Source of the DNA: Pseudidiomarina piscicola
GTDB lineage: Bacteria > Pseudomonadota > Gammaproteobacteria > Enterobacterales > Alteromonadaceae
Direction: 5' to 3'
Assembly: GCF_902806985.1 (NCBI RefSeq)
Contig: NZ_CADCXY010000002.1
Location: forward strand, 310,001-374,000
Length of the DNA stretch: 64,000 bases
In this document: one piece after another, positions 1 to 64,000 of the stretch
Layout: each line of letters opens with the position of its first letter
Position numbering within the stretch: the stretch's first letter is position 1
Notes under the pieces: generated by a model
What the model was told of the DNA's origin: nothing
Seen by the model: only the letters and a program-made list of their open reading frames with translations
Database searches by the model: none
Position numbers and translations under genes: made by a program

Positions 1-229
1 GTTTCCTGGTGTTTACGCCAAAGTCGAGCGCGCGGAAACTATCACGGTCACGGCCCTGAACCGCAACGGCGAGTCATTTACCATGGATGCCGAAGGGCTA
101 CTGGCGATTTGTATTCAACACGAGATTGATCATCTAAATGGCAAACTTTTTGTCGATTACCTATCGCCTCTGAAGCGTAATCGGATACGCAAAAAGCTTG
201 AAAAAGAAGCTCGCTTAGGTGCGAATTAA
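1..229 (+). CDS. def: Peptide deformylase, C-terminal part (truncated by the window edge)
   Basis: Reading from base 2, 75 codons end at a TAA at 227-229. The residues include the HEIDH form of the HExxH metal-binding motif within a stretch reading [14 protein letters not shown], followed by a basic tail. This is the C-terminal metal-binding helix of peptide deformylase, which removes the formyl group from the N-terminal methionine of new proteins. The next gene is fmt, which adds that formyl group, three bases downstream; def-fmt pairing is classic. The N-terminal motifs lie outside the window. Confidence 0.95.
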
Positions 230-232
230 TTC

Positions 233-1186
233 ATGCGCATTGTCTTTGCAGGTACACCAGACTTCGCCGCGGGCCATTTAGCTGCGCTGTTAGCCGATGG
301 CTCTCATGAGGTGGTGGCAGTCTATACCCAACCTGATCGGCCTGCCGGGCGTGGTAAAAAGTTACAAGCGAGCGCAGTGAAGCAGCTTGCCTTGCAGCAC
401 GGGCTTCCCGTTGAACAACCCATGTCACTCAAAGATGCCGACGCACAAGCGCAACTGGCAAGTTACCACGCAGATGTCATGGTGGTGGTCGCCTATGGCT
501 TAATTCTTCCGGCTGCAGTGTTGCGCATACCACAATTTGGCTGTGTCAACGTGCACGGCTCGTTGCTACCAAGATGGCGCGGTGCCGCCCCCATCCAACG
601 AAGTATATGGGCCGGTGATAGCGCAGCAGGCGTTGCCATTATGCAAATGGAGGCGGGGTTAGACACGGGTCCGGTGTTGCTTAGTCGTGAGTTGCCTATT
701 GCCGCCGATGATACCTCGGCGTCCTTGTATGCAAAGCTCGCCGAACTCGGCCCGCAAGCGCTCTTGCAAACCCTTGCCGATTTGCCGAAGTTCCTTAGCG
801 CCGCGAAGCCCCAAGATGAAGCTCTGGTGACCTATGCCCAGAAACTATCGAAGGCCGAAGCCGAACTTGACTGGCAACAGCCGGCGACAGTGCTGGAGCG
901 CTGGGTAAGAGCATTCAACCCTTGGCCGATGGCGTGGCTTGCGACCGCAAAAGGGGTCGTTAAAGTTTGGCGCGCGGAAACGCTAGCCAGCGACGCCTCC
1001 GAAGCCCCAGGCACTGTGCTTGCGGCTGACAAGCACGGTATTGTCATACAGACCGCTGATCAAGCATTGGTCATCACCGAGCTTCAGCCGCCGGGCAAAA
1101 AAGCTATGTCCGCAAGCGAGTTTCTCAATGGCCGCAGCGATTGGTTCAGCCTAGGCACCGTGCTACAAGGAACCACTGATGAGTAA
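233..1186 (+). CDS. fmt: Methionyl-tRNA formyltransferase
   Basis: A 317-residue protein of normal family length. It transfers a formyl group from 10-formyl-tetrahydrofolate to Met-tRNAi for translation initiation. The N-terminus ([16 protein letters not shown]) starts the Rossmann-like formyltransferase domain. The segment [15 protein letters not shown] near residue 105 is the conserved active-site and folate-binding region. The C-terminal 100 residues form the tRNA-binding domain. It begins 3 bases after def stops and overlaps the rsmB start by 8 bases, so def-fmt-rsmB-trkA read as one transcript. Confidence 0.97.
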
Positions 1187-2480
1187 AGGCGCAACCTCAA
1201 GAGCTGCTGCAGCGCGGGTACTTGCACAAGTGCTCGAACACGGTAAGTCAATGTCCCAAGCCTTACCTGAGGCAACCGCAAACCTTGAGCCACGTGATCG
1301 CGCAATGGTGCAATCCTTGTGCTTTGGTGTGCTGCGAAATCTACCGTTATTGAACGCTGCAACAACCCGATTTTTAACGTCGCCGCTCAAGAAAGATCTG
1401 GTTATACTGCACCACCTGCTGTTAGTGGGCGCTTACCAACTTCTATTTATGGGAACCTCTGACCATGCGGCGGTATCGGCCACCGTAGAAGCCACGGAGC
1501 GACTCAAAAAGCGCCGTCAAAAAGGGCTCATCAACGCAGTGCTGCGAAATTTACAGCGCCAGCGAGAACAACTGCTAGCTGAATTTGCGACGAAACCAGA
1601 ACTGCAACATGGGCACCCTCGCTGGCTGGCCGACGCCATAACAGCTGCCTACCCTGAGCAAGCATCGCAGGTATTCGCCGCCAATAATATCCAAGCACCC
1701 ATGTGGCTGCGGGTGAATACTCAGCAAATCAGCGTGGCTGAATTTCGACAGGAGCTCGAAAATTACGATGCAGAACTCGTCGTAAGTGAAGACATTGCCG
1801 CCCTACCCAGCGCCTTAAAGCTAGAGAAAGCCGTCGACGTGCGCCAGCTGCCTGGGTTTGCCGAAGGCTGGTTCTCTGTACAAGATTGTTCAGCCCAATA
1901 CGCCGCGCAGTTGTTAAACACTCAGCCTGAGCAACGTGTGCTCGACTGCTGCGCAGCCCCTGGGGGTAAAACAGCACATATTCTTGAGCTTACACCGTCG
2001 GCGACCGTACATGCCCTTGATATTGATGCCAAGCGTCTACAGCGCGTCGAGGAAAACCTTACGCGCTTACGCCATCAAGCGAACATACTTACCGGTGATG
2101 CCGGACAGCCCGAAACCTGGTGGGATGGTGAACAGTACGATCGTATATTGCTCGATGCCCCCTGCTCTGCGACCGGAGTCATTCGTCGCCACCCAGATAT
2201 CAAATGGTTACGCCGAGCAAGCGATATTGAAGCCTTGGTTGAAATCCAAGCAGCTTTGCTGGACCGTCTCTGGTCATTGTTGCGCCCTGGTGGTAGGTTA
2301 GTTTATGCAACCTGCTCGATACTGCCGAGCGAAAATCAACAGCAAATAGAAGCATTCTGTCAGCGTCACGCAGATGCAAAACCGCAAGCGACCGCCCCCG
2401 ATGGCGCGACCTGCTGGCAACGGCTGCCAGGTGAGCAGGACGGTGACGGCTTCTTTTACGCAATCGTGGACAAGCATTAA
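1179..2480 (+). CDS. rsmB: 16S rRNA (cytosine-967-C5)-methyltransferase
   Basis: 433 residues. The N-terminal part is a NusB-like RNA-binding domain. The C-terminal part is a NOL1/NOP2/Sun-type SAM methyltransferase: [10 protein letters not shown] is the SAM-binding motif and [16 protein letters not shown] carries the catalytic cysteine that attacks cytosine. It modifies C967 of 16S rRNA. Its ATG overlaps the end of fmt and its stop shares one base with the trkA ATG, so translation is probably coupled along the def-fmt-rsmB-trkA operon. Confidence 0.96.
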
Positions 2481-3856
2481 TGAAAATAGTCATTCTTGGT
2501 GGTGGACAAGTGGGCGGCACGCTCGCTGAGAACCTCGTCGGTGAAGACAACGATATTACCGTTGTGGACACCGACAATGCGCGCTTAAGCATCCTCTCGG
2601 ATAGTCACGACATTCGCACCGTGCAAGGTCATGCGGCGCACCCTCGGGTGTTGCGCAATGCTGGCTGTGAAGACGCCGACATGCTCATCGCAGTGACACC
2701 AAGTGACGAAACCAACATGATGGCCTGCCAAATTGCCTATACCCTGTTTCGCACCCCGAAACGAATCGCACGTATTCGATCAGAAGAGTACATCGACTTT
2801 AAAGATCAGTTATTCCATAAAGACGATGTTCCCGTTGACCATACTATTTCGCCAGAACAGCAAGTAACCCACTACATTAAACGCTTGGTTGATTATCCCG
2901 GCGCTCTGCAGGTGATGGAGTTCGCCAAAGGGCGAGCGAGTTTAGTCGCAGTAAAGGCTTATTACGGTGGTAAATTGGTTGGCCATGCTATCTCCTCGTT
3001 GAAAGAGCACATGCCGAATGTAGAAACCCGCGTTGCGGCTATCTTTCGACAAGGCCAAGCGATTCGCCCCATGGGCACTACCATTATTGAAGCCGGCGAC
3101 GAAGTATTTTTCATTACCGATACGCGCTATGTGCGGATGGTGATGGAGGAGATGCAGAAACTCGAGCATCAATACCGCCGCATCATGATCGCAGGGGGCG
3201 GCAATATCGGTTCAGGTTTGGCCCGCTTACTGGAAGAAAACCACAACGTTAAATTGATTGAGCGTAATGCTGAGCGCGCCCTAATGCTTGATGAAAAGTT
3301 CAGTCACACGCTAGTGTTAGAAGGGGATGCCTCAGACAGCCTTCTGCTTGGCGATGAACACATTGAAGATGTTGATGTGTTTATTGCGGTCACCAACGAC
3401 GATGAAGCCAATATCATGTCGGCAATGCTAGCGAAGAAGATGGGCGCCAAGAAAACCATGGTGTTAATTCAGCGCCAGGCGTACGTTGACTTGGTGCAGG
3501 ATGGCGTGATCGACATCGCAATTTCACCCCAACGCGCGACCGTTTCGGCACTCCTTTCACTGATCCGCAAAGGTGATATTGTAAATGCCTACTCACTGCG
3601 AAAAGGTGCGGCAGAAGCCATTGAGGCGATTGCGCATGGCGACGAAAAAACCTCGAAAGTAGTCGGCCGATCAATTAGTGAAATTAAACTGCCGCCGGGC
3701 ACCACCATTGGCGCCATTGTTCGCGGCAACGAAGTTATGATTGCCCACGACGATACGGTGCTACATGCCGATGACCATGTTATTTTGTTTTTGGTCGATA
3801 AAAAGTATATCCGCGAAGTCGAGCGCCTGTTCCAACCAAGCGCCCTGTTCTTTTAG
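2480..3856 (+). CDS. trkA: Trk potassium uptake system NAD-binding regulator TrkA
   Basis: 458 residues with the expected duplicated layout: two RCK units, each with a nucleotide-binding Rossmann fold ([15 protein letters not shown] at the N-terminus, [17 protein letters not shown] near residue 235) and a following TrkA-C ligand domain. TrkA is the cytosolic gating partner of TrkH. The gene is last in the def operon and meets trkH tail to tail: the TAG and TAA stop codons overlap at 3853-3856, so both Trk subunits lie next to each other but on opposite strands. Confidence 0.96.
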
Positions 3857-5304
3857 GAGCGCCAGAAGGTAGGCGTAAGCAAAACCAAAATAGTGAAAAC
3901 TTCTAAGCGACCAAAAAGCATCGCAATAACGAGCAGCCATTTCGCTGTATCTGGAATCGTTGCATAGTTTGCTGCGACATCACCTAATCCTGGCCCCAAG
4001 TTATTTAGGCAAGCAGCGGTTGCAGAAAACGCCGTAATATCGTCTAATCCGGTCGCCAGAAGCCCCAACATAACCACCACGAATACCAGCGCATAGGCCG
4101 CAAAGAAGCCCCAAATAGCTTCGACAACCCGAGCGGGTAAAATGCGATTCCCAAGTTTTACCGAGTACACTCCCGCGGGGTGAACTAAGCGGTTAAGCTC
4201 GCGCACCCCTTGGCGGAAAAGTAAAACCACACGCACCACTTTCAAACCACCTGCGGTAGAGCTGGCGCAGCCACCAATGAAACTGGCAAAAATGAGCATG
4301 ATTGGCAGAAATAATGGCCACGAAGCGAAATCTGTTGTCGCAAACCCGGCCGTGGTGCTAATCGAAACCGCCTGAAACATCGCCTGATTAAACGCCGTAC
4401 CGGTCGAAGTGAACTCTCGGTGCGCTAATACAGTAATAAAAACAATGGCAATAAGGGTTAGCTGAATGCCCAAAAACGCTCTCACTTCAGGATCGCGCAC
4501 ATAGCTCATCAACGAACGCCCAGTTATCGAGGCGTAGTGAATAGCGAAGTTGATCGACGAAAGAATAAGAAAGACCACACAGATGGTATTAATCGTGCTG
4601 CTGTCGAAATACCCCATGCTGGCATCGTAGGTACTAAAGCCGCCAACGGCGATGGTTGAAAACGCATGACTTATGGCATCGAACCAGCTCATTCCAGCCA
4701 GGTGATAGGCCACCGCACACGCCGCCGTCAGCGCGACGTAAATGTACCAGAGGTGCTTCGCGGTATCGGCAATGCGGGGGGTCATTTTGGTGTCTTTCTG
4801 CGGCCCTGGAATTTCCGCGCGGTAAAGCTGCATACCACCAATGCCTAGCATGGGTAAAATAGCGACAGCGAGCACGATGATACCCATACCACCTAACCAC
4901 TGCAGTTGCTGGCGGTAAAACATCAAGCTGTGTGGCAAGGTTTCAATACCTTGAATGACCGTCGCGCCAGTGGTTGTTAAACCGGAAAAAGATTCGAATA
5001 CCGCATCGGTAAACGACAACGGCAGCTCTTCGGCAAACCATAACGGCATCACCCCGACCATGCCTAGCACGGTCCAGAACAAAACTGTCAGCAAGAAACC
5101 ATCTCGAACTTTTAAGTCGGAATGCTCTTTACGGTTGGGGTACCACACCAAGAAACCGATAAACAGGCTGATCGCAAAGGCTAAGGCAAAGGCGGTACCA
5201 CCGCCGTCACCATAAATAATGGCAACCGCTGCCGGTGGCAGTAAGGTGACGCTAAATACGCATATCAATAGCCCCAGTATGCGAAGAATACCTCTTAGGC
5301 GCAC
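3853..5304 (-). CDS. trkH: Trk potassium transporter membrane subunit TrkH
   Basis: 483-residue integral membrane protein. It shows the four degenerate selectivity loops of Trk/Ktr/HKT channels: [33 protein letters not shown] and [10 protein letters not shown], each followed by a transmembrane helix. It conducts K+ inward with TrkA as regulator. Its start overlaps the end of yigZ by 10 bases, placing it as third gene of a slt-yigZ-trkH minus-strand unit. Confidence 0.95.
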
Positions 5305-5927
5305 GAATTATCCCCAGTTTGATGTTTTTTTAGTGCGACACGCCCTTGTGTCGCGTTTTTTAATGCGGTCGCAAGATCTTCAAATTGTTGCTCCGGCAAC
5401 GCAATTTGTTGTTCAATGGTTGCCGCAAAGTCTTGTCGCTCCGTAATGGCATCGTACTGCGCCAGACAATGTGAAACAACTTTTTGATCGGCATAATCGT
5501 AGTGTAAATAGGCTGATTTGCGAATTATTTTTTCGGTTTTTGGTAATTGTTCAAGTGCCGTTAAGGTCGCCTGGGTATAGGCGCGTTGTAAGCCGCCGGT
5601 GCCGAGCTTAACGCCGCCAAAATAACGCACCACCACGGCCGATACTTCCCCCAGACCACTATTTAGCAAAACCGTTAGCATGGGTCGCCCCGCCGTACCA
5701 CTCGGTTCGCCATCATCACTCATGGCATAAGCTTGGCTATCGTCGGGGGCGGCAAACACACTGGCACTGCAATAATGATTCGCACCAGGCCATTGCTGCT
5801 GGCAACTGCGAATATGCGCTTGGTGCTCTGCGGCAGAGGTAACCCACTGTAATGACGTAATAAAGCGACTGTTTTTTATTTCAATTTCTGCAACAGTGGT
5901 TGCTGCGGGTATCCAATACTTCGCCAT
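5295..5927 (-). CDS. yigZ: YigZ/IMPACT family protein
   Basis: 210 residues matching the UPF0029/IMPACT N-terminal fold: an IEIKNSRFITSL opening, then the signature DDGEPSGTAGRPML and VVVRYFGGVKLGTGGLQRAY between about residues 70 and 120. The biochemical role of YigZ is not settled; the eukaryotic relative IMPACT affects translational control. It starts 5 bases after slt stops and overlaps trkH. A trkH-yigZ neighbourhood is common in gammaproteobacteria. Confidence 0.92.
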   Translation of the reverse strand: MAKYWIPAATTVAEIEIKNSRFITSLQWVTSAAEHQAHIRSCQQQWPGANHYCSASVFAAPDDSQAYAMSDDGEPSGTAGRPMLTVLLNSGLGEVSAVVVRYFGGVKLGTGGLQRAYTQATLTALEQLPKTEKIIRKSAYLHYDYADQKVVSHCLAQYDAITERQDFAATIEQQIALPEQQFEDLATALKNATQGRVALKKHQTGDNSCA

Positions 5928-5932
5928 GCGCT

Positions 5933-7930
5933 TTAAAGCCCTAATGTGGTTTTATCGATCGTCATCTCGGCCAGTTCAGTAAAGCGGTTTTGTGGCGGCT
6001 GGTCTTCCTCTAACAGCAGATAAATTTGCTGATACGCCAATACGTTCTTCACATAATTTCGAGTTTCTCGATAGGGGATGGTTTCAATCCATCGATCGAT
6101 CGCCATGGCCTGCTCAGGAACCCAATCAACCACGCGATAAATACCGCCATTATAGGCGGCTGTAGCCACAACCCAGTTACCGCCGAGGCGGCGTTTTAGG
6201 TCGGCTAGGTAGCGTGTACCAAGCCGAATATTGACACTTGCCGACTGTAAATCATGGCGTGCGTAGTCGCGTTTACCAATATATTTGGCGGTGCTTGGCA
6301 AAAGCTGCATCAGCCCGTGCGCGCCGGCATGTGAATAGGCATCAAAGCGAAACGCACTCTCGCGCCGAGAAATGGCAAAGGCCCAACTTGCATCGATGCC
6401 GGCCGCTTGGGCGTTCTCACGATGCTCTTCGGCATAAGCTAACGGGAAACGTTGTTCAATGGCACCGAATTCACCTAGTTGTCCTAAGGTATAAATAGCC
6501 TGATCGTGCCAGCCCCATTGCGATGCCAAAGCGGCCAACAGTTCCTGTTGCCGTGGCTCAGAGATTTGCAGTAGTTGATACCATTCACGACGCGCATCAA
6601 TATAACGCTCTAACTGCAGAAACTCGTAGGCTCGCTGCACAGCGGGTAAGGCTCGCGTTGCTTCCATTTCTGATGCGCTGTAACGCAACTTTTCACGGGC
6701 TAAATGCAAAGGCTGCTGCAGCTTGCTGGCTGCTAAAAACCCATAATAACTACGCTGTTTCGCAATACGCTTGTACATGGCCTCGGCCTGCTTTTGCTGG
6801 CCGGTTTCCGCCAACGCCCGCGCCCTCCAGTAGAGCCATTGCGCTTGCTCGGCGTCGACGCCCATCGTGGCCACTGGGTTTTCAATGAGCGTTTGCCAGT
6901 TTGCTTCACGTACCCACTCCGCCAACTGCCATTGCATGGTGGCGGCGGTTTGTTGGCCCGGCTCAACCTGCGCCAACCAAACGCCCGCTTGGGCATGATC
7001 TTTCGCGCTCAGCGCCACGGCAAACTGCTGCTGTAGCGACGTCTGCTGTGCCGCACTAAGCACAATAGCGCTCGGCAATTGATTGAAGGTTCTAATAGCA
7101 ATATCTGGGTCACGCCAAATGAGCCGCCCCAGCGCGTACGTCACAATACTGGCGACGCGCGGCCCCGAAGTGGCATCTGGCATGGCAGCAAGCGTCGCCA
7201 GTTCATCGAGTTCTCGGACCAGGTTTGCTGGATTGCGGCGCACACTTCGGTAGTGCTTGATTAATGCATCGGTGGGCGCATCAACGAGCTTCGCTAGGTA
7301 AGGTAAAAGGGTGTGCTTGCCATCTTCGGCTGCGAGTTTCGCCCGTTGCCAAACTTTGTCGTCGGTGCGGCGCCCGTCCGCGGTCCAAGTGGCTAATAAA
7401 GGGTCACAGGCCTTCGGCAGTGACTCGCCCGTTAACCATAGCTGATCAACAGCGCGCATCACGGCAGCTTTAGGTTGGGTTTCTTGCGCTAGGGTAAAGC
7501 GCCAAAAATAGCACCTGTGCTCAAGGCGTCCTGGGTAAATAAAATCGCGCAAAAACCGCTGCTGCTCGTTGTTTTTCGCAAGGTAGTCAAGCCATGGGTA
7601 ACGCAACTGCCAATCTAACGGGGTGCCCTTCATTGCGGCAAAAAATTCTTGCACGCGCGCTTCATTCGCTACGTAGCCAACTTGCTGTAAACGTTCCAAT
7701 TCTAGGTAAGGTAGCAACGGGTAGCCGACCAACTCGTCGAGCAGTTGCTGATACTCGCTTAAGCGACCTCGTTTTGCCGCATACTCTGCTTTAACGAACA
7801 GCTGCCGTTGCATTTCACGCTGATCGCCCCCAGCTAATAAGGGATCATGAATTTTAGGCTCAGCCATAACAGCGGTTGCGAAAACCGCTGTAAAGAGTAA
7901 CGCACATAACTTTGTTCGAATTGACTGCAT
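5933..7930 (-). CDS. slt: Soluble lytic murein transglycosylase (Slt70 type)
   Basis: 665 residues with a Sec signal peptide (MQSIRTKLCALLFTAVFATAVMAEP). A long alpha-helical superhelical U/L region is followed by a C-terminal SLT lysozyme-like domain. SRRESAF carries the catalytic glutamate, and AHGLMQLLPSTA and AAYNGG are the other SLT motifs. It cleaves the MurNAc-GlcNAc bond in periplasmic peptidoglycan to 1,6-anhydro products. It is divergent from fadBA and first gene of the slt-yigZ-trkH unit. Confidence 0.94.
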   Translation of the reverse strand: MQSIRTKLCALLFTAVFATAVMAEPKIHDPLLAGGDQREMQRQLFVKAEYAAKRGRLSEYQQLLDELVGYPLLPYLELERLQQVGYVANEARVQEFFAAMKGTPLDWQLRYPWLDYLAKNNEQQRFLRDFIYPGRLEHRCYFWRFTLAQETQPKAAVMRAVDQLWLTGESLPKACDPLLATWTADGRRTDDKVWQRAKLAAEDGKHTLLPYLAKLVDAPTDALIKHYRSVRRNPANLVRELDELATLAAMPDATSGPRVASIVTYALGRLIWRDPDIAIRTFNQLPSAIVLSAAQQTSLQQQFAVALSAKDHAQAGVWLAQVEPGQQTAATMQWQLAEWVREANWQTLIENPVATMGVDAEQAQWLYWRARALAETGQQKQAEAMYKRIAKQRSYYGFLAASKLQQPLHLAREKLRYSASEMEATRALPAVQRAYEFLQLERYIDARREWYQLLQISEPRQQELLAALASQWGWHDQAIYTLGQLGEFGAIEQRFPLAYAEEHRENAQAAGIDASWAFAISRRESAFRFDAYSHAGAHGLMQLLPSTAKYIGKRDYARHDLQSASVNIRLGTRYLADLKRRLGGNWVVATAAYNGGIYRVVDWVPEQAMAIDRWIETIPYRETRNYVKNVLAYQQIYLLLEEDQPPQNRFTELAEMTIDKTTLGL

Positions 7931-7933
7931 AAT

Positions 7934-7951
7934 TTCAAACGCACGTTTAAA
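7934..7951. promoter_or_regulatory. PsrA/FadR-type operator candidate upstream of fadBA
   Basis: The sequence TTCAAACGCACGTTTAAA is an interrupted palindrome (TTCAAAC, 4-base spacer, GTTTAAA). It fits the known PsrA recognition pattern CAAAC-N2-4-GTTTG apart from the last base. It sits between the divergent slt and fadB starts, about 130 bases before the fadB ATG. PsrA is a TetR-type fatty-acid sensor controlling fadBA in several gammaproteobacteria, so this is a likely operator, though which gene it controls is inferred. Confidence 0.5.
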
Positions 7952-8080
7952 TAGTTATTGAAAAATGGACCTAATCGGGCCAAACTCTTGTCACTACTTA
8001 GAATCACAACTTATGTTTTAAGTGATGTGACTTTGAATCATACGCTAACCGAGCGCAATCTGAAAATCAGGAGACCATAT

Positions 8081-11400
<3,320 letters not shown>

Positions 11401-11436
11401 GCGCTCTTTTGCTGGCCAAGCTTTTGGCGTAAAATA

Positions 11437-11471
11437 AAACGCCGTAACAGTTGCTGTTACGGCGTTTTTTT
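11437..11471 (+). terminator. Rho-independent terminator of fadBA
   Basis: A perfect 14-bp inverted repeat (AAACGCCGTAACAG / CTGTTACGGCGTTT) around a TTG loop, running straight into a T tract. It ends the fadBA transcript 36 bases after the fadA stop. Confidence 0.9.
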
Positions 11472-11507
11472 ATTCCTACCACCAAAGCTAGAATGGGAGC
11501 AATACAG

Positions 11508-11744
11508 GTGTCTGAAGCCATTACAGAAAAGCTCGATACCCTTGGGTTACGCTGCCCCGAGCCGGTGATGATGATCCGGCTGGCGATTCGCAAACTCGAA
11601 GCTGGTGCGGTACTTGAGGTCATTGCCGATGACCCGGCGACGACCCGTGACATTCCAAGTTTTTGTCGCTTTATGGACCATCAACTGCTTCAAGCTGAGA
11701 CCACACAAGCACCTTACCGTTACCTTATTCGCAAGGGTACGTAA
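11508..11744 (+). CDS. tusA: Sulfurtransferase TusA
   Basis: 78 residues from a GTG at 11508. GGGAG lies 8 bases upstream, and the resulting [21 protein letters not shown] start gives the family's usual length of about 80. An in-frame ATG at 11493 would add five residues and overlap the ribosome-binding site. The CPxP motif ([11 protein letters not shown]) holds the persulfide-carrying cysteine, and [16 protein letters not shown] and PYRYLIRKG are conserved. TusA relays sulfur from IscS to the Tus system for tRNA 2-thiouridine synthesis. Confidence 0.92.
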
Positions 11745-11755
11745 GAGCGGCCGAA

Positions 11756-12235
11756 CTATAGGTACTTTTGCCAGAACTCGGCTTTTCCTGTCGCTTCGTC
11801 TAGCTTGTAGGGTTCAAAACCAAATTTTTCATAGGCAACTTTTGCCGGCTCGTTGCCCTCTAATACTTCAAGCGTCAGTTTTACGCAGCCGCGAAATTCC
11901 GCCAAGGTCGCCACTTCTTGAAGTAATCGTTTAGCAATGCCCTGCCCGCGAAAGCCTTCGATAACGGCTATATCGTGAATATTCATAACGGGTTTTGCAG
12001 CAAACGTGGAAAACCCTTCAACGCAGTTTGCGAGGCCTACAGGCTCATCGTCTACATAGGCCAGCAGTGAAAATACATAATCACGCTTGGCCATTTCGTC
12101 TACCAGACTTTCTTTCGTCGAATCCGGTAATGGCTCGCCACCCCCCATTGGATCACGTGCGTAATCATCAAGCATTGCAACCACCGCTTGACGATGTTTA
12201 GGGTTTTGATAATCGGCTAAAATAATGTCGACCAT
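11756..12235 (-). CDS. GNAT family N-acetyltransferase
   Basis: 159 residues with the GNAT acetyl-CoA loop: IHDIAVIEGFRGQGIAKRLLQEVA, where RGQGIA is the Q/RxxGxG/A motif, then LEVLEGNEPAKVAYEKFGFEPY as motif B. The substrate cannot be read from sequence. It converges on tusA with a 12-base gap and lies 7 bases downstream of tag, so the two minus-strand genes may be cotranscribed. Confidence 0.85.
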   Translation of the reverse strand: MVDIILADYQNPKHRQAVVAMLDDYARDPMGGGEPLPDSTKESLVDEMAKRDYVFSLLAYVDDEPVGLANCVEGFSTFAAKPVMNIHDIAVIEGFRGQGIAKRLLQEVATLAEFRGCVKLTLEVLEGNEPAKVAYEKFGFEPYKLDEATGKAEFWQKYL

Positions 12236-12242
12236 GTCTATC

Positions 12243-12842
12243 TCATTTAGTTAAGGAAAAGCGGCGCATTTCATCGCAAACGTCGCTATAGCAATGACAG
12301 TCAACAACATGATCGTTGACCATGCCAACAGCCTGCATAAAGGCGTAACATATAGTTGTCCCAACAAAGCTAAAGCCTGCTTTCTTCAGGGCTTTAGCCA
12401 TAGTAGCAGAAACTTCATCTGAGGTGGGGATGTCGCCCCCTTGGCGGGCGAAGATTCTTGGCATTCCATCGCTAAAGCCCCACAAAAATTGATTAAATGG
12501 CTGTCCTTGATCGCGCAACTCACTATAGGCCCGGGCGTTTTTGAATATCGACTCTATTTTTAAGCGATTCCGGACAATTCCGGAGTTCTGCATCAGTTGT
12601 TCTTTATAGCTTTCTGGCAACTGCAGGATCCGCTCCGGGTCGAAGTCGCAAAAAGCCGCTTCGTAATTAGCCTGTTTACGCAAGATGGTAAGCCAACTTA
12701 ACCCCGCTTGTTGACCATCCAAGCATAGTTTGGCGAACAGTTCCTGACTGTCTGCCACAGGCCTGCCCCAGACGTTATCGTGATAGGCCATGTACTGCGG
12801 ATCGGTCCCACACCATTGGCATCGATGTACACTCGCTGTCAT
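12243..12842 (-). CDS. tag: DNA-3-methyladenine glycosylase I
   Basis: 199 residues of the Tag family. It opens with RCQWCGTDPQYMAYHDNVWGRP, where cysteine and histidine contribute to the zinc site, and contains LCLDGQQAGLSWLTILRKQANY and a C-terminal DHVVDCHCY with the remaining zinc ligands. It removes 3-methyladenine from alkylated DNA. It is divergent from glyQ; the adjacency of tag and glyQ is common in gammaproteobacteria. Confidence 0.94.
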   Translation of the reverse strand: MTASVHRCQWCGTDPQYMAYHDNVWGRPVADSQELFAKLCLDGQQAGLSWLTILRKQANYEAAFCDFDPERILQLPESYKEQLMQNSGIVRNRLKIESIFKNARAYSELRDQGQPFNQFLWGFSDGMPRIFARQGGDIPTSDEVSATMAKALKKAGFSFVGTTICYAFMQAVGMVNDHVVDCHCYSDVCDEMRRFSLTK

Positions 12843-12857
12843 TTTTGCACCTGCTCC

Positions 12858-12886
12858 TGTAACCCTAGGCCAACAAAGGGTATAAT
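12858..12886 (+). promoter_or_regulatory. Probable sigma70 promoter of glyQ-glyS
   Basis: A consensus TATAAT at 12881-12886 lies 40 bases before the glyQ ATG. At 17 bp upstream is TGTAAC (12858-12863), a poor -35 match. The -10 element is the main support. Confidence 0.5.
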
Positions 12887-12926
12887 TTACGCCACTTTCG
12901 ATTAAAAATCAGCACGAGAACAACAC

Positions 12927-13832
12927 ATGGCCAGCTATGATGTAAAAACCTTTCAGGGTCTCATCCTCGCGCTCCAAGATTACTGGGCGCAACAAGGATG
13001 TGCCATTGTGCAACCTCTGGATATGGAAGTCGGTGCCGGAACCTTCCATCCCATGACCTTTTTGCGCGCCGTAGGGCCTGAGCCTGCGAACTTTGCCTAT
13101 GTACAACCTTGCCGCCGTCCAACTGACGGCCGCTATGGCGAAAATCCAAACCGGTTACAGCACTACTATCAATTCCAAGTCATTCTCAAGCCATCGCCAA
13201 AGAACATTCAGGAACTCTATTTAGGGTCCTTGGAGTTGTTAGGCTTTGATCCCTTGGTGCACGATATCCGCTTTGTCGAAGACAACTGGGAATCGCCCAC
13301 CTTAGGCGCTTGGGGGTTAGGTTGGGAAGTTTGGCTCAACGGCATGGAAGTAACGCAGTTTACTTACTTTCAGCAGGTAGGTGGGCTTGAATGTCGACCC
13401 GTCGCCGGTGAAATCACCTATGGTCTAGAACGCTTGGCAATGTATATTCAAGGCGTTGATAGCATCTACGACCTGGTGTGGACGGACGGGCCACGCGGAA
13501 CCCTCTTGTATCGCGACGTGTTTCACCAAAACGAAGTCGAGCAATCAACCTACAACTTCGAGCATGCGGATGTCGACGTTCTGTTCGAACGATTCGACTC
13601 TTGCGAGAAAGAATGTGAACGCTTACTAACACACAACTTGCCATTACCCGCATATGAGCAAGTTATGCGTGCCTCCCATGCGTTTAATTTACTTGATGCC
13701 CGTCATGCCATCTCGGTCACTGAACGGCAGCGTTATATTCTCCGAGTTCGTACCATGGCCAAGGGTTGTGCCGAGGCCTATTACGCAGCGCGCGAAGCGC
13801 TTGGTTTCCCTCTCGCTGAGCAAGGAGCTTAA
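12927..13832 (+). CDS. glyQ: Glycine--tRNA ligase alpha subunit
   Basis: 301 residues, the standard length. It opens with [35 protein letters not shown], the class II aminoacyl-tRNA synthetase catalytic region of bacterial alpha2beta2 GlyRS. Further blocks include [26 protein letters not shown] and [34 protein letters not shown]. It activates glycine and charges tRNA-Gly together with GlyS, whose GTG start follows 3 bases after the glyQ stop. Confidence 0.98.
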
Positions 13833-13835
13833 GTC

Positions 13836-15902
13836 GTGCAAGAAGCTACCCTATTAGTAGAAATCGGTACCGAAGAGTTACCACCGAAGTCATTAAAGAC
13901 TTTAAGCGAAGCCTTTGCCAAAGGTTTGAGCAAGCAACTTACAGACGCAAGCTTAGCCTTCACCGATGTGCAAAGTTTTGCCACTCCGCGACGCTTAGCG
14001 GTAAAAATCACCAAGGTTGCGGCCCAGCAGGCCGACAAAATCGTCGAGAAACGCGGACCCTCCGTTGACGTCGCTTTTGATGCCGACGGCAACCCAACTA
14101 AAGCGGCCGCTGGTTGGGCGCGCTCCAACGGTATTTCTGTCGAAGAGGCTGACCGCCTAAAGACTGATAAAGGTGAGTGGCTGCTTTATAAAGCCGAAGT
14201 GAAAGGTCAAGCCATGGCTGACCTTCTACCTGACTTTGTTCAGCGCGCACTAGAGCAACTGCCAGTGGCTAAGCCGATGCGCTGGGGCAACGGCGATGCG
14301 TACTTTATTCGTCCGGTCCATACCGTCACCCTAATGTACGGCGATGAGCTTGTACCAGGTGACGTACTTGGCATTGCTTCAAATAACCACTTGTTAGGCC
14401 ATCGCTTCCATTGTCCCCAAGGCACACAACTAAGCAATGCTGATGACTACGAACGCACTCTGGAAGCAGCATGGGTTATCGCTGACTTTGACAAGCGTCG
14501 AGCCCTGATCGAAAGCGGCATAGCCGAACAAGCCAAGCAAGCCGGCGGACGCGTGACCAGCGATCAAGAGCTCATTGACGAAGTGACAGCGCTGGTTGAG
14601 TGGCCGGTAGCTTTAACCGCAAGCTTCGATAAACAGTTCTTAGAGGTACCCAAAGAACCGCTGATTGTGACGATGAAAGACGACCAACGTTATTTTCCTT
14701 TGGAAGATAACGACGGTAACCTGTTACCTCAGTTTGTTTTTATTACCAATATCGAAAGTAAAGATCCGCAACAAATCATTCTTGGAAACGAGCGCGTTAT
14801 CCGCCCTCGCCTTGCCGACGCGCAGTTCTTTTATGAAGCCGATAAAAAGACACCTTTGGCTGCGCGCGTTGATGGCTTAGCCAGTGTTCTTTTTCAGAAG
14901 CAATTAGGTAGTATCAAAGACAAATCAGATCGCATCGCTCAAGTCGCACGGCGCATCGCCGAACTTCTTGGCAGCAACCAAGATATCGCTGAACGTGCCG
15001 GCTCGCTTTGTAAAGCCGACTTGGTCTCACAGATGGTGCTGGAATTTCCTGAAACGCAAGGCGTTATGGGTATGTACTATGCACGTAATGATAATGAACC
15101 ATCAGGAGTTCCAGAAGCCATTTATGAGCACTATTTACCGCGCTACAGTGGTGATGCCTTACCTCAATCGATTGCTGGCTGTGCCGTCGCTTTAGCGGAC
15201 AAATTAGACTCATTAGTAGGCATCTTTGGTATCGGTCAAGTGCCTAAGGGCGACCGAGACCCCTTTGCCCTACGCCGTTCTGCCATTGGCCTGCTAAGAA
15301 TCATCGTAGAAAAAGACCTACCGCTTGATTTAAACGTGCTCGTAGATATCTCACGGGAAAGTTTCGGCGACGTACTAACAAGCGAAACAGTCACCACCGA
15401 TGTCGTCGAATTCTTATTGGGTCGCTTCCGCCCTTGGTACCAAGAACAAGGCGTTAGTGTTGATGTAATTCAAGCGGTACTTGCGCGCCGCCCTACTGCG
15501 CCCGTTGATTTCGACAAGCGTGTTCGAGCCGTTACTGTCTTCCGCGAACTCGAGGAAGCACAAGCACTGGCGGCTGCGAATAAACGCGTTGCGAATATTC
15601 TCGCTAAGCTCGATGCGCCTATCACAGGCAAGGTCGATAGCGGCTTGCTTTCGGCCAATGAAGAAATTGCCTTGGTTAAAGCACTTGAAGAAGCGGAACT
15701 AAGCGCGAAAGATGCGTTAAAGAGCAGCAATTACACCGGCGCGCTAAAAGCGTTAGCTGGATTACAAAAGCCCGTCGATGCCTTCTTTGACAACGTTATG
15801 GTGAATGCCGACGATGCCGCTGTACGCACAAATCGTCAAGCAATCTTGCAGCGTTTACGTGAACTCTTCTTACAAATCGCGGATATTTCTGTATTGAACT
15901 AA
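13836..15902 (+). CDS. glyS: Glycine--tRNA ligase beta subunit
   Basis: 688 residues, the usual length for the separate beta subunit. The N-terminus [19 protein letters not shown] is characteristic. [27 protein letters not shown] and the [15 protein letters not shown] block belong to the HD-like and tRNA-binding regions, and the C-terminus is a DALR-type anticodon-binding domain. It starts with GTG immediately after glyQ, consistent with translational coupling. Confidence 0.97.
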
Positions 15903-15925
15903 GCATGTCATAACCACATGCGCAT

Positions 15926-15953
15926 AAAAAAGGAGCCTTTCGGCTCCTTTTTT
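15926..15953. terminator. Bidirectional terminator between glyS and gyrB
   Basis: A perfect stem (AAAAAAGGAGCC / GGCTCCTTTTTT) with a TTTC loop lies between the convergent glyS and gyrB stops. The A tract on one side and T tract on the other let it work in both directions. Confidence 0.9.
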
Positions 15954-15982
15954 TATAACTAAGCTAAGCTATACAAAGCTTG

Positions 15983-19497
<3,515 letters not shown>

Positions 19498-19527
19498 AAG
19501 TAGCTGCTACAGAGTCCAACTTATTGC

Positions 19528-20628
19528 CTAAAGGCGCATCGGCATGACAACGTAAAGTGAAGAATCATCTTCGTCATCTTCGATCAGTCCACTCGCATCG
19601 GGACCTGAAAGCGTCATCTTAATTTTCTCACCGTGAATCGTGTTCAACACATCAATCAGATAACTAACATTGAAGCCAATCTCTAAGCTGTCGCCTTGAT
19701 AGTCCACTTCGATCACTTCTTCGGCGGTCTCTTGTTCAGGGTTATTGGCAGTTAAACACATTTCACCGTTACTTAAGGTGACGCGTACGCCTCTATACTT
19801 CTCATTCGATAAAATGGCCGCCCGCGCGCACGCTTGCTTAAGCACATTGCGGTCTGCTACAACGAATTTATCCCCGCCTTGCGGCAGCACGCGACGATAA
19901 TCAGGGAAGCGTCCATCCACTAGTTTACTGGTAAACGACATTCCGTTCGTTTCCACACGGATGTGGTTGGCGCCAACCGCGACTTTAACTTCATTATCAC
20001 CATCGTCGAGCAGTCGCATCAGCTCAGTAATACCCTTACGCGGAACAATCACTTGTCGCCCCGCTAAATTTGGCTGAGGTACTTCAACAGCGCTCATCGC
20101 CAAACGATGTCCATCGGTTGCGACAGTACGCAGGGTGTTAGCATCGGTTTCGAATAGCATGCCGTTAAGGTAATAACGTACGTCTTGGTTCGCCATAGAA
20201 AAGTGCGTGCGTTCCATTAAGTCGCGCAATACGCCTTGTGAAGTGACTAGTTGTATATCACTGTCCCAGTCATCGATATTCGGGAAGTCTTCTGCTGGAA
20301 GAGTGGCTAGGGTAAATTTACTACGGCCTGAGCGAATCGTCGCTTTTTCGCCACTAGCACTGACTTCCACACTAGCGCCATCAGGAAGGCTACGAATGAT
20401 ATCGACCAACTTTTTAGCTGGTACAGTCAACTGCCCTTCTTCACCGCCTTCTATTTCACAAACCGAGACCAGTTCGACTTCGAGATCTGTCCCCGTTAAG
20501 CGAACGTGATCAGGCGCAACCTGTATTAACACATTAGATAGAATCGGTATTGTATGGCGTCGTTCTACTGCACCACTGACCACTTGCAGCGGCTTTAGAA
20601 AAGCATCGCGATTAATGGTAAATTTCAT
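19528..20628 (-). CDS. dnaN: DNA polymerase III sliding clamp (beta subunit)
   Basis: 366 residues, exactly the usual length. It starts MKFTINRDAFLKPLQVVSGAVERRHTIPILSNVL, shows three clamp-fold repeats and ends LYVVMPMRL, the conserved C-terminal MPMRL of the partner-binding pocket. The homodimeric ring tethers Pol III and other factors to DNA. It lies between dnaA (58-base gap) and recF (30-base gap). Confidence 0.98.
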   Translation of the reverse strand: MKFTINRDAFLKPLQVVSGAVERRHTIPILSNVLIQVAPDHVRLTGTDLEVELVSVCEIEGGEEGQLTVPAKKLVDIIRSLPDGASVEVSASGEKATIRSGRSKFTLATLPAEDFPNIDDWDSDIQLVTSQGVLRDLMERTHFSMANQDVRYYLNGMLFETDANTLRTVATDGHRLAMSAVEVPQPNLAGRQVIVPRKGITELMRLLDDGDNEVKVAVGANHIRVETNGMSFTSKLVDGRFPDYRRVLPQGGDKFVVADRNVLKQACARAAILSNEKYRGVRVTLSNGEMCLTANNPEQETAEEVIEVDYQGDSLEIGFNVSYLIDVLNTIHGEKIKMTLSGPDASGLIEDDEDDSSLYVVMPMRL

Positions 20629-20686
20629 CCCGTTATTCCCCTGTATTCATGTCCCTGCAGCACCGGCCCTACTACTACCACCTGTT

Positions 20687-22099
20687 TTAGGCTGATAACG
20701 TGCGGATTAAGTTTCTGTAGTCTTCTTTTATATCATGTTGTGCGTCTTTTAATTCTTGAATTTTTCGACACGCATGTAAAACCGTGGTGTGATCACGCCC
20801 ACCGAAGGCATCGCCAATCTCTGGCAAGCTATGGTTGGTTAACTCTTTTGCCAAAGCCATGGCCAGTTGGCGAGGACGGGTGACCGAGCGGCTACGACGC
20901 TTTGACAGCAAATCGGCAACCTTAATATTGTAATATTCCGCCACGGTCTTCTGGATATTTTCAATCGTCACCAGCTTTTCTTGTGCCGCTATCAAGTCGC
21001 GCAGTGCTTCTCTGACGAAATCAATGGTGATCTGTCGACCGGTCAAGTTTACATTTGCCGCTAAACGGTTAAGAGCCCCCTCCAGCTCTCGTACGTTTGA
21101 GCGTAATCGTTTCGCAATAAAAAATGCGACTTCATGGGGCAAGCTTATGCCGCGTTCCTGAGCTTTACGAATTAAAATCGCGACGCGCGTCTCTAGCTCA
21201 GGTGGCTCAATCGCAATCGTTAAGCCCCAGCCAAAACGGGATCTCAGCCGATCCTCTACGCCTTTGATTTCTTTAGGGTAAAGGTCACTGGTCATAATAA
21301 TTTGCTGATTGCCTTCGAGTAAGGCATTGAAGGTATGGAAAAACTCTTCTTGTGTACCTTTCTTGTCGGCAAAAAAGTGGATGTCATCGATCAATAACGC
21401 ATCTACCGATCTGTAATAACGCTTAAACTCATTAATTGAGTTATTTTTCAAGGCGTTAACCATATCTTGTACAAAGCGCTCGGCGCGCATGTAAAACACT
21501 TTCGCACCCTTTTTACGCGCCATGATCTCATTACCGACGGCATGCAATAAGTGTGTTTTACCTAAGCCCGTGCCGCCGTAGACAAACAGCGGGTTATAAA
21601 CCCCACCAGGGTTTTCTGCGACTTGCGAGGCGGCAGCTCGCGCAAGTTGGTTGGACTTACCTTCAACAAAATTATCAAACGTATACTCAGGATGGATATT
21701 ACACTCGAATGCTGGGGCAGGTGTTGCTTCATCCCACGGACTCTGACGGCGTGTAGGCCGCTCGACCGCAGCGCGACGAGGTTCCACTTTCTTTTGTGCT
21801 GGTGCGCTGCCGTTTGATTTTTGCTCAATACCGCCTACCGCAAAAGACACATTTGGGGCTTCGCCACCTTTCTCTTTTGCTGCATCGCCTAAATAGTCGG
21901 TAATTAGATGAAGGTACTTATCTTTGACCCAGTCGACCACATACATGTTTGGCGCATAGAGTGTCAGCGTTTCATCAGCTTGGTCAGCTTGAAGTGGACG
22001 GATCCACGTATTGAAATGTTGCGTCGACAGCTCGCTTTGTAGGCGTTCAGTGCAATGCTCCCACAGCGATTTATTCACACTCGACTCCCTGCTAGTCAC
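20687..22099 (-). CDS. dnaA: Chromosomal replication initiator protein DnaA
   Basis: 470 residues. Domain I ([26 protein letters not shown]) binds DnaB and DiaA, followed by a variable linker. Domain III is an AAA+ ATPase: Walker [14 protein letters not shown], Walker [10 protein letters not shown]. Domain IV ends with the DnaA-box-reading signature [15 protein letters not shown]. It opens oriC, which lies about 38 kb away at 60421-60625 because other genes and the island separate them. DnaA-box-like sites in its upstream region suggest autoregulation. Confidence 0.98.
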
Positions 22100-22264
22100 T
22101 TAATTGCGACGATCCTCGCTGGTGCCCCACTTATGCACCAGTTTGTCACCAAAGACCCGAAAATCGAACGCTAAATATTGTATAATTAGAATCTCTCGAT
22201 TGTACTCAAGTAGTAGTAAAATCGCTAGCCTGAAAGGTAAATAATGCGACCAACAACAGGAAGG

Positions 22265-22307
22265 TTATCCACAATAATAATCATTCTTTTTTCTACTTTG
22301 TGGATAG
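22265..22307. promoter_or_regulatory. DnaA boxes between dnaA and rpmH
   Basis: A perfect TTATCCACA at 22265-22273 and an inverted near-match TGTGGATAG at 22299-22307. They lie in the 289-base divergent region between dnaA and rpmH. They probably serve dnaA/rpmH regulation, since the clustered origin is beside mnmG. Confidence 0.6.
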
Positions 22308-22316
22308 CTTTTATCG

Positions 22317-22345
22317 TTGACTTTGATCCTTTTTATCGATAGAAT
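22317..22345 (+). promoter_or_regulatory. Sigma70 promoter of rpmH-rnpA
   Basis: TTGACT (22317-22322), a 17-bp spacer and TAGAAT (22340-22345), about 45 bases before the rpmH ATG. It overlaps no gene and faces the ribosomal protein operon. Confidence 0.75.
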
Positions 22346-22388
22346 TCGCGCTCTAAATTTTTGGTAACCCGATTACGGAAGTAACGTC

Positions 22389-22523
22389 ATGAAAAGAACA
22401 TTTCAACCAAGCGTATTAAAGCGCAAGCGTAGCCACGGTTTCCGTGCTCGTATGGCAACTAAAAACGGCCGCCAGATTTTGGCTCGTCGTCGTGCCAAGG
22501 GCCGCAAAGTCCTGTCTGCGTAA
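22389..22523 (+). CDS. rpmH: 50S ribosomal protein L34
   Basis: A 44-codon gene beginning [18 protein letters not shown] and ending in the basic [12 protein letters not shown] tail. It is near-identical to L34 of other gammaproteobacteria and has the family length. L34 is a small basic protein of the large ribosomal subunit. The TAA is directly followed by the TTG start of rnpA. Confidence 0.98.
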
Positions 22524-22919
22524 TTGAAGCAGTATTCCTATGGTCGGGAGTTACGTCTGTTAACTCCCGCTCAATTTCAGCAAGTCTTTAATGCCCCCCC
22601 GGTGAAAGCCGTAACGGCCGAGCTTACCATGCTCGCTACCCCCAATTCATTAGGTCATCCTCGACTAGGCGTAACGATATCGAAAAAGCGTGCAAAACTC
22701 GCTGTTGATCGAAATCGAATCAAACGCAAGATTCGCGAGAATTTTAGGCTAAAACAGCATAAAATACCGGCATTCGACATTGTCGTCATTGCTAAAAGCG
22801 GCATCGTCGATCTCGACAGTGATGTTTTGCAACAACGGCTCGATTATTTATGGCGAACTATAAGCAAGCGATGCGCGCAATACCAATCGGCTGCATCCGA
22901 CTCTACCAGTGGTTCATAA
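22524..22919 (+). CDS. rnpA: Ribonuclease P protein component
   Basis: 131 residues from a TTG directly after the rpmH stop; no better-placed ATG exists upstream of the conserved [15 protein letters not shown]. The RNase P protein signature [29 protein letters not shown] is intact. It assists the RNase P RNA in 5' tRNA maturation. Its end overlaps yidD by 70 bases in another frame, the usual compact arrangement. Confidence 0.95.
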
Positions 22920-23134
22920 GCCCGCTGATTGGGCCGCGTTGTAGGTTCCAACCTACTTGCTCGCAATACGCCATCGAAGCTATACAAAAGCATGGTATGA
23001 TACGGGGCTTCTGGCTCGCCAGTAAACGCATTAGTAAATGTCATCCCGGTCATCCGGGCGGCTTCGACCCGGTGCCAGACGCAAAAGCATCGGAAACAAC
23101 GAACAAAAGTACAAAAGAGACGAAGGACTTATGA
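22850..23134 (+). CDS. yidD: Membrane protein insertion efficiency factor YidD
   Basis: 94 residues of the DUF37/YidD family: [34 protein letters not shown] with conserved cysteines, then [20 protein letters not shown] small membrane-associated helper of YidC-dependent insertion. It overlaps rnpA upstream and the yidC ATG downstream (TGA inside ATGA). An alternative ATG at 22871 would drop seven residues. Confidence 0.93.
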
Positions 23135-24810
23135 ATTCGCCACGCTCCATATTGTTTATCGCATTTTTGGTAGTGAGTTTCTTTCTCTATCAAAACTGGC
23201 TCGTTGATACCGCACCTGGTACTCAAAAGTCGGCACGAGCTCCGACACAAGCCTCTCAACCGTCTAGCGATGCCGGTGTTCCTGCAGCTAATCCAAACCT
23301 GAATTCGGATGATGCTGTACCAAGCGCATCAGCGACCGGTGAAATGCCAAGCCCAGCGTCGACAATTCAAGGCGCCAAAGTCAACGTCACCACTGATGTT
23401 CTCGACCTTCAAATCGCCCTACGCGGTGGTGATGTCGTTAACGCCCAGTTACGTGAATTTGCCCGTACCCAAGACTCTGAAGCGCGCTTCGAGCTCCTGC
23501 ATGACAATAATGCTGAGCTGTATATTGCGCAGTCGGGGCTTATTGGTAAAGATGGCACCGACTCTTCAGCCGGTCGTCCAGTGTTCCATGTGGAACACGA
23601 CAGCTACACCATGACCGGTGATACCCTGCGGGTACCATTAAGTTACACTTTAGAAGATGGCTCCACCATCACGAAGACCTTTGTACTTAGCAAAGGATCT
23701 TATGCTGTCGATGTTATCTACACCATCAACAACGCATCTACCGCACACAAAGAAGTGCAGTTTTACGCACAACTTAAGCAGGTCATCACTGAAGCTGGCG
23801 GAAGCATGATGATGCCTACCTATCGCGGTGGTGCCTACTCATGGGATGAGGACCGTTACGAGAAGTACGACTTCGACGACATGCGCGACAAACCCCTAAG
23901 TATTGCTACGGAAAGCGGCTGGGTTGGAATGCTCGAGCATTACTTCGTAAGTGCATGGATTCCTCGTAGTGAAGGCACAAAACAATTTTCTTCCAGCGTA
24001 CTAGGCAGTAACCAAGCGTTGATGCGTGTGATCTACCCAATCGCAACCATCGCGCCTAATAGCCAAGCGGAACTGCGTGCAACTCTGTTTGTTGGGCCTA
24101 AAGACCAAGATGCCATGGCCGCTGTTGCCGAAGACCTCGACCTAACCGTCGATTATGGTTTCTTATGGTGGTTAGCACAGCCAATCTTTAAATTGCTGCA
24201 ATTCCTGCAAAGCTTCCTAATTAACTGGGGACTGTCGATTATTGCCGTCACCGTTATCATTAAGGCGCTGCTCTACCCGCTAACCAAGGCACAATATGTG
24301 TCGATGGCGAAGATGCGGATGATACAGCCGAAAATGAAAGCCTTGCGCGAGCGCCATGGCGACGATCGCCAAAAAATGTCGCAAGCAATGATGAAGCTCT
24401 ACAAAGAAGAGAAAGTTAACCCTCTCGGCGGTTGCTTGCCGATGTTGTTACAGCTTCCAATATTCTTGTCGCTGTATTGGGTTCTACTAGAAAGTGTCGA
24501 ACTACGTCACGCGCCTCTGTTCCTGTGGATCGAAGACTTATCAGCTAAAGACCCGTACTACATCCTGCCATTACTGATGGGTGTCTCTATGTGGTTCATG
24601 CAGCGTTTACAGCCAGCTCCGGGTACCGACCCAATGCAGCAAAAGCTCATGCAGTATATGCCGGTTATCTTCACTGTCTTCTTCTTGTGGTTCCCATCAG
24701 GACTCGTATTGTACTGGTTAAGTAACAACCTGATTACCATTAGCCAGATGCAGTGGATCTATCGTGGCTTAGAAAAGAAAGGCATGATGGACCGCCGTAA
24801 GAAGAAATGA
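23131..24810 (+). CDS. yidC: Membrane protein insertase YidC
   Basis: 559 residues from the ATG at 23131, picked because GGA precedes it and [23 protein letters not shown] is the expected N-terminal membrane anchor; upstream in-frame sequence overlaps yidD. A large periplasmic domain (about residues 60-330) is followed by the conserved Oxa1/YidC membrane core with [35 protein letters not shown] and [12 protein letters not shown]. It inserts and folds inner-membrane proteins with or without SecYEG. A near-perfect parS lies at 23582-23597. Confidence 0.97.
23582..23597. promoter_or_regulatory. Imperfect parS-like site inside yidC
   Basis: TGTTCCATGTGGAACA differs from the recF parS copies at one central base and again encodes FHVEH in frame. 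It extends the parS cluster to about 5.2 kb. Confidence 0.65.
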
Positions 24811-26180
24811 GCTTCGAATTAAGCAACGATACAATTGTCGCACAAGCAACCCCACCCGGACGCGGTGGGGTTGGTATTGTTCGCATCAGTGGCCCTGCAG
24901 CACGAAAAACGGCTGAGGCCCTGCTCGGGCATTGCCCAAAACCACGTACCGCAGAATATTTACCTTTCAAAACCCCGGCTGGCGAACTGCTTGACGAAGG
25001 CATCGCTTTATTCTTCCCGGGACCCAACTCTTTTACTGGTGAAGACGTACTTGAGTTGCAAGGCCATGGTGGCCCTGTACTCATCGATATGATTATCAAA
25101 GCGGTACTCGACTTACCAGATATTCGCCCAGCACGACCTGGCGAATTCAGTGAGCGTGCGTTCCTCAACGATAAGCTTGACTTAACCCAAGCTGAGGCTA
25201 TCGCTGATCTTATCGATACCAACTCGGAGCAAGCAGCCAAAGCCGCGTTACAGAGCTTACAAGGCGGTTTCTCGCACGAAATCGACCAGCTTGTTGATGC
25301 TGTTATTGCGCTACGAATGTACGTTGAAGCCGCAATCGACTTTCCGGAAGAAGAAATTGACTTCCTTAGTGACGGTAAAGTTACCGCTGATCTCGAAGCC
25401 ATTCTCGACCACATGCATCAGGTGATGGTGCAGGCGAAGCAAGGCTCGTTATTGCGTGAGGGCATGAAAGTGGTAATCGCGGGCCGACCGAACGCCGGCA
25501 AATCAAGCCTATTGAATGCTCTGGCTGGCCGCGAATCAGCCATTGTTACTGCAATCGCCGGTACCACTCGTGACGTGTTGCGGGAACATATCCAAATCGA
25601 CGGTATGCCACTGCATATCATCGACACCGCAGGTCTGCGGGAAAGTCCCGATGAAGTCGAAAAGATTGGCATTCAGCGCGCCTGGGATGAAATTCGCGCT
25701 GCCGACCGGGTCTTGTTTATGGTCGATGCCACCGAAACCCAAGCCGTGCACCCGGCCGAAATTTGGCCTGAGTTTTTCGAGCAACTACCTGCTGAGCTAC
25801 CCTACACGGTGATCCGCAACAAGGTCGATTTAAATGCTGAACCGGTGGAGCTTGAAGACATTGGCGGCGTGCCCGTTTTACACCTTTCAGCGAAAACCGG
25901 GCATGGCGTAGAACTGCTGCGTGAACACCTGAAACACTGTGTCGGCTATCAGGCCACCAGCGAAGGCAGCTTCATGGCCCGGCGTCGCCACCTCGCGGCT
26001 CTGGAAAAAGCACGTGAGCACTTACTTACCGGCCAGGATGCGCTAGAGCAGCACGCTGCTGGTGAAATACTCGCCGAAGAGCTACGTTTAGCCCAGCAAC
26101 ACTTGAACGAGATCACTGGCGAATTCACCTCAGATGACCTGCTTGGCAAGATTTTTAGTTCGTTCTGTATCGGGAAGTGA
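24807..26180 (+). CDS. mnmE: tRNA uridine-5-carboxymethylaminomethyl modification GTPase MnmE
   Basis: 457 residues. The N-terminal domain binds formyl-tetrahydrofolate. The central helical domain surrounds a Ras-like G domain (P-loop [12 protein letters not shown], switch [12 protein letters not shown]). The C-terminus ends FCIGK with the conserved functional cysteine. With MnmG it modifies U34 of several tRNAs. It overlaps yidC by 4 bases. The last 18 bases are the left attachment repeat of the island, and the final codons (GGG AAG TGA) appear to be island-supplied synonyms of the displaced host end. Confidence 0.97.
26163..26180 (+). repeat. attL: left attachment repeat in mnmE
   Basis: TTCTGTATCGGGAAGTGA, the last 18 bases of mnmE. 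The first 11 bases are identical to the right copy. The remaining differences (GGG AAG TGA versus GGC AAA TAA) are synonymous and still encode FCIGK. Confidence 0.9.
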
Positions 26181-26311
26181 AACGGCCAAAAAGATCGAAA
26201 AGCATCCAATAAAATATAAATAAGACGTTGTTTTATAAAGAAATTTATTCTATTTCTTTGCAGGCAATTTGATCCGTTTTGCCCCCTCTTGCTCCGTGTG
26301 TGCTCCGAGTA

Positions 26312-26333
26312 TAAGTTTTCGGAGCACTCGGAG
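26312..26333. repeat. Left arm-type inverted repeat of the island
   Basis: A 22-base segment (TAAGTTTTCGGAGCACTCGG and two more bases) matches the reverse complement of 48691-48715 except for a 1-base and a 2-base gap. It lies in a patch of repeated GCTCC/GGAGC units just before the integrase start. This fits integrase or excisionase arm sites, or an autoregulatory operator. Confidence 0.6.
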
Positions 26334-26350
26334 CACAAAAGGAGCAAAAC

Positions 26351-27541
26351 ATGAAAATCACTATCCAGAAACGCGAACCAGACAAGAACGGCCACCGTGC
26401 CTTGCGACTGGTCTACTACCACGGTTCCAAGACAGGCCAGAACGGTTCTCGGGCGCAGAAGCGCTCGTATGAGCCCCTGAACCTGTTCCTCTACGACAAA
26501 CCCCGCCTTCCGGCGGAGCGTGAGCACAACAAGACGGTGAATCAGAAGGCTGAGGCCATCAGGGCAAAGCGGCTGTTGGAAATCGAGTCGTCACGACATG
26601 GATTGGATGATCGGACCAAGCTTTCGGCCAGCTTCTTCGATTACTTCGACCAGTTGACCGACGAGAAGGCTTCCGGGAGCAAATCCAATCATTCGATCTG
26701 GATCTCCACCCGTCATCACCTGCATCGCTACCATGGCTTGTCTGAACTGACCTTTGAACAAGTCGATAAGCGATTCCTGGAGGGGTTCCGGCACTACCTT
26801 CAGCATGAAGCCACCACCAAATCTGGAACCAAACTGGCCAAGAACACGACCAGCAGTTACTTCAACAAGGTTCGGGCAGCGCTCAACCAGGCCTATCGGG
26901 ATGGCATTGTCCGCGACAACCCGGTTCAACAGGTCAAGTCCATCAAACCGGAGAACACCAAACGAACGTATTTGACCCTCGAAGAGGTCCGGGCTCTGAC
27001 CAAAGCCGAGTGCCGGTATGACGTGCTGAGGCGGGCTTTCCTGTTTTCCTGCACTACCGGCCTTCGCTGGTCAGATATCCACAAGCTGGTCTGGGGTGAG
27101 ATAGAGGAATTCGCGGATGGCCACTACCGCATCATTTTTCGGCAAAAGAAGCTTGTGAACGCCGGGAACTCACTGCAATACCTGGATCTTCCAGACTCGG
27201 CTGTGAGATTGCTAAACCTGGAGAATCGCGGCAATCCGGGTGATCGCGTATTCAAAGGTCTGAAGTATGACTCCTACACCAACGTTGCATTGGCGCAATG
27301 GGTCATGCGAGCGGGTATCACCAAGAGTGTGACTTTCCATGCTGGACGGCACACCTTTGCGGTCAATCAACTGGCCAGGGGTGTGGATATCTACTCGTTG
27401 TCCCGGCTTCTGGGCCACAGCGAACTAAGAACCACAGAGATCTACGCCGACATACTCGAAACTCGCCGTACAGAGGCCATGAGGAGTTTTCCTGACATAT
27501 TTGAGGAGACACTGGACGAGGTTGGGGAATGTGCAGCCTAA
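26351..27541 (+). CDS. int: Tyrosine recombinase (island integrase)
   Basis: 396 residues. An N-terminal arm-binding region and a SAM-like core-binding domain (about residues 95-195) precede the catalytic domain with the full set R239 (TTGLRWSDI), H330 and R333 (HAGRHTFAV), H356 (LLGHSELRTTEIY) and the nucleophile Y365. It reads away from attL with AAAAGGAG before its ATG and would catalyse integration into and excision from mnmE. The terminator at 27548-27570 isolates it from the minus-strand genes beyond. Confidence 0.95.
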   Translation: MKITIQKREPDKNGHRALRLVYYHGSKTGQNGSRAQKRSYEPLNLFLYDKPRLPAEREHNKTVNQKAEAIRAKRLLEIESSRHGLDDRTKLSASFFDYFDQLTDEKASGSKSNHSIWISTRHHLHRYHGLSELTFEQVDKRFLEGFRHYLQHEATTKSGTKLAKNTTSSYFNKVRAALNQAYRDGIVRDNPVQQVKSIKPENTKRTYLTLEEVRALTKAECRYDVLRRAFLFSCTTGLRWSDIHKLVWGEIEEFADGHYRIIFRQKKLVNAGNSLQYLDLPDSAVRLLNLENRGNPGDRVFKGLKYDSYTNVALAQWVMRAGITKSVTFHAGRHTFAVNQLARGVDIYSLSRLLGHSELRTTEIYADILETRRTEAMRSFPDIFEETLDEVGECAA

Positions 27542-27547
27542 GTGACG

Positions 27548-27570
27548 AGAGGGGCTTTCAAAGCCCCTCT
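27548..27570. terminator. Bidirectional hairpin between int and the HTH gene
   Basis: A perfect 11-bp inverted repeat (AGAGGGGCTTT / AAAGCCCCTCT) with a 1-base centre, between the convergent integrase and HTH gene. In the cell a few central pairs would open to form the loop. Confidence 0.8.
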
Positions 27571-27586
27571 TTACACTTGTCCCACA

Positions 27587-27931
27587 TCAAACACTCCGTC
27601 GTCCTGGCCTTCGGTGACTCACCAGATGCTGAGCTGCCGACCGTTCGATCTCTTCCGCCGTCGCGATCCGGTTGGACTGGAGCCATTTCAGGATATCTGC
27701 ACGGCGAAAGAAAATCCTGTGACCATTTGGCTTGAAGTGAGGGATCTTCTTTTGAGAGGTTAACTGGTACAGCGTGCTTTTCTTCAGCCCCGTGTATTCC
27801 GCACAGTCTTCAAGGCTCATGATCTCCTTGTCGACCTCCGGAGCCTTGCTGCCACCGATATGGTCTAAAATGATTTTTTTGAGAACCATCATGTCCTGCA
27901 ACACCCGTTGCAGCATTTCTTTTTCTGTCAT
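27587..27931 (-). CDS. Helix-turn-helix (MerR/excisionase-like) protein
   Basis: 114 residues. The N-terminal third is helical; the rest holds a winged-helix motif of the HTH_17 type: LEDCAEYTGLKKSTLYQLTSQKKIPHFKPNGHRIFFRRADILKWL. Proteins of this type act as recombination directionality factors or small regulators in integrative elements. It is last in a minus-strand unit after the AlpA-like and DUF927 genes, convergent with int. The triplet of TGGGAA units at 27962-27985 lies 31 bases before its ATG and could be its operator. Confidence 0.8.
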   Translation of the reverse strand: MTEKEMLQRVLQDMMVLKKIILDHIGGSKAPEVDKEIMSLEDCAEYTGLKKSTLYQLTSQKKIPHFKPNGHRIFFRRADILKWLQSNRIATAEEIERSAAQHLVSHRRPGRRSV

Positions 27932-27961
27932 CGCTCTACCCCTACACCGCCATAACCAAAG

Positions 27962-27985
27962 TGGGAAAACTGGGAAATTGGGAAC
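27962..27985 (+). repeat. Triple TGGGAA site, left copy
   Basis: Three TGGGAA units start at 27962, 27971 and 27979 (9- then 8-base spacing). A copy with the same spacing and 22 of 24 identical bases lies inverted at 48592-48615. It is between the DUF927 and HTH genes. The shared architecture suggests a binding site used at both island ends. Confidence 0.75.
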
Positions 27986-27991
27986 ACCGTG

Positions 27992-29668
27992 TCAGTCCTC
28001 ATGTTCAATCCTCTCCAGTTCTTCAAGTTGCCGCCTAACTTGGTCAGGCCTGAGCGCGAAAAACCGCTGCAAATCTCCATTGACCCTGGTTTTGTAGGTC
28101 CCCCGGGAGCGCTCATTGCTCACCAGGCAGTCACGCTGTAACAGCACCTCCACTTCCCTCATGTAATGGGTCGGCAGCCCGAGCCGCTTTAGGAAGTGCG
28201 ATTTATAGATCAACCACAACTCGCGCCCCTCGTGTGAGCGTCGAAAACCCGCTCCGCCCTGGGCACTCGCTTGTTCAATATCACTGAGACTGCGCTCCCA
28301 GACTTTCATGGCCCGCTCCAGCGCTTTGAGAAGCCGGAATTCCTCGGAATTTCTGGAGTGGCCTCTATTATCCAGCCAAGCTTTCAAGGTTCGGTGGACG
28401 GCTGCCAAGGACTCTTCCTCGCTCCACGGGAGAATGAAATTCCTGCTACCGAGACAAAGTGCTGAACCAATCAAGGCAAAACGCCGGATGACACGTTGCA
28501 CCTGGGATGCCATCTGATCGTTTGCCCAAGCACCGCTCAGACGACCAACCTCATGATTTAGATACTGACTGAGCTCAGTGTGACGTTCGGTCAGCAACGA
28601 CACCCACTCCCGAATGACAGAGCCGTGGTAGCGCTGACAAGACGATTTCAGCTCGTCCACAAATTGTTGAGGATGCTTGTGACCATGCAATTCGTCGAAC
28701 GCACCATAGGTTCCAAACACCGGGAGCTCCACCAGTCGAATCTGCTGGCCTGCGCGTAACGGTTTACCTATCTGCTGAAGCAGCTCTGCAATCCAGACTT
28801 CGCCGCTACTCAACACCAGCGTTCGCCAATGGGAGGTTGCAGCCAGCTCGCCGGAGACGTTAGCCCGTAATTTTCCTGATCCGTTCATGATCTGATAGAT
28901 CGCCGTATCGATGTCTTCTGGGCGAGCCATGCCGATTTCATCCAACGGCAACAACATGTCGTTGTGCTCTGATGAGACTGCCGCTAACCCGTTACTGGTT
29001 GAGATCCAACTGCGAACATAGCGGTTTCCCCCATACACGCTAGCCGCCAACTGCAACAGCGTCGTCTTTCCGGTCGACGATGCTCCAACCAAGTGGATGG
29101 CGCCATTTTCCATCCCAGCCGACGCAATCAACGGCGCAGCCAGCGCCGTTCCAATACTGAATATTGCTAACGGGTTGCCTCGGCATAGCTGCCCGACATA
29201 AGTCTGCCAGTCGCTGAGACTTCCAGACTCCTCTAACGTCGGAGAGCCTGATAATTGGCCTACGAAATGGTACGGTTCTTCAGCTGAGCCGATCGTCCAG
29301 TTACTGGTGGCAAATACTCCACCGTGCCAACCCGTTCGATTAACCACTGTCGCCGGTTCGGCCAGAGCCATCTGTTCCAACAGATAGTGCTGAAGCCGGC
29401 TCCAGCTCGCCTGCCCGGGTGTCAGTGGATAACCGGTATCAACCAGCATATCCCGTACCTGCCGGGCATTGTCACTGTTGAGATCTCGCGCATACACGAC
29501 CTCGCGTAACTTCACACCATCGAAATTCTGCCATTCCAGCAACGCTCCGTGCCCGTGCCGTTTGTCAGTTAGCCTGGTGCGAGCCATTACCTGAATCCAG
29601 CCACCGACACGCTGCCAATGGTCCCCTGATAAGGCATAGAGCCCGTCATCTTGCAGTTTGTATTGCAT
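27992..29668 (-). CDS. DUF927 domain ATPase (helicase/primase-like)
   Basis: 558 residues. The central region matches DUF927: NRTGWHGGVF, then Walker A GASSTGKTTLL (K201), SWISTSNGLAAVSSEHNDMLLPLDEIGMA as Walker B region, and the following NGSGKLRANVSGELA. Such proteins occur on prophages and islands, often where a replication helicase or primase would sit; the precise function is unknown. It follows the AlpA-like gene by 15 bases. A role in island replication or post-excision maintenance is inferred, not shown. Confidence 0.85.
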   Translation of the reverse strand: MQYKLQDDGLYALSGDHWQRVGGWIQVMARTRLTDKRHGHGALLEWQNFDGVKLREVVYARDLNSDNARQVRDMLVDTGYPLTPGQASWSRLQHYLLEQMALAEPATVVNRTGWHGGVFATSNWTIGSAEEPYHFVGQLSGSPTLEESGSLSDWQTYVGQLCRGNPLAIFSIGTALAAPLIASAGMENGAIHLVGASSTGKTTLLQLAASVYGGNRYVRSWISTSNGLAAVSSEHNDMLLPLDEIGMARPEDIDTAIYQIMNGSGKLRANVSGELAATSHWRTLVLSSGEVWIAELLQQIGKPLRAGQQIRLVELPVFGTYGAFDELHGHKHPQQFVDELKSSCQRYHGSVIREWVSLLTERHTELSQYLNHEVGRLSGAWANDQMASQVQRVIRRFALIGSALCLGSRNFILPWSEEESLAAVHRTLKAWLDNRGHSRNSEEFRLLKALERAMKVWERSLSDIEQASAQGGAGFRRSHEGRELWLIYKSHFLKRLGLPTHYMREVEVLLQRDCLVSNERSRGTYKTRVNGDLQRFFALRPDQVRRQLEELERIEHED

Positions 29669-29683
29669 ATCACGCAGCCCCTC

Positions 29684-29881
29684 TCACAGCTTGTCCAGCC
29701 ACGCTTTTACATCCTGGTAGCGAAAGCGAACGGCTCGGCCATTGGGATTTGGCTTCACTGGTGCCGGAAACCGGCCTTGCTTTACGTAGCGCCGTAAAGT
29801 TGCCTGTGACATTTTCAAAACAGTGCAAACTTCCTCATAGGTCAGCAAACACTCTTTTGAGGTGGTTATCTGTTTCTTCAT
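29684..29881 (-). CDS. AlpA-like helix-turn-helix regulator
   Basis: 65 residues from the ATG at 29881, preferred over the longer frame from 29974 because AGGAG sits 6 bases upstream. The HTH reads LLTYEEVCTVLKMSQATLRRYVKQGRFPAPVKPNPNG with RFRYQDVKAWLDKL closing the wing, as in AlpA/excisionase-type regulators. It heads the AlpA-DUF927-HTH unit and is a candidate recombination directionality factor or activator. Confidence 0.82.
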   Translation of the reverse strand: MKKQITTSKECLLTYEEVCTVLKMSQATLRRYVKQGRFPAPVKPNPNGRAVRFRYQDVKAWLDKL

Positions 29882-30110
29882 GACTACTCCTGATTTTTTG
29901 TGAATCAATCGGGGGTAATCATCGGAAATATTCGTCTTGGGGGAGAACCGTGGAATTGCCCTTAAAGGGCACAAAGGCGAGGGTGGATGATAACTTGTTG
30001 ATAATTAATAGATAAAAATCAAAATAAATTAAAAAAAACAAGTCATTACTGGAAATTTATGGCTTGCGCGAGTGGGTTTTGCGCATTTTATGATCAAATT
30101 AGCTATGTGT

Positions 30111-30126
30111 CTTTCACATGTGAAAG
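30111..30126. repeat. Perfect 16-bp palindrome
   Basis: CTTTCACATGTGAAAG is self-complementary across all 16 bases. It lies about 230 bp before the AlpA-like start and could be an operator. No family assignment is possible. Confidence 0.6.
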
Positions 30127-30135
30127 TCAGTGCTC

Positions 30136-30174
30136 GTTATCAGCTGCATTTTTTGATGCACTGAAACTGATAAC
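30136..30174. repeat. Bulged hairpin (GTTATCAG ... CTGATAAC)
   Basis: The arms GTTATCAG (30136-30143) and CTGATAAC (30167-30174) pair perfectly, with an inner TGCAT/ATGCA stem around a T-rich loop. It is 19 bases downstream of the efflux operon's last stop, so it may act in transcript ending or as a structured DNA site. Confidence 0.5.
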
Positions 30175-30192
30175 CACTTTCTACATCAGCCA

Positions 30193-30681
30193 CTAACCTG
30201 AAAATGGTAGCTGTTTACCATCTGACACTTCGGTAATGCCTATTCCCGCTAGAAAGCCGAAGAGCAACGAACAAAAAATCAATGACAAGGTAAACCAAAA
30301 TAGTACACTTCGTTTTGTAGCTCCCATTGCCATAGCAAATGCGGCCGCAGCATGGACCCCAATAAGAAAAGGACCAAGAAAAGCTAAGCCAGGAACACCG
30401 AACTTTTCAAGAATTCGGTGTTTTCTGTCTTTACGTTCAGGTACGGATTCAGCTATATCATCAGTTTCAGATTTTTTTAGCCAACGGCGGACAAAAGCAG
30501 TTACTTTTTCACTGGCGTAGATAATCGGTAGTAAAGATACAAGGTTGCCGATAAAGCCAACCATAGCTGCGGGGAACCACGGCAAACCGGCCACTACTCC
30601 TAAAGGTACGGCAATCCACACTTCCAGAACCGGAATCGCGGCCCCAACAAATACACTTACATAAAGCATCAACTCATTCAT
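30193..30681 (-). CDS. Small multi-drug export family membrane protein
   Basis: 162 residues from the ATG at 30681, supported by AGGA eight bases upstream; the longer open frame runs into the RND gene. It shows about four membrane segments and a basic cytoplasmic loop (KKSETDDIAESVPERKDRKHR), with GVPLGV-like and FGVPGLAFLGPFLIG stretches typical of the Sm_multidrug_ex family (PF06695). The function of the family is poorly tested. It starts 10 bases after the RND stop, so it belongs to the efflux operon. Confidence 0.75.
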   Translation of the reverse strand: MNELMLYVSVFVGAAIPVLEVWIAVPLGVVAGLPWFPAAMVGFIGNLVSLLPIIYASEKVTAFVRRWLKKSETDDIAESVPERKDRKHRILEKFGVPGLAFLGPFLIGVHAAAAFAMAMGATKRSVLFWFTLSLIFCSLLFGFLAGIGITEVSDGKQLPFSG

Positions 30682-30691
30682 GAAAAAGTTC

Positions 30692-33600
30692 CTACGCGTT
30701 CGCGCTCTTTTTATTAAAAAACAGTACATACAGGCTTGGAACAACGATAAAAGATGCCACGGTTCCCGAGATAAGTCCGCCCATAATTACAACATTAAAC
30801 GATCTCCATAAGGGATCATTCGCTATGAGTAACGGAAGAAGTCCAAGTATCGTTGTTATTTGGGTTAACATAATTGGACGAAATCGTTCCATCAAAGCCG
30901 ATTTAAGGGAATCGAGCTCAGATTTCCCCGATTCTTTTTCAATATCGACCTGCTCAATAATTAACATAGCATTCGATACAATAATCCCTATTAAGGCGAA
31001 TATGGCCAGATTCGCCATAAAATCGAAAGGAAGACGGAAGATAACTAGCGCGAGCAGCAAGCCGATGGCACAAAAAGGTACGCTCAAGACGATAATTGTC
31101 ACTTTTCTAAACGAATTATACTTATAAATAAACAGTATAATCATTGCTAAGATACACAATGGTAAGAAAGCAAATATCGCTTCTGCTGTAACTTCACTTT
31201 CTTCAATCTCACCACCAAACTGTACTTGAACGCCAAATTGCTCTTTTACTTCATCAATAGTGTTTGATATGGAGTTAACTAATTCTTTTGATGTCATTGA
31301 AGGATTCAATGCTGTCACCGTGACCGTCGGTGTTAGGTTGCGCTTCTTAATAAGTGACGGATCATGCCTGGTTTCAATGATCGCTATATCAGATAGATAT
31401 ACCGGTTTAGACGAGGACTCGGGGAATACTTGGATATTCTCCAATTGAGATAATGATAAATTCTCCGATAAATTCGTGCTCAGTACGATTGGAATTTGAT
31501 ACTCGCCCTCCCGAAGTACTGAGGCATTTTCTCCCAAACTATGTTCACGGAGTGCTAATAAGATATCCTCACGAGTCACCCCTGTGGATAGAGCTGCGGG
31601 ACGATCAACCTTTACCAGAAAGTTCGTAACGGAACGTTCCCAATCTTGCTTTACGTTAATAGTGTGCTCTACCTCGTTGAGAGCTCCTTGAATAGCATCT
31701 GAAGCCTTTAGAATATTCGATTGCTTGTTACCAATAAGACGAATAGCGGCCTCTCCTGGCGGCGTGGAGCCCATAAAGAACGGGTTGATTTCGAGTTCGG
31801 CAAAAGGATACTCAGGAGGCATTTCTGCTCTTAGTTTATCGACAAACTCGCTGACAAGCGTATCTTTGGTGACGTTTACAACAAAATATGCCGAGTGAGG
31901 TGCTGGTTCAGGAGGGTTTAAACCAAGGATAAAGCGCGGTCCGCCTTCACTTACATAAGCTGTTGCACCTGTAATTTCCGGGAACCGATCATCATTACTT
32001 AGCCACTGAGTCATCTCTTCAGCTACAGCAGCCGTTTGTTCCGCTGGCGTGTTCGCTGGCAGCTCAACAGAAATCTGTAGTTGAGAACGTTCTGAAGGCG
32101 GGAAGAACGCCTCTGGGATGGTGCTTGACACAAACAATGCCACTACAAGACTTAAAACCGAAGCACTTAGAAACAACTTCGGACGCGAAATAACCTTGTC
32201 CCAAAAGGAAGACATTACGTTCATTACATAGGAAGGTTTACCGCCAGAGATCCCCCGGGTCTTGGACGATTGATTGATAAACCATTTAGCCATGATTGGT
32301 GTTAACATCGTAGCGACAAACCATGAAACAAGCAGCATCACACCAATGACAATAGTTAGTGTCTGCATATAAATAGCAGTAATATTGTCAGTGAACACCG
32401 GGGGAGCAAAAGCCAATATCACGGTTAAACTAGCAATAAGAATGGGCGTCCCCAGAGTCTTTCCCGCAGATAAAGCAGCCGACTCTCTCTCCTCGCCTTG
32501 CGCTACCCTTTTTGAGATGTCTTCAACAATGACCATGGGATTGTCAACGAGTATACCTAAGGCAATGATGAACGACGCAATGCTTACTTCGTTGAGTTCT
32601 ACGCCAAAAATTCTTAGAAAAACTAACGTGATAACACCCGTGACAGGAACAGCCAGTGCCACCAAAGATCCCGCACGAAGACCCAAGGCAAGTACAGTGA
32701 CGATCGTCACCACTAGAATAGTTTCGAGCAGCGTTGAAATCATTTTCGATATCACTTGATCAACGACTTTCCCCTGATCAGTGATGGTTTTCATTTGGTA
32801 ACCTACCGGTAGCTCACTCCCCCATTCGTCCAGCTTACGGCGCAGTTGCTTGTTAAAATCCACCATATTAAGCCCAGGCGCCATATAACCAGCAACAACA
32901 ATGGCCTGATCACCATCAAGGTATGCTGCACTATTCAGAGGTCTAGCCGGAACCCTGGTGACATCGGCAATATTTTTCAACGGAAGCATAGATCCGTCTG
33001 GTAGCGATATCACGGTTTCCTTAACTTCAGCCAGTTCGTCATAACTGCTCTCAACAAAAATTCGGCTTTGCTGAGTATCAAAATTGATACGCGCTACTTC
33101 CCCGAGAGAATTGCTCTTACTCAGTTGTAAAAAGATGTCATTAGGGTTCAGCGCATACTGTGATGCCACAAACGGCTTAAGTTCTATTGATATCTGTTCA
33201 TCGGTAACACCGTGCAACGTAACTTTGTCCATCCCTGGAATACTATAAAGATAATTGCGAAGCTCATTTGCCTTGTCCCTCAACTCTCTAAAAGAATAAT
33301 CCGTTGCACTTAGCGCTACTGTCATCACGGCTACCGCATCGTAATTATCATTAACGAATGGCCCTGATACCCCCTCCGGCAACTCAGTAAGTACATCGTG
33401 CATTCTCGCTCTGACTCTAAGCCACGCATGCGAATAACTTGGCGTACCATCTTTTATTTCAAGAGAGAGATAAATTTCTCCTGCCCTTATTGAGGTCGTA
33501 ATATTTTTCGTTTCTTCTAATTCTCGCAACGCTCGCTCAATTGGTCGTGCAATAAGGGCTTCTGTCTCATAAACATCTAAGGCTGGGTGGTAAGCCGTTA

Positions 33601-33739
33601 TGATGGTTTGGTTGATAGGTAAGGTGGGCTCCTCCCGAGAAGGGTAATCCGGATATAATGCCAGACCCGTGATCGTTAGTATTATGAAAATAAATAAAAC
33701 AAGTCGGCTGTTTTTTATCGAAAAAGCAGTAATAGACAT
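30692..33739 (-). CDS. RND-family efflux transporter permease
   Basis: 1015 residues with the AcrB-type layout: TM1, a large periplasmic loop, TM2-6, a second loop and TM8-12. TM4 reads LGILVDNPMVIVED and TM10 reads IGIIVSNAMLIIE. Compared with AcrB, D407 is kept (D399 here), D408 becomes N400, and the lysine corresponding to K940 is S922, so the proton relay is atypical. It exports drugs or other compounds with the upstream membrane-fusion protein and probably a chromosomal TolC. Its ATG overlaps the MFP stop by one base. Confidence 0.92.
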   Translation of the reverse strand: MSITAFSIKNSRLVLFIFIILTITGLALYPDYPSREEPTLPINQTIITAYHPALDVYETEALIARPIERALRELEETKNITTSIRAGEIYLSLEIKDGTPSYSHAWLRVRARMHDVLTELPEGVSGPFVNDNYDAVAVMTVALSATDYSFRELRDKANELRNYLYSIPGMDKVTLHGVTDEQISIELKPFVASQYALNPNDIFLQLSKSNSLGEVARINFDTQQSRIFVESSYDELAEVKETVISLPDGSMLPLKNIADVTRVPARPLNSAAYLDGDQAIVVAGYMAPGLNMVDFNKQLRRKLDEWGSELPVGYQMKTITDQGKVVDQVISKMISTLLETILVVTIVTVLALGLRAGSLVALAVPVTGVITLVFLRIFGVELNEVSIASFIIALGILVDNPMVIVEDISKRVAQGEERESAALSAGKTLGTPILIASLTVILAFAPPVFTDNITAIYMQTLTIVIGVMLLVSWFVATMLTPIMAKWFINQSSKTRGISGGKPSYVMNVMSSFWDKVISRPKLFLSASVLSLVVALFVSSTIPEAFFPPSERSQLQISVELPANTPAEQTAAVAEEMTQWLSNDDRFPEITGATAYVSEGGPRFILGLNPPEPAPHSAYFVVNVTKDTLVSEFVDKLRAEMPPEYPFAELEINPFFMGSTPPGEAAIRLIGNKQSNILKASDAIQGALNEVEHTINVKQDWERSVTNFLVKVDRPAALSTGVTREDILLALREHSLGENASVLREGEYQIPIVLSTNLSENLSLSQLENIQVFPESSSKPVYLSDIAIIETRHDPSLIKKRNLTPTVTVTALNPSMTSKELVNSISNTIDEVKEQFGVQVQFGGEIEESEVTAEAIFAFLPLCILAMIILFIYKYNSFRKVTIIVLSVPFCAIGLLLALVIFRLPFDFMANLAIFALIGIIVSNAMLIIEQVDIEKESGKSELDSLKSALMERFRPIMLTQITTILGLLPLLIANDPLWRSFNVVIMGGLISGTVASFIVVPSLYVLFFNKKSANA

Positions 33740-34878
33740 TATCGTACTTCCTCAGCCGGTCGAACCTTCTGACCCTCACTGATAAAGGCAGCACCCGCAG
33801 CAACATACGAATCTCCTTTCTGAAGATCACTTTTAATCCAGTAGCCACCTTCTTCAGCGTTAACAATACGGATGCCTGCTTTACTAACTCTCCCGGTTTT
33901 TTCGTTGTACTGGTAAACAAAAGGATTCCCATCAGTAGGCTCAGCAACAACAGCACTGTGAGGCACAAATATCGCGCCTTCTCCGTCGGGCATTCGATAA
34001 CTGACGCTAACCACTAATCCTGGCAAAGGGCGTTTTTCTCGGGAAGTGTCGAGACGAAGTCTAACGGGGAAATTTAATCCCTCGTTTGCTCGCTCACCCA
34101 AATGCTCGACGGTGGCATTAAAATATGACCCCCGATAGTTCACTGTGATCTCTAGTTCTTTGTCATTTGATATATACTCTGCCAGATCACCGGGAATTGA
34201 TGAGTCAACGATGAACTTCTCCATGCCGTCAAATGTAAAAGCGACTTGATTTGCAGTGACTTCTTCGAAGGGTTCGACACTACGACTTGAAATGACCCCA
34301 TCATAGGGTGCCTTGATAGCGGTTTTAGAAAGGTTTCGCTCTGCAAGCCTGATTTGTGCCAGGGCATCACGGAGCGTCGATTGAGCGTTTTCGTATGTCG
34401 ATCTGGCAGCATCTAAATTCTGTTCAGATACAGAGTTATTTTCACGCAACCGCACGAGTCGCTCATAATTTGTTTTAGCTTCTTCAAATGTAACCCGCGC
34501 TTTCTCAGCTTCAGAGCGAGCGCTCTCAAGGGCAAGCCTATAGGGCTCCTGATCCAGAACAGCCATCACATCTCCGGTGTTGAGCTGCGCGCCAATATCG
34601 AAGAGAACGTCGTTCACTGTACCATCAACACCAAAAGACAATTGGCTTCGGTTTTCTGTCTGTGTCACTCCTGGAAAACGAATGCTATTAACATAAGCAT
34701 CGTCGGCCACACTGTTAATCGATACGGCTCTTACGTTTTCTGTAGCAGTTTGGGTCGGTTCTTCACTACAGCCCTGTAACAGCAGTAAAGTACAAATAAG
34801 CATGCCTAATACGAAAACTCGATTAGCCCGTGCATAATAAATATGTAACTGATCATTTATATAAATAAGCGATGTCAA
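33739..34878 (-). CDS. RND efflux membrane fusion protein (lipoprotein)
   Basis: 379 residues from a TTG at 34878 with AGGA about 9 bases upstream; no in-frame ATG gives a complete signal. A signal peptide ends in the lipobox LLLQGC. Then come a lipoyl/barrel-sandwich half (VNDVLFDIGAQLNTGDVMAVLD), a coiled-coil hairpin (about residues 105-175) and beta-barrel and membrane-proximal domains, as in AcrA/MexA. It links the RND pump to an outer-membrane channel. It sits 26 bases after the TetR gene. Confidence 0.9.
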   Translation of the reverse strand: MTSLIYINDQLHIYYARANRVFVLGMLICTLLLLQGCSEEPTQTATENVRAVSINSVADDAYVNSIRFPGVTQTENRSQLSFGVDGTVNDVLFDIGAQLNTGDVMAVLDQEPYRLALESARSEAEKARVTFEEAKTNYERLVRLRENNSVSEQNLDAARSTYENAQSTLRDALAQIRLAERNLSKTAIKAPYDGVISSRSVEPFEEVTANQVAFTFDGMEKFIVDSSIPGDLAEYISNDKELEITVNYRGSYFNATVEHLGERANEGLNFPVRLRLDTSREKRPLPGLVVSVSYRMPDGEGAIFVPHSAVVAEPTDGNPFVYQYNEKTGRVSKAGIRIVNAEEGGYWIKSDLQKGDSYVAAGAAFISEGQKVRPAEEVR

Positions 34879-34904
34879 TTTGTGAAGTCCTATAAACGAA
34901 AATA

Positions 34905-35501
34905 CTAAGGTCGAGGTCTTAAAAGCGTTTGTATAAACAGCCTTAACATGTCAGGCGAATACTCGGCGTCAGCCGTTGCAATATGGCAGGATATTCCGTC
35001 AATATATGCGAAAATAAAATGAGTTATCTGTTCAGGCGTTAGGTGATTACTAATTACGCCCGTGTCTTGTGACTTTTTAAACATCGAGCACGAAACATCA
35101 TAAAGCTCCTTGCTTGAATTAAGTACAATCTTCTTTATCTCGGGGTTTCTAGACGATTCCGCGAGTATTTCTAAGTACATAATTGTTCCGGTCGTGTCAC
35201 CGGTGAGGTGCGCTTCTTTCTCCAGAGCTGTTTGAAAGTCGTCGGCGCTTTCTACTCTTTTGAGGGCAGCCATGTCTCTTGAAAAATATCGCTTGGCGAT
35301 TTCCAAGATCAACTCATTTTTTGAGGAAAAATATTGGTAGAGGCTAGCTTGACTAACGCCAGCCATTCGAGAAATCTCAGCGATTCCAGCCCCGTGAAAG
35401 CCTTTCTTAACGAAGCACTGGATGGCACCATTAATGATTCGCTCTATTTTCGCTTCACGAGCAGCATAATTGATTGGACGGCCAATATTCGACATCTTCA
35501 C
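34905..35501 (-). CDS. TetR-family regulator of the efflux operon
   Basis: 198 residues. The N-terminal HTH is clear: RIINGAIQCFVKKGFHGAGIAEISRMAGVSQASLYQYFSSKNELILEIAKRYF. The C-terminal half is the ligand domain, which shows no readable specificity. It is first in the operon with the MFP, RND and small export genes, and a palindrome overlaps its own -10 element, so autorepression and control of the pump are expected. Confidence 0.92.
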   Translation of the reverse strand: MKMSNIGRPINYAAREAKIERIINGAIQCFVKKGFHGAGIAEISRMAGVSQASLYQYFSSKNELILEIAKRYFSRDMAALKRVESADDFQTALEKEAHLTGDTTGTIMYLEILAESSRNPEIKKIVLNSSKELYDVSCSMFKKSQDTGVISNHLTPEQITHFIFAYIDGISCHIATADAEYSPDMLRLFIQTLLRPRP

Positions 35502-35510
35502 ACCTTAATT

Positions 35511-35552
35511 AAGTGAATAATCATTTATATAATATACCGGTAGCATTGTCAA
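35511..35552 (-). promoter_or_regulatory. Promoter and operator of the tetR-efflux operon
   Basis: On the minus strand TTGACA (35547-35552), a 17-bp spacer and TATAAA (35524-35529) make a near-ideal sigma70 promoter just upstream of tetR. An imperfect palindrome (AAGTGAATAATCATTT, 35511-35526, 12 of 16 positions symmetric) overlaps the -10 and the start region, where a TetR dimer would block transcription. Confidence 0.75.
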
Positions 35553-35953
35553 CCATAAAGGTCCTTTCAGAGCCCCATTCAAGCCCTATTAGTAAACATC
35601 TACACCAACAATCGCGCAAAGAGTCCTTTTCGAGGCTCTTAAGAGAGGGAGAAGTGCTGGCAGGGAGGTTACTGGACTGAGAGCACGTCGTTTCCACCTG
35701 ATTTGGAAAAACCACGCACTGGGATTCCGGCGACAACTTATCCAGATTAGTAGCGTATGTGCTGCTCATATCTCCAAGAGGCGACCTATTAGAGCGCATG
35801 GAATGGGCTCAAAGTTATCCAAATCAGATAGGTATGTGTAGCGATTGGAAAGTCCTCCAGGAGAGTCCCCGACCGCTGTTGGAGAACTCTCGCTCATTGT
35901 GATCGTCCAGCCACTACTTTCCGCCCCAGTTGCCGGGGCGCTGTTCCCACTGC
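35553..35953. other. 401-base stretch without a credible gene
   Basis: Short minus-strand frames exist but use rare starts and have no recognisable content. Near the GmrSD gene there is a CGCCCC/GGGGCG hairpin at 35922-35940, 14 bases after that gene's stop, which may end its transcript. The rest may be decayed DNA; one frame reads MLIEQWEQRPGNWGGK and then stops. Confidence 0.5.
35922..35940 (-). terminator. GC-rich hairpin downstream of the GmrSD-type gene
   Basis: CGCCCC and GGGGCG arms around a 7-base loop, 14 bases after the minus-strand stop. No clear T run follows, so it may stabilise or attenuate the transcript rather than terminate it. Confidence 0.4.
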
Positions 35954-38053
35954 TCAATCAGCATCGTTCCCCATCTGCTTTTCGAACGCCTGTCGAATGA
36001 GCCCCATTACATAGGCCAGCTCAGATTCCTCACTTAACCCTACTTCTACATCGCCATTTCCCCAACGTCCGAGGTTGGTCACGTCACGAGCCATCCCTTT
36101 CGGATCGCTCAACTCGTGAAACGGCATATTCAGAGACAGTCGCAAACGGGTCTTTTGCGGGACCACATCGACAAAGTTCGTCTCGGCTTTGAACGCTATA
36201 TAGAGCTTGAGAACTTCTTCAGTGACGCTCGGGTCGAGCGCCTGGACTTCCTTTCGGAGCTGCTCAAATAGAGCGCGCATTGGGGTCCCGTTTGCTAGTT
36301 GAGGGTGATCCTCAAGATTGTAGGCTTCTGGTTTGACGGCCACGTTGCGGTAGGTATCGAGGATCTCGTCCGGCAATACCGGAGCCGCCCAAACCCGCAC
36401 CGCTTCCTGGGCCAGCTTGGCGGCCCGATTCTTAATTGAGTCCTCATTCCATGCTTCTACAGCTCCCAGGCCCTCGTTGAGCCGTAGAGGGCTTTGTTTG
36501 AATCCGCCCTGCATATCGCGCTTCTCGATGAAAGCTCGGTCGCTGTACTCTGAGTTGTAGCCCGTAAGAGTCAGGTTACCCAGCGTATGCAGCCAGGTTT
36601 CATGCACACGCTTCCATTCCGGACCTAGCTCATCCTTCCATCTAGCAGACAGATTCTCATTCTGCGGCATGATGTGTTCAATCGTGTATTCGTCGACCGG
36701 AACCCGCTCCTTGCGCTCGAAATTCTCCAGGCGGCGTAACCAGTAACTCCGGCTGCGGAAATTATAGAGATCGCGTACTGCCAGTTCCCTTTTGAACTCT
36801 TCGTCATTCGGAAAACGCCGGTATGACTTCAAACCGAGCAGGTGAGCCTTGACGCTCTCCAGGTAACGGTTCTTCTGCAATGATTTGTGAAAGGTCGCAA
36901 AGGTCTTGTTCAGCGAGTTTGTGGGGATGGCACAAACGGCACGACGGAACACATAAGCCTCGATCAGCCGAATAGCGCTATGAAAGTCATCTTGGGACAG
37001 ATTGTCCTGTTGGTAATCATGGTAAAGTTCCAACAGAAACGGATATGCCACATCGACTTTGAGTTCACGCAGATCTTTAAATGCCATTCCGAGCTGTTTA
37101 TCTGTTTCTTTCCCCAATGCCATCGCACAAAAATACCGAGCGAAAGCATGTATTTCGGCAACCAATGAATCGACACCAGCACTCGCAACTTCGGCGCGAC
37201 GTGAATGCTGTTTGAAAGCCTCGTACACTTCATCTAACCGTGGAATTTCCCCGGTTTTAACCGTGAGGTAGTGACGCATGAAGCTGTCAAAGTAAACGCC
37301 ATAGCCTTCTTGCCCGAATTCCACCTCCATCGGACGCCAGTGGTCGCGATAGAGCCGAGTTTGATGCTCCGGCTCCAGTCCCATCAGCACATAGTTCCGG
37401 ATCAGGTCAGCCTGGCTCAAAGCTTTTCCTGTGGAATTCATGCTCTCAAAAATGAGTTGCGGGTTATCCTGGTCTCGGCTCAGCGCAATATCAACGATGA
37501 TGAGCTTTGAAAGGCCCCGGCAGAGGGTTTCCAGTTCCCCGTTTAGCCGCTCAATCTGGCTGTTGAAGAACTCGAAGTTTTCTTGGATTCGAGGAGAACC
37601 GTCATCAGGTAACGGCTTCTGCGTGACCAACGCCAGCAGGCTCTCTTTGTCCGTCTGGGTCAATAGCAGTTTGTAAGCTCGCTCACCGTCTTCCAACGGG
37701 TTAAGCAGGTAGTAATTGCGCAGCTTCTTAGCCGAAAACCCCTCCAGAGTCTCTGTGTTCCCAAGGTGTCGAGATAGCGCCTCAAGAATCAGCATGGTGG
37801 TAGTCAGTCGCTGTTGCCCATCAATGACCAGCAATGGTGATTGACTGGACACCTGATAAAGCCCCTTCTCGATGTAGACCACCGAGCCAATGAAATGTGC
37901 TGATATACCATCGTTGGTGCCGGCTCGCATAATGTCGTCCCACAGTTGGCGACATTGCTGTTCAGACCAGGAATACGTTCTCTGGTAAATCGGAATGACA
38001 AATTGTGGCGACTTCTTCAGGAAGTCGAGCAACTTGGCTTCTGTAGCTTTCAT
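35954..38053 (-). CDS. GmrSD-type (DUF262-DUF1524) restriction protein
   Basis: 699 residues. The N-terminal DUF262 (GmrS-like) region shows IPIYQRTYSWSEQQ, a nucleotide-related DGQQR motif at residues 78-82 and GSVVYIE. The C-terminal DUF1524 (GmrD-like) region shows YTIEHIMPQNENLSARW with H460 and HTLGNLTLTGYNSEYSD, the His-Me type nuclease core. Fused GmrS and GmrD halves form type IV restriction enzymes that cut modified phage DNA. It follows an HsdR remnant by 27 bases, in a defence region. Confidence 0.88.
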   Translation of the reverse strand: MKATEAKLLDFLKKSPQFVIPIYQRTYSWSEQQCRQLWDDIMRAGTNDGISAHFIGSVVYIEKGLYQVSSQSPLLVIDGQQRLTTTMLILEALSRHLGNTETLEGFSAKKLRNYYLLNPLEDGERAYKLLLTQTDKESLLALVTQKPLPDDGSPRIQENFEFFNSQIERLNGELETLCRGLSKLIIVDIALSRDQDNPQLIFESMNSTGKALSQADLIRNYVLMGLEPEHQTRLYRDHWRPMEVEFGQEGYGVYFDSFMRHYLTVKTGEIPRLDEVYEAFKQHSRRAEVASAGVDSLVAEIHAFARYFCAMALGKETDKQLGMAFKDLRELKVDVAYPFLLELYHDYQQDNLSQDDFHSAIRLIEAYVFRRAVCAIPTNSLNKTFATFHKSLQKNRYLESVKAHLLGLKSYRRFPNDEEFKRELAVRDLYNFRSRSYWLRRLENFERKERVPVDEYTIEHIMPQNENLSARWKDELGPEWKRVHETWLHTLGNLTLTGYNSEYSDRAFIEKRDMQGGFKQSPLRLNEGLGAVEAWNEDSIKNRAAKLAQEAVRVWAAPVLPDEILDTYRNVAVKPEAYNLEDHPQLANGTPMRALFEQLRKEVQALDPSVTEEVLKLYIAFKAETNFVDVVPQKTRLRLSLNMPFHELSDPKGMARDVTNLGRWGNGDVEVGLSEESELAYVMGLIRQAFEKQMGNDAD

Positions 38054-38080
38054 AACGGACGTTATCCCTTTTTTGTTCTG

Positions 38081-38440
38081 TTACTGTGATTCAACGCTGG
38101 TTTTGACCTGGTTATACACAGCCCGCATCAGGTACTGAGAAGCGATATTGCGGAAGGATTCGTCGTTCATCAAGCGTATGAAGATGTCTTCGTTGCCGTC
38201 CATTCGCTCTACAAACAAATTCTCAAGCTGCTTGTTAAATACCGGTTCGAAATTCTCCAGGCTGTTGGCCATGACGGCCTGCCGTAGCTGTTCGTTGGCA
38301 ACAGCGGTTCCCTTCACCTGATCGAAGAACAGCTGATCCGCCGGGGTAAATTCAGTACCAAATCGCTCGTTGAGCTTGTCGACCAGCGTCGATAACTGCA
38401 CCTCTTCCTCTCCCTGGCCGGTGCCGACCTCGATCGGGCC
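38081..38440 (-). pseudogene. Type I restriction enzyme R subunit, C-terminal remnant
   Basis: About 119 codons match only the extreme C-terminus of HsdR: STLVDKLNERFGTEFTPADQLFFDQV, NSLENFEPVFNKQLENLFVERMDGNEDIFIRLMNDESFR. In frame the upstream side runs PIEVGTGQGEEEV and then meets a stop right at the junction with the PHP-SMC gene's 3' end (38441-38452). The helicase and nuclease parts and hsdM/hsdS are missing, so a former type I system was replaced here. The intact tail has a plausible internal GTG at 38401 but is unlikely to function. Confidence 0.85.
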
Positions 38441-38451
38441 TTAAGTTGTCC

Positions 38452-41367
38452 TTATCGCTTGAAAGCGTACTTACGCTCTCGCTCTTCGAATGCAAGTTGC
38501 CCCCCCTCTAGAACCTCGCAAATATGCTCTCTAATGCCGAATTTCTTAAGCAATGAAGGCGCATCTGGTTCGAAAAACGTGCACTCCATGGCGCCGGAAA
38601 CATATTCGAATCTAAATTGCTCGTTTTCCATATCATGCTGCTGGCCAGCCTGATTCGCGACGATAACACATTCGGAATCCGTGGATACAACCATATTAGC
38701 GTTGTGAGTGACCATGATGATTTGTCTTTTCTCTTTCCTTTCCCTAATAAAGTCGCGGAGTTCATTATAAACTGTTCGGTTATCTAAATTATCTTCAGGC
38801 TGATCTATAAGTATAGGGTGAGAGGAATTGCTCAAGTGTAGTATGAGATGGAGAAGCACCAGTCCTCGCTTACCGGGCGACATGCTGATAATGTCGTCAT
38901 TTTTATAAAGCAAGTTAAAAGATATGTAAAAGCAATCCTGAAGTAGATTTCTAAGGATTAGTTCCTCGTTCGCACTCTTTCGAACTTTATGGGCGATCTG
39001 GGAGAAATCTCGAACCTTCTCGCTCAGGGTGAATATAGAGTCTAAATGCGTGTCTTTTGAGTAAATATAATTGTTTTCACTATCAATCGAGTCGCCTAGA
39101 ATACTTGCAAGGCTTCCTCTGGCATCAAAACAGTTTATGAAAGAATCGAAACTATTGTGATCGAATTCTAGGCTAGCTTGAAGCGTTATATTTTCATTGT
39201 CTATCTTCGCAGCACCATTGAAAAGCGCCTCTATTTCACCATATGTGTCAAACAACTGCTCATACAGGGCTTTAAGCTGATCAGAAGCTGCTTTTCCTTG
39301 TTCGAGAGTGCTTTTGACCTTCTTGCCTGCTTCTTGAATAGCTCTAAGCTTAGCTTCTTCCCGTTTTTGCGCCTCTAGAAGTCCTTTCAATTCGTTTTGG
39401 CTTTTTACTTTAGACGAGAATTTTTCAAGACTTTCCGTGGTATTTATAATTCTTTCATCTAGCGAGCCTATCAAGCTATTAGCGCGGCGAATGTTCTTTC
39501 CCGCTTCTATTGGCAGGTCATCAATAATTTTCTGAATCTTAGCCAGTGTTATCTGAACAAGGCGGCTTCCAGTGTGAAACCGTTTTTTTTCTGACTCTTC
39601 AGAATTCGTCATAAGAGCTACGTTTCTAAACGAGTCTTCCATCTCTCTTACTAATTCATTTTTTAGCTCAGTGTGTATTTCAATATATCTTAAAAGAGAC
39701 GAACGCCTTTTTTCACTAACTGACAATCTGTCGCTAAGCTTTTTATAAATCTTGCTTTCTTCAGGAGTAAAACCTGATGATTTTTTTATTTTTTCTATTT
39801 TTTCTTTTATTTTTTCTCTTTCATTATTTACCGAATTCTCAGCTCCTATTTTTTCCTTTTCGCTCTTTTCTTTTGCATACTTGTGTCTGAGGGATACAAG
39901 TTTTGTAACCTGTGTACTGATGCTCTCATTCAACGAATCACATTTTTTAAAAAGCTCTTCAGCATCTAGCTTTATTTCCCTGTCTTGATATAGAATTTCG
40001 AGTACAAGCTCATTGAGTTGATCTCGACCACTTTCCTCGGCTAATTTATTTATATATAGCTGAGGTATATAGGTTATTGGTCGTTGGTCGTTTGTTTCTC
40101 TAAAGCTTTGTTTAGTGTTGTCGTTCCAAGTGATTTCAAAGTCGAAATTTGATTCATTTTCAAATTCTGGATAAGTACTTGCCTTTGCTAGATCACACTT
40201 CTTTACGGTTTCCTCTTTGTTTGCCGTCCTTGAAATATGATAGAGTAAAAGCGATTTCCCTGAGGATTTGCCACCAATAATCGAATTTAAATCCGAATTT
40301 AATTCTATTTTATATTCAGGAAAAATATTTTTCCCACTGGAATCTTTGAATCGAACAGAGTCTATAACTTCATAGCTTACCTTATCGCCAGGGCAGGTAT
40401 CTTGAATAGCAACCCGTGACCTCGGCTCAAATACTACCTGCTTGAGGCCCTCAAAAGTAAGATCAGCCTTTATCCAAGTGTTATTTTCTTCGTCAGGCTC
40501 AAAAAGTGTGTCGTATGCATGTGCATCAGAACCCCATATACAAGCTTTAGGTAAGCCAAATTCTTTTCTGAAAGAGGTAGGATTATCGTGATAATCTCCG
40601 AGCAAGAAGCTTCTCGTACGCTTGTTAGATGAGAATATCAGTTGGCTCTGTTGAATAAGTGTCTTCCGAGTACCGTGACCGGCCGAGTTCCAACTTACTC
40701 TGCTGAGGTCTTCGTCACACGGCAAAGCTAACAAGTAGTTTTTTTTGAATCTTCCATCTTCGGTGAGCAGTTCTGCTATTTCGCTTGTATTGACCGAGGC
40801 ATTGCAGATCCCTACCGCAAGGGCAGATTGGCCTCTAAACTCGGGGTGTTCTTCAATTAGTCTTTCACCATATTCTATCAAGTTTTCTTTGGTTAAGGCT
40901 CTTCTCTCTGCTTTAAGCCCTGTTTCAGCGTGAGTTTCAAACTGTATTCTAGATAAAAACTCTCTTTGGATTAATGTGGGAGACAATTCATTGGAAAGGA
41001 TAACGTGGAAGTTGGTCCGCCTATTCCATTTTAAGTCGACCTCTTTGCCTACTACGAGTTTGTCCAAGCGAAACTCGAGATTTGGGAAAATAGCAATATT
41101 CTTAATTTTCCTGATTTCATCCTCATCAAATAGCTCAGATAGTTTATCATCGTTGAGAATATAGTCTTCGACTACTTTTTTATAGCCGTCAAGAAGGCAA
41201 TAGTCGGTCAGGCCAATGGCACTTACATTATGATCTATTGCTGACCGAAAGAGTTTTCTGACGTAATTGTCAAAGTCGTCGCCGAACTGGTTGTTCAGAA
41301 TTGAAAATGGGGTATGGACATGGAGGTCCCACTTTCTCCAAATTGATCCTTTTGAGCAGTTTTTCAC
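38452..41367 (-). CDS. TrlF-like PHP domain-SMC ATPase
   Basis: 971 residues from a GTG with GAGGG just upstream. The N-terminal PHP phosphoesterase domain shows DLHVHTPFS (D14, H16, H18), GLTDY, and GSDAHAYD near residue 283. Then Walker A GGKSSGKSLLL (K371), a coiled coil of roughly residues 470-730, and an SMC/ABC head: signature MSPGKRGLVLLHLIL, Walker B PILIDQPEDNLDNR and IMVTHNANMVV. This PHP-plus-ATPase layout matches the TrlF family, found in defence islands; the target is unknown. AT-rich, unlike the flanking chromosome. Confidence 0.88.
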   Translation of the reverse strand: MKNCSKGSIWRKWDLHVHTPFSILNNQFGDDFDNYVRKLFRSAIDHNVSAIGLTDYCLLDGYKKVVEDYILNDDKLSELFDEDEIRKIKNIAIFPNLEFRLDKLVVGKEVDLKWNRRTNFHVILSNELSPTLIQREFLSRIQFETHAETGLKAERRALTKENLIEYGERLIEEHPEFRGQSALAVGICNASVNTSEIAELLTEDGRFKKNYLLALPCDEDLSRVSWNSAGHGTRKTLIQQSQLIFSSNKRTRSFLLGDYHDNPTSFRKEFGLPKACIWGSDAHAYDTLFEPDEENNTWIKADLTFEGLKQVVFEPRSRVAIQDTCPGDKVSYEVIDSVRFKDSSGKNIFPEYKIELNSDLNSIIGGKSSGKSLLLYHISRTANKEETVKKCDLAKASTYPEFENESNFDFEITWNDNTKQSFRETNDQRPITYIPQLYINKLAEESGRDQLNELVLEILYQDREIKLDAEELFKKCDSLNESISTQVTKLVSLRHKYAKEKSEKEKIGAENSVNNEREKIKEKIEKIKKSSGFTPEESKIYKKLSDRLSVSEKRRSSLLRYIEIHTELKNELVREMEDSFRNVALMTNSEESEKKRFHTGSRLVQITLAKIQKIIDDLPIEAGKNIRRANSLIGSLDERIINTTESLEKFSSKVKSQNELKGLLEAQKREEAKLRAIQEAGKKVKSTLEQGKAASDQLKALYEQLFDTYGEIEALFNGAAKIDNENITLQASLEFDHNSFDSFINCFDARGSLASILGDSIDSENNYIYSKDTHLDSIFTLSEKVRDFSQIAHKVRKSANEELILRNLLQDCFYISFNLLYKNDDIISMSPGKRGLVLLHLILHLSNSSHPILIDQPEDNLDNRTVYNELRDFIRERKEKRQIIMVTHNANMVVSTDSECVIVANQAGQQHDMENEQFRFEYVSGAMECTFFEPDAPSLLKKFGIREHICEVLEGGQLAFEERERKYAFKR

Positions 41368-41537
41368 ATATCCCTCGCAGTCAACCGTAAGAATTGCTTT
41401 TTATTGTCAAACTATCGTATACACAGGTCGGTGCGAATACAAAAAAATCTAGGTCTTTCGACAAATCTTGTACCCAGAGGATTACGTAGTTCAAGCCAAA
41501 TACTGTTTGTAATCATCCACTAAAATAGATGCATAAA

Positions 41538-41558
41538 GCCCGTCGGAAAGGGACGGGC
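41538..41558. terminator. Hairpin between mobI and the PHP-SMC gene
   Basis: GCCCGTC/GACGGGC with a GGAAAGG loop, 16 bases after the mobI stop and followed on the minus strand by CTTTAT. On the plus strand a T run follows a little further on. It probably separates the mob genes from the defence genes. Confidence 0.7.
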
Positions 41559-41574
41559 CTGAACGATTTTTTGT

Positions 41575-42147
41575 TTAGGATTCTGGAGGCCGAAGGCCAT
41601 CGAAGTGCGCCTCCAAACTGTCCAACTGCTTCAGGTTTGCCCTGACGAGACGGCGCATGTGAGTGAGGTTTGCATTCATGATACGCACTATCTCAAACCC
41701 GGCTTCGGTCTCCTCAATGATGGGCCTTTCCCAGTCGTGAGCGCGGTTAAATGCGGGTTTTGAGTACCGGTGTTTCAGGGCACGGCGGATGTGTTCACTG
41801 AAAACCGCATGTCCCTTACCGTTTTTCACTCTTACGAAGGTGTTGTAGTACCAGTGCATTTCCAAGCTGCCGTGCAGCATTCTCACCCGGCAGCCGTGAT
41901 GGCCAGGATAGCCTCTCGTTTCTTTGGTTCGATGAGCCTCATTATGCGCCCAGAAATGGTCCGACAGTCGCTGAGCGAGATAGCGAAGGCGCGCTCGCTC
42001 CATATCCAGGCTTTTGGAAAGTGATTGTAGATACTGTCTGCATTGACCAAGTGCCATTCGGCGCCCCTGATGATGGTCAAACTCCCCGGCGCGCGCCACC
42101 TCATGCCACTTATCGGTGATTTCCTGAATGGTTTTGGGTTTGCTCAT
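41575..42147 (-). CDS. MobI-like conjugative transfer protein
   Basis: 190 residues from the ATG at 42147, chosen because AGGAG lies 7 bases before it; the ATG two codons earlier is too close. The body (GYPGHHGCRVRMLHGSLEMHWYYNTFVRVKNGKGHAVFSEHIRR, DWERPIIEETEAGFEIVRIMNANLTHMRRLVR) fits MobI(A/C)-type proteins, the oriT-recognition factors of SXT/R391 elements and IncA/C plasmids. That family call is from recognition of the pattern. If right, the island's oriT should be close by and SXT- or IncC-like helpers could move it. Confidence 0.62.
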   Translation of the reverse strand: MSKPKTIQEITDKWHEVARAGEFDHHQGRRMALGQCRQYLQSLSKSLDMERARLRYLAQRLSDHFWAHNEAHRTKETRGYPGHHGCRVRMLHGSLEMHWYYNTFVRVKNGKGHAVFSEHIRRALKHRYSKPAFNRAHDWERPIIEETEAGFEIVRIMNANLTHMRRLVRANLKQLDSLEAHFDGLRPPES

Positions 42148-42255
42148 TAGCATTCTCCTGTTGGTTGATGTTCAAGAGAAATGCTACTGGCCGCAGAGAC
42201 AAACCCACGGGTCTGTAATTTGCCAATTTGGGCAAAAGTAGCCGTTTACCCCAGA

Positions 42256-42411
42256 TTATCTGGAATTTTTATCGATCTGGCGGCGTGCTTTAAGCTTCCG
42301 GTTGAGAAATGCTTCCAGCTTGTCAGCATTCAGGTATGTGATGCCGCAGATCGCCAGGATAACGGCGACAAAGCCGAGGAAAGCAATGAGTGTGACGAAC
42401 ATATCGATCAT
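42256..42411 (-). CDS. Small membrane protein
   Basis: 51 residues from an ATG at 42411 with AGGAG 7 bases upstream. The first half is one hydrophobic segment (MFVTLIAFLGFVAVILAICGITYLNA), the rest a basic tail (NRKLKARRQIDKNSR). I do not recognise it. It lies between the serine recombinase and mobI on the same strand. Confidence 0.6.
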   Translation of the reverse strand: MIDMFVTLIAFLGFVAVILAICGITYLNADKLEAFLNRKLKARRQIDKNSR

Positions 42412-42452
42412 GTGAGTTCTCCTGTTTTCGTTCTTTGATTGCAAATTGCAGC

Positions 42453-43082
42453 CTATGCTGCACCTGACTGCTTTTGTTCCTTTGCGACAGAGGCAATCAG
42501 ATGGCGCGAACAACCCAAGATGTCCTGGATTTCGTTATAGCTATGGCCAGTGCGCAGTAAACTGGCGATGTGTTGCCGCCTCTTCAGATCAGGCTGACGC
42601 CCCTGATACTTACCCTCGCTGCGAGCCTTGTTGATCCCTTGATTCTGTCGGCGACGTCTGTCCTCATAGTCTTTCCGGGCTACCGCTGCCAACATGTCGA
42701 GCATCATGCTGTTGACCGCCTGCAAGATAGATTCGGTAAAGCCGGTGTCGTCTTTCTTGTCCAGAGCCAGCCAACTCGTTGGTAACTCGGGCGAGACAAT
42801 CGCCAACCGCTTGGCTGCCAGCTTCTGTTTGAGCGTATCCCAGTCCTGCTGTTTAAGGCGGGCAAGCCGGTCTATCTGCTCTACCAGTACAATGTCACCT
42901 TCACCAGATTCGGCAATCAGTCGCATCAGTTCGGGACGATGCAATGTGGCACCGGAGACGTTCTCGGTATAAAAGGCAGCAATGCGCTGACCGTGTTGCT
43001 CGGCAAACTGGATTAGCGATGCTTTGGCCCGCTCGGCATTTTGTTCCTGGGTCGATGCTCTCAAATAGGCGCGTATAAACAT
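42453..43082 (-). CDS. Serine recombinase (resolvase/invertase family)
   Basis: 209 residues. The N-terminal catalytic domain has the nucleophile S10 in IRAYLRASTQEQNA, then LVEQIDRLARLKQQDWD and a helix leading to a C-terminal HTH (RRQHIASLLRTGHSYNEIQDILGCSRHLIASV). Small serine recombinases of this size resolve or invert DNA on plasmids and transposons. It could resolve island multimers. Two 20-bp direct repeats lie directly upstream of its start. Confidence 0.9.
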   Translation of the reverse strand: MFIRAYLRASTQEQNAERAKASLIQFAEQHGQRIAAFYTENVSGATLHRPELMRLIAESGEGDIVLVEQIDRLARLKQQDWDTLKQKLAAKRLAIVSPELPTSWLALDKKDDTGFTESILQAVNSMMLDMLAAVARKDYEDRRRRQNQGINKARSEGKYQGRQPDLKRRQHIASLLRTGHSYNEIQDILGCSRHLIASVAKEQKQSGAA

Positions 43083-43096
43083 TCATGCCTCCTCAG

Positions 43097-43144
43097 TCTG
43101 TTATAAGTGGTTCCGTTTGGCCGGTCTGTTTTAAATGGTTACTT
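43097..43144. repeat. Pair of 20-bp direct repeats upstream of the serine recombinase
   Basis: 43097-43116 and 43125-43144 match at 16 of 20 positions (both begin TCTGTT and share TGGTT), starts 28 bp apart. Position beside the recombinase start fits a res-like binding or autoregulatory site. Confidence 0.55.
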
Positions 43145-43169
43145 GTCATGGTAAGCGGCCTGAGCAGTT

Positions 43170-43199
43170 GGTTCCCCTGATGTGTACCCATCAGGAACC
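43170..43199 (-). terminator. Hairpin downstream of the 129-residue membrane protein gene
   Basis: GGTTCC and TGATG arms pair with CATCA and GGAACC across a 2-base bulge and a TGTACC loop. It lies 3 bases past the minus-strand stop at 43203, and no strong T run follows. Confidence 0.5.
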
Positions 43200-43202
43200 A
43201 CC

Positions 43203-43592
43203 TCAAGAGTCGAAAAACTCCCCGAACGGATCATCCTCTCGGAGGATCGGATTGACTCTGAAGTCATCGAACAGATCGCCTGCGCCTTCTTGACTCCCGG
43301 TGCCAGAGGTTGTCGTGCTGCTTGGACCGTTTTCTTCCCTACCACCACCTCGACTAAACGACGCCATCTTTTTCTCGAATTCAGGAAACGTCATTTGCCC
43401 ATCGGGTCCCTTAGTAAAAACTGTCTTGTAAGCATCGACTGCGGCCATTGCGAAGCGAATGAGCAGTAGGATCACCCAGAGCACCAACAATAGATACCAT
43501 GCGTAGAGCGATGCATCGGTACCCCTTAAGGCGAGCTCCACAACGCCGATCCCGGCGAGTCCCACTGCTACTATTTTTGTTACCTTCACCAT
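43203..43592 (-). CDS. Two-helix membrane protein of unknown function
   Basis: 129 residues. Two hydrophobic segments near the start (VTKIVAVGLAGIGVVELALRG and LYAWYLLLVLWVILLLIRFAMAAV) precede a soluble, low-complexity tail with SRGGGREENGPSSTTTSGTGSQEGAG and an acidic end (DDPFGEFFDS). I do not recognise it. It is third in a minus-strand run after the lipoprotein and the transglutaminase-like gene, 70 bases from the latter. Confidence 0.6.
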   Translation of the reverse strand: MVKVTKIVAVGLAGIGVVELALRGTDASLYAWYLLLVLWVILLLIRFAMAAVDAYKTVFTKGPDGQMTFPEFEKKMASFSRGGGREENGPSSTTTSGTGSQEGAGDLFDDFRVNPILREDDPFGEFFDS

Positions 43593-43662
43593 GGTTTCAG
43601 TCCCCGATAGTTCTTTACTTCGAAGCTATCAGAACCTGAGAAAATGCAAGTTTCGACCGGCG

Positions 43663-44076
43663 TCAGGCCGCTCTGGCTCGCCCGGCGAGCCATGGCACTT
43701 TCAACTTGCTGTAGGCATCATTTGTCATCGACCTCAAATCTCCCGCATCAAGGTGTGGAACCAGCCACGCACTGCCTTGGTATCGAACTCTCGGGTAATT
43801 GGATGGCTGGAATACGCCATGAGGGAGGTCGTCCTCATCGCCCAGCCACTGCCTGAGCCGGATATCGATACTCCAGCCCTGTTCGAGCTCGATCCAACAA
43901 TGGGGAGCAGTGACCATTAGGCTCAGTCGGTCCTCTGCGTATCCGATACGGCATTGATGGAAGATGCCTTGCTCGCTCAGGGCATTGCTGATCACAGAGG
44001 TCATGCAGTCGCTATCGATTTTGGCGTCTTCAAGCGGCAACAGCGCGAACTCCAGTTCATCATGCCAGTCACTCAT
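43663..44076 (-). CDS. Small protein with a possible transglutaminase/papain-like fold
   Basis: 137 residues. No family is certain. The spacing of C24 (DCMTSVISNAL), H59 (APHCWIELEQGWSID) and D71 resembles the C-H-D triad of transglutaminase-like proteases and amidases. RLRQWLGDEDDLPHGVF follows. It overlaps the lipoprotein by 8 bases, so the two are translationally coupled. The catalytic idea is inference from motif spacing only. Confidence 0.5.
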   Translation of the reverse strand: MSDWHDELEFALLPLEDAKIDSDCMTSVISNALSEQGIFHQCRIGYAEDRLSLMVTAPHCWIELEQGWSIDIRLRQWLGDEDDLPHGVFQPSNYPRVRYQGSAWLVPHLDAGDLRSMTNDAYSKLKVPWLAGRARAA

Positions 44077-44917
44077 GATCTGGCTCCTTGAACATCAGTC
44101 GCTGCCCCTGCTCGTACAGCACAGGGTACGGTAGCGGTTCGCCATCCTGGGTGACGGTGCCGGGAGGAAAGTACACCACCATCCAGGATGGTAAGGCACC
44201 ACTGATCGTGCGGTAGAACTCGTCCACAGGGAAGCTGAGTTGCTCATCTGACTGCCGGAAAACAAGGCGGGAATAATTCTCTGGATGATTGGCCGCAATG
44301 TTGTAGCTTTCAGGCTCAGCGCCTTCCACGTAGGCCGGAGACTTCCAGCGATTCGGCGTTTTGATGTTGTAAGCAACCACACATTGACCAGCACCGCATC
44401 CATGCTCAGTGCTTTCAATCGACCAGAGCATCAGTGGATGGCCGTCAATCTCAGGCGTTTCCACGTTACTGAGTTTGGTGGCACTCAACGCCATATCATT
44501 GGCAGCTACCCGGATGGCCTGGTCAACCAGATTTACATACTGCTCATAGGCCTGAGCCTCTGAAGTGGCCATCGACGCAGGCATCCATCCCATCAGGCTT
44601 GGTCTCGCCGATGGATTGTCCGGTGTCATCAGGATGTCGGTAGCGTTGAACAAAAACGTTTGGTTACCCGATAGATGTCGAAGCGGTGCACCGAATGAGG
44701 TCGCCAGGCTGGCGAGATCCAGTAATGGCACCAACATGCCTTTATTGTAGGAGCGGGTACCATCCTCAGAATCCCGCAAGTCCATATCGTAGATGCCACC
44801 GGCTCTCGCCAGGTTTAAGGCCCGAGACTCTTCCGGATTGTAAGCTCGTGGGGTAGCCGCGCAGCCAGCCAGGGCAGCGGCCAATATTGCCGTAGTTAAG
44901 GGTGCTAATCTTTTCAT
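44069..44917 (-). CDS. Lipoprotein of unknown function
   Basis: 282 residues with a lipoprotein signal peptide (lipobox LAGC: MKRLAPLTTAILAAALAGCAAT). The mature part has no recognised domain; it holds four cysteines in the second half, including the pair in EHGCGAGQCVVAY. It probably sits in the outer membrane. It is the first of a three-gene run with the transglutaminase-like and membrane proteins, and a palindrome at 44941-44962 lies 24 bases before its start. Confidence 0.65.
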   Translation of the reverse strand: MKRLAPLTTAILAAALAGCAATPRAYNPEESRALNLARAGGIYDMDLRDSEDGTRSYNKGMLVPLLDLASLATSFGAPLRHLSGNQTFLFNATDILMTPDNPSARPSLMGWMPASMATSEAQAYEQYVNLVDQAIRVAANDMALSATKLSNVETPEIDGHPLMLWSIESTEHGCGAGQCVVAYNIKTPNRWKSPAYVEGAEPESYNIAANHPENYSRLVFRQSDEQLSFPVDEFYRTISGALPSWMVVYFPPGTVTQDGEPLPYPVLYEQGQRLMFKEPDHE

Positions 44918-44940
44918 TATGTCCTCCTGCTTTCATTAAA

Positions 44941-44962
44941 TATTCTCATGAGGTTGAGAATA
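44941..44962. promoter_or_regulatory. Palindrome upstream of the lipoprotein gene
   Basis: TATTCTCA and TGAGAATA are perfect inverted arms with a 6-base spacer (TGAGGT). It is placed as an operator for the lipoprotein run. Confidence 0.5.
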
Positions 44963-45057
44963 TGCAAGAGGAAAAATAAAAATAATCTTTATAAATCAAT
45001 AGTTTGTACTGATAGAACAAAGTTCCTTTCGCTCAAACATATAACGACAGACACACT

Positions 45058-45115
45058 GCCGTTACGTTGAAGCTCATGTGTTGTAAAACACTATAAAATG
45101 GTAGATGGTAACGGC
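45058..45115. repeat. Inverted repeats in the leader of the VPA1262-like gene
   Basis: GCCGTTAC (45058-45065) and GTAACGGC (45108-45115) are perfect inverted arms 42 bases apart. Between them lie a GTGTT/AACAC mini-hairpin and TATAAAAT, a possible -10. The gene's ATG is 53 bases further on. Confidence 0.5.
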
Positions 45116-45167
45116 GAGGAACGTACCAAATTACATAGTAGATACAAGTGCATAAATCGGGGCAAGA

Positions 45168-48100
45168 ATGAATAAAGCGTTTAAAGACAATAAGGTCAGC
45201 ACAACATTAAAAGACCTAATAGGTGACACTAGGCTGGCTCGCTTATTCTACGGTGATCCTCGGCCATGCGCTGTACAGCTTTGGATTCTTCAAGTTCATT
45301 CCACAGAAACGACTAAAAACCGGATTATCTATGGTCGTGTAGTACCATACTCACATTCTAATAATTCTTGGTCTTTCAGCAATAATGACAAATTTACGAA
45401 TCTTGAACATTGCAGAGCGAAAATAACCCGGCTTAATCTGTACATCGGTAGCAATTTATTAAGTGATTTTCTGGAAATGCTTTGTGATGGAGTTAATATT
45501 TCCACGATAAGCGATACTTTAGGTCTTGAGCGAAAAAATAAGTTTGATGAGAAGTTTGGCACAATATTTTTAGATCCAAAAAAATTAGTTTATAAACCCG
45601 TAATATATCTTCTTAACAAGGATGCGTTCGAACTTCACTCGACTACTAGCCCCCATGGAGCAGCGGGTGCCATTAGCGCATCGATCACTCAAGTAGATAA
45701 ATCATCTCTCTTCCAGGACAACCATAATTATCGTTCCGACCTTACAAAGTTTATCGTCGAACATCTAAATTTTGACACTGGATTGAACTTTGAAGATAAC
45801 GATAAAGTGCGATTTGGTGATATTGAGTTTCTCGTTTTTCCGACTTTAGATGAAAAAGAGAAAAATTTACTTGAAGTTGTTTGGGGCGATGAAAGACGGA
45901 AATTAAGCGTTAAATTCGACGCCAAGAATCTTCCTAACTACCCTGATTTTCTATTCAACATTAAGATCTATAACAGCGGTCAAATTATATACTCAAGGAT
46001 TGCAAATGCGAAACAGTACGACAACCGCATATATATGCGCGAGTTTGATATTGATAGAACAGTTAGATCCATCGCTGACTCTACTGAACTAGAAATCTAT
46101 GGTTTTAATGTCGAAGATAGCGAAGAAAATATATTATGTTGCAGGTGGCGCACTGGATATATTCGAGAAATAAATTTTCAAGCTAATGTGGTCGGTGGTA
46201 ATTCAAGCTCTGTTAAATTTGATTGGTTAGAGAACACGGTCAAAGAAAAGCAATCTAGCCGCGTGAAAGCAGTATTAACTAAAAACACAGGAAACCATGG
46301 GTTTGCTAGCCAAGTGGGCGGCCGGGAGGCTGACCCTTGGGTTGCTGTAAACCGCGAGCTAAGCCCTATTTTTAATAAACTGCACCCAAAAAAATCGGAT
46401 GCAAGGTTTTTCGAACGTTATGGACCAAGCGATGGTGAAGGCCGTTTACAATTTGTCGAATGGTTCAAAGCTCTCTTTTCAAAATATAACGACAGCCAAA
46501 TAATAATTTTCGATCCCTATTTTGATTCGGCTGGATTATCGTTGCTTTCTTTATATGCTGCGCCTAAGTGTAGCTACATAGTATTTACCTCACTACCAAA
46601 ACAAAAAGGTGACGAGGAAAACCCTACTAATCGTAATAGAGTAGACGATCTAGTTACTGCTTGTGAAAACAATAAACGAACCCTTTCAAAAATAAACCTC
46701 AGAATCATTGGCTTAAAAGACGGAAAGCTCCACGACCGATATATCCTGATTATAGGAAGCGATGGCTTACCAATAGTTGGCTTTAATTTATCAAATTCCT
46801 TGCAGAAAGTGGCAGAGAACTATCCCTTACTTATTACGCCGATACCATCTGATACTTTGTTAGAGGTTGAAAAATATAAAAGTGGCCTTTTGAAGGACTT
46901 AGAGGCAAAAACATCTGATTCTGAAGAAAACAACCCTGGATTAAGCAAACTATATGTTTCTTCCGAAGCTCCAGGGAAAAATGTAAGATACGAGCCACTA
47001 AAAATACTGAATAATGAATTAGCAGGCGACATCCTATCAATATGGGCTAACGAGCCTTCATTAACAGGATTATACGGTGCACCACTGAAAGACAAGTTGA
47101 TATCTCTTGAGCTATTAGAAGGGGACTCACTTAACTTGATCGATCCTCAGGGGTTCTTAGCCTGGGTAAAGAAAAAGGTCAGCTCTGAAGATTTCATGGA
47201 TCAATGGGAAGTGGTTGGTGAATTTTTGGCAAACTCTAGAGCTGGTGATACAGATTTTCAAGAAATATTAAGTGAAACCTCGTTCTTACAGAATCTCATG
47301 GGGTACCTTACTAAATCGATACAGCGCACCCATAAAGATCTGGATACTGATATAACTGTCTTAGAACCTCACCTATTTCAAAGACCAATTGAAAAGCTGC
47401 TGTGTAGCTCTTACCAGCTTCATCATATGTGCCATATGACTAAATATACAGCACTTACTTGGTCAGAATATTTTGCAATAAAACTGCTTTGGTCATATGA
47501 CCCAAAATCATTGTTAGAACTGGTTGCTGAAGAATCGCCTAAAATTCCGAAAGAGCCGGATCATGCTGACATAATTAGGCTGTCATTGTTAAGCCAAATT
47601 GTTAGCGAGATCTCCCTATCCATAGAGCTGCTACCAAACTATTCCCGCACATGCACTTTATTGAATAGTTGTAACGGTTTAATTCGATGGATGGGCTTAT
47701 ATGCTCTAGAGCAGATGATTGATCAAACTAAGGACGTCACATCAGAGCTGGGCTTGCTTTCAAGATTTGACCGCACGGAAAAGGTAAGATATTTAGGTTG
47801 GTTGGTGAACAGATCGGCAAATGATGAAAGAAAACGTGATCAATACGAGAAATTATTAGTCGCACTCAAAAGCGAACTACCAGAACAGCTATCTGGAAGT
47901 GATTTGAGGCACGTAATCGATTCGATGAGAGGCCATATGCGCCAATTACCATGGACAGAACCGTGGTTGTTTCGGGATCTAGTTTTACCTCTACTTCAAA
48001 GTGAGCAAGCTGATACGGATGATGCTTGCAAAATCTGGATCGAGGAAATCGTTTCATTGATAGGCCCAGCTGAAAGCAGGAATTCAAGACTGTTCCAACT

Positions 48101-48491
48101 TTCACGGGAAGGGCAGATGACAAATACTTGTGCATTTATCGTCGCTCATAGTACGCCTGAGCAACAAAGACAAGTAATTGAATTGATCAGACCCATTTTA
48201 AATAAGCAGAAAAGAGTTTTACAACAACCTCTGGCAAGTACGTCTAACTGGTCTTGTTGGAACGATGCTTTGGTAGTCTCAATGTGGATATTGGCATTCA
48301 CTAGGTGGTGTCAATACTATTTAACCGAAATGAAGCAAGCTAATGTAGAATTAGATAACTTGTCAGGAGAAGCAAGCGCCCTTGCAATGTTAAGGCCTAT
48401 GGAAGAATGGGAGTCAGAGGGGACAGGAAAAGACAGAGACCTGGCCTCATTCCTATCCCAAGCTGAAGATCTTCTTTCGCAGTCGGAGTAA
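45168..48491 (+). CDS. VPA1262-like large protein with PLD-like core
   Basis: 1107 residues. The N-terminal 350 resemble the VPA1262 family N-terminal domain (RLARLFYGDPRPCAVQLWILQVH, IIYGRVVPYSH, GVNISTISDTLGLE). A middle section has PLD-like features: IIIFDPYFDSAGL (D449, D453), and LHDRYILI with H522 and R524, a one-copy HxR variant of HxK, then GFNLSNSLQKV. The C-terminal 500 residues are alpha-helical without a known domain. It faces away from the minus-strand cargo, is AT-rich, and is the last island gene. I infer defence from context; no function is established. Confidence 0.7.
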   Translation: MNKAFKDNKVSTTLKDLIGDTRLARLFYGDPRPCAVQLWILQVHSTETTKNRIIYGRVVPYSHSNNSWSFSNNDKFTNLEHCRAKITRLNLYIGSNLLSDFLEMLCDGVNISTISDTLGLERKNKFDEKFGTIFLDPKKLVYKPVIYLLNKDAFELHSTTSPHGAAGAISASITQVDKSSLFQDNHNYRSDLTKFIVEHLNFDTGLNFEDNDKVRFGDIEFLVFPTLDEKEKNLLEVVWGDERRKLSVKFDAKNLPNYPDFLFNIKIYNSGQIIYSRIANAKQYDNRIYMREFDIDRTVRSIADSTELEIYGFNVEDSEENILCCRWRTGYIREINFQANVVGGNSSSVKFDWLENTVKEKQSSRVKAVLTKNTGNHGFASQVGGREADPWVAVNRELSPIFNKLHPKKSDARFFERYGPSDGEGRLQFVEWFKALFSKYNDSQIIIFDPYFDSAGLSLLSLYAAPKCSYIVFTSLPKQKGDEENPTNRNRVDDLVTACENNKRTLSKINLRIIGLKDGKLHDRYILIIGSDGLPIVGFNLSNSLQKVAENYPLLITPIPSDTLLEVEKYKSGLLKDLEAKTSDSEENNPGLSKLYVSSEAPGKNVRYEPLKILNNELAGDILSIWANEPSLTGLYGAPLKDKLISLELLEGDSLNLIDPQGFLAWVKKKVSSEDFMDQWEVVGEFLANSRAGDTDFQEILSETSFLQNLMGYLTKSIQRTHKDLDTDITVLEPHLFQRPIEKLLCSSYQLHHMCHMTKYTALTWSEYFAIKLLWSYDPKSLLELVAEESPKIPKEPDHADIIRLSLLSQIVSEISLSIELLPNYSRTCTLLNSCNGLIRWMGLYALEQMIDQTKDVTSELGLLSRFDRTEKVRYLGWLVNRSANDERKRDQYEKLLVALKSELPEQLSGSDLRHVIDSMRGHMRQLPWTEPWLFRDLVLPLLQSEQADTDDACKIWIEEIVSLIGPAESRNSRLFQLSREGQMTNTCAFIVAHSTPEQQRQVIELIRPILNKQKRVLQQPLASTSNWSCWNDALVVSMWILAFTRWCQYYLTEMKQANVELDNLSGEASALAMLRPMEEWESEGTGKDRDLASFLSQAEDLLSQSE

Positions 48492-48591
48492 CTCTGCTGT
48501 CATAGGGGCGAACAACTTGGCAGTCGGTCATACCATTCAATTAAGAGTGGATATTGACAGATGCAGAATAATCGAACAGGAGATACTTTAT

Positions 48592-48615
48592 GTTCCCAGT
48601 TTCCCACTTTTCCCA
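48592..48615 (-). repeat. Triple TGGGAA site, right copy
   Basis: Inverted copy of the left triplet with the same 9 and 8-base spacing and 22 of 24 identical bases, 131 bases inside attR. The pairing of sites near both ends suggests use by an excision or replication protein. Confidence 0.75.
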
Positions 48616-48690
48616 GGTCCTTAATGGGGAATCAGCATTCGGATCTACAGAAACTTGCAAATATTTAGACTTTTTTCGCAAATTTCAGCA

Positions 48691-48715
48691 CTCCGAGAGT
48701 GCTCCGAAAAACTTA
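48691..48715. repeat. Right arm-type inverted repeat of the island
   Basis: Reverse complement of 26312-26333 apart from a 1-base and a 2-base insertion. It ends 31 bp before attR, where integrase arm sites are expected. Confidence 0.6.
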
Positions 48716-48745
48716 CAAGGTACTGTTTTTAAAAGAAAACAAATA

Positions 48746-48763
48746 TTCTGTATCGGCAAATAA
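48746..48763 (+). repeat. attR: right attachment repeat
   Basis: TTCTGTATCGGCAAATAA reads FCIGK-stop, matching the left copy at 15 of 18 positions. It is probably the displaced original end of mnmE. The next 30 bases hold the hairpin that would have terminated mnmE. Confidence 0.88.
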
Positions 48764-48770
48764 AACCGCC

Positions 48771-48795
48771 AACCCTCCGAAATTTCCGAAGGGTT
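48771..48795. terminator. Bidirectional hairpin at the right island boundary
   Basis: AACCCT/AGGGTT arms with an inner CCGAAATTTCC segment. On the minus strand it sits 15 bases after the exported protein's stop and is followed by GGCGGTTTTATTT. On the plus strand it would have followed mnmE before the island came in. Confidence 0.65.
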
Positions 48796-48809
48796 GTTCG
48801 TGTTCGGTG

Positions 48810-49997
48810 TTAGGGTTGCGCCTCACAGACGTCCCAATGCCTTACGGTCGAAACAATGCATTGCCGGCTACCGTCTTCAAGGATTGAGCAAGTCTCCGTT
48901 TGAGTCCTCGTTACGCATCGGAAATACCCCAAATCCGGGCCAGCACCTTCGCCAGTATCCGCTGGGAACCACTGCGGCGAGCCTTGGCTAAGGGTTTCCG
49001 AGATTTCCGGGCTATCGAATAAAGTACTCAAGCAACCGATATCATCCTCATCGAGAAGGCTAACGGGTCCTTGAAGTAATTGTTCTAAATTGACCCCCTC
49101 AATACGCGAACTAGCGAAGACAAGATGAAATTGAAGATAGAGTCTTTCGAGCCCAGGGGCAGTCGCATCGCCTACATAACTTACGCGAAAGGCCAATCTG
49201 TCCTCTGATGGGTCTCCATTAAACGATACAATGTGATATAGATTGTTCTGGTTATGCTCAAAACTGAGCGAAATACCTCCCCTTCCCACAGAAAATCCGG
49301 TCAATTCTGTGTCTCTAGTGAGCGATTGAAATGATTGAGAACCTGCCGCGTTTGCTAATACATCGGCCATAATACCCTCTAGTTCCGTTCGGTAACTCGT
49401 ACTCGTGAAATAACGTACTGGGCTTACACTACAGTCTTCGCCGCCGCTGTTTGGATCTGAACTAGATTTTTGTTCGTCAGTATTTAGGGCAACGGAAATG
49501 TCATTACTGGTAATATCCGTTACTGACGGCGCAGCGCGCATCATTTCACGAAAATCCTGGTCCGTTTGATAAAATAGTTGCAGAGCCTCAAAGTCTTGGT
49601 CGCCTATCGTCAACTCAGTGATAACTGGGTTAGTACGGTCGCACGAAAATTGGCTACATGGATAGTTCACGCGATATTTAAACGCTTTTTCGGAGACTGG
49701 ATTCGCAACGATAAAGGTACTGAATACGGGTTCACAAGCAAATTCACCGGGCTTAGGTAATGAAGTACCGGTATTGGTTGCAAAACAGTTCGGTTCCGGG
49801 ACATGTTGTGCCGCAACCCACTCGGCTTTCTCAGCATCGCAGGTATCGCAAGAATAGATTTTGTCGGTCGCCAGTGCAGCAGACGAACATAGCGCGGCGG
49901 CTCCCACCAGCAGCGCGCTAAAGAACTGCGGCACGCGACGGTTCGTTTCCATGTGGTTAGTTTCCATGTGGTTAGTTTCCATGTGTTTTGCACGCAC
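48810..49997 (-). CDS. Cys-rich exported protein of unknown function
   Basis: 395 residues from a GTG at 49997, with alternative in-frame ATGs at 49982, 49967 and 49952 given by a tandem METNH repeat. After them VPQFFSALLVGAAALCSSAALATDK is a signal peptide. The mature protein has many cysteines (YSCDTCDAEKAEW, PCSQFSC, VTRTQTETCSILEDGSRQCIVS) suggestive of disulfides in the periplasm or outside. No family is recognised. It lies on the host side of attR. Which start is used is uncertain. Confidence 0.6.
   Translation of the reverse strand: MRAKHMETNHMETNHMETNRRVPQFFSALLVGAAALCSSAALATDKIYSCDTCDAEKAEWVAAQHVPEPNCFATNTGTSLPKPGEFACEPVFSTFIVANPVSEKAFKYRVNYPCSQFSCDRTNPVITELTIGDQDFEALQLFYQTDQDFREMMRAAPSVTDITSNDISVALNTDEQKSSSDPNSGGEDCSVSPVRYFTSTSYRTELEGIMADVLANAAGSQSFQSLTRDTELTGFSVGRGGISLSFEHNQNNLYHIVSFNGDPSEDRLAFRVSYVGDATAPGLERLYLQFHLVFASSRIEGVNLEQLLQGPVSLLDEDDIGCLSTLFDSPEISETLSQGSPQWFPADTGEGAGPDLGYFRCVTRTQTETCSILEDGSRQCIVSTVRHWDVCEAQP
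49945..49985 (-). repeat. 15-bp tandem repeat encoding METNH
   Basis: Two full copies of a 15-base unit (GTTTCCATGTGGTTA on the plus strand) and 11 bases of a third. Each unit carries an in-frame ATG. Copy-number change would keep frame and add or remove five residues before the signal peptide. Confidence 0.85.
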
Positions 49998-50152
49998 TCA
50001 ATACTAACCATCTCAAAAGAAACATCAACAATTTAACTACAATTGTTCAAGGCAATTTTATCTATCATCTAGCAATCAACCGCTAAATCAGCAAAAATAG
50101 GCGAACCTTTGAGGCTTCGTTAGCCCCCGCAAAAACCAATGAGAGCTACAAT

Positions 50153-51295
50153 ATGGGACTCATCCTGAAATTAGTATTAGGTATTGTTTTCGGTACCTTG
50201 ATCGGTTTATACATGCCTGAATGGTTCACTCAGCTATTGCTTACGTTTAAAGTTCTATTTGGTGAGTTGCTATTCTTTACTATTCCATTATTGATTTTGT
50301 TTTTTATCACCAGCGGTATCGCTGGATTACCGCAAAATTCTGGCAAATTGTTAGGCAGAACCTTAGTAATTGCCTACCTATCAACGGTATTAGCCGGCAT
50401 TGCAGCTTACTTCATCGCCAGCCTAGTGGTGCCTTTGCTCAACGCAGGCGCCAGCCAAACGAATGCTTCAGCTGACGTTCTCGAGCCGTTCCTTACGGTC
50501 GGCCTGCCCCCTGTATTCGGTATTATGACAGCTCTGGTTCTTGCCTTTATTTTTGGTCTTGGAATTGCCGCAACACAAGCAACCCAGATGAAGCAACTGT
50601 CTGATCAAGGGCGCGATATCATCGAGCGTCTGTTAGCAAAGGTGATTATTCCCTTATTGCCATTCTATATTGCCGGTGTGTTTGCCGAAATGGCCCATGC
50701 GGGAACCGTTTTTCAAACGCTACAAACCTTCGGCATTGTGTTGCTTATGGCGGTGGCATTGCATTGGGTCTACCTAAGCACAATGTACGTGCTTGCCGGC
50801 TTACGCCAAGGTCGCAACCCTTTGGGCTTGCTAAAGAATATGGTACCTGCCTATTTCACCGCTCTCGGAACCATGTCGAGTGCCGCGACCATTCCGGTCA
50901 CCCTTCGCTGTGCCAAAGAAAACCAAGTGAATGACGATGTCGCGAACTTTGTAGTTCCCTTGTGTGCCACAACTCACCTTGCCGGTTCAACCATTACTAT
51001 TGTTAGCTGTGCGTTAGCCGTTATGTATTTGCACGACGCTTTGGCGATTCCTTCATTTTTCACTGTTTTACCCTTTATTATGATGCTCGGCGTAGTGATG
51101 TTAGCGGCTCCTGGCGTGCCAGGCGGTGCAGTAATGTCAGCCGTTGGCTTGCTAGGTTCGATGCTGGGCTTTGGCGAAACAGCCATTGCTTTAATGATCG
51201 CGCTCTACATGGCGCAAGACAGCTTCGGAACAGCCTGTAACGTAACAGGAGACGGCGCAATCGCGTTATTGGTGGATGAACGCACTAACAACTAA
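50153..51295 (+). CDS. Dicarboxylate/amino acid:cation symporter (DAACS)
   Basis: 380 residues, hydrophobic throughout. It has the family landmarks MGLILKLVLGIVFGTLIG at TM1, a serine-rich GTMSSAATIPVTLRCAKEN re-entrant loop, and VVPLCATTHLAGSTITIVS and DSFGTACNVTGDGA near the C-terminus. It probably takes up glutamate, aspartate or dicarboxylates with Na+ or H+. Its end overlaps the FUSC gene start by 20 bases, so the two are one transcript. Confidence 0.88.
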   Translation: MGLILKLVLGIVFGTLIGLYMPEWFTQLLLTFKVLFGELLFFTIPLLILFFITSGIAGLPQNSGKLLGRTLVIAYLSTVLAGIAAYFIASLVVPLLNAGASQTNASADVLEPFLTVGLPPVFGIMTALVLAFIFGLGIAATQATQMKQLSDQGRDIIERLLAKVIIPLLPFYIAGVFAEMAHAGTVFQTLQTFGIVLLMAVALHWVYLSTMYVLAGLRQGRNPLGLLKNMVPAYFTALGTMSSAATIPVTLRCAKENQVNDDVANFVVPLCATTHLAGSTITIVSCALAVMYLHDALAIPSFFTVLPFIMMLGVVMLAAPGVPGGAVMSAVGLLGSMLGFGETAIALMIALYMAQDSFGTACNVTGDGAIALLVDERTNN

Positions 51296-52964
51296 ATTCG
51301 CGCAATTAGGATTTGATTACACGCGTTTCCGGTTCGGCCTTCGAACCGGCGGCGCTGCTTGTCTAGCACTCTTCTTTGCCTGGGCACTAGGCTTAGAACA
51401 TCCGCAATGGTCTGCTATGACCGTTTGGGCAGTCTCCCAGCCTACCCGAGGGCTCTTACTTGAAAAAGCCGCACATCGAACCCTAGGCACCTTCGTAGGC
51501 TCTATTATTGGTATCCTCTTGGTACTTATTGCCGGTGATCAGGTGCTCGCATTAGGTCTCGGGCTGACGTTGTGGGTGGTACTTTGTGTTTATGTTGCCA
51601 ACTTACTCCACGGCTTAATCGCTTATGGCGCCGCTCTTGGCGGCTACTCGGCGTCGATGGTTGCGCTACTTTCACGAGCTCCCGAAGCACTTCTACCGCT
51701 GGGTATCGACCGAATGCTAACAGTGTTTGTTGGTGTGGTCGCTGCGCTACTTGTCGGCTGGCTTTTTACTTATGCTCGCGCCGAGCAAACCCTCGTGAAC
51801 AAGGTTCGTCGGCAAACCGTCGCTAACTTGAAACTGATGGCACAAGCATTTAGCAAAGGTTCGGCACTGGATATTCCTTTTGAAGCTCGGCTCACGCAGC
51901 TCGCACACCTAGAAGCACAACTTGTTGAACACGGCACAGGCTCCCCCTCTGCTCACCTGTCCGCCAAACTTTTACGGCGCCTGTTGAATTCACAATTAGG
52001 GTTATTTGCACAATTAAGATCGGTCGAAATTAAAGCCTCAGAGCAGGTTAGTGAACGCCTGATCAATTGTGCTAACGCCATTGCCAGCAACGACCCTAAA
52101 ACTGCTAAGCAGCAACTGAAGGAAACTTCCAGAGCGCTTTCACACACAGCAATTCGTGATGAATTCAAAGAGTTTTGTAGTGCCGCAACCGAACGCTTGA
52201 GCTTTCGCGAAAGTGGTCGCACCGCTCACTCGGTGAGAAGACGTTCGATTCTTCTCCATCGCGATTGGCGCGGCGCTCAACAGGCCGCGATTCGAACCTT
52301 TCTGGCGATGACCATTATTACCTTAATATGGACGTTTACAGGTTGGCCTCAGGTCGCATTCTTACTGTTGGGCGCGTCCGTGATGTTGTCGACCTTTTCA
52401 ATGGCAGAGAACCCAGCGAAAACCATGTATTACGTATTTTTGGGGCAACTGGTCGCCGCAGTGGTTGCGGTCTTAGTGCAAGGACTCCTCTGGCCCTATA
52501 CACAATCAATACTTGAGATGTTGATCTGTCTCATGCCGGTAATGCTGATTGGCAGTTTAGCGCTGGCACATAATAGAACCGCACCCGGCGCGTTAGACTT
52601 CCATCTTATCTTTTTACTTTTGTCGCAACCGTGGGTGCCCTATCACTTTAACTTAGGAAAATCAGTGAGCTTTGCGGCGGCGGTTATTTCCGCCCCTCTG
52701 ATTGCGATGGCGAGTTACAAGTTGGTGTATCCGACCACCTTAAAAAGCCGCCAATTGCAGTTAATCAATGCCCTACAGCGGGAACTTGATGAGCTCGACC
52801 AACGGGTTTTGACCCCACAACAGTTCAATCGGTACCGCGCACGACTCTATCATCGCTTATTTAAACTTTATCAAATGGCCGACAAACTAGGTGCCGACGG
52901 TAAACAAGCCGCCGAACATTACCTGCTGCACGTGCAACATCAGGTTAATAAGCATCGGCGATAA
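51276..52964 (+). CDS. FUSC-family (aromatic acid exporter-like) membrane protein
   Basis: 562 residues. Two hydrophobic blocks of several helices (about residues 20-165 and 345-475) flank a soluble helical region, the layout of FUSC/AaeB/YccS proteins. LRTGGAACLALFFAWALGLEHPQWSAMTVWAVSQPTRG is the typical N-terminus. AaeB-like members export p-hydroxybenzoate-type acids; substrate here is unknown. The ATG lies inside the symporter gene, and a terminator follows its stop. Confidence 0.85.
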   Translation: MNALTTKFAQLGFDYTRFRFGLRTGGAACLALFFAWALGLEHPQWSAMTVWAVSQPTRGLLLEKAAHRTLGTFVGSIIGILLVLIAGDQVLALGLGLTLWVVLCVYVANLLHGLIAYGAALGGYSASMVALLSRAPEALLPLGIDRMLTVFVGVVAALLVGWLFTYARAEQTLVNKVRRQTVANLKLMAQAFSKGSALDIPFEARLTQLAHLEAQLVEHGTGSPSAHLSAKLLRRLLNSQLGLFAQLRSVEIKASEQVSERLINCANAIASNDPKTAKQQLKETSRALSHTAIRDEFKEFCSAATERLSFRESGRTAHSVRRRSILLHRDWRGAQQAAIRTFLAMTIITLIWTFTGWPQVAFLLLGASVMLSTFSMAENPAKTMYYVFLGQLVAAVVAVLVQGLLWPYTQSILEMLICLMPVMLIGSLALAHNRTAPGALDFHLIFLLLSQPWVPYHFNLGKSVSFAAAVISAPLIAMASYKLVYPTTLKSRQLQLINALQRELDELDQRVLTPQQFNRYRARLYHRLFKLYQMADKLGADGKQAAEHYLLHVQHQVNKHRR

Positions 52965-52966
52965 AA

Positions 52967-52988
52967 AAAGCGAGCCGAAGCTCGCTTT
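52967..52988. terminator. Terminator after the FUSC gene
   Basis: AAAGCGAGC/GCTCGCTTT perfect 9-bp stem with a CGAA loop, between the convergent FUSC and OmpA-like genes. It would serve both. Confidence 0.85.
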
Positions 52989-53015
52989 CTAGTTAACCAA
53001 TCTTTATTACGCAGC

Positions 53016-53648
53016 TCACTGAGCTCGGTTAGGCACAATGCGCAACTCTACCCGACGGTTAAGTTGACGGCCGCGTTCAGTGTCGTTGGTGGCAACCGGC
53101 TGGCTTTCACCGTAACCCATAATGGTAATACGCCGTGTATCAACACCATTTCCGGCCAAATGATTACTTACCGCCCACGCCCGACTTTCTGAAAGTTGCT
53201 GATTATACTGTGCGGTGCCGGTGCTATCCGTATGGCCTTCAACCACCATTGTGGTTTTCTCATACTGCTTAAGGACACGCGCCACATCGACCAAAATCGG
53301 ATCGAAGTTTGATGCGATTTGCGAGCTATCGGTGGCAAAGGTGATATTACTTGGCAGTTGCAAGCGAATCGTATCGCCGTCGCGAATCACTTCAACGCCG
53401 CTTCCGGAAAGCTCATTACGGAACTGTTGTTCCTGTTTATCCATGTAATTACCGATAGCACTGCCCGCAAGGGCACCGACTGCAGCGCCCCATACGTAAC
53501 GGCTTTTATCATGATCGCCGGTACCTTTACCAATGAGAGCGCCTGCGATGGCGCCAATGGCCGCGCCTTTTTGCGTATTGTTCATCGGGGTTTGACAACC
53601 TGCAACAACGACTGCTGCCGCTATTGCCAATGGAATTAACTTTTTCAT
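53016..53648 (-). CDS. OmpA-family lipoprotein (YiaD-like)
   Basis: 210 residues. A lipoprotein signal (MKKLIPLAIAAAVVVAGCQT) is followed by glycine-zipper segments (GAAIGAIAGALIGKGTG, GAAVGALAGSAIG) and a C-terminal OmpA peptidoglycan-binding domain with VEGHTDSTGTAQYNQQLSESRAWAVSNHL and NRRVEL. It anchors outer membrane to cell wall. Single transcript, convergent with the FUSC gene. Confidence 0.92.
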   Translation of the reverse strand: MKKLIPLAIAAAVVVAGCQTPMNNTQKGAAIGAIAGALIGKGTGDHDKSRYVWGAAVGALAGSAIGNYMDKQEQQFRNELSGSGVEVIRDGDTIRLQLPSNITFATDSSQIASNFDPILVDVARVLKQYEKTTMVVEGHTDSTGTAQYNQQLSESRAWAVSNHLAGNGVDTRRITIMGYGESQPVATNDTERGRQLNRRVELRIVPNRAQ

Positions 53649-53744
53649 GGCTACCTCGCTAACGTTTTCAGTAACTAGAACCGAACTAAATGTCCTTACA
53701 AAGTAGCACAGTAGCGCAAAAGTTCGAGCTTGCTTTACACAAAC

Positions 53745-54863
53745 TTAGCGCGACAAACGCAGTAATTGCCCTGCTGCACTGTCCGTCAGTAAGTAGATGG
53801 CGCCGTCACTCGCAACAGTTACCGCACGCAGGCGCTGCTCGTCCGCGAGGGTTAATTGGTGCACCACTTGCCATGCCTGTTGTCGCTGCTGCAATACTTG
53901 CAAGCGCTTACCAGCTAGCTGCGTAATCAGTAGCGCCCCTCGCCACTCACTGAACATTTCTGCGTTATAAAGCGCCATGTCCGAAGGCGCAAGCGATGGC
54001 GTCCATTGATAGATAGGAGCAACCACCCCTGGCAATTCCTGATAGGGTGTCACCATGGCGCCGGTATAGTCGATGCCATAGCTTGTCATTGGCCACCCAT
54101 AATTCTTACCAGCATGCAGCTGATTGAGCTCGTCGCCCCCTCGAGGGCCGTGTTCATGTTGCCAAACGGACTCCGTCGTCGAATCGTAGACAATACCCTG
54201 ACTATTTCGATGGCCATAACTATAAATATAGCCGCCAGCTTGATGCGGAAATGGATTCCCCGGCGCTGCCTCACCGGTGCGCGTCATCCGCACAACTTTA
54301 CCCAAATGATTACTTAAGTTTTGCGCTTCTTCTCGGTAATCGAACCCGTCACCTAAGGTCAAAAGCAATGTCTGGTCCGGCAACCACGCAAGCCTTCCGC
54401 CATAATGCGCTGCGCCTTTGCGTAGTGGTTGGGCGACGAAAATCTTACGCAATTCCGTTACTTTCATTGGCCGGGTTGGCGTTAGTTCGGCTCGCGCCAC
54501 ACAGGTCGAGTTTGCCTCAATGTTGCCACAGGCGTAACTAAAGAAAGCCTCTCTTGTTTCGTTAAAATCGGGGGCTAGACTTACTTCGAACAGCCCGCCT
54601 TGACCAGAAACAAACAAATCGGGTAACGGCAGCGGTATCTCGTCGACAAAACCTAGTTCGGAGATCAATTTAAAACCACCACTGCGCTCAGTGACCAAGA
54701 AGTTTAAAGGGTGGTTCGGTAACTCTTGCAGCGACCACGGGTGGTCTAAGTCATTGGCAATGGCCATCACATCGAACTTGTCCGCCGCTAGGCTTTGGTA
54801 CGGCGACAAACAAAGCCCTACCGCCATCATCAGCTGCGTTAATACGCGGTAGCGCTTGCTCAT
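53745..54863 (-). CDS. PQQ-dependent sugar dehydrogenase (GSDH family)
   Basis: 372 residues from the ATG at 54863, whose A overlaps the upstream stop and which gives the signal MSKRYRVLTQLMMAVGLCLSPYQSLAAD. The beta-propeller motifs LDHPWSLQELPN, LLLTLGDGFDYREEAQN, GHRNSQGIVYD, WQHEHGPRGGDELNQLHAGKNYGWP and PSLAPSDMALYN match the glucose/sorbosone dehydrogenase family (PF07995). These are periplasmic, use PQQ and oxidise aldose sugars. Last in the four-gene unit starting with the M1 peptidase. Confidence 0.88.
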   Translation of the reverse strand: MSKRYRVLTQLMMAVGLCLSPYQSLAADKFDVMAIANDLDHPWSLQELPNHPLNFLVTERSGGFKLISELGFVDEIPLPLPDLFVSGQGGLFEVSLAPDFNETREAFFSYACGNIEANSTCVARAELTPTRPMKVTELRKIFVAQPLRKGAAHYGGRLAWLPDQTLLLTLGDGFDYREEAQNLSNHLGKVVRMTRTGEAAPGNPFPHQAGGYIYSYGHRNSQGIVYDSTTESVWQHEHGPRGGDELNQLHAGKNYGWPMTSYGIDYTGAMVTPYQELPGVVAPIYQWTPSLAPSDMALYNAEMFSEWRGALLITQLAGKRLQVLQQRQQAWQVVHQLTLADEQRLRAVTVASDGAIYLLTDSAAGQLLRLSR

Positions 54864-55318
54864 ATCACAGGCTCCTGCAGTTCTTTTGGAGTCGGGTGCC
54901 ACAATCGACCAAAAACCCAGCCGGCTAAAGCGCCCGTCATCGACATCGCCAGTAACCCCGGCCAGCTCCTTGTTGCAGCAATTAAAGTAGGCATAGGAAC
55001 CAAGCTATTCACCAGCCAAAAGCACACCAACATACCGATAAAACCGGCACCAATAAACCACCAGCGTTCCTCATGCTTAAGCCCCTTGGCAATCGCATAG
55101 GCCAGCGGCAGTGCAATAAGCATCACAGCCGAGACAATTGCGCCGAATAGCGGCGAAAAATGAAGAAGATCGTGAATTATCGTAGAAATTCGTGTCTGAA
55201 AGGAAACGGCGACCGAGAGTTCAACCAGCGCCGATAAATTGAGTTGAGTTTGAATAATACTACCTACCACAGCGGCGGCAAGCATCGCACTAACAAAGGC
55301 AATCACTACTCGAGTCAT
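54860..55318 (-). CDS. Four-helix membrane protein of unknown function
   Basis: 152 residues with about four hydrophobic segments (VVIAFVSAMLAAAVVGSII, FGAIVSAVMLIALPLAYAIA, FIGAGFIGMLVCFWLVNSLV, LLAMSMTGALAGWVFGRL). No family is recognised. It shares an ATGA overlap with the downstream sugar dehydrogenase and follows the DUF6702 gene by 17 bases. Confidence 0.75.
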   Translation of the reverse strand: MTRVVIAFVSAMLAAAVVGSIIQTQLNLSALVELSVAVSFQTRISTIIHDLLHFSPLFGAIVSAVMLIALPLAYAIAKGLKHEERWWFIGAGFIGMLVCFWLVNSLVPMPTLIAATRSWPGLLAMSMTGALAGWVFGRLWHPTPKELQEPVI

Positions 55319-55335
55319 GGCGCCTCCTGGGCACT

Positions 55336-55842
55336 TTAATCGAAACGTACGCTTAACTCATCGTCATCGGAATTAAATTGTAGACTCTTAATTTCACCTT
55401 TGCCTTCAATGTTTACCAAGTTTTGTTGATCAGGCCACAATTCTTGTAACGCACTGTGCTTTACTTCAAGCCCGTTAATGTCCGCAGGTATTTTGGCTTC
55501 TTGGTAAACCCAAAAATCACGGCCATCAACTTGATACCCAACACTGGTTAGCTCTAGTGGTGTACCGTTTGCTGTCGCCAAGCTAAATTTGTCTAATACA
55601 TAGACTGCGAATAGCGCGCGGGTTTTTTCATCGGTATGAATATCCGCTTGGCGTTTATTAAATAGTTCGCCGACCGCATGTTCCGCATCATGCAAATTAA
55701 ATCGATGCATCACTTCGATGTTACCGGTGCGGTCATTAAATAAGATCGTCGTTACCGCAGATTTAAGTTGGTGGGCAGCGCTGCTACCCACCCACAAAAA
55801 AACCATTAGAACAACACTAAGCGTCTTAGCTTTCATCGTCAC
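55336..55842 (-). CDS. DUF6702 family exported protein
   Basis: 168 residues. A signal peptide (MTMKAKTLSVVLMVFLWVGSSAAH) is followed by HQLKSAVTTILFNDRTGNIEVMHRFNLHDAEHAVGEL, similar to the DUF6702 pattern. Function is unknown; the partner is probably the adjacent M1 peptidase, whose end it overlaps by 17 bases. Confidence 0.7.
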   Translation of the reverse strand: MTMKAKTLSVVLMVFLWVGSSAAHQLKSAVTTILFNDRTGNIEVMHRFNLHDAEHAVGELFNKRQADIHTDEKTRALFAVYVLDKFSLATANGTPLELTSVGYQVDGRDFWVYQEAKIPADINGLEVKHSALQELWPDQQNLVNIEGKGEIKSLQFNSDDDELSVRFD

Positions 55843-58282
55843 TTTGGTCTTCTTCGGTTTTAAGCTCGGTTTTCGCTTCTTGCATTAAGTCGCGGCTAAT
55901 GTGATCCGTACCTCGTTCATATTTGAACGCTTCAATGCGCGATGGAATGATCTTACGTGGATAGTAGTTATTCTCAATATCGACGTCCGCCGTTTCCCAA
56001 TTTGGATCGACCGCAAAGCTCACGACCTCTTTATCGGTGACGATTAACTTACTAACGTTGTCGGCATTGCGACGCCAAATTTCCGCCGGTACTCGATAAT
56101 CTTCCGTGCTACCGTCTGCGTACGTCATTTGCAATAGAATAGGCATCACTAAGCCACCGAGATTCGAGAAATCAAGAACATAGTAATTCTTGTTTTCGGC
56201 TATTGCGCGATCAAATACGCGACGCTCCCATGGCTCAAGCTTGTCCAAGAAACTCTGATACGCATTGCGTTGTTTGTTGGTAACAGTGAAGCGATCGTTT
56301 TCATCATGGTAGTCTCGAACATCTGGGTTCATTTCGACCCAAGTTTTACGGCCTTCGGCTTCATTGCGTTGCACAAAGTATGACACTGGTTTGTCGGCTT
56401 GTTCTTGACGACGACGCTGCCAATCAATATCTGGGTCTTTTGTATCAAGCTGTAATTTATAGACACGATCGAGGCTGATATCTACGTGATCAGTGCTGTA
56501 GAACCAGCCCCGCCAGAACCAGTCCAAATCAACACCCGACGCTTCCTCCATGGTGCGGAAGAAGTCTGCAGGTGTTGGACGTTTAAACATCCAGCGCTGG
56601 GCATATTCACGGAAGGCGAAATCGAATAGGTCACGACCAAGAATCACCTCGCGAAGAATGTTTAACGCCGCAGCAGGTTTACTGTAAGCATTAGGCCCAA
56701 GGCGCAACACGCTGTCTGACTGGGTCATGATCGGAACTTGTACCGACGATTTCATATAATCGACGATACTACGTGGCTCAACGCCCCATGGAATAGAAGG
56801 ATCCCATTCGCGGCCCGCAACGCCGTCTAAAAAGCTATTCAAGCCTTCATCCATCCACGTCCACTGACGCTCATCGGAATTCACCACCATCGGAAAATAA
56901 ATATGACCGATTTCATGAATCACCACACCGATAAGAAAACGTTTTTCAGCCAGCGAATAGGTGCGTGAACCATCGTCTTGTAACTCGGTGCGAGGCCCAT
57001 TAAAGGTGATCATTGGATATTCCATTCCACCCACGGGCCCATTGACCGATTGTGACGTCGGGTAGGGATAGTCAAACGAGAAGCGGCTGTATACTTCCAT
57101 GGTGTGAATTACCGACTCAGTCGAGTACTTTTTCCAAAGATCGCCACCTTCTTTCGGGTAAAACGACATCGCCATCACTAATGGCTGCACTGAGCCGCCT
57201 TGCTGATAGCCTTTCGCGTCCCACATAAACTTACGCGATGACGCCCACGCAAAGTCGCGGACGTTTTCTGCTGCGAAACGCCACACTTTACGCTCATCGG
57301 TGCCTGCTTTTTCGTTCTCTAATGCTTCTTCGGCAGTCACCACGAAAACTGGGCGCTGTGCTGTTTTTGCCTGTTCTAACCGGCGTTGTTGCTGTTCTGT
57401 AAGCACTTGGTCAGGGTTTTGCAATTCACCCGTGGCAGAAACGATGTGATCAGCAGGTACATCAATCGCGACCTCAAAATCACCAAATTCCATGGTGAAT
57501 TCACCACTGCCTAAAAATTCTTTGTTCGTCCATGCTTCGTAATCGGTAAAAGCGGCAACACGAGGGTACCACTGGGCAATTAGGAAAATATCATTACCAC
57601 CTTCGCGCGCGTCGTCTGGAAAATGTTCATATCCCGAACGCCCCCCAACCGCATCTTCTTCGATGATATTAAAACCAAAGTCGATAGCGAGAGTGGTACT
57701 TTTACCTGGCGCTAAAGGCTCAGCCAAGTCAACTCGCATGTTGGTTCCAACAATGGTGAAACTCAACGCATTGCCTTCACTATTGGCTATTTCGTCAATG
57801 GCGAAGCCCAGCTCATTATCGGCCATGAATTGTTGGCGGCGTAGCTGTCCCAGTGAAATTCGAGCGGGTTTATCGATGCCGCCTAAATCGGTATCTGGAT
57901 GACTCCCAAAGGTCGCACTACGCTCTGCTCGTGAATCATTACGGAAGATATTTTGGTCCAACTGGATCCAGATATACTTCAATGTATAAGGTGAATTATT
58001 TTGATAGGTAATAGTTTCTGCTGCATCTAAACGGCGATTTTTTTCATCCAACCGCGCTTCTATCTTATAGTCAGCCTTTTGTTGCCAATAATTTTCGCCG
58101 GGTTCACCTGCCGCGCTACGATAGACGTTAGGCGTTGGCAGAACTTCATCTAACTGACGAAATTTATCCTCATAGTTGCCTTTAGTTTGCTGAATTGACG
58201 CTGTCGCAGCGCTAGGAAGACTAAAAGTGACTAAGGCAATGCTTGCGCACGCCCACCAAAAACGTGTTTTATACATGGACAT
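55826..58282 (-). CDS. M1-family metallopeptidase
   Basis: 818 residues with a signal peptide. The zinc site is complete: H456 E457 and H460 in VIHEIGHIYFP, and E479 in WTWMDEGLNSF, giving HExxH-18-E. GPVGGMEYPMI is a variant of the GxMEN exopeptidase loop. Upstream sequence is the N-terminal beta domain. It would trim peptides in the periplasm. It starts the four-gene unit with DUF6702, a membrane protein and the sugar dehydrogenase. Confidence 0.9.
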   Translation of the reverse strand: MSMYKTRFWWACASIALVTFSLPSAATASIQQTKGNYEDKFRQLDEVLPTPNVYRSAAGEPGENYWQQKADYKIEARLDEKNRRLDAAETITYQNNSPYTLKYIWIQLDQNIFRNDSRAERSATFGSHPDTDLGGIDKPARISLGQLRRQQFMADNELGFAIDEIANSEGNALSFTIVGTNMRVDLAEPLAPGKSTTLAIDFGFNIIEEDAVGGRSGYEHFPDDAREGGNDIFLIAQWYPRVAAFTDYEAWTNKEFLGSGEFTMEFGDFEVAIDVPADHIVSATGELQNPDQVLTEQQQRRLEQAKTAQRPVFVVTAEEALENEKAGTDERKVWRFAAENVRDFAWASSRKFMWDAKGYQQGGSVQPLVMAMSFYPKEGGDLWKKYSTESVIHTMEVYSRFSFDYPYPTSQSVNGPVGGMEYPMITFNGPRTELQDDGSRTYSLAEKRFLIGVVIHEIGHIYFPMVVNSDERQWTWMDEGLNSFLDGVAGREWDPSIPWGVEPRSIVDYMKSSVQVPIMTQSDSVLRLGPNAYSKPAAALNILREVILGRDLFDFAFREYAQRWMFKRPTPADFFRTMEEASGVDLDWFWRGWFYSTDHVDISLDRVYKLQLDTKDPDIDWQRRRQEQADKPVSYFVQRNEAEGRKTWVEMNPDVRDYHDENDRFTVTNKQRNAYQSFLDKLEPWERRVFDRAIAENKNYYVLDFSNLGGLVMPILLQMTYADGSTEDYRVPAEIWRRNADNVSKLIVTDKEVVSFAVDPNWETADVDIENNYYPRKIIPSRIEAFKYERGTDHISRDLMQEAKTELKTEEDQSDDES

Positions 58283-58440
58283 TCTCGTTGTTTCGTCAGC
58301 GGTAAGATGACTTTAAAAGAGTGAGATCAACAAAACTACCAAAGCGATTGCCTTGACGCCACCGCGTTGGTCGTAAAAAATTTCCATTTATCGCAAACCC
58401 CAGCTAGATTAGAAAGATAATAATAATAAATAGCTACTGG

Positions 58441-59880
58441 ATGGTACGCGTGACTAAGCCCCCACTTCGACATTTTTCGGCCTCGTCATTTCGCATACTG
58501 GCGTTTATTTGCTTGTGGCTATTGGTATGGTGGGCATCGAGTCTGATGGACTATCAGCCCTTCGTTAGCCTATGGTATCCACCCGCAGCGCTCTCACTAG
58601 CAGCGTTTATTTTAGTGGGCGGTCGTGCTTTTTTACCCATCGTAATGGCTGCTACTCTGGCCGGGCTCTGGATGTATCTTGAACTCGATACGCACACTGC
58701 ATTCCATCAGCAAACTAGGCACAGCCTCTTACTCGCTTTTGCGCACACGATATCTTACGGACTCGGTGGACTTTACTTTCGAAAAACCATTCATAAATGG
58801 GATATTCAACAATTACCCCAGCGCATTCTCTACTTCCTAATTATCACCTTATTCACAACTTTCCTTGCCGCGAGTTCTGGCATCATTGCTTTCATCATTA
58901 TTGGCGAGATGAGCTGGGCTCAAGCGGAAGCTTCTTGGTTAAATTGGTGGGTCGGCGACCTTGCTGGCGCCATGGTACTTACACCGTTTTTTATTTTGTT
59001 GCTAAGTCGATTATGGAATTCGGACATTTCTTGGCTTAAACCCAAACGGCGTCGACAAAACGACGAAACTAAACGTTTATGGAGTTCCAAAATGCTCCTA
59101 AATGTTGCCATCGTTATGGTGGTTATTCTTGCTGATCATTATTTCAATCATGCATCGATAGCTTATTTCATTTTCTTTATAAGCATTCCGCAAATGTGGA
59201 TTGTGTATACCGAACGCATGGAATACACGGTGATATCATTAGCTCTGATGAGTACCATGATCGCTGCTTGGTTCGGCTTTTATGGCGTTAGTGAACATGC
59301 ATTAACCTATCAGTTTGCCATGTGCGTTATCGCTGCGAATGCGTATTTTGGCCTAGCTGTACCTTCTTTGCTTAGTCAAAACAAAAAATTACATCATCAA
59401 ACTCAAATCGATACGCTCACCCATATCGCCTCTCGTAATCACTTTTTCGAGGTCGCTAACAACGAAATAAAACAACTAAAAGAACAAAATAAGCCACTGT
59501 CTTTGGCACTATTTGACCTCGATGAATTTAAGTCTATTAACGATACCTACGGTCATTTGATAGGTGATCAAGCGCTTATTATGGCTGCCCAAAGCATCAG
59601 TACTCACATTCGCGATAGAGACCTAATTGCGCGCTTTGGCGGTGATGAATTCTTGCTTTTACTGCCAGGACAAACCAAAGAACGTGCCCACCTAACTGCG
59701 GATAGATTACGACAAAAATTACCCGCGATACCTACCCCAGAAGGGCACATTCCTATTAGAGCCAGCTTTGGCGTGGTAGAAATCAACGTTAATGAATCTC
59801 TCACTCAAGCATTACAGCGTGCCGATCAAGCATTGCTAAATGCGAAACGCAAAGGTCGCGATCAAGTGGTATCATCCTAG
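58441..59880 (+). CDS. MASE1-GGDEF diguanylate cyclase
   Basis: 479 residues. The first 300 are a hydrophobic MASE1-like sensor of about eight helices. The C-terminal GGDEF domain has the active GGDEF at residues 400-404 (RFGGDEFLLLL), DLDEFKSINDTYGHLIGDQAL and an intact inhibitory I-site RDRD at residues 391-394. It makes cyclic di-GMP, with product feedback. No EAL domain follows. It is divergent from the M1 peptidase. Confidence 0.92.
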   Translation: MVRVTKPPLRHFSASSFRILAFICLWLLVWWASSLMDYQPFVSLWYPPAALSLAAFILVGGRAFLPIVMAATLAGLWMYLELDTHTAFHQQTRHSLLLAFAHTISYGLGGLYFRKTIHKWDIQQLPQRILYFLIITLFTTFLAASSGIIAFIIIGEMSWAQAEASWLNWWVGDLAGAMVLTPFFILLLSRLWNSDISWLKPKRRRQNDETKRLWSSKMLLNVAIVMVVILADHYFNHASIAYFIFFISIPQMWIVYTERMEYTVISLALMSTMIAAWFGFYGVSEHALTYQFAMCVIAANAYFGLAVPSLLSQNKKLHHQTQIDTLTHIASRNHFFEVANNEIKQLKEQNKPLSLALFDLDEFKSINDTYGHLIGDQALIMAAQSISTHIRDRDLIARFGGDEFLLLLPGQTKERAHLTADRLRQKLPAIPTPEGHIPIRASFGVVEINVNESLTQALQRADQALLNAKRKGRDQVVSS

Positions 59881-59912
59881 GCTATCGCTTTTAATGTTTA
59901 GGACCCCTGCTT

Positions 59913-60368
59913 ATGGCCTTACCAACCATCGAATTATTAGTTGCTACGACCTCTGGCAATACCGAGTACTTGGCCGATCAACTTAGCGACCAACTGCAAC
60001 AATTGGGTTATCCAACACGCGTTCATTATGAACCTGACTATAGTGAATTGATCGAAGGGATCACCGACGATACCGTTTGGATCGGTTGTATCGCGAGTCA
60101 CGGAGCTGGTGACTATGCCGATAGCATGCTCGACTTTGCCGAACACTTACATGCCAAACAACCTGCCTTAGCACCCTTAGGATATGCGGTAATAGCGATC
60201 GGAGATAGTTGCTACGACACCTATTGCCAAGCCGGACGCGATTTTGATCAAACCCTATCTAAACTAGGTGCAAAACAGCTCTTTGAGAGATTAGAAATAG
60301 ACATGTCGCAAGACGATCCGGAGGAAAAAGCATCAACATGGCTAGGATCTTTCATACAACGTCTGTGA
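59913..60368 (+). CDS. mioC: Flavodoxin MioC
   Basis: 151 residues of flavodoxin fold. The FMN phosphate loop reads LLVATTSGNTEYLA, and GCIASHGAGDYADSM and AIGDSCYDTYCQAG are the isoalloxazine-side loops. In E. coli mioC flanks oriC on the side opposite mnmG, exactly as here. Confidence 0.9.
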   Translation: MALPTIELLVATTSGNTEYLADQLSDQLQQLGYPTRVHYEPDYSELIEGITDDTVWIGCIASHGAGDYADSMLDFAEHLHAKQPALAPLGYAVIAIGDSCYDTYCQAGRDFDQTLSKLGAKQLFERLEIDMSQDDPEEKASTWLGSFIQRL

Positions 60369-60713
60369 GTAACCCATGTATAAGATCCCTTGAGATCTGT
60401 AGATACACACTGAGTAAATCTGTGCATAACTACCTCTGTGGATAAACCCCCTAGTTATCCACCGTTTGATCAGAGCAAGGATCAGCTTCTGATCACATCT
60501 TAACAGATCGTTGTGATCCTTGATCCTATTGGCTTAGCAAGCCTTATCCACAGATTTCCTTTTACTAGTAGTAATAGTAATAAGAAGATCAAAACATAAG
60601 ATCTTTAACTACTAATAAGATCTTTAAAGCCCTACACGAACAAAATTTAACCGTTTAGATCCAAGCAAAAAGACGTTAGAATAATGGGCTACATTTTTTC
60701 TAGGATTAAGTTT
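60369..60713. other. Chromosomal replication origin oriC
   Basis: Gene-free 345 bases between mioC and mnmG, as in E. coli. DnaA boxes: TTATCCACA 60544-60552, TGTGGATAA 60437-60445, near-matches TTATCCACC 60455-60463 and TGTGCATAA 60421-60429. Twelve GATC sites fall within about 280 bp. On the minus strand GATCTTATTAGTA, GATCTTATGTTTT and GATCTTCTTATTA resemble the AT-rich 13-mers where strands open, on the mnmG side. The start sites of mnmG transcription also lie here. Confidence 0.93.
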
Positions 60714-62615
60714 ATGTCGAACACTACCAACTACCATCAGCATTATGACGTCATTGTCATTGGTGGAGGACATGCAGGTACTGAAGCAGCTCTCGCTGCC
60801 GCACGTATGGGCAGTCAAACGCTACTGTTGACGCATAACATTGAAACACTAGGACAAATGTCATGTAACCCAGCGATAGGTGGCATCGGTAAAGGGCATT
60901 TGGTAAAAGAAATTGATGCTTTAGGCGGTGCTATGGCACACGCTGCAGATCGTGCTGGAATTCAATTCCGTACACTCAACTCATCAAAAGGGCCAGCTGT
61001 ACGTGCCACCAGAGCGCAAGCAGATCGTGCACTTTATCGTGGAGCTATTCGCGAACAATTAGAGAACCAAGCAAACCTAAGTTTATTTCAGCAAGGTTGT
61101 GACGATCTCATTGTTGAAAACGATCGCGTAGTTGGTGTTGTCACTCAAATGGGCCTCAAATTCTCTGCACGTACCGTGGTATTAACCGTTGGCACCTTTC
61201 TTGGTGGTCAAATACATATCGGTTTAGAGAATTTTCAAGGCGGTCGAGCAGGCGATCCTCCAGCCAACGCCTTAGCTAAAAGACTACGTGAATTGCCACT
61301 AAGAGTTGACCGCTTAAAAACCGGAACACCACCACGAATTGATGCCAAAACCATCGACTTTTCCGTCATGCAAGAACAGCCAGGTGATACGCCTACGCCA
61401 TTGTTCTCGTTTATGGGCAAAGCATCAGATCATCCGGAACAAATTAGTTGTTACATTACCCATACCAACGATCAAACCCACGAGGTAATTCGTGGCGGTC
61501 TAGATCGTTCACCCATGTATTCAGGTGAAATTGAAGGTGTTGGGCCACGTTATTGCCCGTCGATTGAAGACAAAGTCATGCGCTTTGCCGATAAAAATTC
61601 GCATCAGATCTTCGTTGAGCCTGAAGGTTTAAATACTCATGAAGTCTACCCAAACGGTATTTCGACAAGCTTACCTTTTGATGTTCAAGTTGCCTTGGTG
61701 CGGTCAATTAAAGGGTTTGAAAATGCCCATATCACGCGGCCAGGTTATGCAATTGAATACGATTATTTTGACCCAAGAGACTTGCAGCAAACATTAGAAA
61801 CTAAGTATATCAAGGGTTTGTTCTTTGCCGGTCAAATAAACGGAACCACCGGTTATGAGGAAGCTGGGGCACAGGGTCTTGTGGCCGGACTCAATGCTGC
61901 GCTTCAAGCACAAGACAAAGAAGGCTGGGCACCTCGTCGCGATAACTCCTACATGGGGGTGTTAATCGATGATCTATCAACCTTAGGCACTAAAGAACCT
62001 TATCGTATGTTCACATCACGCGCCGAATATAGGTTATTGCTGCGCGAAGACAACGCCGATATGCGATTAACGGAAAAAGGTCGCGAGTTAGGCCTGGTCG
62101 ATGATCAACGCTGGGCTCGTTTTAACGAAAAAATGGAAGCTATTGCGCAAGAGCAACAACGCCTGCGAAGTACATGGATCCATAAAGATCATCCCGCCGT
62201 TGATGCGATCAATACCCTCGTGAAAACACCGATCACCAAAGAGGTGAATGGCGAAGATCTTCTACGACGCCCAGAAGTGACTTATAACGCAATGATGGCA
62301 ATCGATGAATTAGGCCCGCCCCTTAGCGACACACAAGCCGCGGAACAGGTCGAAATTCAAACCAAATATGCGGGTTATATTGAGCGCCAAAAAGACGAAA
62401 TTGCGAAACAGCTACGCCATGAAAATACCCATTTACCCCTTGGTTTTGATTATGCGGGCATTAAAGGTTTATCGAACGAAGTTATCGCCAAGCTTAATGA
62501 GCATCAGCCTGAAACCGTCGGTAAAGCAGCTCGAATATCTGGCGTAACACCGGCCGCTATTTCCATGCTCTTAGTGCATTTAAAAAAACAAGGACTGCTG
62601 CGCAAAAGCGCTTAG
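60714..62615 (+). CDS. mnmG: tRNA uridine-5-carboxymethylaminomethyl modification enzyme MnmG
   Basis: 633 residues from the ATG at 60714, favoured over 60684 because AGGA sits about 9 bases upstream and homologues begin close to [12 protein letters not shown]. The FAD-binding fold ([19 protein letters not shown]), [12 protein letters not shown], and the [10 protein letters not shown]-terminal region are intact. With MnmE it builds the cmnm5 group on U34 of tRNAs. It lies beside oriC, as in E. coli gidA. Confidence 0.97.
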
Positions 62616-62621
62616 TAACCT

Positions 62622-63242
62622 ATGCAAAAACAACTTAATGGATTATTAGAAACCGCAGGACTCGCGATTCCTGCGGTTCAACAGCAACAACTGGTGCGTC
62701 TTGTTGAATTGTTGGACAAATGGAATAAAGCCTACAATTTGACCTCAGTGCGTGATCCAAAACAAATGCTCAGTCGCCATATTGTCGATAGTTTGGTAGT
62801 GTTACCTTTCCTCTCAGGTCATCGCTTTATTGACGTGGGCACGGGGCCGGGTTTACCAGGCTTACCGTTAGCCATTGTGCAGCCTGAAAAAGAATTTGTA
62901 TTGTTAGATAGCCTCGGCAAACGCATTCGTTTCATTCGCCAGGTGTGCCATGAACTTGGTCTCAACAATGTAAATGCTGTGCAAAGTCGAGTGGAAGACT
63001 ATCAACCAGCAACTAAATTTGATGGTGTCATCAGTAGAGCCTTCGCCTCGCTTAGTGATATGCTCAATTGGTGTCAGCATTTGCCAGCATCAGATGGCTG
63101 TTATTATGCGTTAAAAGGTGTCTATCCGCAGGCTGAAATAGCTAGTCTGCCGAGCGACTATAAAGTTAATGATGTGGTTCAGTTATCAGTTCCTGGCCAC
63201 GATGCAGAACGGCATTTAGTTATCATCTCAACAAGAGGTTAG
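62622..63242 (+). CDS. rsmG: 16S rRNA (guanine-527-N7)-methyltransferase
   Basis: 206 residues. SAM-binding motif [17 protein letters not shown], then [15 protein letters not shown] and [11 protein letters not shown] are RsmG family blocks. It methylates G527 of 16S rRNA; loss can give low-level streptomycin resistance. It follows mnmG by 6 bases in a mnmG-rsmG-parA operon. Confidence 0.95.
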
Positions 63243-63247
63243 TGTCA

Positions 63248-64000
63248 GTGGGTAGAATAATAGCCATAGCAAATCAAAAAGGTGGGGTTGGAAAAACGAC
63301 AACTGCTGTGAATTTGGCTGCTTCCATGGCCGCGACACGTCGTAAAGTTTTGTTGATTGATCTGGATCCCCAAGGCAACGCCACCATGGGCAGCGGAATC
63401 GACAAATATGAAGTCGAAAATACCGCCTACGAGTTACTTGTTGATCAGAAGCCCGCACAAGAAGTTATTGTTACCGAAACAAACGGCAAATACGATCTCA
63501 TCGCTGCCAATGGCGATGTGACTGCCGCCGATATCAAATTAATGGAAGCTTTTGCGCGCGAACAACGCCTTGCTAACGCACTCGCGCCGATTCGCGACAA
63601 CTACGATTTTATTATTATCGATTGCCCGCCCTCGCTGAGTATGTTGACCGTGAACGCCATGGCGGCCGCTGATTCAGTATTGGTGCCCATGCAGTGCGAA
63701 TACTATGCCCTTGAAGGGTTAACAGCGTTAATGGACACCATTGAACGACTTGCCGAAGCGGTAAATCCGAAATTAGCTATCGAAGGCATTTTGCGAACCA
63801 TGTATGATCCGCGTAATCGCCTAGCGAACGATGTTTCCGAGCAACTTAAAGCACACTTTGGGAATAAGGTTTATCGAACCGTGATTCCGCGCAATGTTCG
63901 CTTAGCGGAAGCACCTAGTTTTGGGGCGCCGGCGATGTATTACGATAAATCGTCGACGGGTGCGAAAGCTTATCTTTCATTGGCCGGTGAAATGATTCGG
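63248..64000 (+). CDS. parA: Chromosome partitioning protein ParA (truncated by the window end)
   Basis: 251 codons open from a GTG at 63248 to the window end. An alternative GTG at 63242 overlaps the rsmG stop and has too short a ribosome-site spacing. The Walker-type [13 protein letters not shown] with deviant P-loop, [14 protein letters not shown], and [18 protein letters not shown] are ParA/Soj hallmarks. ParA drives segregation of ParB-parS complexes; parS copies lie in recF and yidC. Confidence 0.96.

Follow-up and report, generated by a model that had tools for sequence, protein, structure and literature searches.

The 64,000-nucleotide stretch of Pseudidiomarina piscicola DNA analyzed here (the window) raises the question of what the large protein P0001 does for its host or for the genomic island that carries it. 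With a probability of about 0.6, we consider P0001 to be a self-contained single-gene protein directed against mobile genetic elements, most likely phages, which forms the cargo at the right end of an MGIVchHai6-like island.

Family Assignment

The open frame of P0001 comprises 1107 codons and spans exactly 45168-48491 (+), whereas the longest open run across 2000 composition shuffles was 180 codons. The protein aligns with 1026 of the 1026 positions of NF040699 (VPA1262_fam) at 1228.7 bits (cut-off 325) and matches NF040700 (VPA1262_N_dom) at 419 bits (cut-off 80). Judged by these profiles, P0001 is a full-length VPA1262 family member, and both the frame and the family name given in the first-pass annotation hold. 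The gene is AT-rich, as had also been noted, with a GC content of 0.397; the island has 0.463 and the remaining window 0.492. The long leader ascribed to it showed nothing special: 250 bp separates the gene from its divergent upstream neighbor, and promoter-like sites over 44700-48900 number 11, against 11.1 in shuffles. The coordinates of the relevant features are summarized in Table 1.

Profile searches of Pfam and PHROGs with P0001 gave no match. In PADLOC-DB 2.0.0, its only match was NsnC, a weak one of 18.6 bits over residues 423-532, and there was no strong whole-protein match to a described anti-phage component. No published function of the VPA1262 family was found in the literature searched by family name and by model and protein accessions, and among the papers listed on PLD, solenoid, anti-phage, and ORF6N themes nothing concerned the family; the PLD passages of PMC12839542 have no bearing on it. 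For NsnC, the first 20 of 120 papers proved unrelated. VPA1262 serves as a PCR marker in PMC1464126, and the term also occurs in PMC3656152. Judging by the locus tag, the family name presumably goes back to VPA1262 of the Vibrio parahaemolyticus island VPaI-6.

Table 1. Features of the P0001 gene and of its host island (window coordinates).
Feature	Position	Strand	Basis
mnmE/trmE	24807-26180
Left attachment site TTCTGTATCGG, in mnmE/trmE 3' end	26163-26173	+
Island tyrosine integrase	26351-27541	+
xis-like HTH_17 protein, 114 aa	27587-27931	-
DUF927 protein, 558 aa	27992-29668	-
HTH_17 regulator, island backbone	29684-29974	-
Cargo: small multidrug export protein, RND permease, RND adaptor	30193-34878	-
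GmrSD-type (type IV restriction) protein, independent cargo	35954-38053	-
TrlF family PHP/AAA-like ATPase, independent cargo	38452-41367	-	576 bits, cut-off 350
MobI mobilization protein	41575-42153	-
Serine resolvase/invertase	42453-43082	-
Divergent neighbor, 282 aa, without above-cut-off family match; also present on the L002 island	44069-44917	-
VPA1262 family protein P0001, 1107 aa	45168-48491	+	Open frame, NCBIfam profile
PLD-like core, residues 392-600 (DPYFD 449-453, HDR 522-524, SNSLQ 542-546)	46341-46967	+	Alignment, core model, Foldseek
Helical C-terminal part, possibly HEAT/ARM-like solenoid (weak matches)	46968-48488	+	Full model, Foldseek
Right attachment site, same 11 bases as left, about 255 bp past the VPA1262 stop	48746-48756	+

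The PLD-like Core

The motifs D449-P450-Y-F-D453 and H522-D523-R524, pointed out earlier, are present as named. In an alignment that reaches down to 21% identity to P0001, all 15 members, P0001 included, share residues D449, P450, H522, D523, R524, G538, S542, N543, S544, and Q546 without exception. Invariant positions number 26 of 216 in the core, 16 of 384 in the N-terminal part, and 7 of 507 in the C-terminal part. DP[YF], HDR, and either [LF]SNS or GxS[LIV]N occur together in 31 of 32 N-domain sequences from three gene layouts; the 32nd is half of a split copy that escaped filtering; it holds HDR and LSNS, with DPY on the other half. Relative to the copy in the L002 island, dN/dS is 0.16 for the whole gene and 0.043 for the core, the lowest value among the four parts compared. 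By this measure, the strongest purifying selection falls on the core.

A template-free model of the core reached a pTM of 0.73 and a pLDDT of 72. In a Foldseek search with this model, named phospholipases D or phosphatidylserine synthases (PssA) accounted for 14 of the first 16 matches (lowest E 7.2e-3, with no match reaching 0.001), and the search gave no confident match of the middle region to an unrelated fold. The restriction enzyme BfiI, which has the PLD fold, appeared as the 26th match, and BJ-TSA-9, which we take to be FAM83A, ranked fourth; FAM83A is PLD-like but is not known to have enzyme activity. A three-gene relative showed a weak match to NucT, below the cut-off, and the NsnC similarity recurred in 6 of the 15 members, weak and limited to the core (best 9.5e-6). 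Searching PDB profiles with the alignment of 15 sequences returned a single match at chance level (E 0.91). Residues from about 392 to 600 look like a divergent PLD half-site, with moderate support.

The PLD superfamily motif is given as HxK(x)4D(x)6GSxN in a passage of PMC11442185. This textbook motif is not matched in VPA1262, which has HxR and SNSxQ: Lys is replaced by Arg, Asn by Gln, and the Asp is absent, with I, M, L, H, R, T, or F at position 529. The PLD-like center proposed in the first-pass annotation is supported by the core model and by the weak NucT and NsnC similarities. With the Lys, Asn, and Asp of the textbook site all missing, the core may be non-catalytic, a scaffold whose phosphate pocket would engage nucleic acid or a component of the invader and act by blocking or recruiting, without cutting. 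The substitutions themselves and the rank of BJ-TSA-9 speak for this alternative. However, invariance of the His, Arg, Ser, and Gln in 15 of 15 members and the low dN/dS of the core argue against it, as do three-gene relatives, which retain the Asp and S-x-N in combination with HxR. We regard such a scaffold as unlikely, and nuclease activity of VPA1262 as plausible.

The N- and C-terminal Parts

The core is preceded by an N-terminal region of about 390 residues of mixed α/β structure and followed by about 500 residues that, in the full-length model, are helical from residue 610 onward except for residues 650 and 658, each an isolated bridge. A helical C-terminal part had been anticipated, and it is borne out in this model, whose overall confidence is low (pLDDT 62, pTM 0.38). 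Foldseek with the full model found nothing at E ≤ 0.001; the best match was a nuclear-pore chain (1.3e-3), followed by solenoid and C2/TEAD-like matches at about 4e-3 to 5e-2. Because of the low model confidence and the lack of any match at E ≤ 0.001, this search was given no weight. Against viral models, in which many matches were unnamed, Foldseek likewise gave no match at E ≤ 0.001.

The Host Island at trmE

The island covers 26163-48756 (22.6 kb) in the 3' end of mnmE/trmE, with the VPA1262 gene as its last cargo gene. In MGIVchHai6 (PMC7449626), xis encodes 114 residues and gene 86 encodes 558 residues, the length of the DUF927 protein of the window. By its gene content, the island is a recognizable mobilizable element with the MGIVchHai6 layout. 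A near-identical island occurs in Marinobacter fuscus, a host quite different from that of the window, and the whole cargo is carried almost unchanged between them. The DNA comparison indicates that the island moved recently between marine bacteria and that VPA1262 travels between species. Compared with plasmids, the island DNA gave one match of 109 bases.

The first-pass annotation placed VPA1262 beside a GmrSD protein, a PHP/ATPase protein, and a restriction remnant. The former two are real (the second being TrlF), although distances of 7.1 and 3.8 kb, with the mobI and resolvase genes in between, set them apart from VPA1262; the remnant was not substantiated, as ORFs 35521-35799 and 38081-38401 have no Pfam match (E 0.1). 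VPA1262, TrlF, and GmrSD, all within 13 kb of one island, could be taken as a single multi-gene defense system. Yet the MobI and resolvase genes intervene, the GC content of the GmrSD gene (0.516) differs from that of the VPA1262 gene (0.397), and the related L002/L026/L027 and L004/L028 islands lack a match to the TrlF segment, while both the GmrSD segment and the VPA1262 segment (from 41.5 kb) are matched there. Moreover, when the L002 island is set aside, the recombinase is the one window neighbor that reappears within 6 kb of relatives; in the window, GmrSD lies just beyond 6 kb. As the island is a mobilizable MGIVchHai6-type element, co-residence of the three genes proves no single system, and a joint system seems very improbable.

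Layouts and Distribution of Relatives

The VPA1262 N-terminal module is found in one-gene, two-gene, and three-gene layouts; the two-gene layout has a separate C-terminal partner, and the three-gene layout includes a second HDR protein. Homology of the C-terminal half to the partner protein of the two-gene layout was considered and found no support in hhalign. Profile comparison revealed no homology among the C-terminal parts of the three layouts, so the existence of two- and three-gene forms is no proof of a fusion. Carriers of the module belong to the Gamma-, Beta-, and Alphaproteobacteria, the Campylobacterota, and the cyanobacteria. No relative was found among phage records by tblastn or in the E. 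coli DNA search. In viral contigs, P0001 alone detected none and the 15-sequence alignment detected one (L042). PDC-S05 matched three-gene relatives and not P0001; its strong match, L032, appears ORF6N-like by eye. Tentatively, VPA1262_N may form the core of an undescribed modular defense family, with three layouts, a PLD variant of HxR and S-x-Q/N type, a homo- or heterodimeric site, and gating by a helical solenoid.

Defense Context of the Relatives

PADLOC models matched at E ≤ 1e-15 numbered 196 for 102 neighbor proteins versus 8 for 102 controls, a tally that includes redundant models, covers 13 loci without splitting matches by locus, and draws its controls from part of the genomes. By this count, the relatives are enriched among known defense genes. 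Single look-ups revealed GajA at L048, a PtuA-like ATPase at L046, an HsdR-like protein at L006, and an annotated CBASS cyclase in L054; directly upstream of the L042 relative lie BrxA and a BREX-3 PglZ (219 bits, below the cut-off of 250, and cut by the contig end). A 587-residue protein near L014, first taken for GajA, had no match in the PDB. The neighbors examined at L012, L013, and L045 look housekeeping-like (YidC and mnmE, GMP synthase, lipoprotein), and the annotation of plasmid stretches L038 and L039 holds no recognized defense gene. Many relatives sit in defense-rich or mobile DNA, as does P0001 itself, and 17 plasmid records (5, 7, and 5) hold relatives.

Apart from recombinases, no neighbor family was seen in more than 3 of 33 loci; because neighbor families do not recur, the VPA1262 gene looks autonomous. 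The recombinase family recurs in 6 of the 33, and together with the plasmid-borne relatives and the position of VPA1262 next to the right attachment site, it would suit a factor for element maintenance or inter-element competition, acting against islands or plasmids or as an addiction module, and not against phages. Nevertheless, no small antitoxin-like partner recurs across the loci compared, and phage-resistance cargo of diverse kinds is reported for MGIVchHai6-like islands (PMC7449626). A role in maintenance or competition in place of an anti-phage one is quite unlikely. A defense role of VPA1262 is likely.

Proposed Mode of Action

P0001 probably acts against viruses or plasmids as a protein of a kind not described so far. 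A single half-site cannot complete a PLD active site, so VPA1262 is inferred to act as a dimer, which would be a homodimer in the one-gene form, whereas in the three-gene layout the second HDR protein would supply the other half. His522 would be the nucleophile, and Arg524 and Gln546 would stand where Lys and Asn are usually found. The helical C-terminal part may sense or dock an invader product, and sensing would release phosphodiesterase (nuclease) activity on DNA or RNA, with either cell killing or invader clearance as the outcome. The invariant residues and the one-, two-, and three-gene layouts make this reading directly testable by point mutants.

Comparison with Known Systems

P0001 shares full-length membership and an island location with the NCBIfam VPA1262 family (NF040699/NF040700), but that family is only a name; if the proposed reading is true, a named yet uncharacterized family of broad taxonomic spread gains a function. 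The window island has the trmE 3' site with att repeats, int, xis, DUF927, HTH regulator, MobI, and resolvase in common with MGIVchHai6-like islands and differs in its cargo of RND efflux, GmrSD, TrlF, and VPA1262. Unlike SGI1, it has MobI instead of TraN/TraG/TraH-type genes: a Pfam scan of the main island ORFs, the 85-residue ORF 42181-42438 excepted, gave no match of this type and, by general Pfam models, none to MpsAB.

NsnC and PDC-S05 of PADLOC resemble P0001 in having an HDR-type PLD-like core, but the similarity is weak and confined to that core, and the overall proteins differ. With PLD-fold nucleases and restriction enzymes (Nuc/NucT, BfiI, and the pAgo-associated AgaP), to which DISARM DrmC also belongs, VPA1262 would share the half-site fold, a His and a basic residue two apart, and S-x-[N/Q]. 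It differs from them in having HxR instead of HxK, Gln instead of Asn, and no Asp, and in the placement of its core between a large N-terminal region and a long helical part. If the proposed reading is true, bacterial immunity gains a PLD variant whose catalytic signature departs from the usual one.

VPA1262 gene and family

The VPA1262 family protein of the window (P0001) is encoded by an open frame of 1107 codons, against a longest open run of 180 codons among 2000 composition shuffles. The family is already named: P0001 scores 1228.7 bits with the NCBIfam model NF040699 (VPA1262 family) and 419 bits with the N-terminal domain model NF040700. A Pfam scan of the protein gave no match, and the sole match in a PADLOC scan was a weak one to NsnC (E = 2.8e-4), confined to the phospholipase D (PLD)-like core; this core match was seen in 6 of 15 aligned members, at best with E = 9.5e-6. 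With the window's own genome included in each count, NF040699 matched above the curated cut-off in 4 of 195 relatives and 2 of 398 genomes from the phylum, and NF040700 did so in 2 of 369 from the class; none of the 14 control genomes had a match above the curated cut-off. No description of the function of the family and no mention of its model or protein accessions were found in the literature collection searched. VPA1262 is employed as an island marker in PMC1464126, and the term also occurs in PMC3656152; passages of a structure-based mobilome survey of V. parahaemolyticus RIMD remark on other VPaI-6 proteins, with no remark on VPA1262 (PMC10734457).

Coordinates of VPA1262 loci and island features
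Feature	Sequence	Coordinates	Strand
VPA1262 gene (P0001)	window	45168–48491	+
MGIVchHai6-like island	window	26163–48756	
Left att repeat, within the 3' end of mnmE/trmE	window	26163	
Right att repeat	window	48746	
RND efflux/TetR block	window	30193–35500	
VPA1262 copy in a related island	L002	7183–10503	
Dehalococcoidia MAG contig	L003	386–3791	
Pseudoalteromonas rhizosphaerae locus	L012	9419–13297	
Paludibacterium denitrificans, second copy	L015	10164–13311	
IMG/VR contig	L042	1–12153	
Rhizobium plasmid, layout II	L054	4054–9948	

Three genetic layouts

Relatives of the N-terminal domain occur in three layouts. Layout I is a single gene of ~1100 aa, as in the window. Layout II (L050 to L056) combines a gene of 487–544 aa with a neighbor of 449–700 aa; an IS separates the two genes in L055, and L049 is of the same type with a stop. 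Layout III (L047, L048, L057, L058, and L059) consists of proteins of 513–604 aa, 160–254 aa (as called), and 639–658 aa, the short one containing HDR in four of five cases. The N-terminal domains are homologous by NF040700, with hhalign probabilities of 97.7% (I–II), 95.4% (I–III), and 99.3% (II–III). In contrast, hhalign gave no profile homology among the C-terminal half of the layout I protein, the second layout II protein, and the third layout III protein; thus, only order and size suggest the gene fusion that may relate the layouts. One layout III relative has a weak match to the NucT nuclease (19.6 bits; cut-off, 297). Plasmid records with relatives numbered five, seven, and five with P0001, layout II, and layout III probes, respectively (17 different records overall), and none of the phage records searched with P0001 matched.

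PLD-like core

The core has the highest density of invariant residues, with 26 of 216 positions, compared with 16 of 384 in the N-terminal and 7 of 507 in the C-terminal part. In the 15 aligned members, with identity down to 21%, they include Asp449, Pro450, His522, Asp523, and Arg524, as well as Gly538, Ser542, Asn543, Ser544, and Gln546. Between the window and L002 copies, the overall dN/dS of 0.16 falls to 0.043 for the core and rises to 0.41 for the C-terminal half. The corresponding dS is eightfold higher in the core (0.46) than in the C-terminal half (0.056), which suggests recombination between island copies.

With 12 input sequences, AlphaFold2 yielded a poor model of the whole protein (pLDDT 62, pTM 0.38) and a fair model of the core (pLDDT 72, pTM 0.73). 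In a Foldseek search with the latter, 14 of the top 16 rows were phospholipases D or phosphatidylserine synthases, and no hit of the search reached E = 0.001; rows 3, 4, and 26 were IMP-nucleotidase, BJ-TSA-9, and the restriction enzyme BfiI, respectively. These data give moderate support to a PLD-like fold class for the core (about residues 392–600). The poor whole model is helical from residue 610 onward, except for two bridge residues, and its weak structural matches include HEAT/ARM solenoids such as β-catenin and importin β.

The textbook PLD motif, HxK(x)4D(x)6GSxN (PMC11442185), does not occur in VPA1262, which has HxR, lacks the Asp, and reads SNSxQ. Layout III relatives read HDRFxxxD...G[SN]SLN, and alignment with them places Gln546 on the canonical Asn and Ser544 on a Ser. 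The replacement of Lys and Asn, together with the loss of Asp, makes a non-catalytic PLD-like scaffold the main rival reading.

Genomic neighborhoods

The settings of VPA1262 relatives are often defence-rich. At E ≤ 1e-15, 102 neighboring proteins (at least 150 aa, within 8 kb, 13 loci) matched 196 PADLOC models, compared with 8 for 102 control proteins, which were taken from 12 arbitrary stretches in 8 genomes (7 of these genomes also contain sampled loci); the models are redundant, so that the counts are not distinct proteins, and the tally table shows 25 of the 196 models with hits not split by locus. Neighbors include GajA (L048), a PtuA-type ATPase (L046), and an HsdR-like protein (L006). 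In the IMG/VR contig, the end of a BREX-3 pglZ and brxA lie immediately 5' of VPA1262; judged by eye, the frames 3' of it resemble lysis and tail genes of phages. The layout II pair of the Rhizobium plasmid lies near genes annotated as a CBASS cyclase and an S-4TM effector, with one DUF2971 gene between. R-M and reverse transcriptase genes are annotated on two plasmids, together with DUF4297 (L052) or DarT (L041).

Other loci count against a defence setting. The P. rhizosphaerae gene is located 0.55 kb past mnmE, and its examined neighbor is YidC; a pattern search of the locus gave no second att and no integrase was recognized by eye, and the locus may represent an island at the same mnmE site that has decayed. 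Elsewhere, a relative follows a GMP synthase gene (L013), the neighbor examined is a lipoprotein (L045), a nearby protein has no PDB match (L014), or the annotation contains no recognized defence gene (L038 and L039).

Among 361 proteins within 6 kb at 33 loci, a recombinase family recurred in six loci and one further cluster in three; the rest were pairs only. These pairs link the L002 island with its relative in the window, L011 with L015 (both Paludibacterium copies), and L006 with L008, each with HsdR-like, 339-aa, and 70-aa genes upstream, besides a few scattered cases such as transposases and helicases. No general partner gene for layout I was found in this sample.

Two further copies each span two frames. 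The second P. denitrificans copy is split into two overlapping frames, which may be real decay or a sequencing error, and an intact copy (L011) lies on the same contig. The Dehalococcoidia MAG contig, perhaps misbinned, has a trmE-type att sequence along with the greater part of a near-identical VPA1262, which is spread over two frames.

Host island and its mobility

The 22.6-kb island at mnmE/trmE is complete. It is bounded by the 11-base att repeat TTCTGTATCGG, whose right copy lies ~255 bp 3' of the VPA1262 stop. Between the repeats are a tyrosine integrase, an xis-like HTH_17 gene (114 aa), a DUF927 gene (558 aa), an HTH regulator, RND efflux genes with a TetR regulator, GmrSD, TrlF, MobI, and a resolvase, and this gene order is an MGIVchHai6-like mobilisable island layout.

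Marinobacter fuscus holds the same island, inserted at its own mnmE. The copies share 99.96% identity over window positions 35168–48763 (five differences) and have six differences over 26250–34252; a 29000–45000 probe matched end to end at 100% (rounded by the tool). The adjoining mnmE genes are about two thirds identical, with 356 differences over 25131–26249, and on the right flank the match stops at 48763 and resumes only at 60747. The genome of the window host is 2.5 Mb, and that of M. fuscus is listed as 4.1 Mb. The islands are near-identical and occupy the same site in mnmE genes that are about a third different, which marks a recent transfer between two hosts that are themselves quite different. 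Related islands in two Idiomarina species match the ~41.5–48.76 kb segment at 93–96% and the GmrSD segment at 96–97%, and the TrlF segment has no match in the stretches compared. These comparisons identify VPA1262 as cargo that has moved recently. Both the window island and that of M. fuscus have the RND efflux/TetR block; it is missing from the Idiomarina matches (gap at ~30164–35554) and so looks separately acquired.

Proposed function and comparison with known systems

Collectively, the mobile, solitary gene, the slowly evolving PLD-like core, and the often defence-rich settings indicate that VPA1262 is best read as a single-protein anti-mobile genetic element effector, with defence as a prediction. 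Beyond the observed invariant residues, selection, mobility, and neighbors, this effector would entail catalysis by the core, a substrate, sensing, and a phenotype, all of which we infer. Because VPA1262 has a single half-site, it would form a dimer, and the helical half may act as a sensor or regulator.

VPA1262 would be a PLD-type defence protein, with defence still predicted. Its host island shares the trmE site, the 114-aa xis, the 558-aa DUF927 protein, and MobI with the prototype MGIVchHai6; varied phage-resistance cargo is reported for its 47 related islands, which are spread over 13 genera (PMC7449626).
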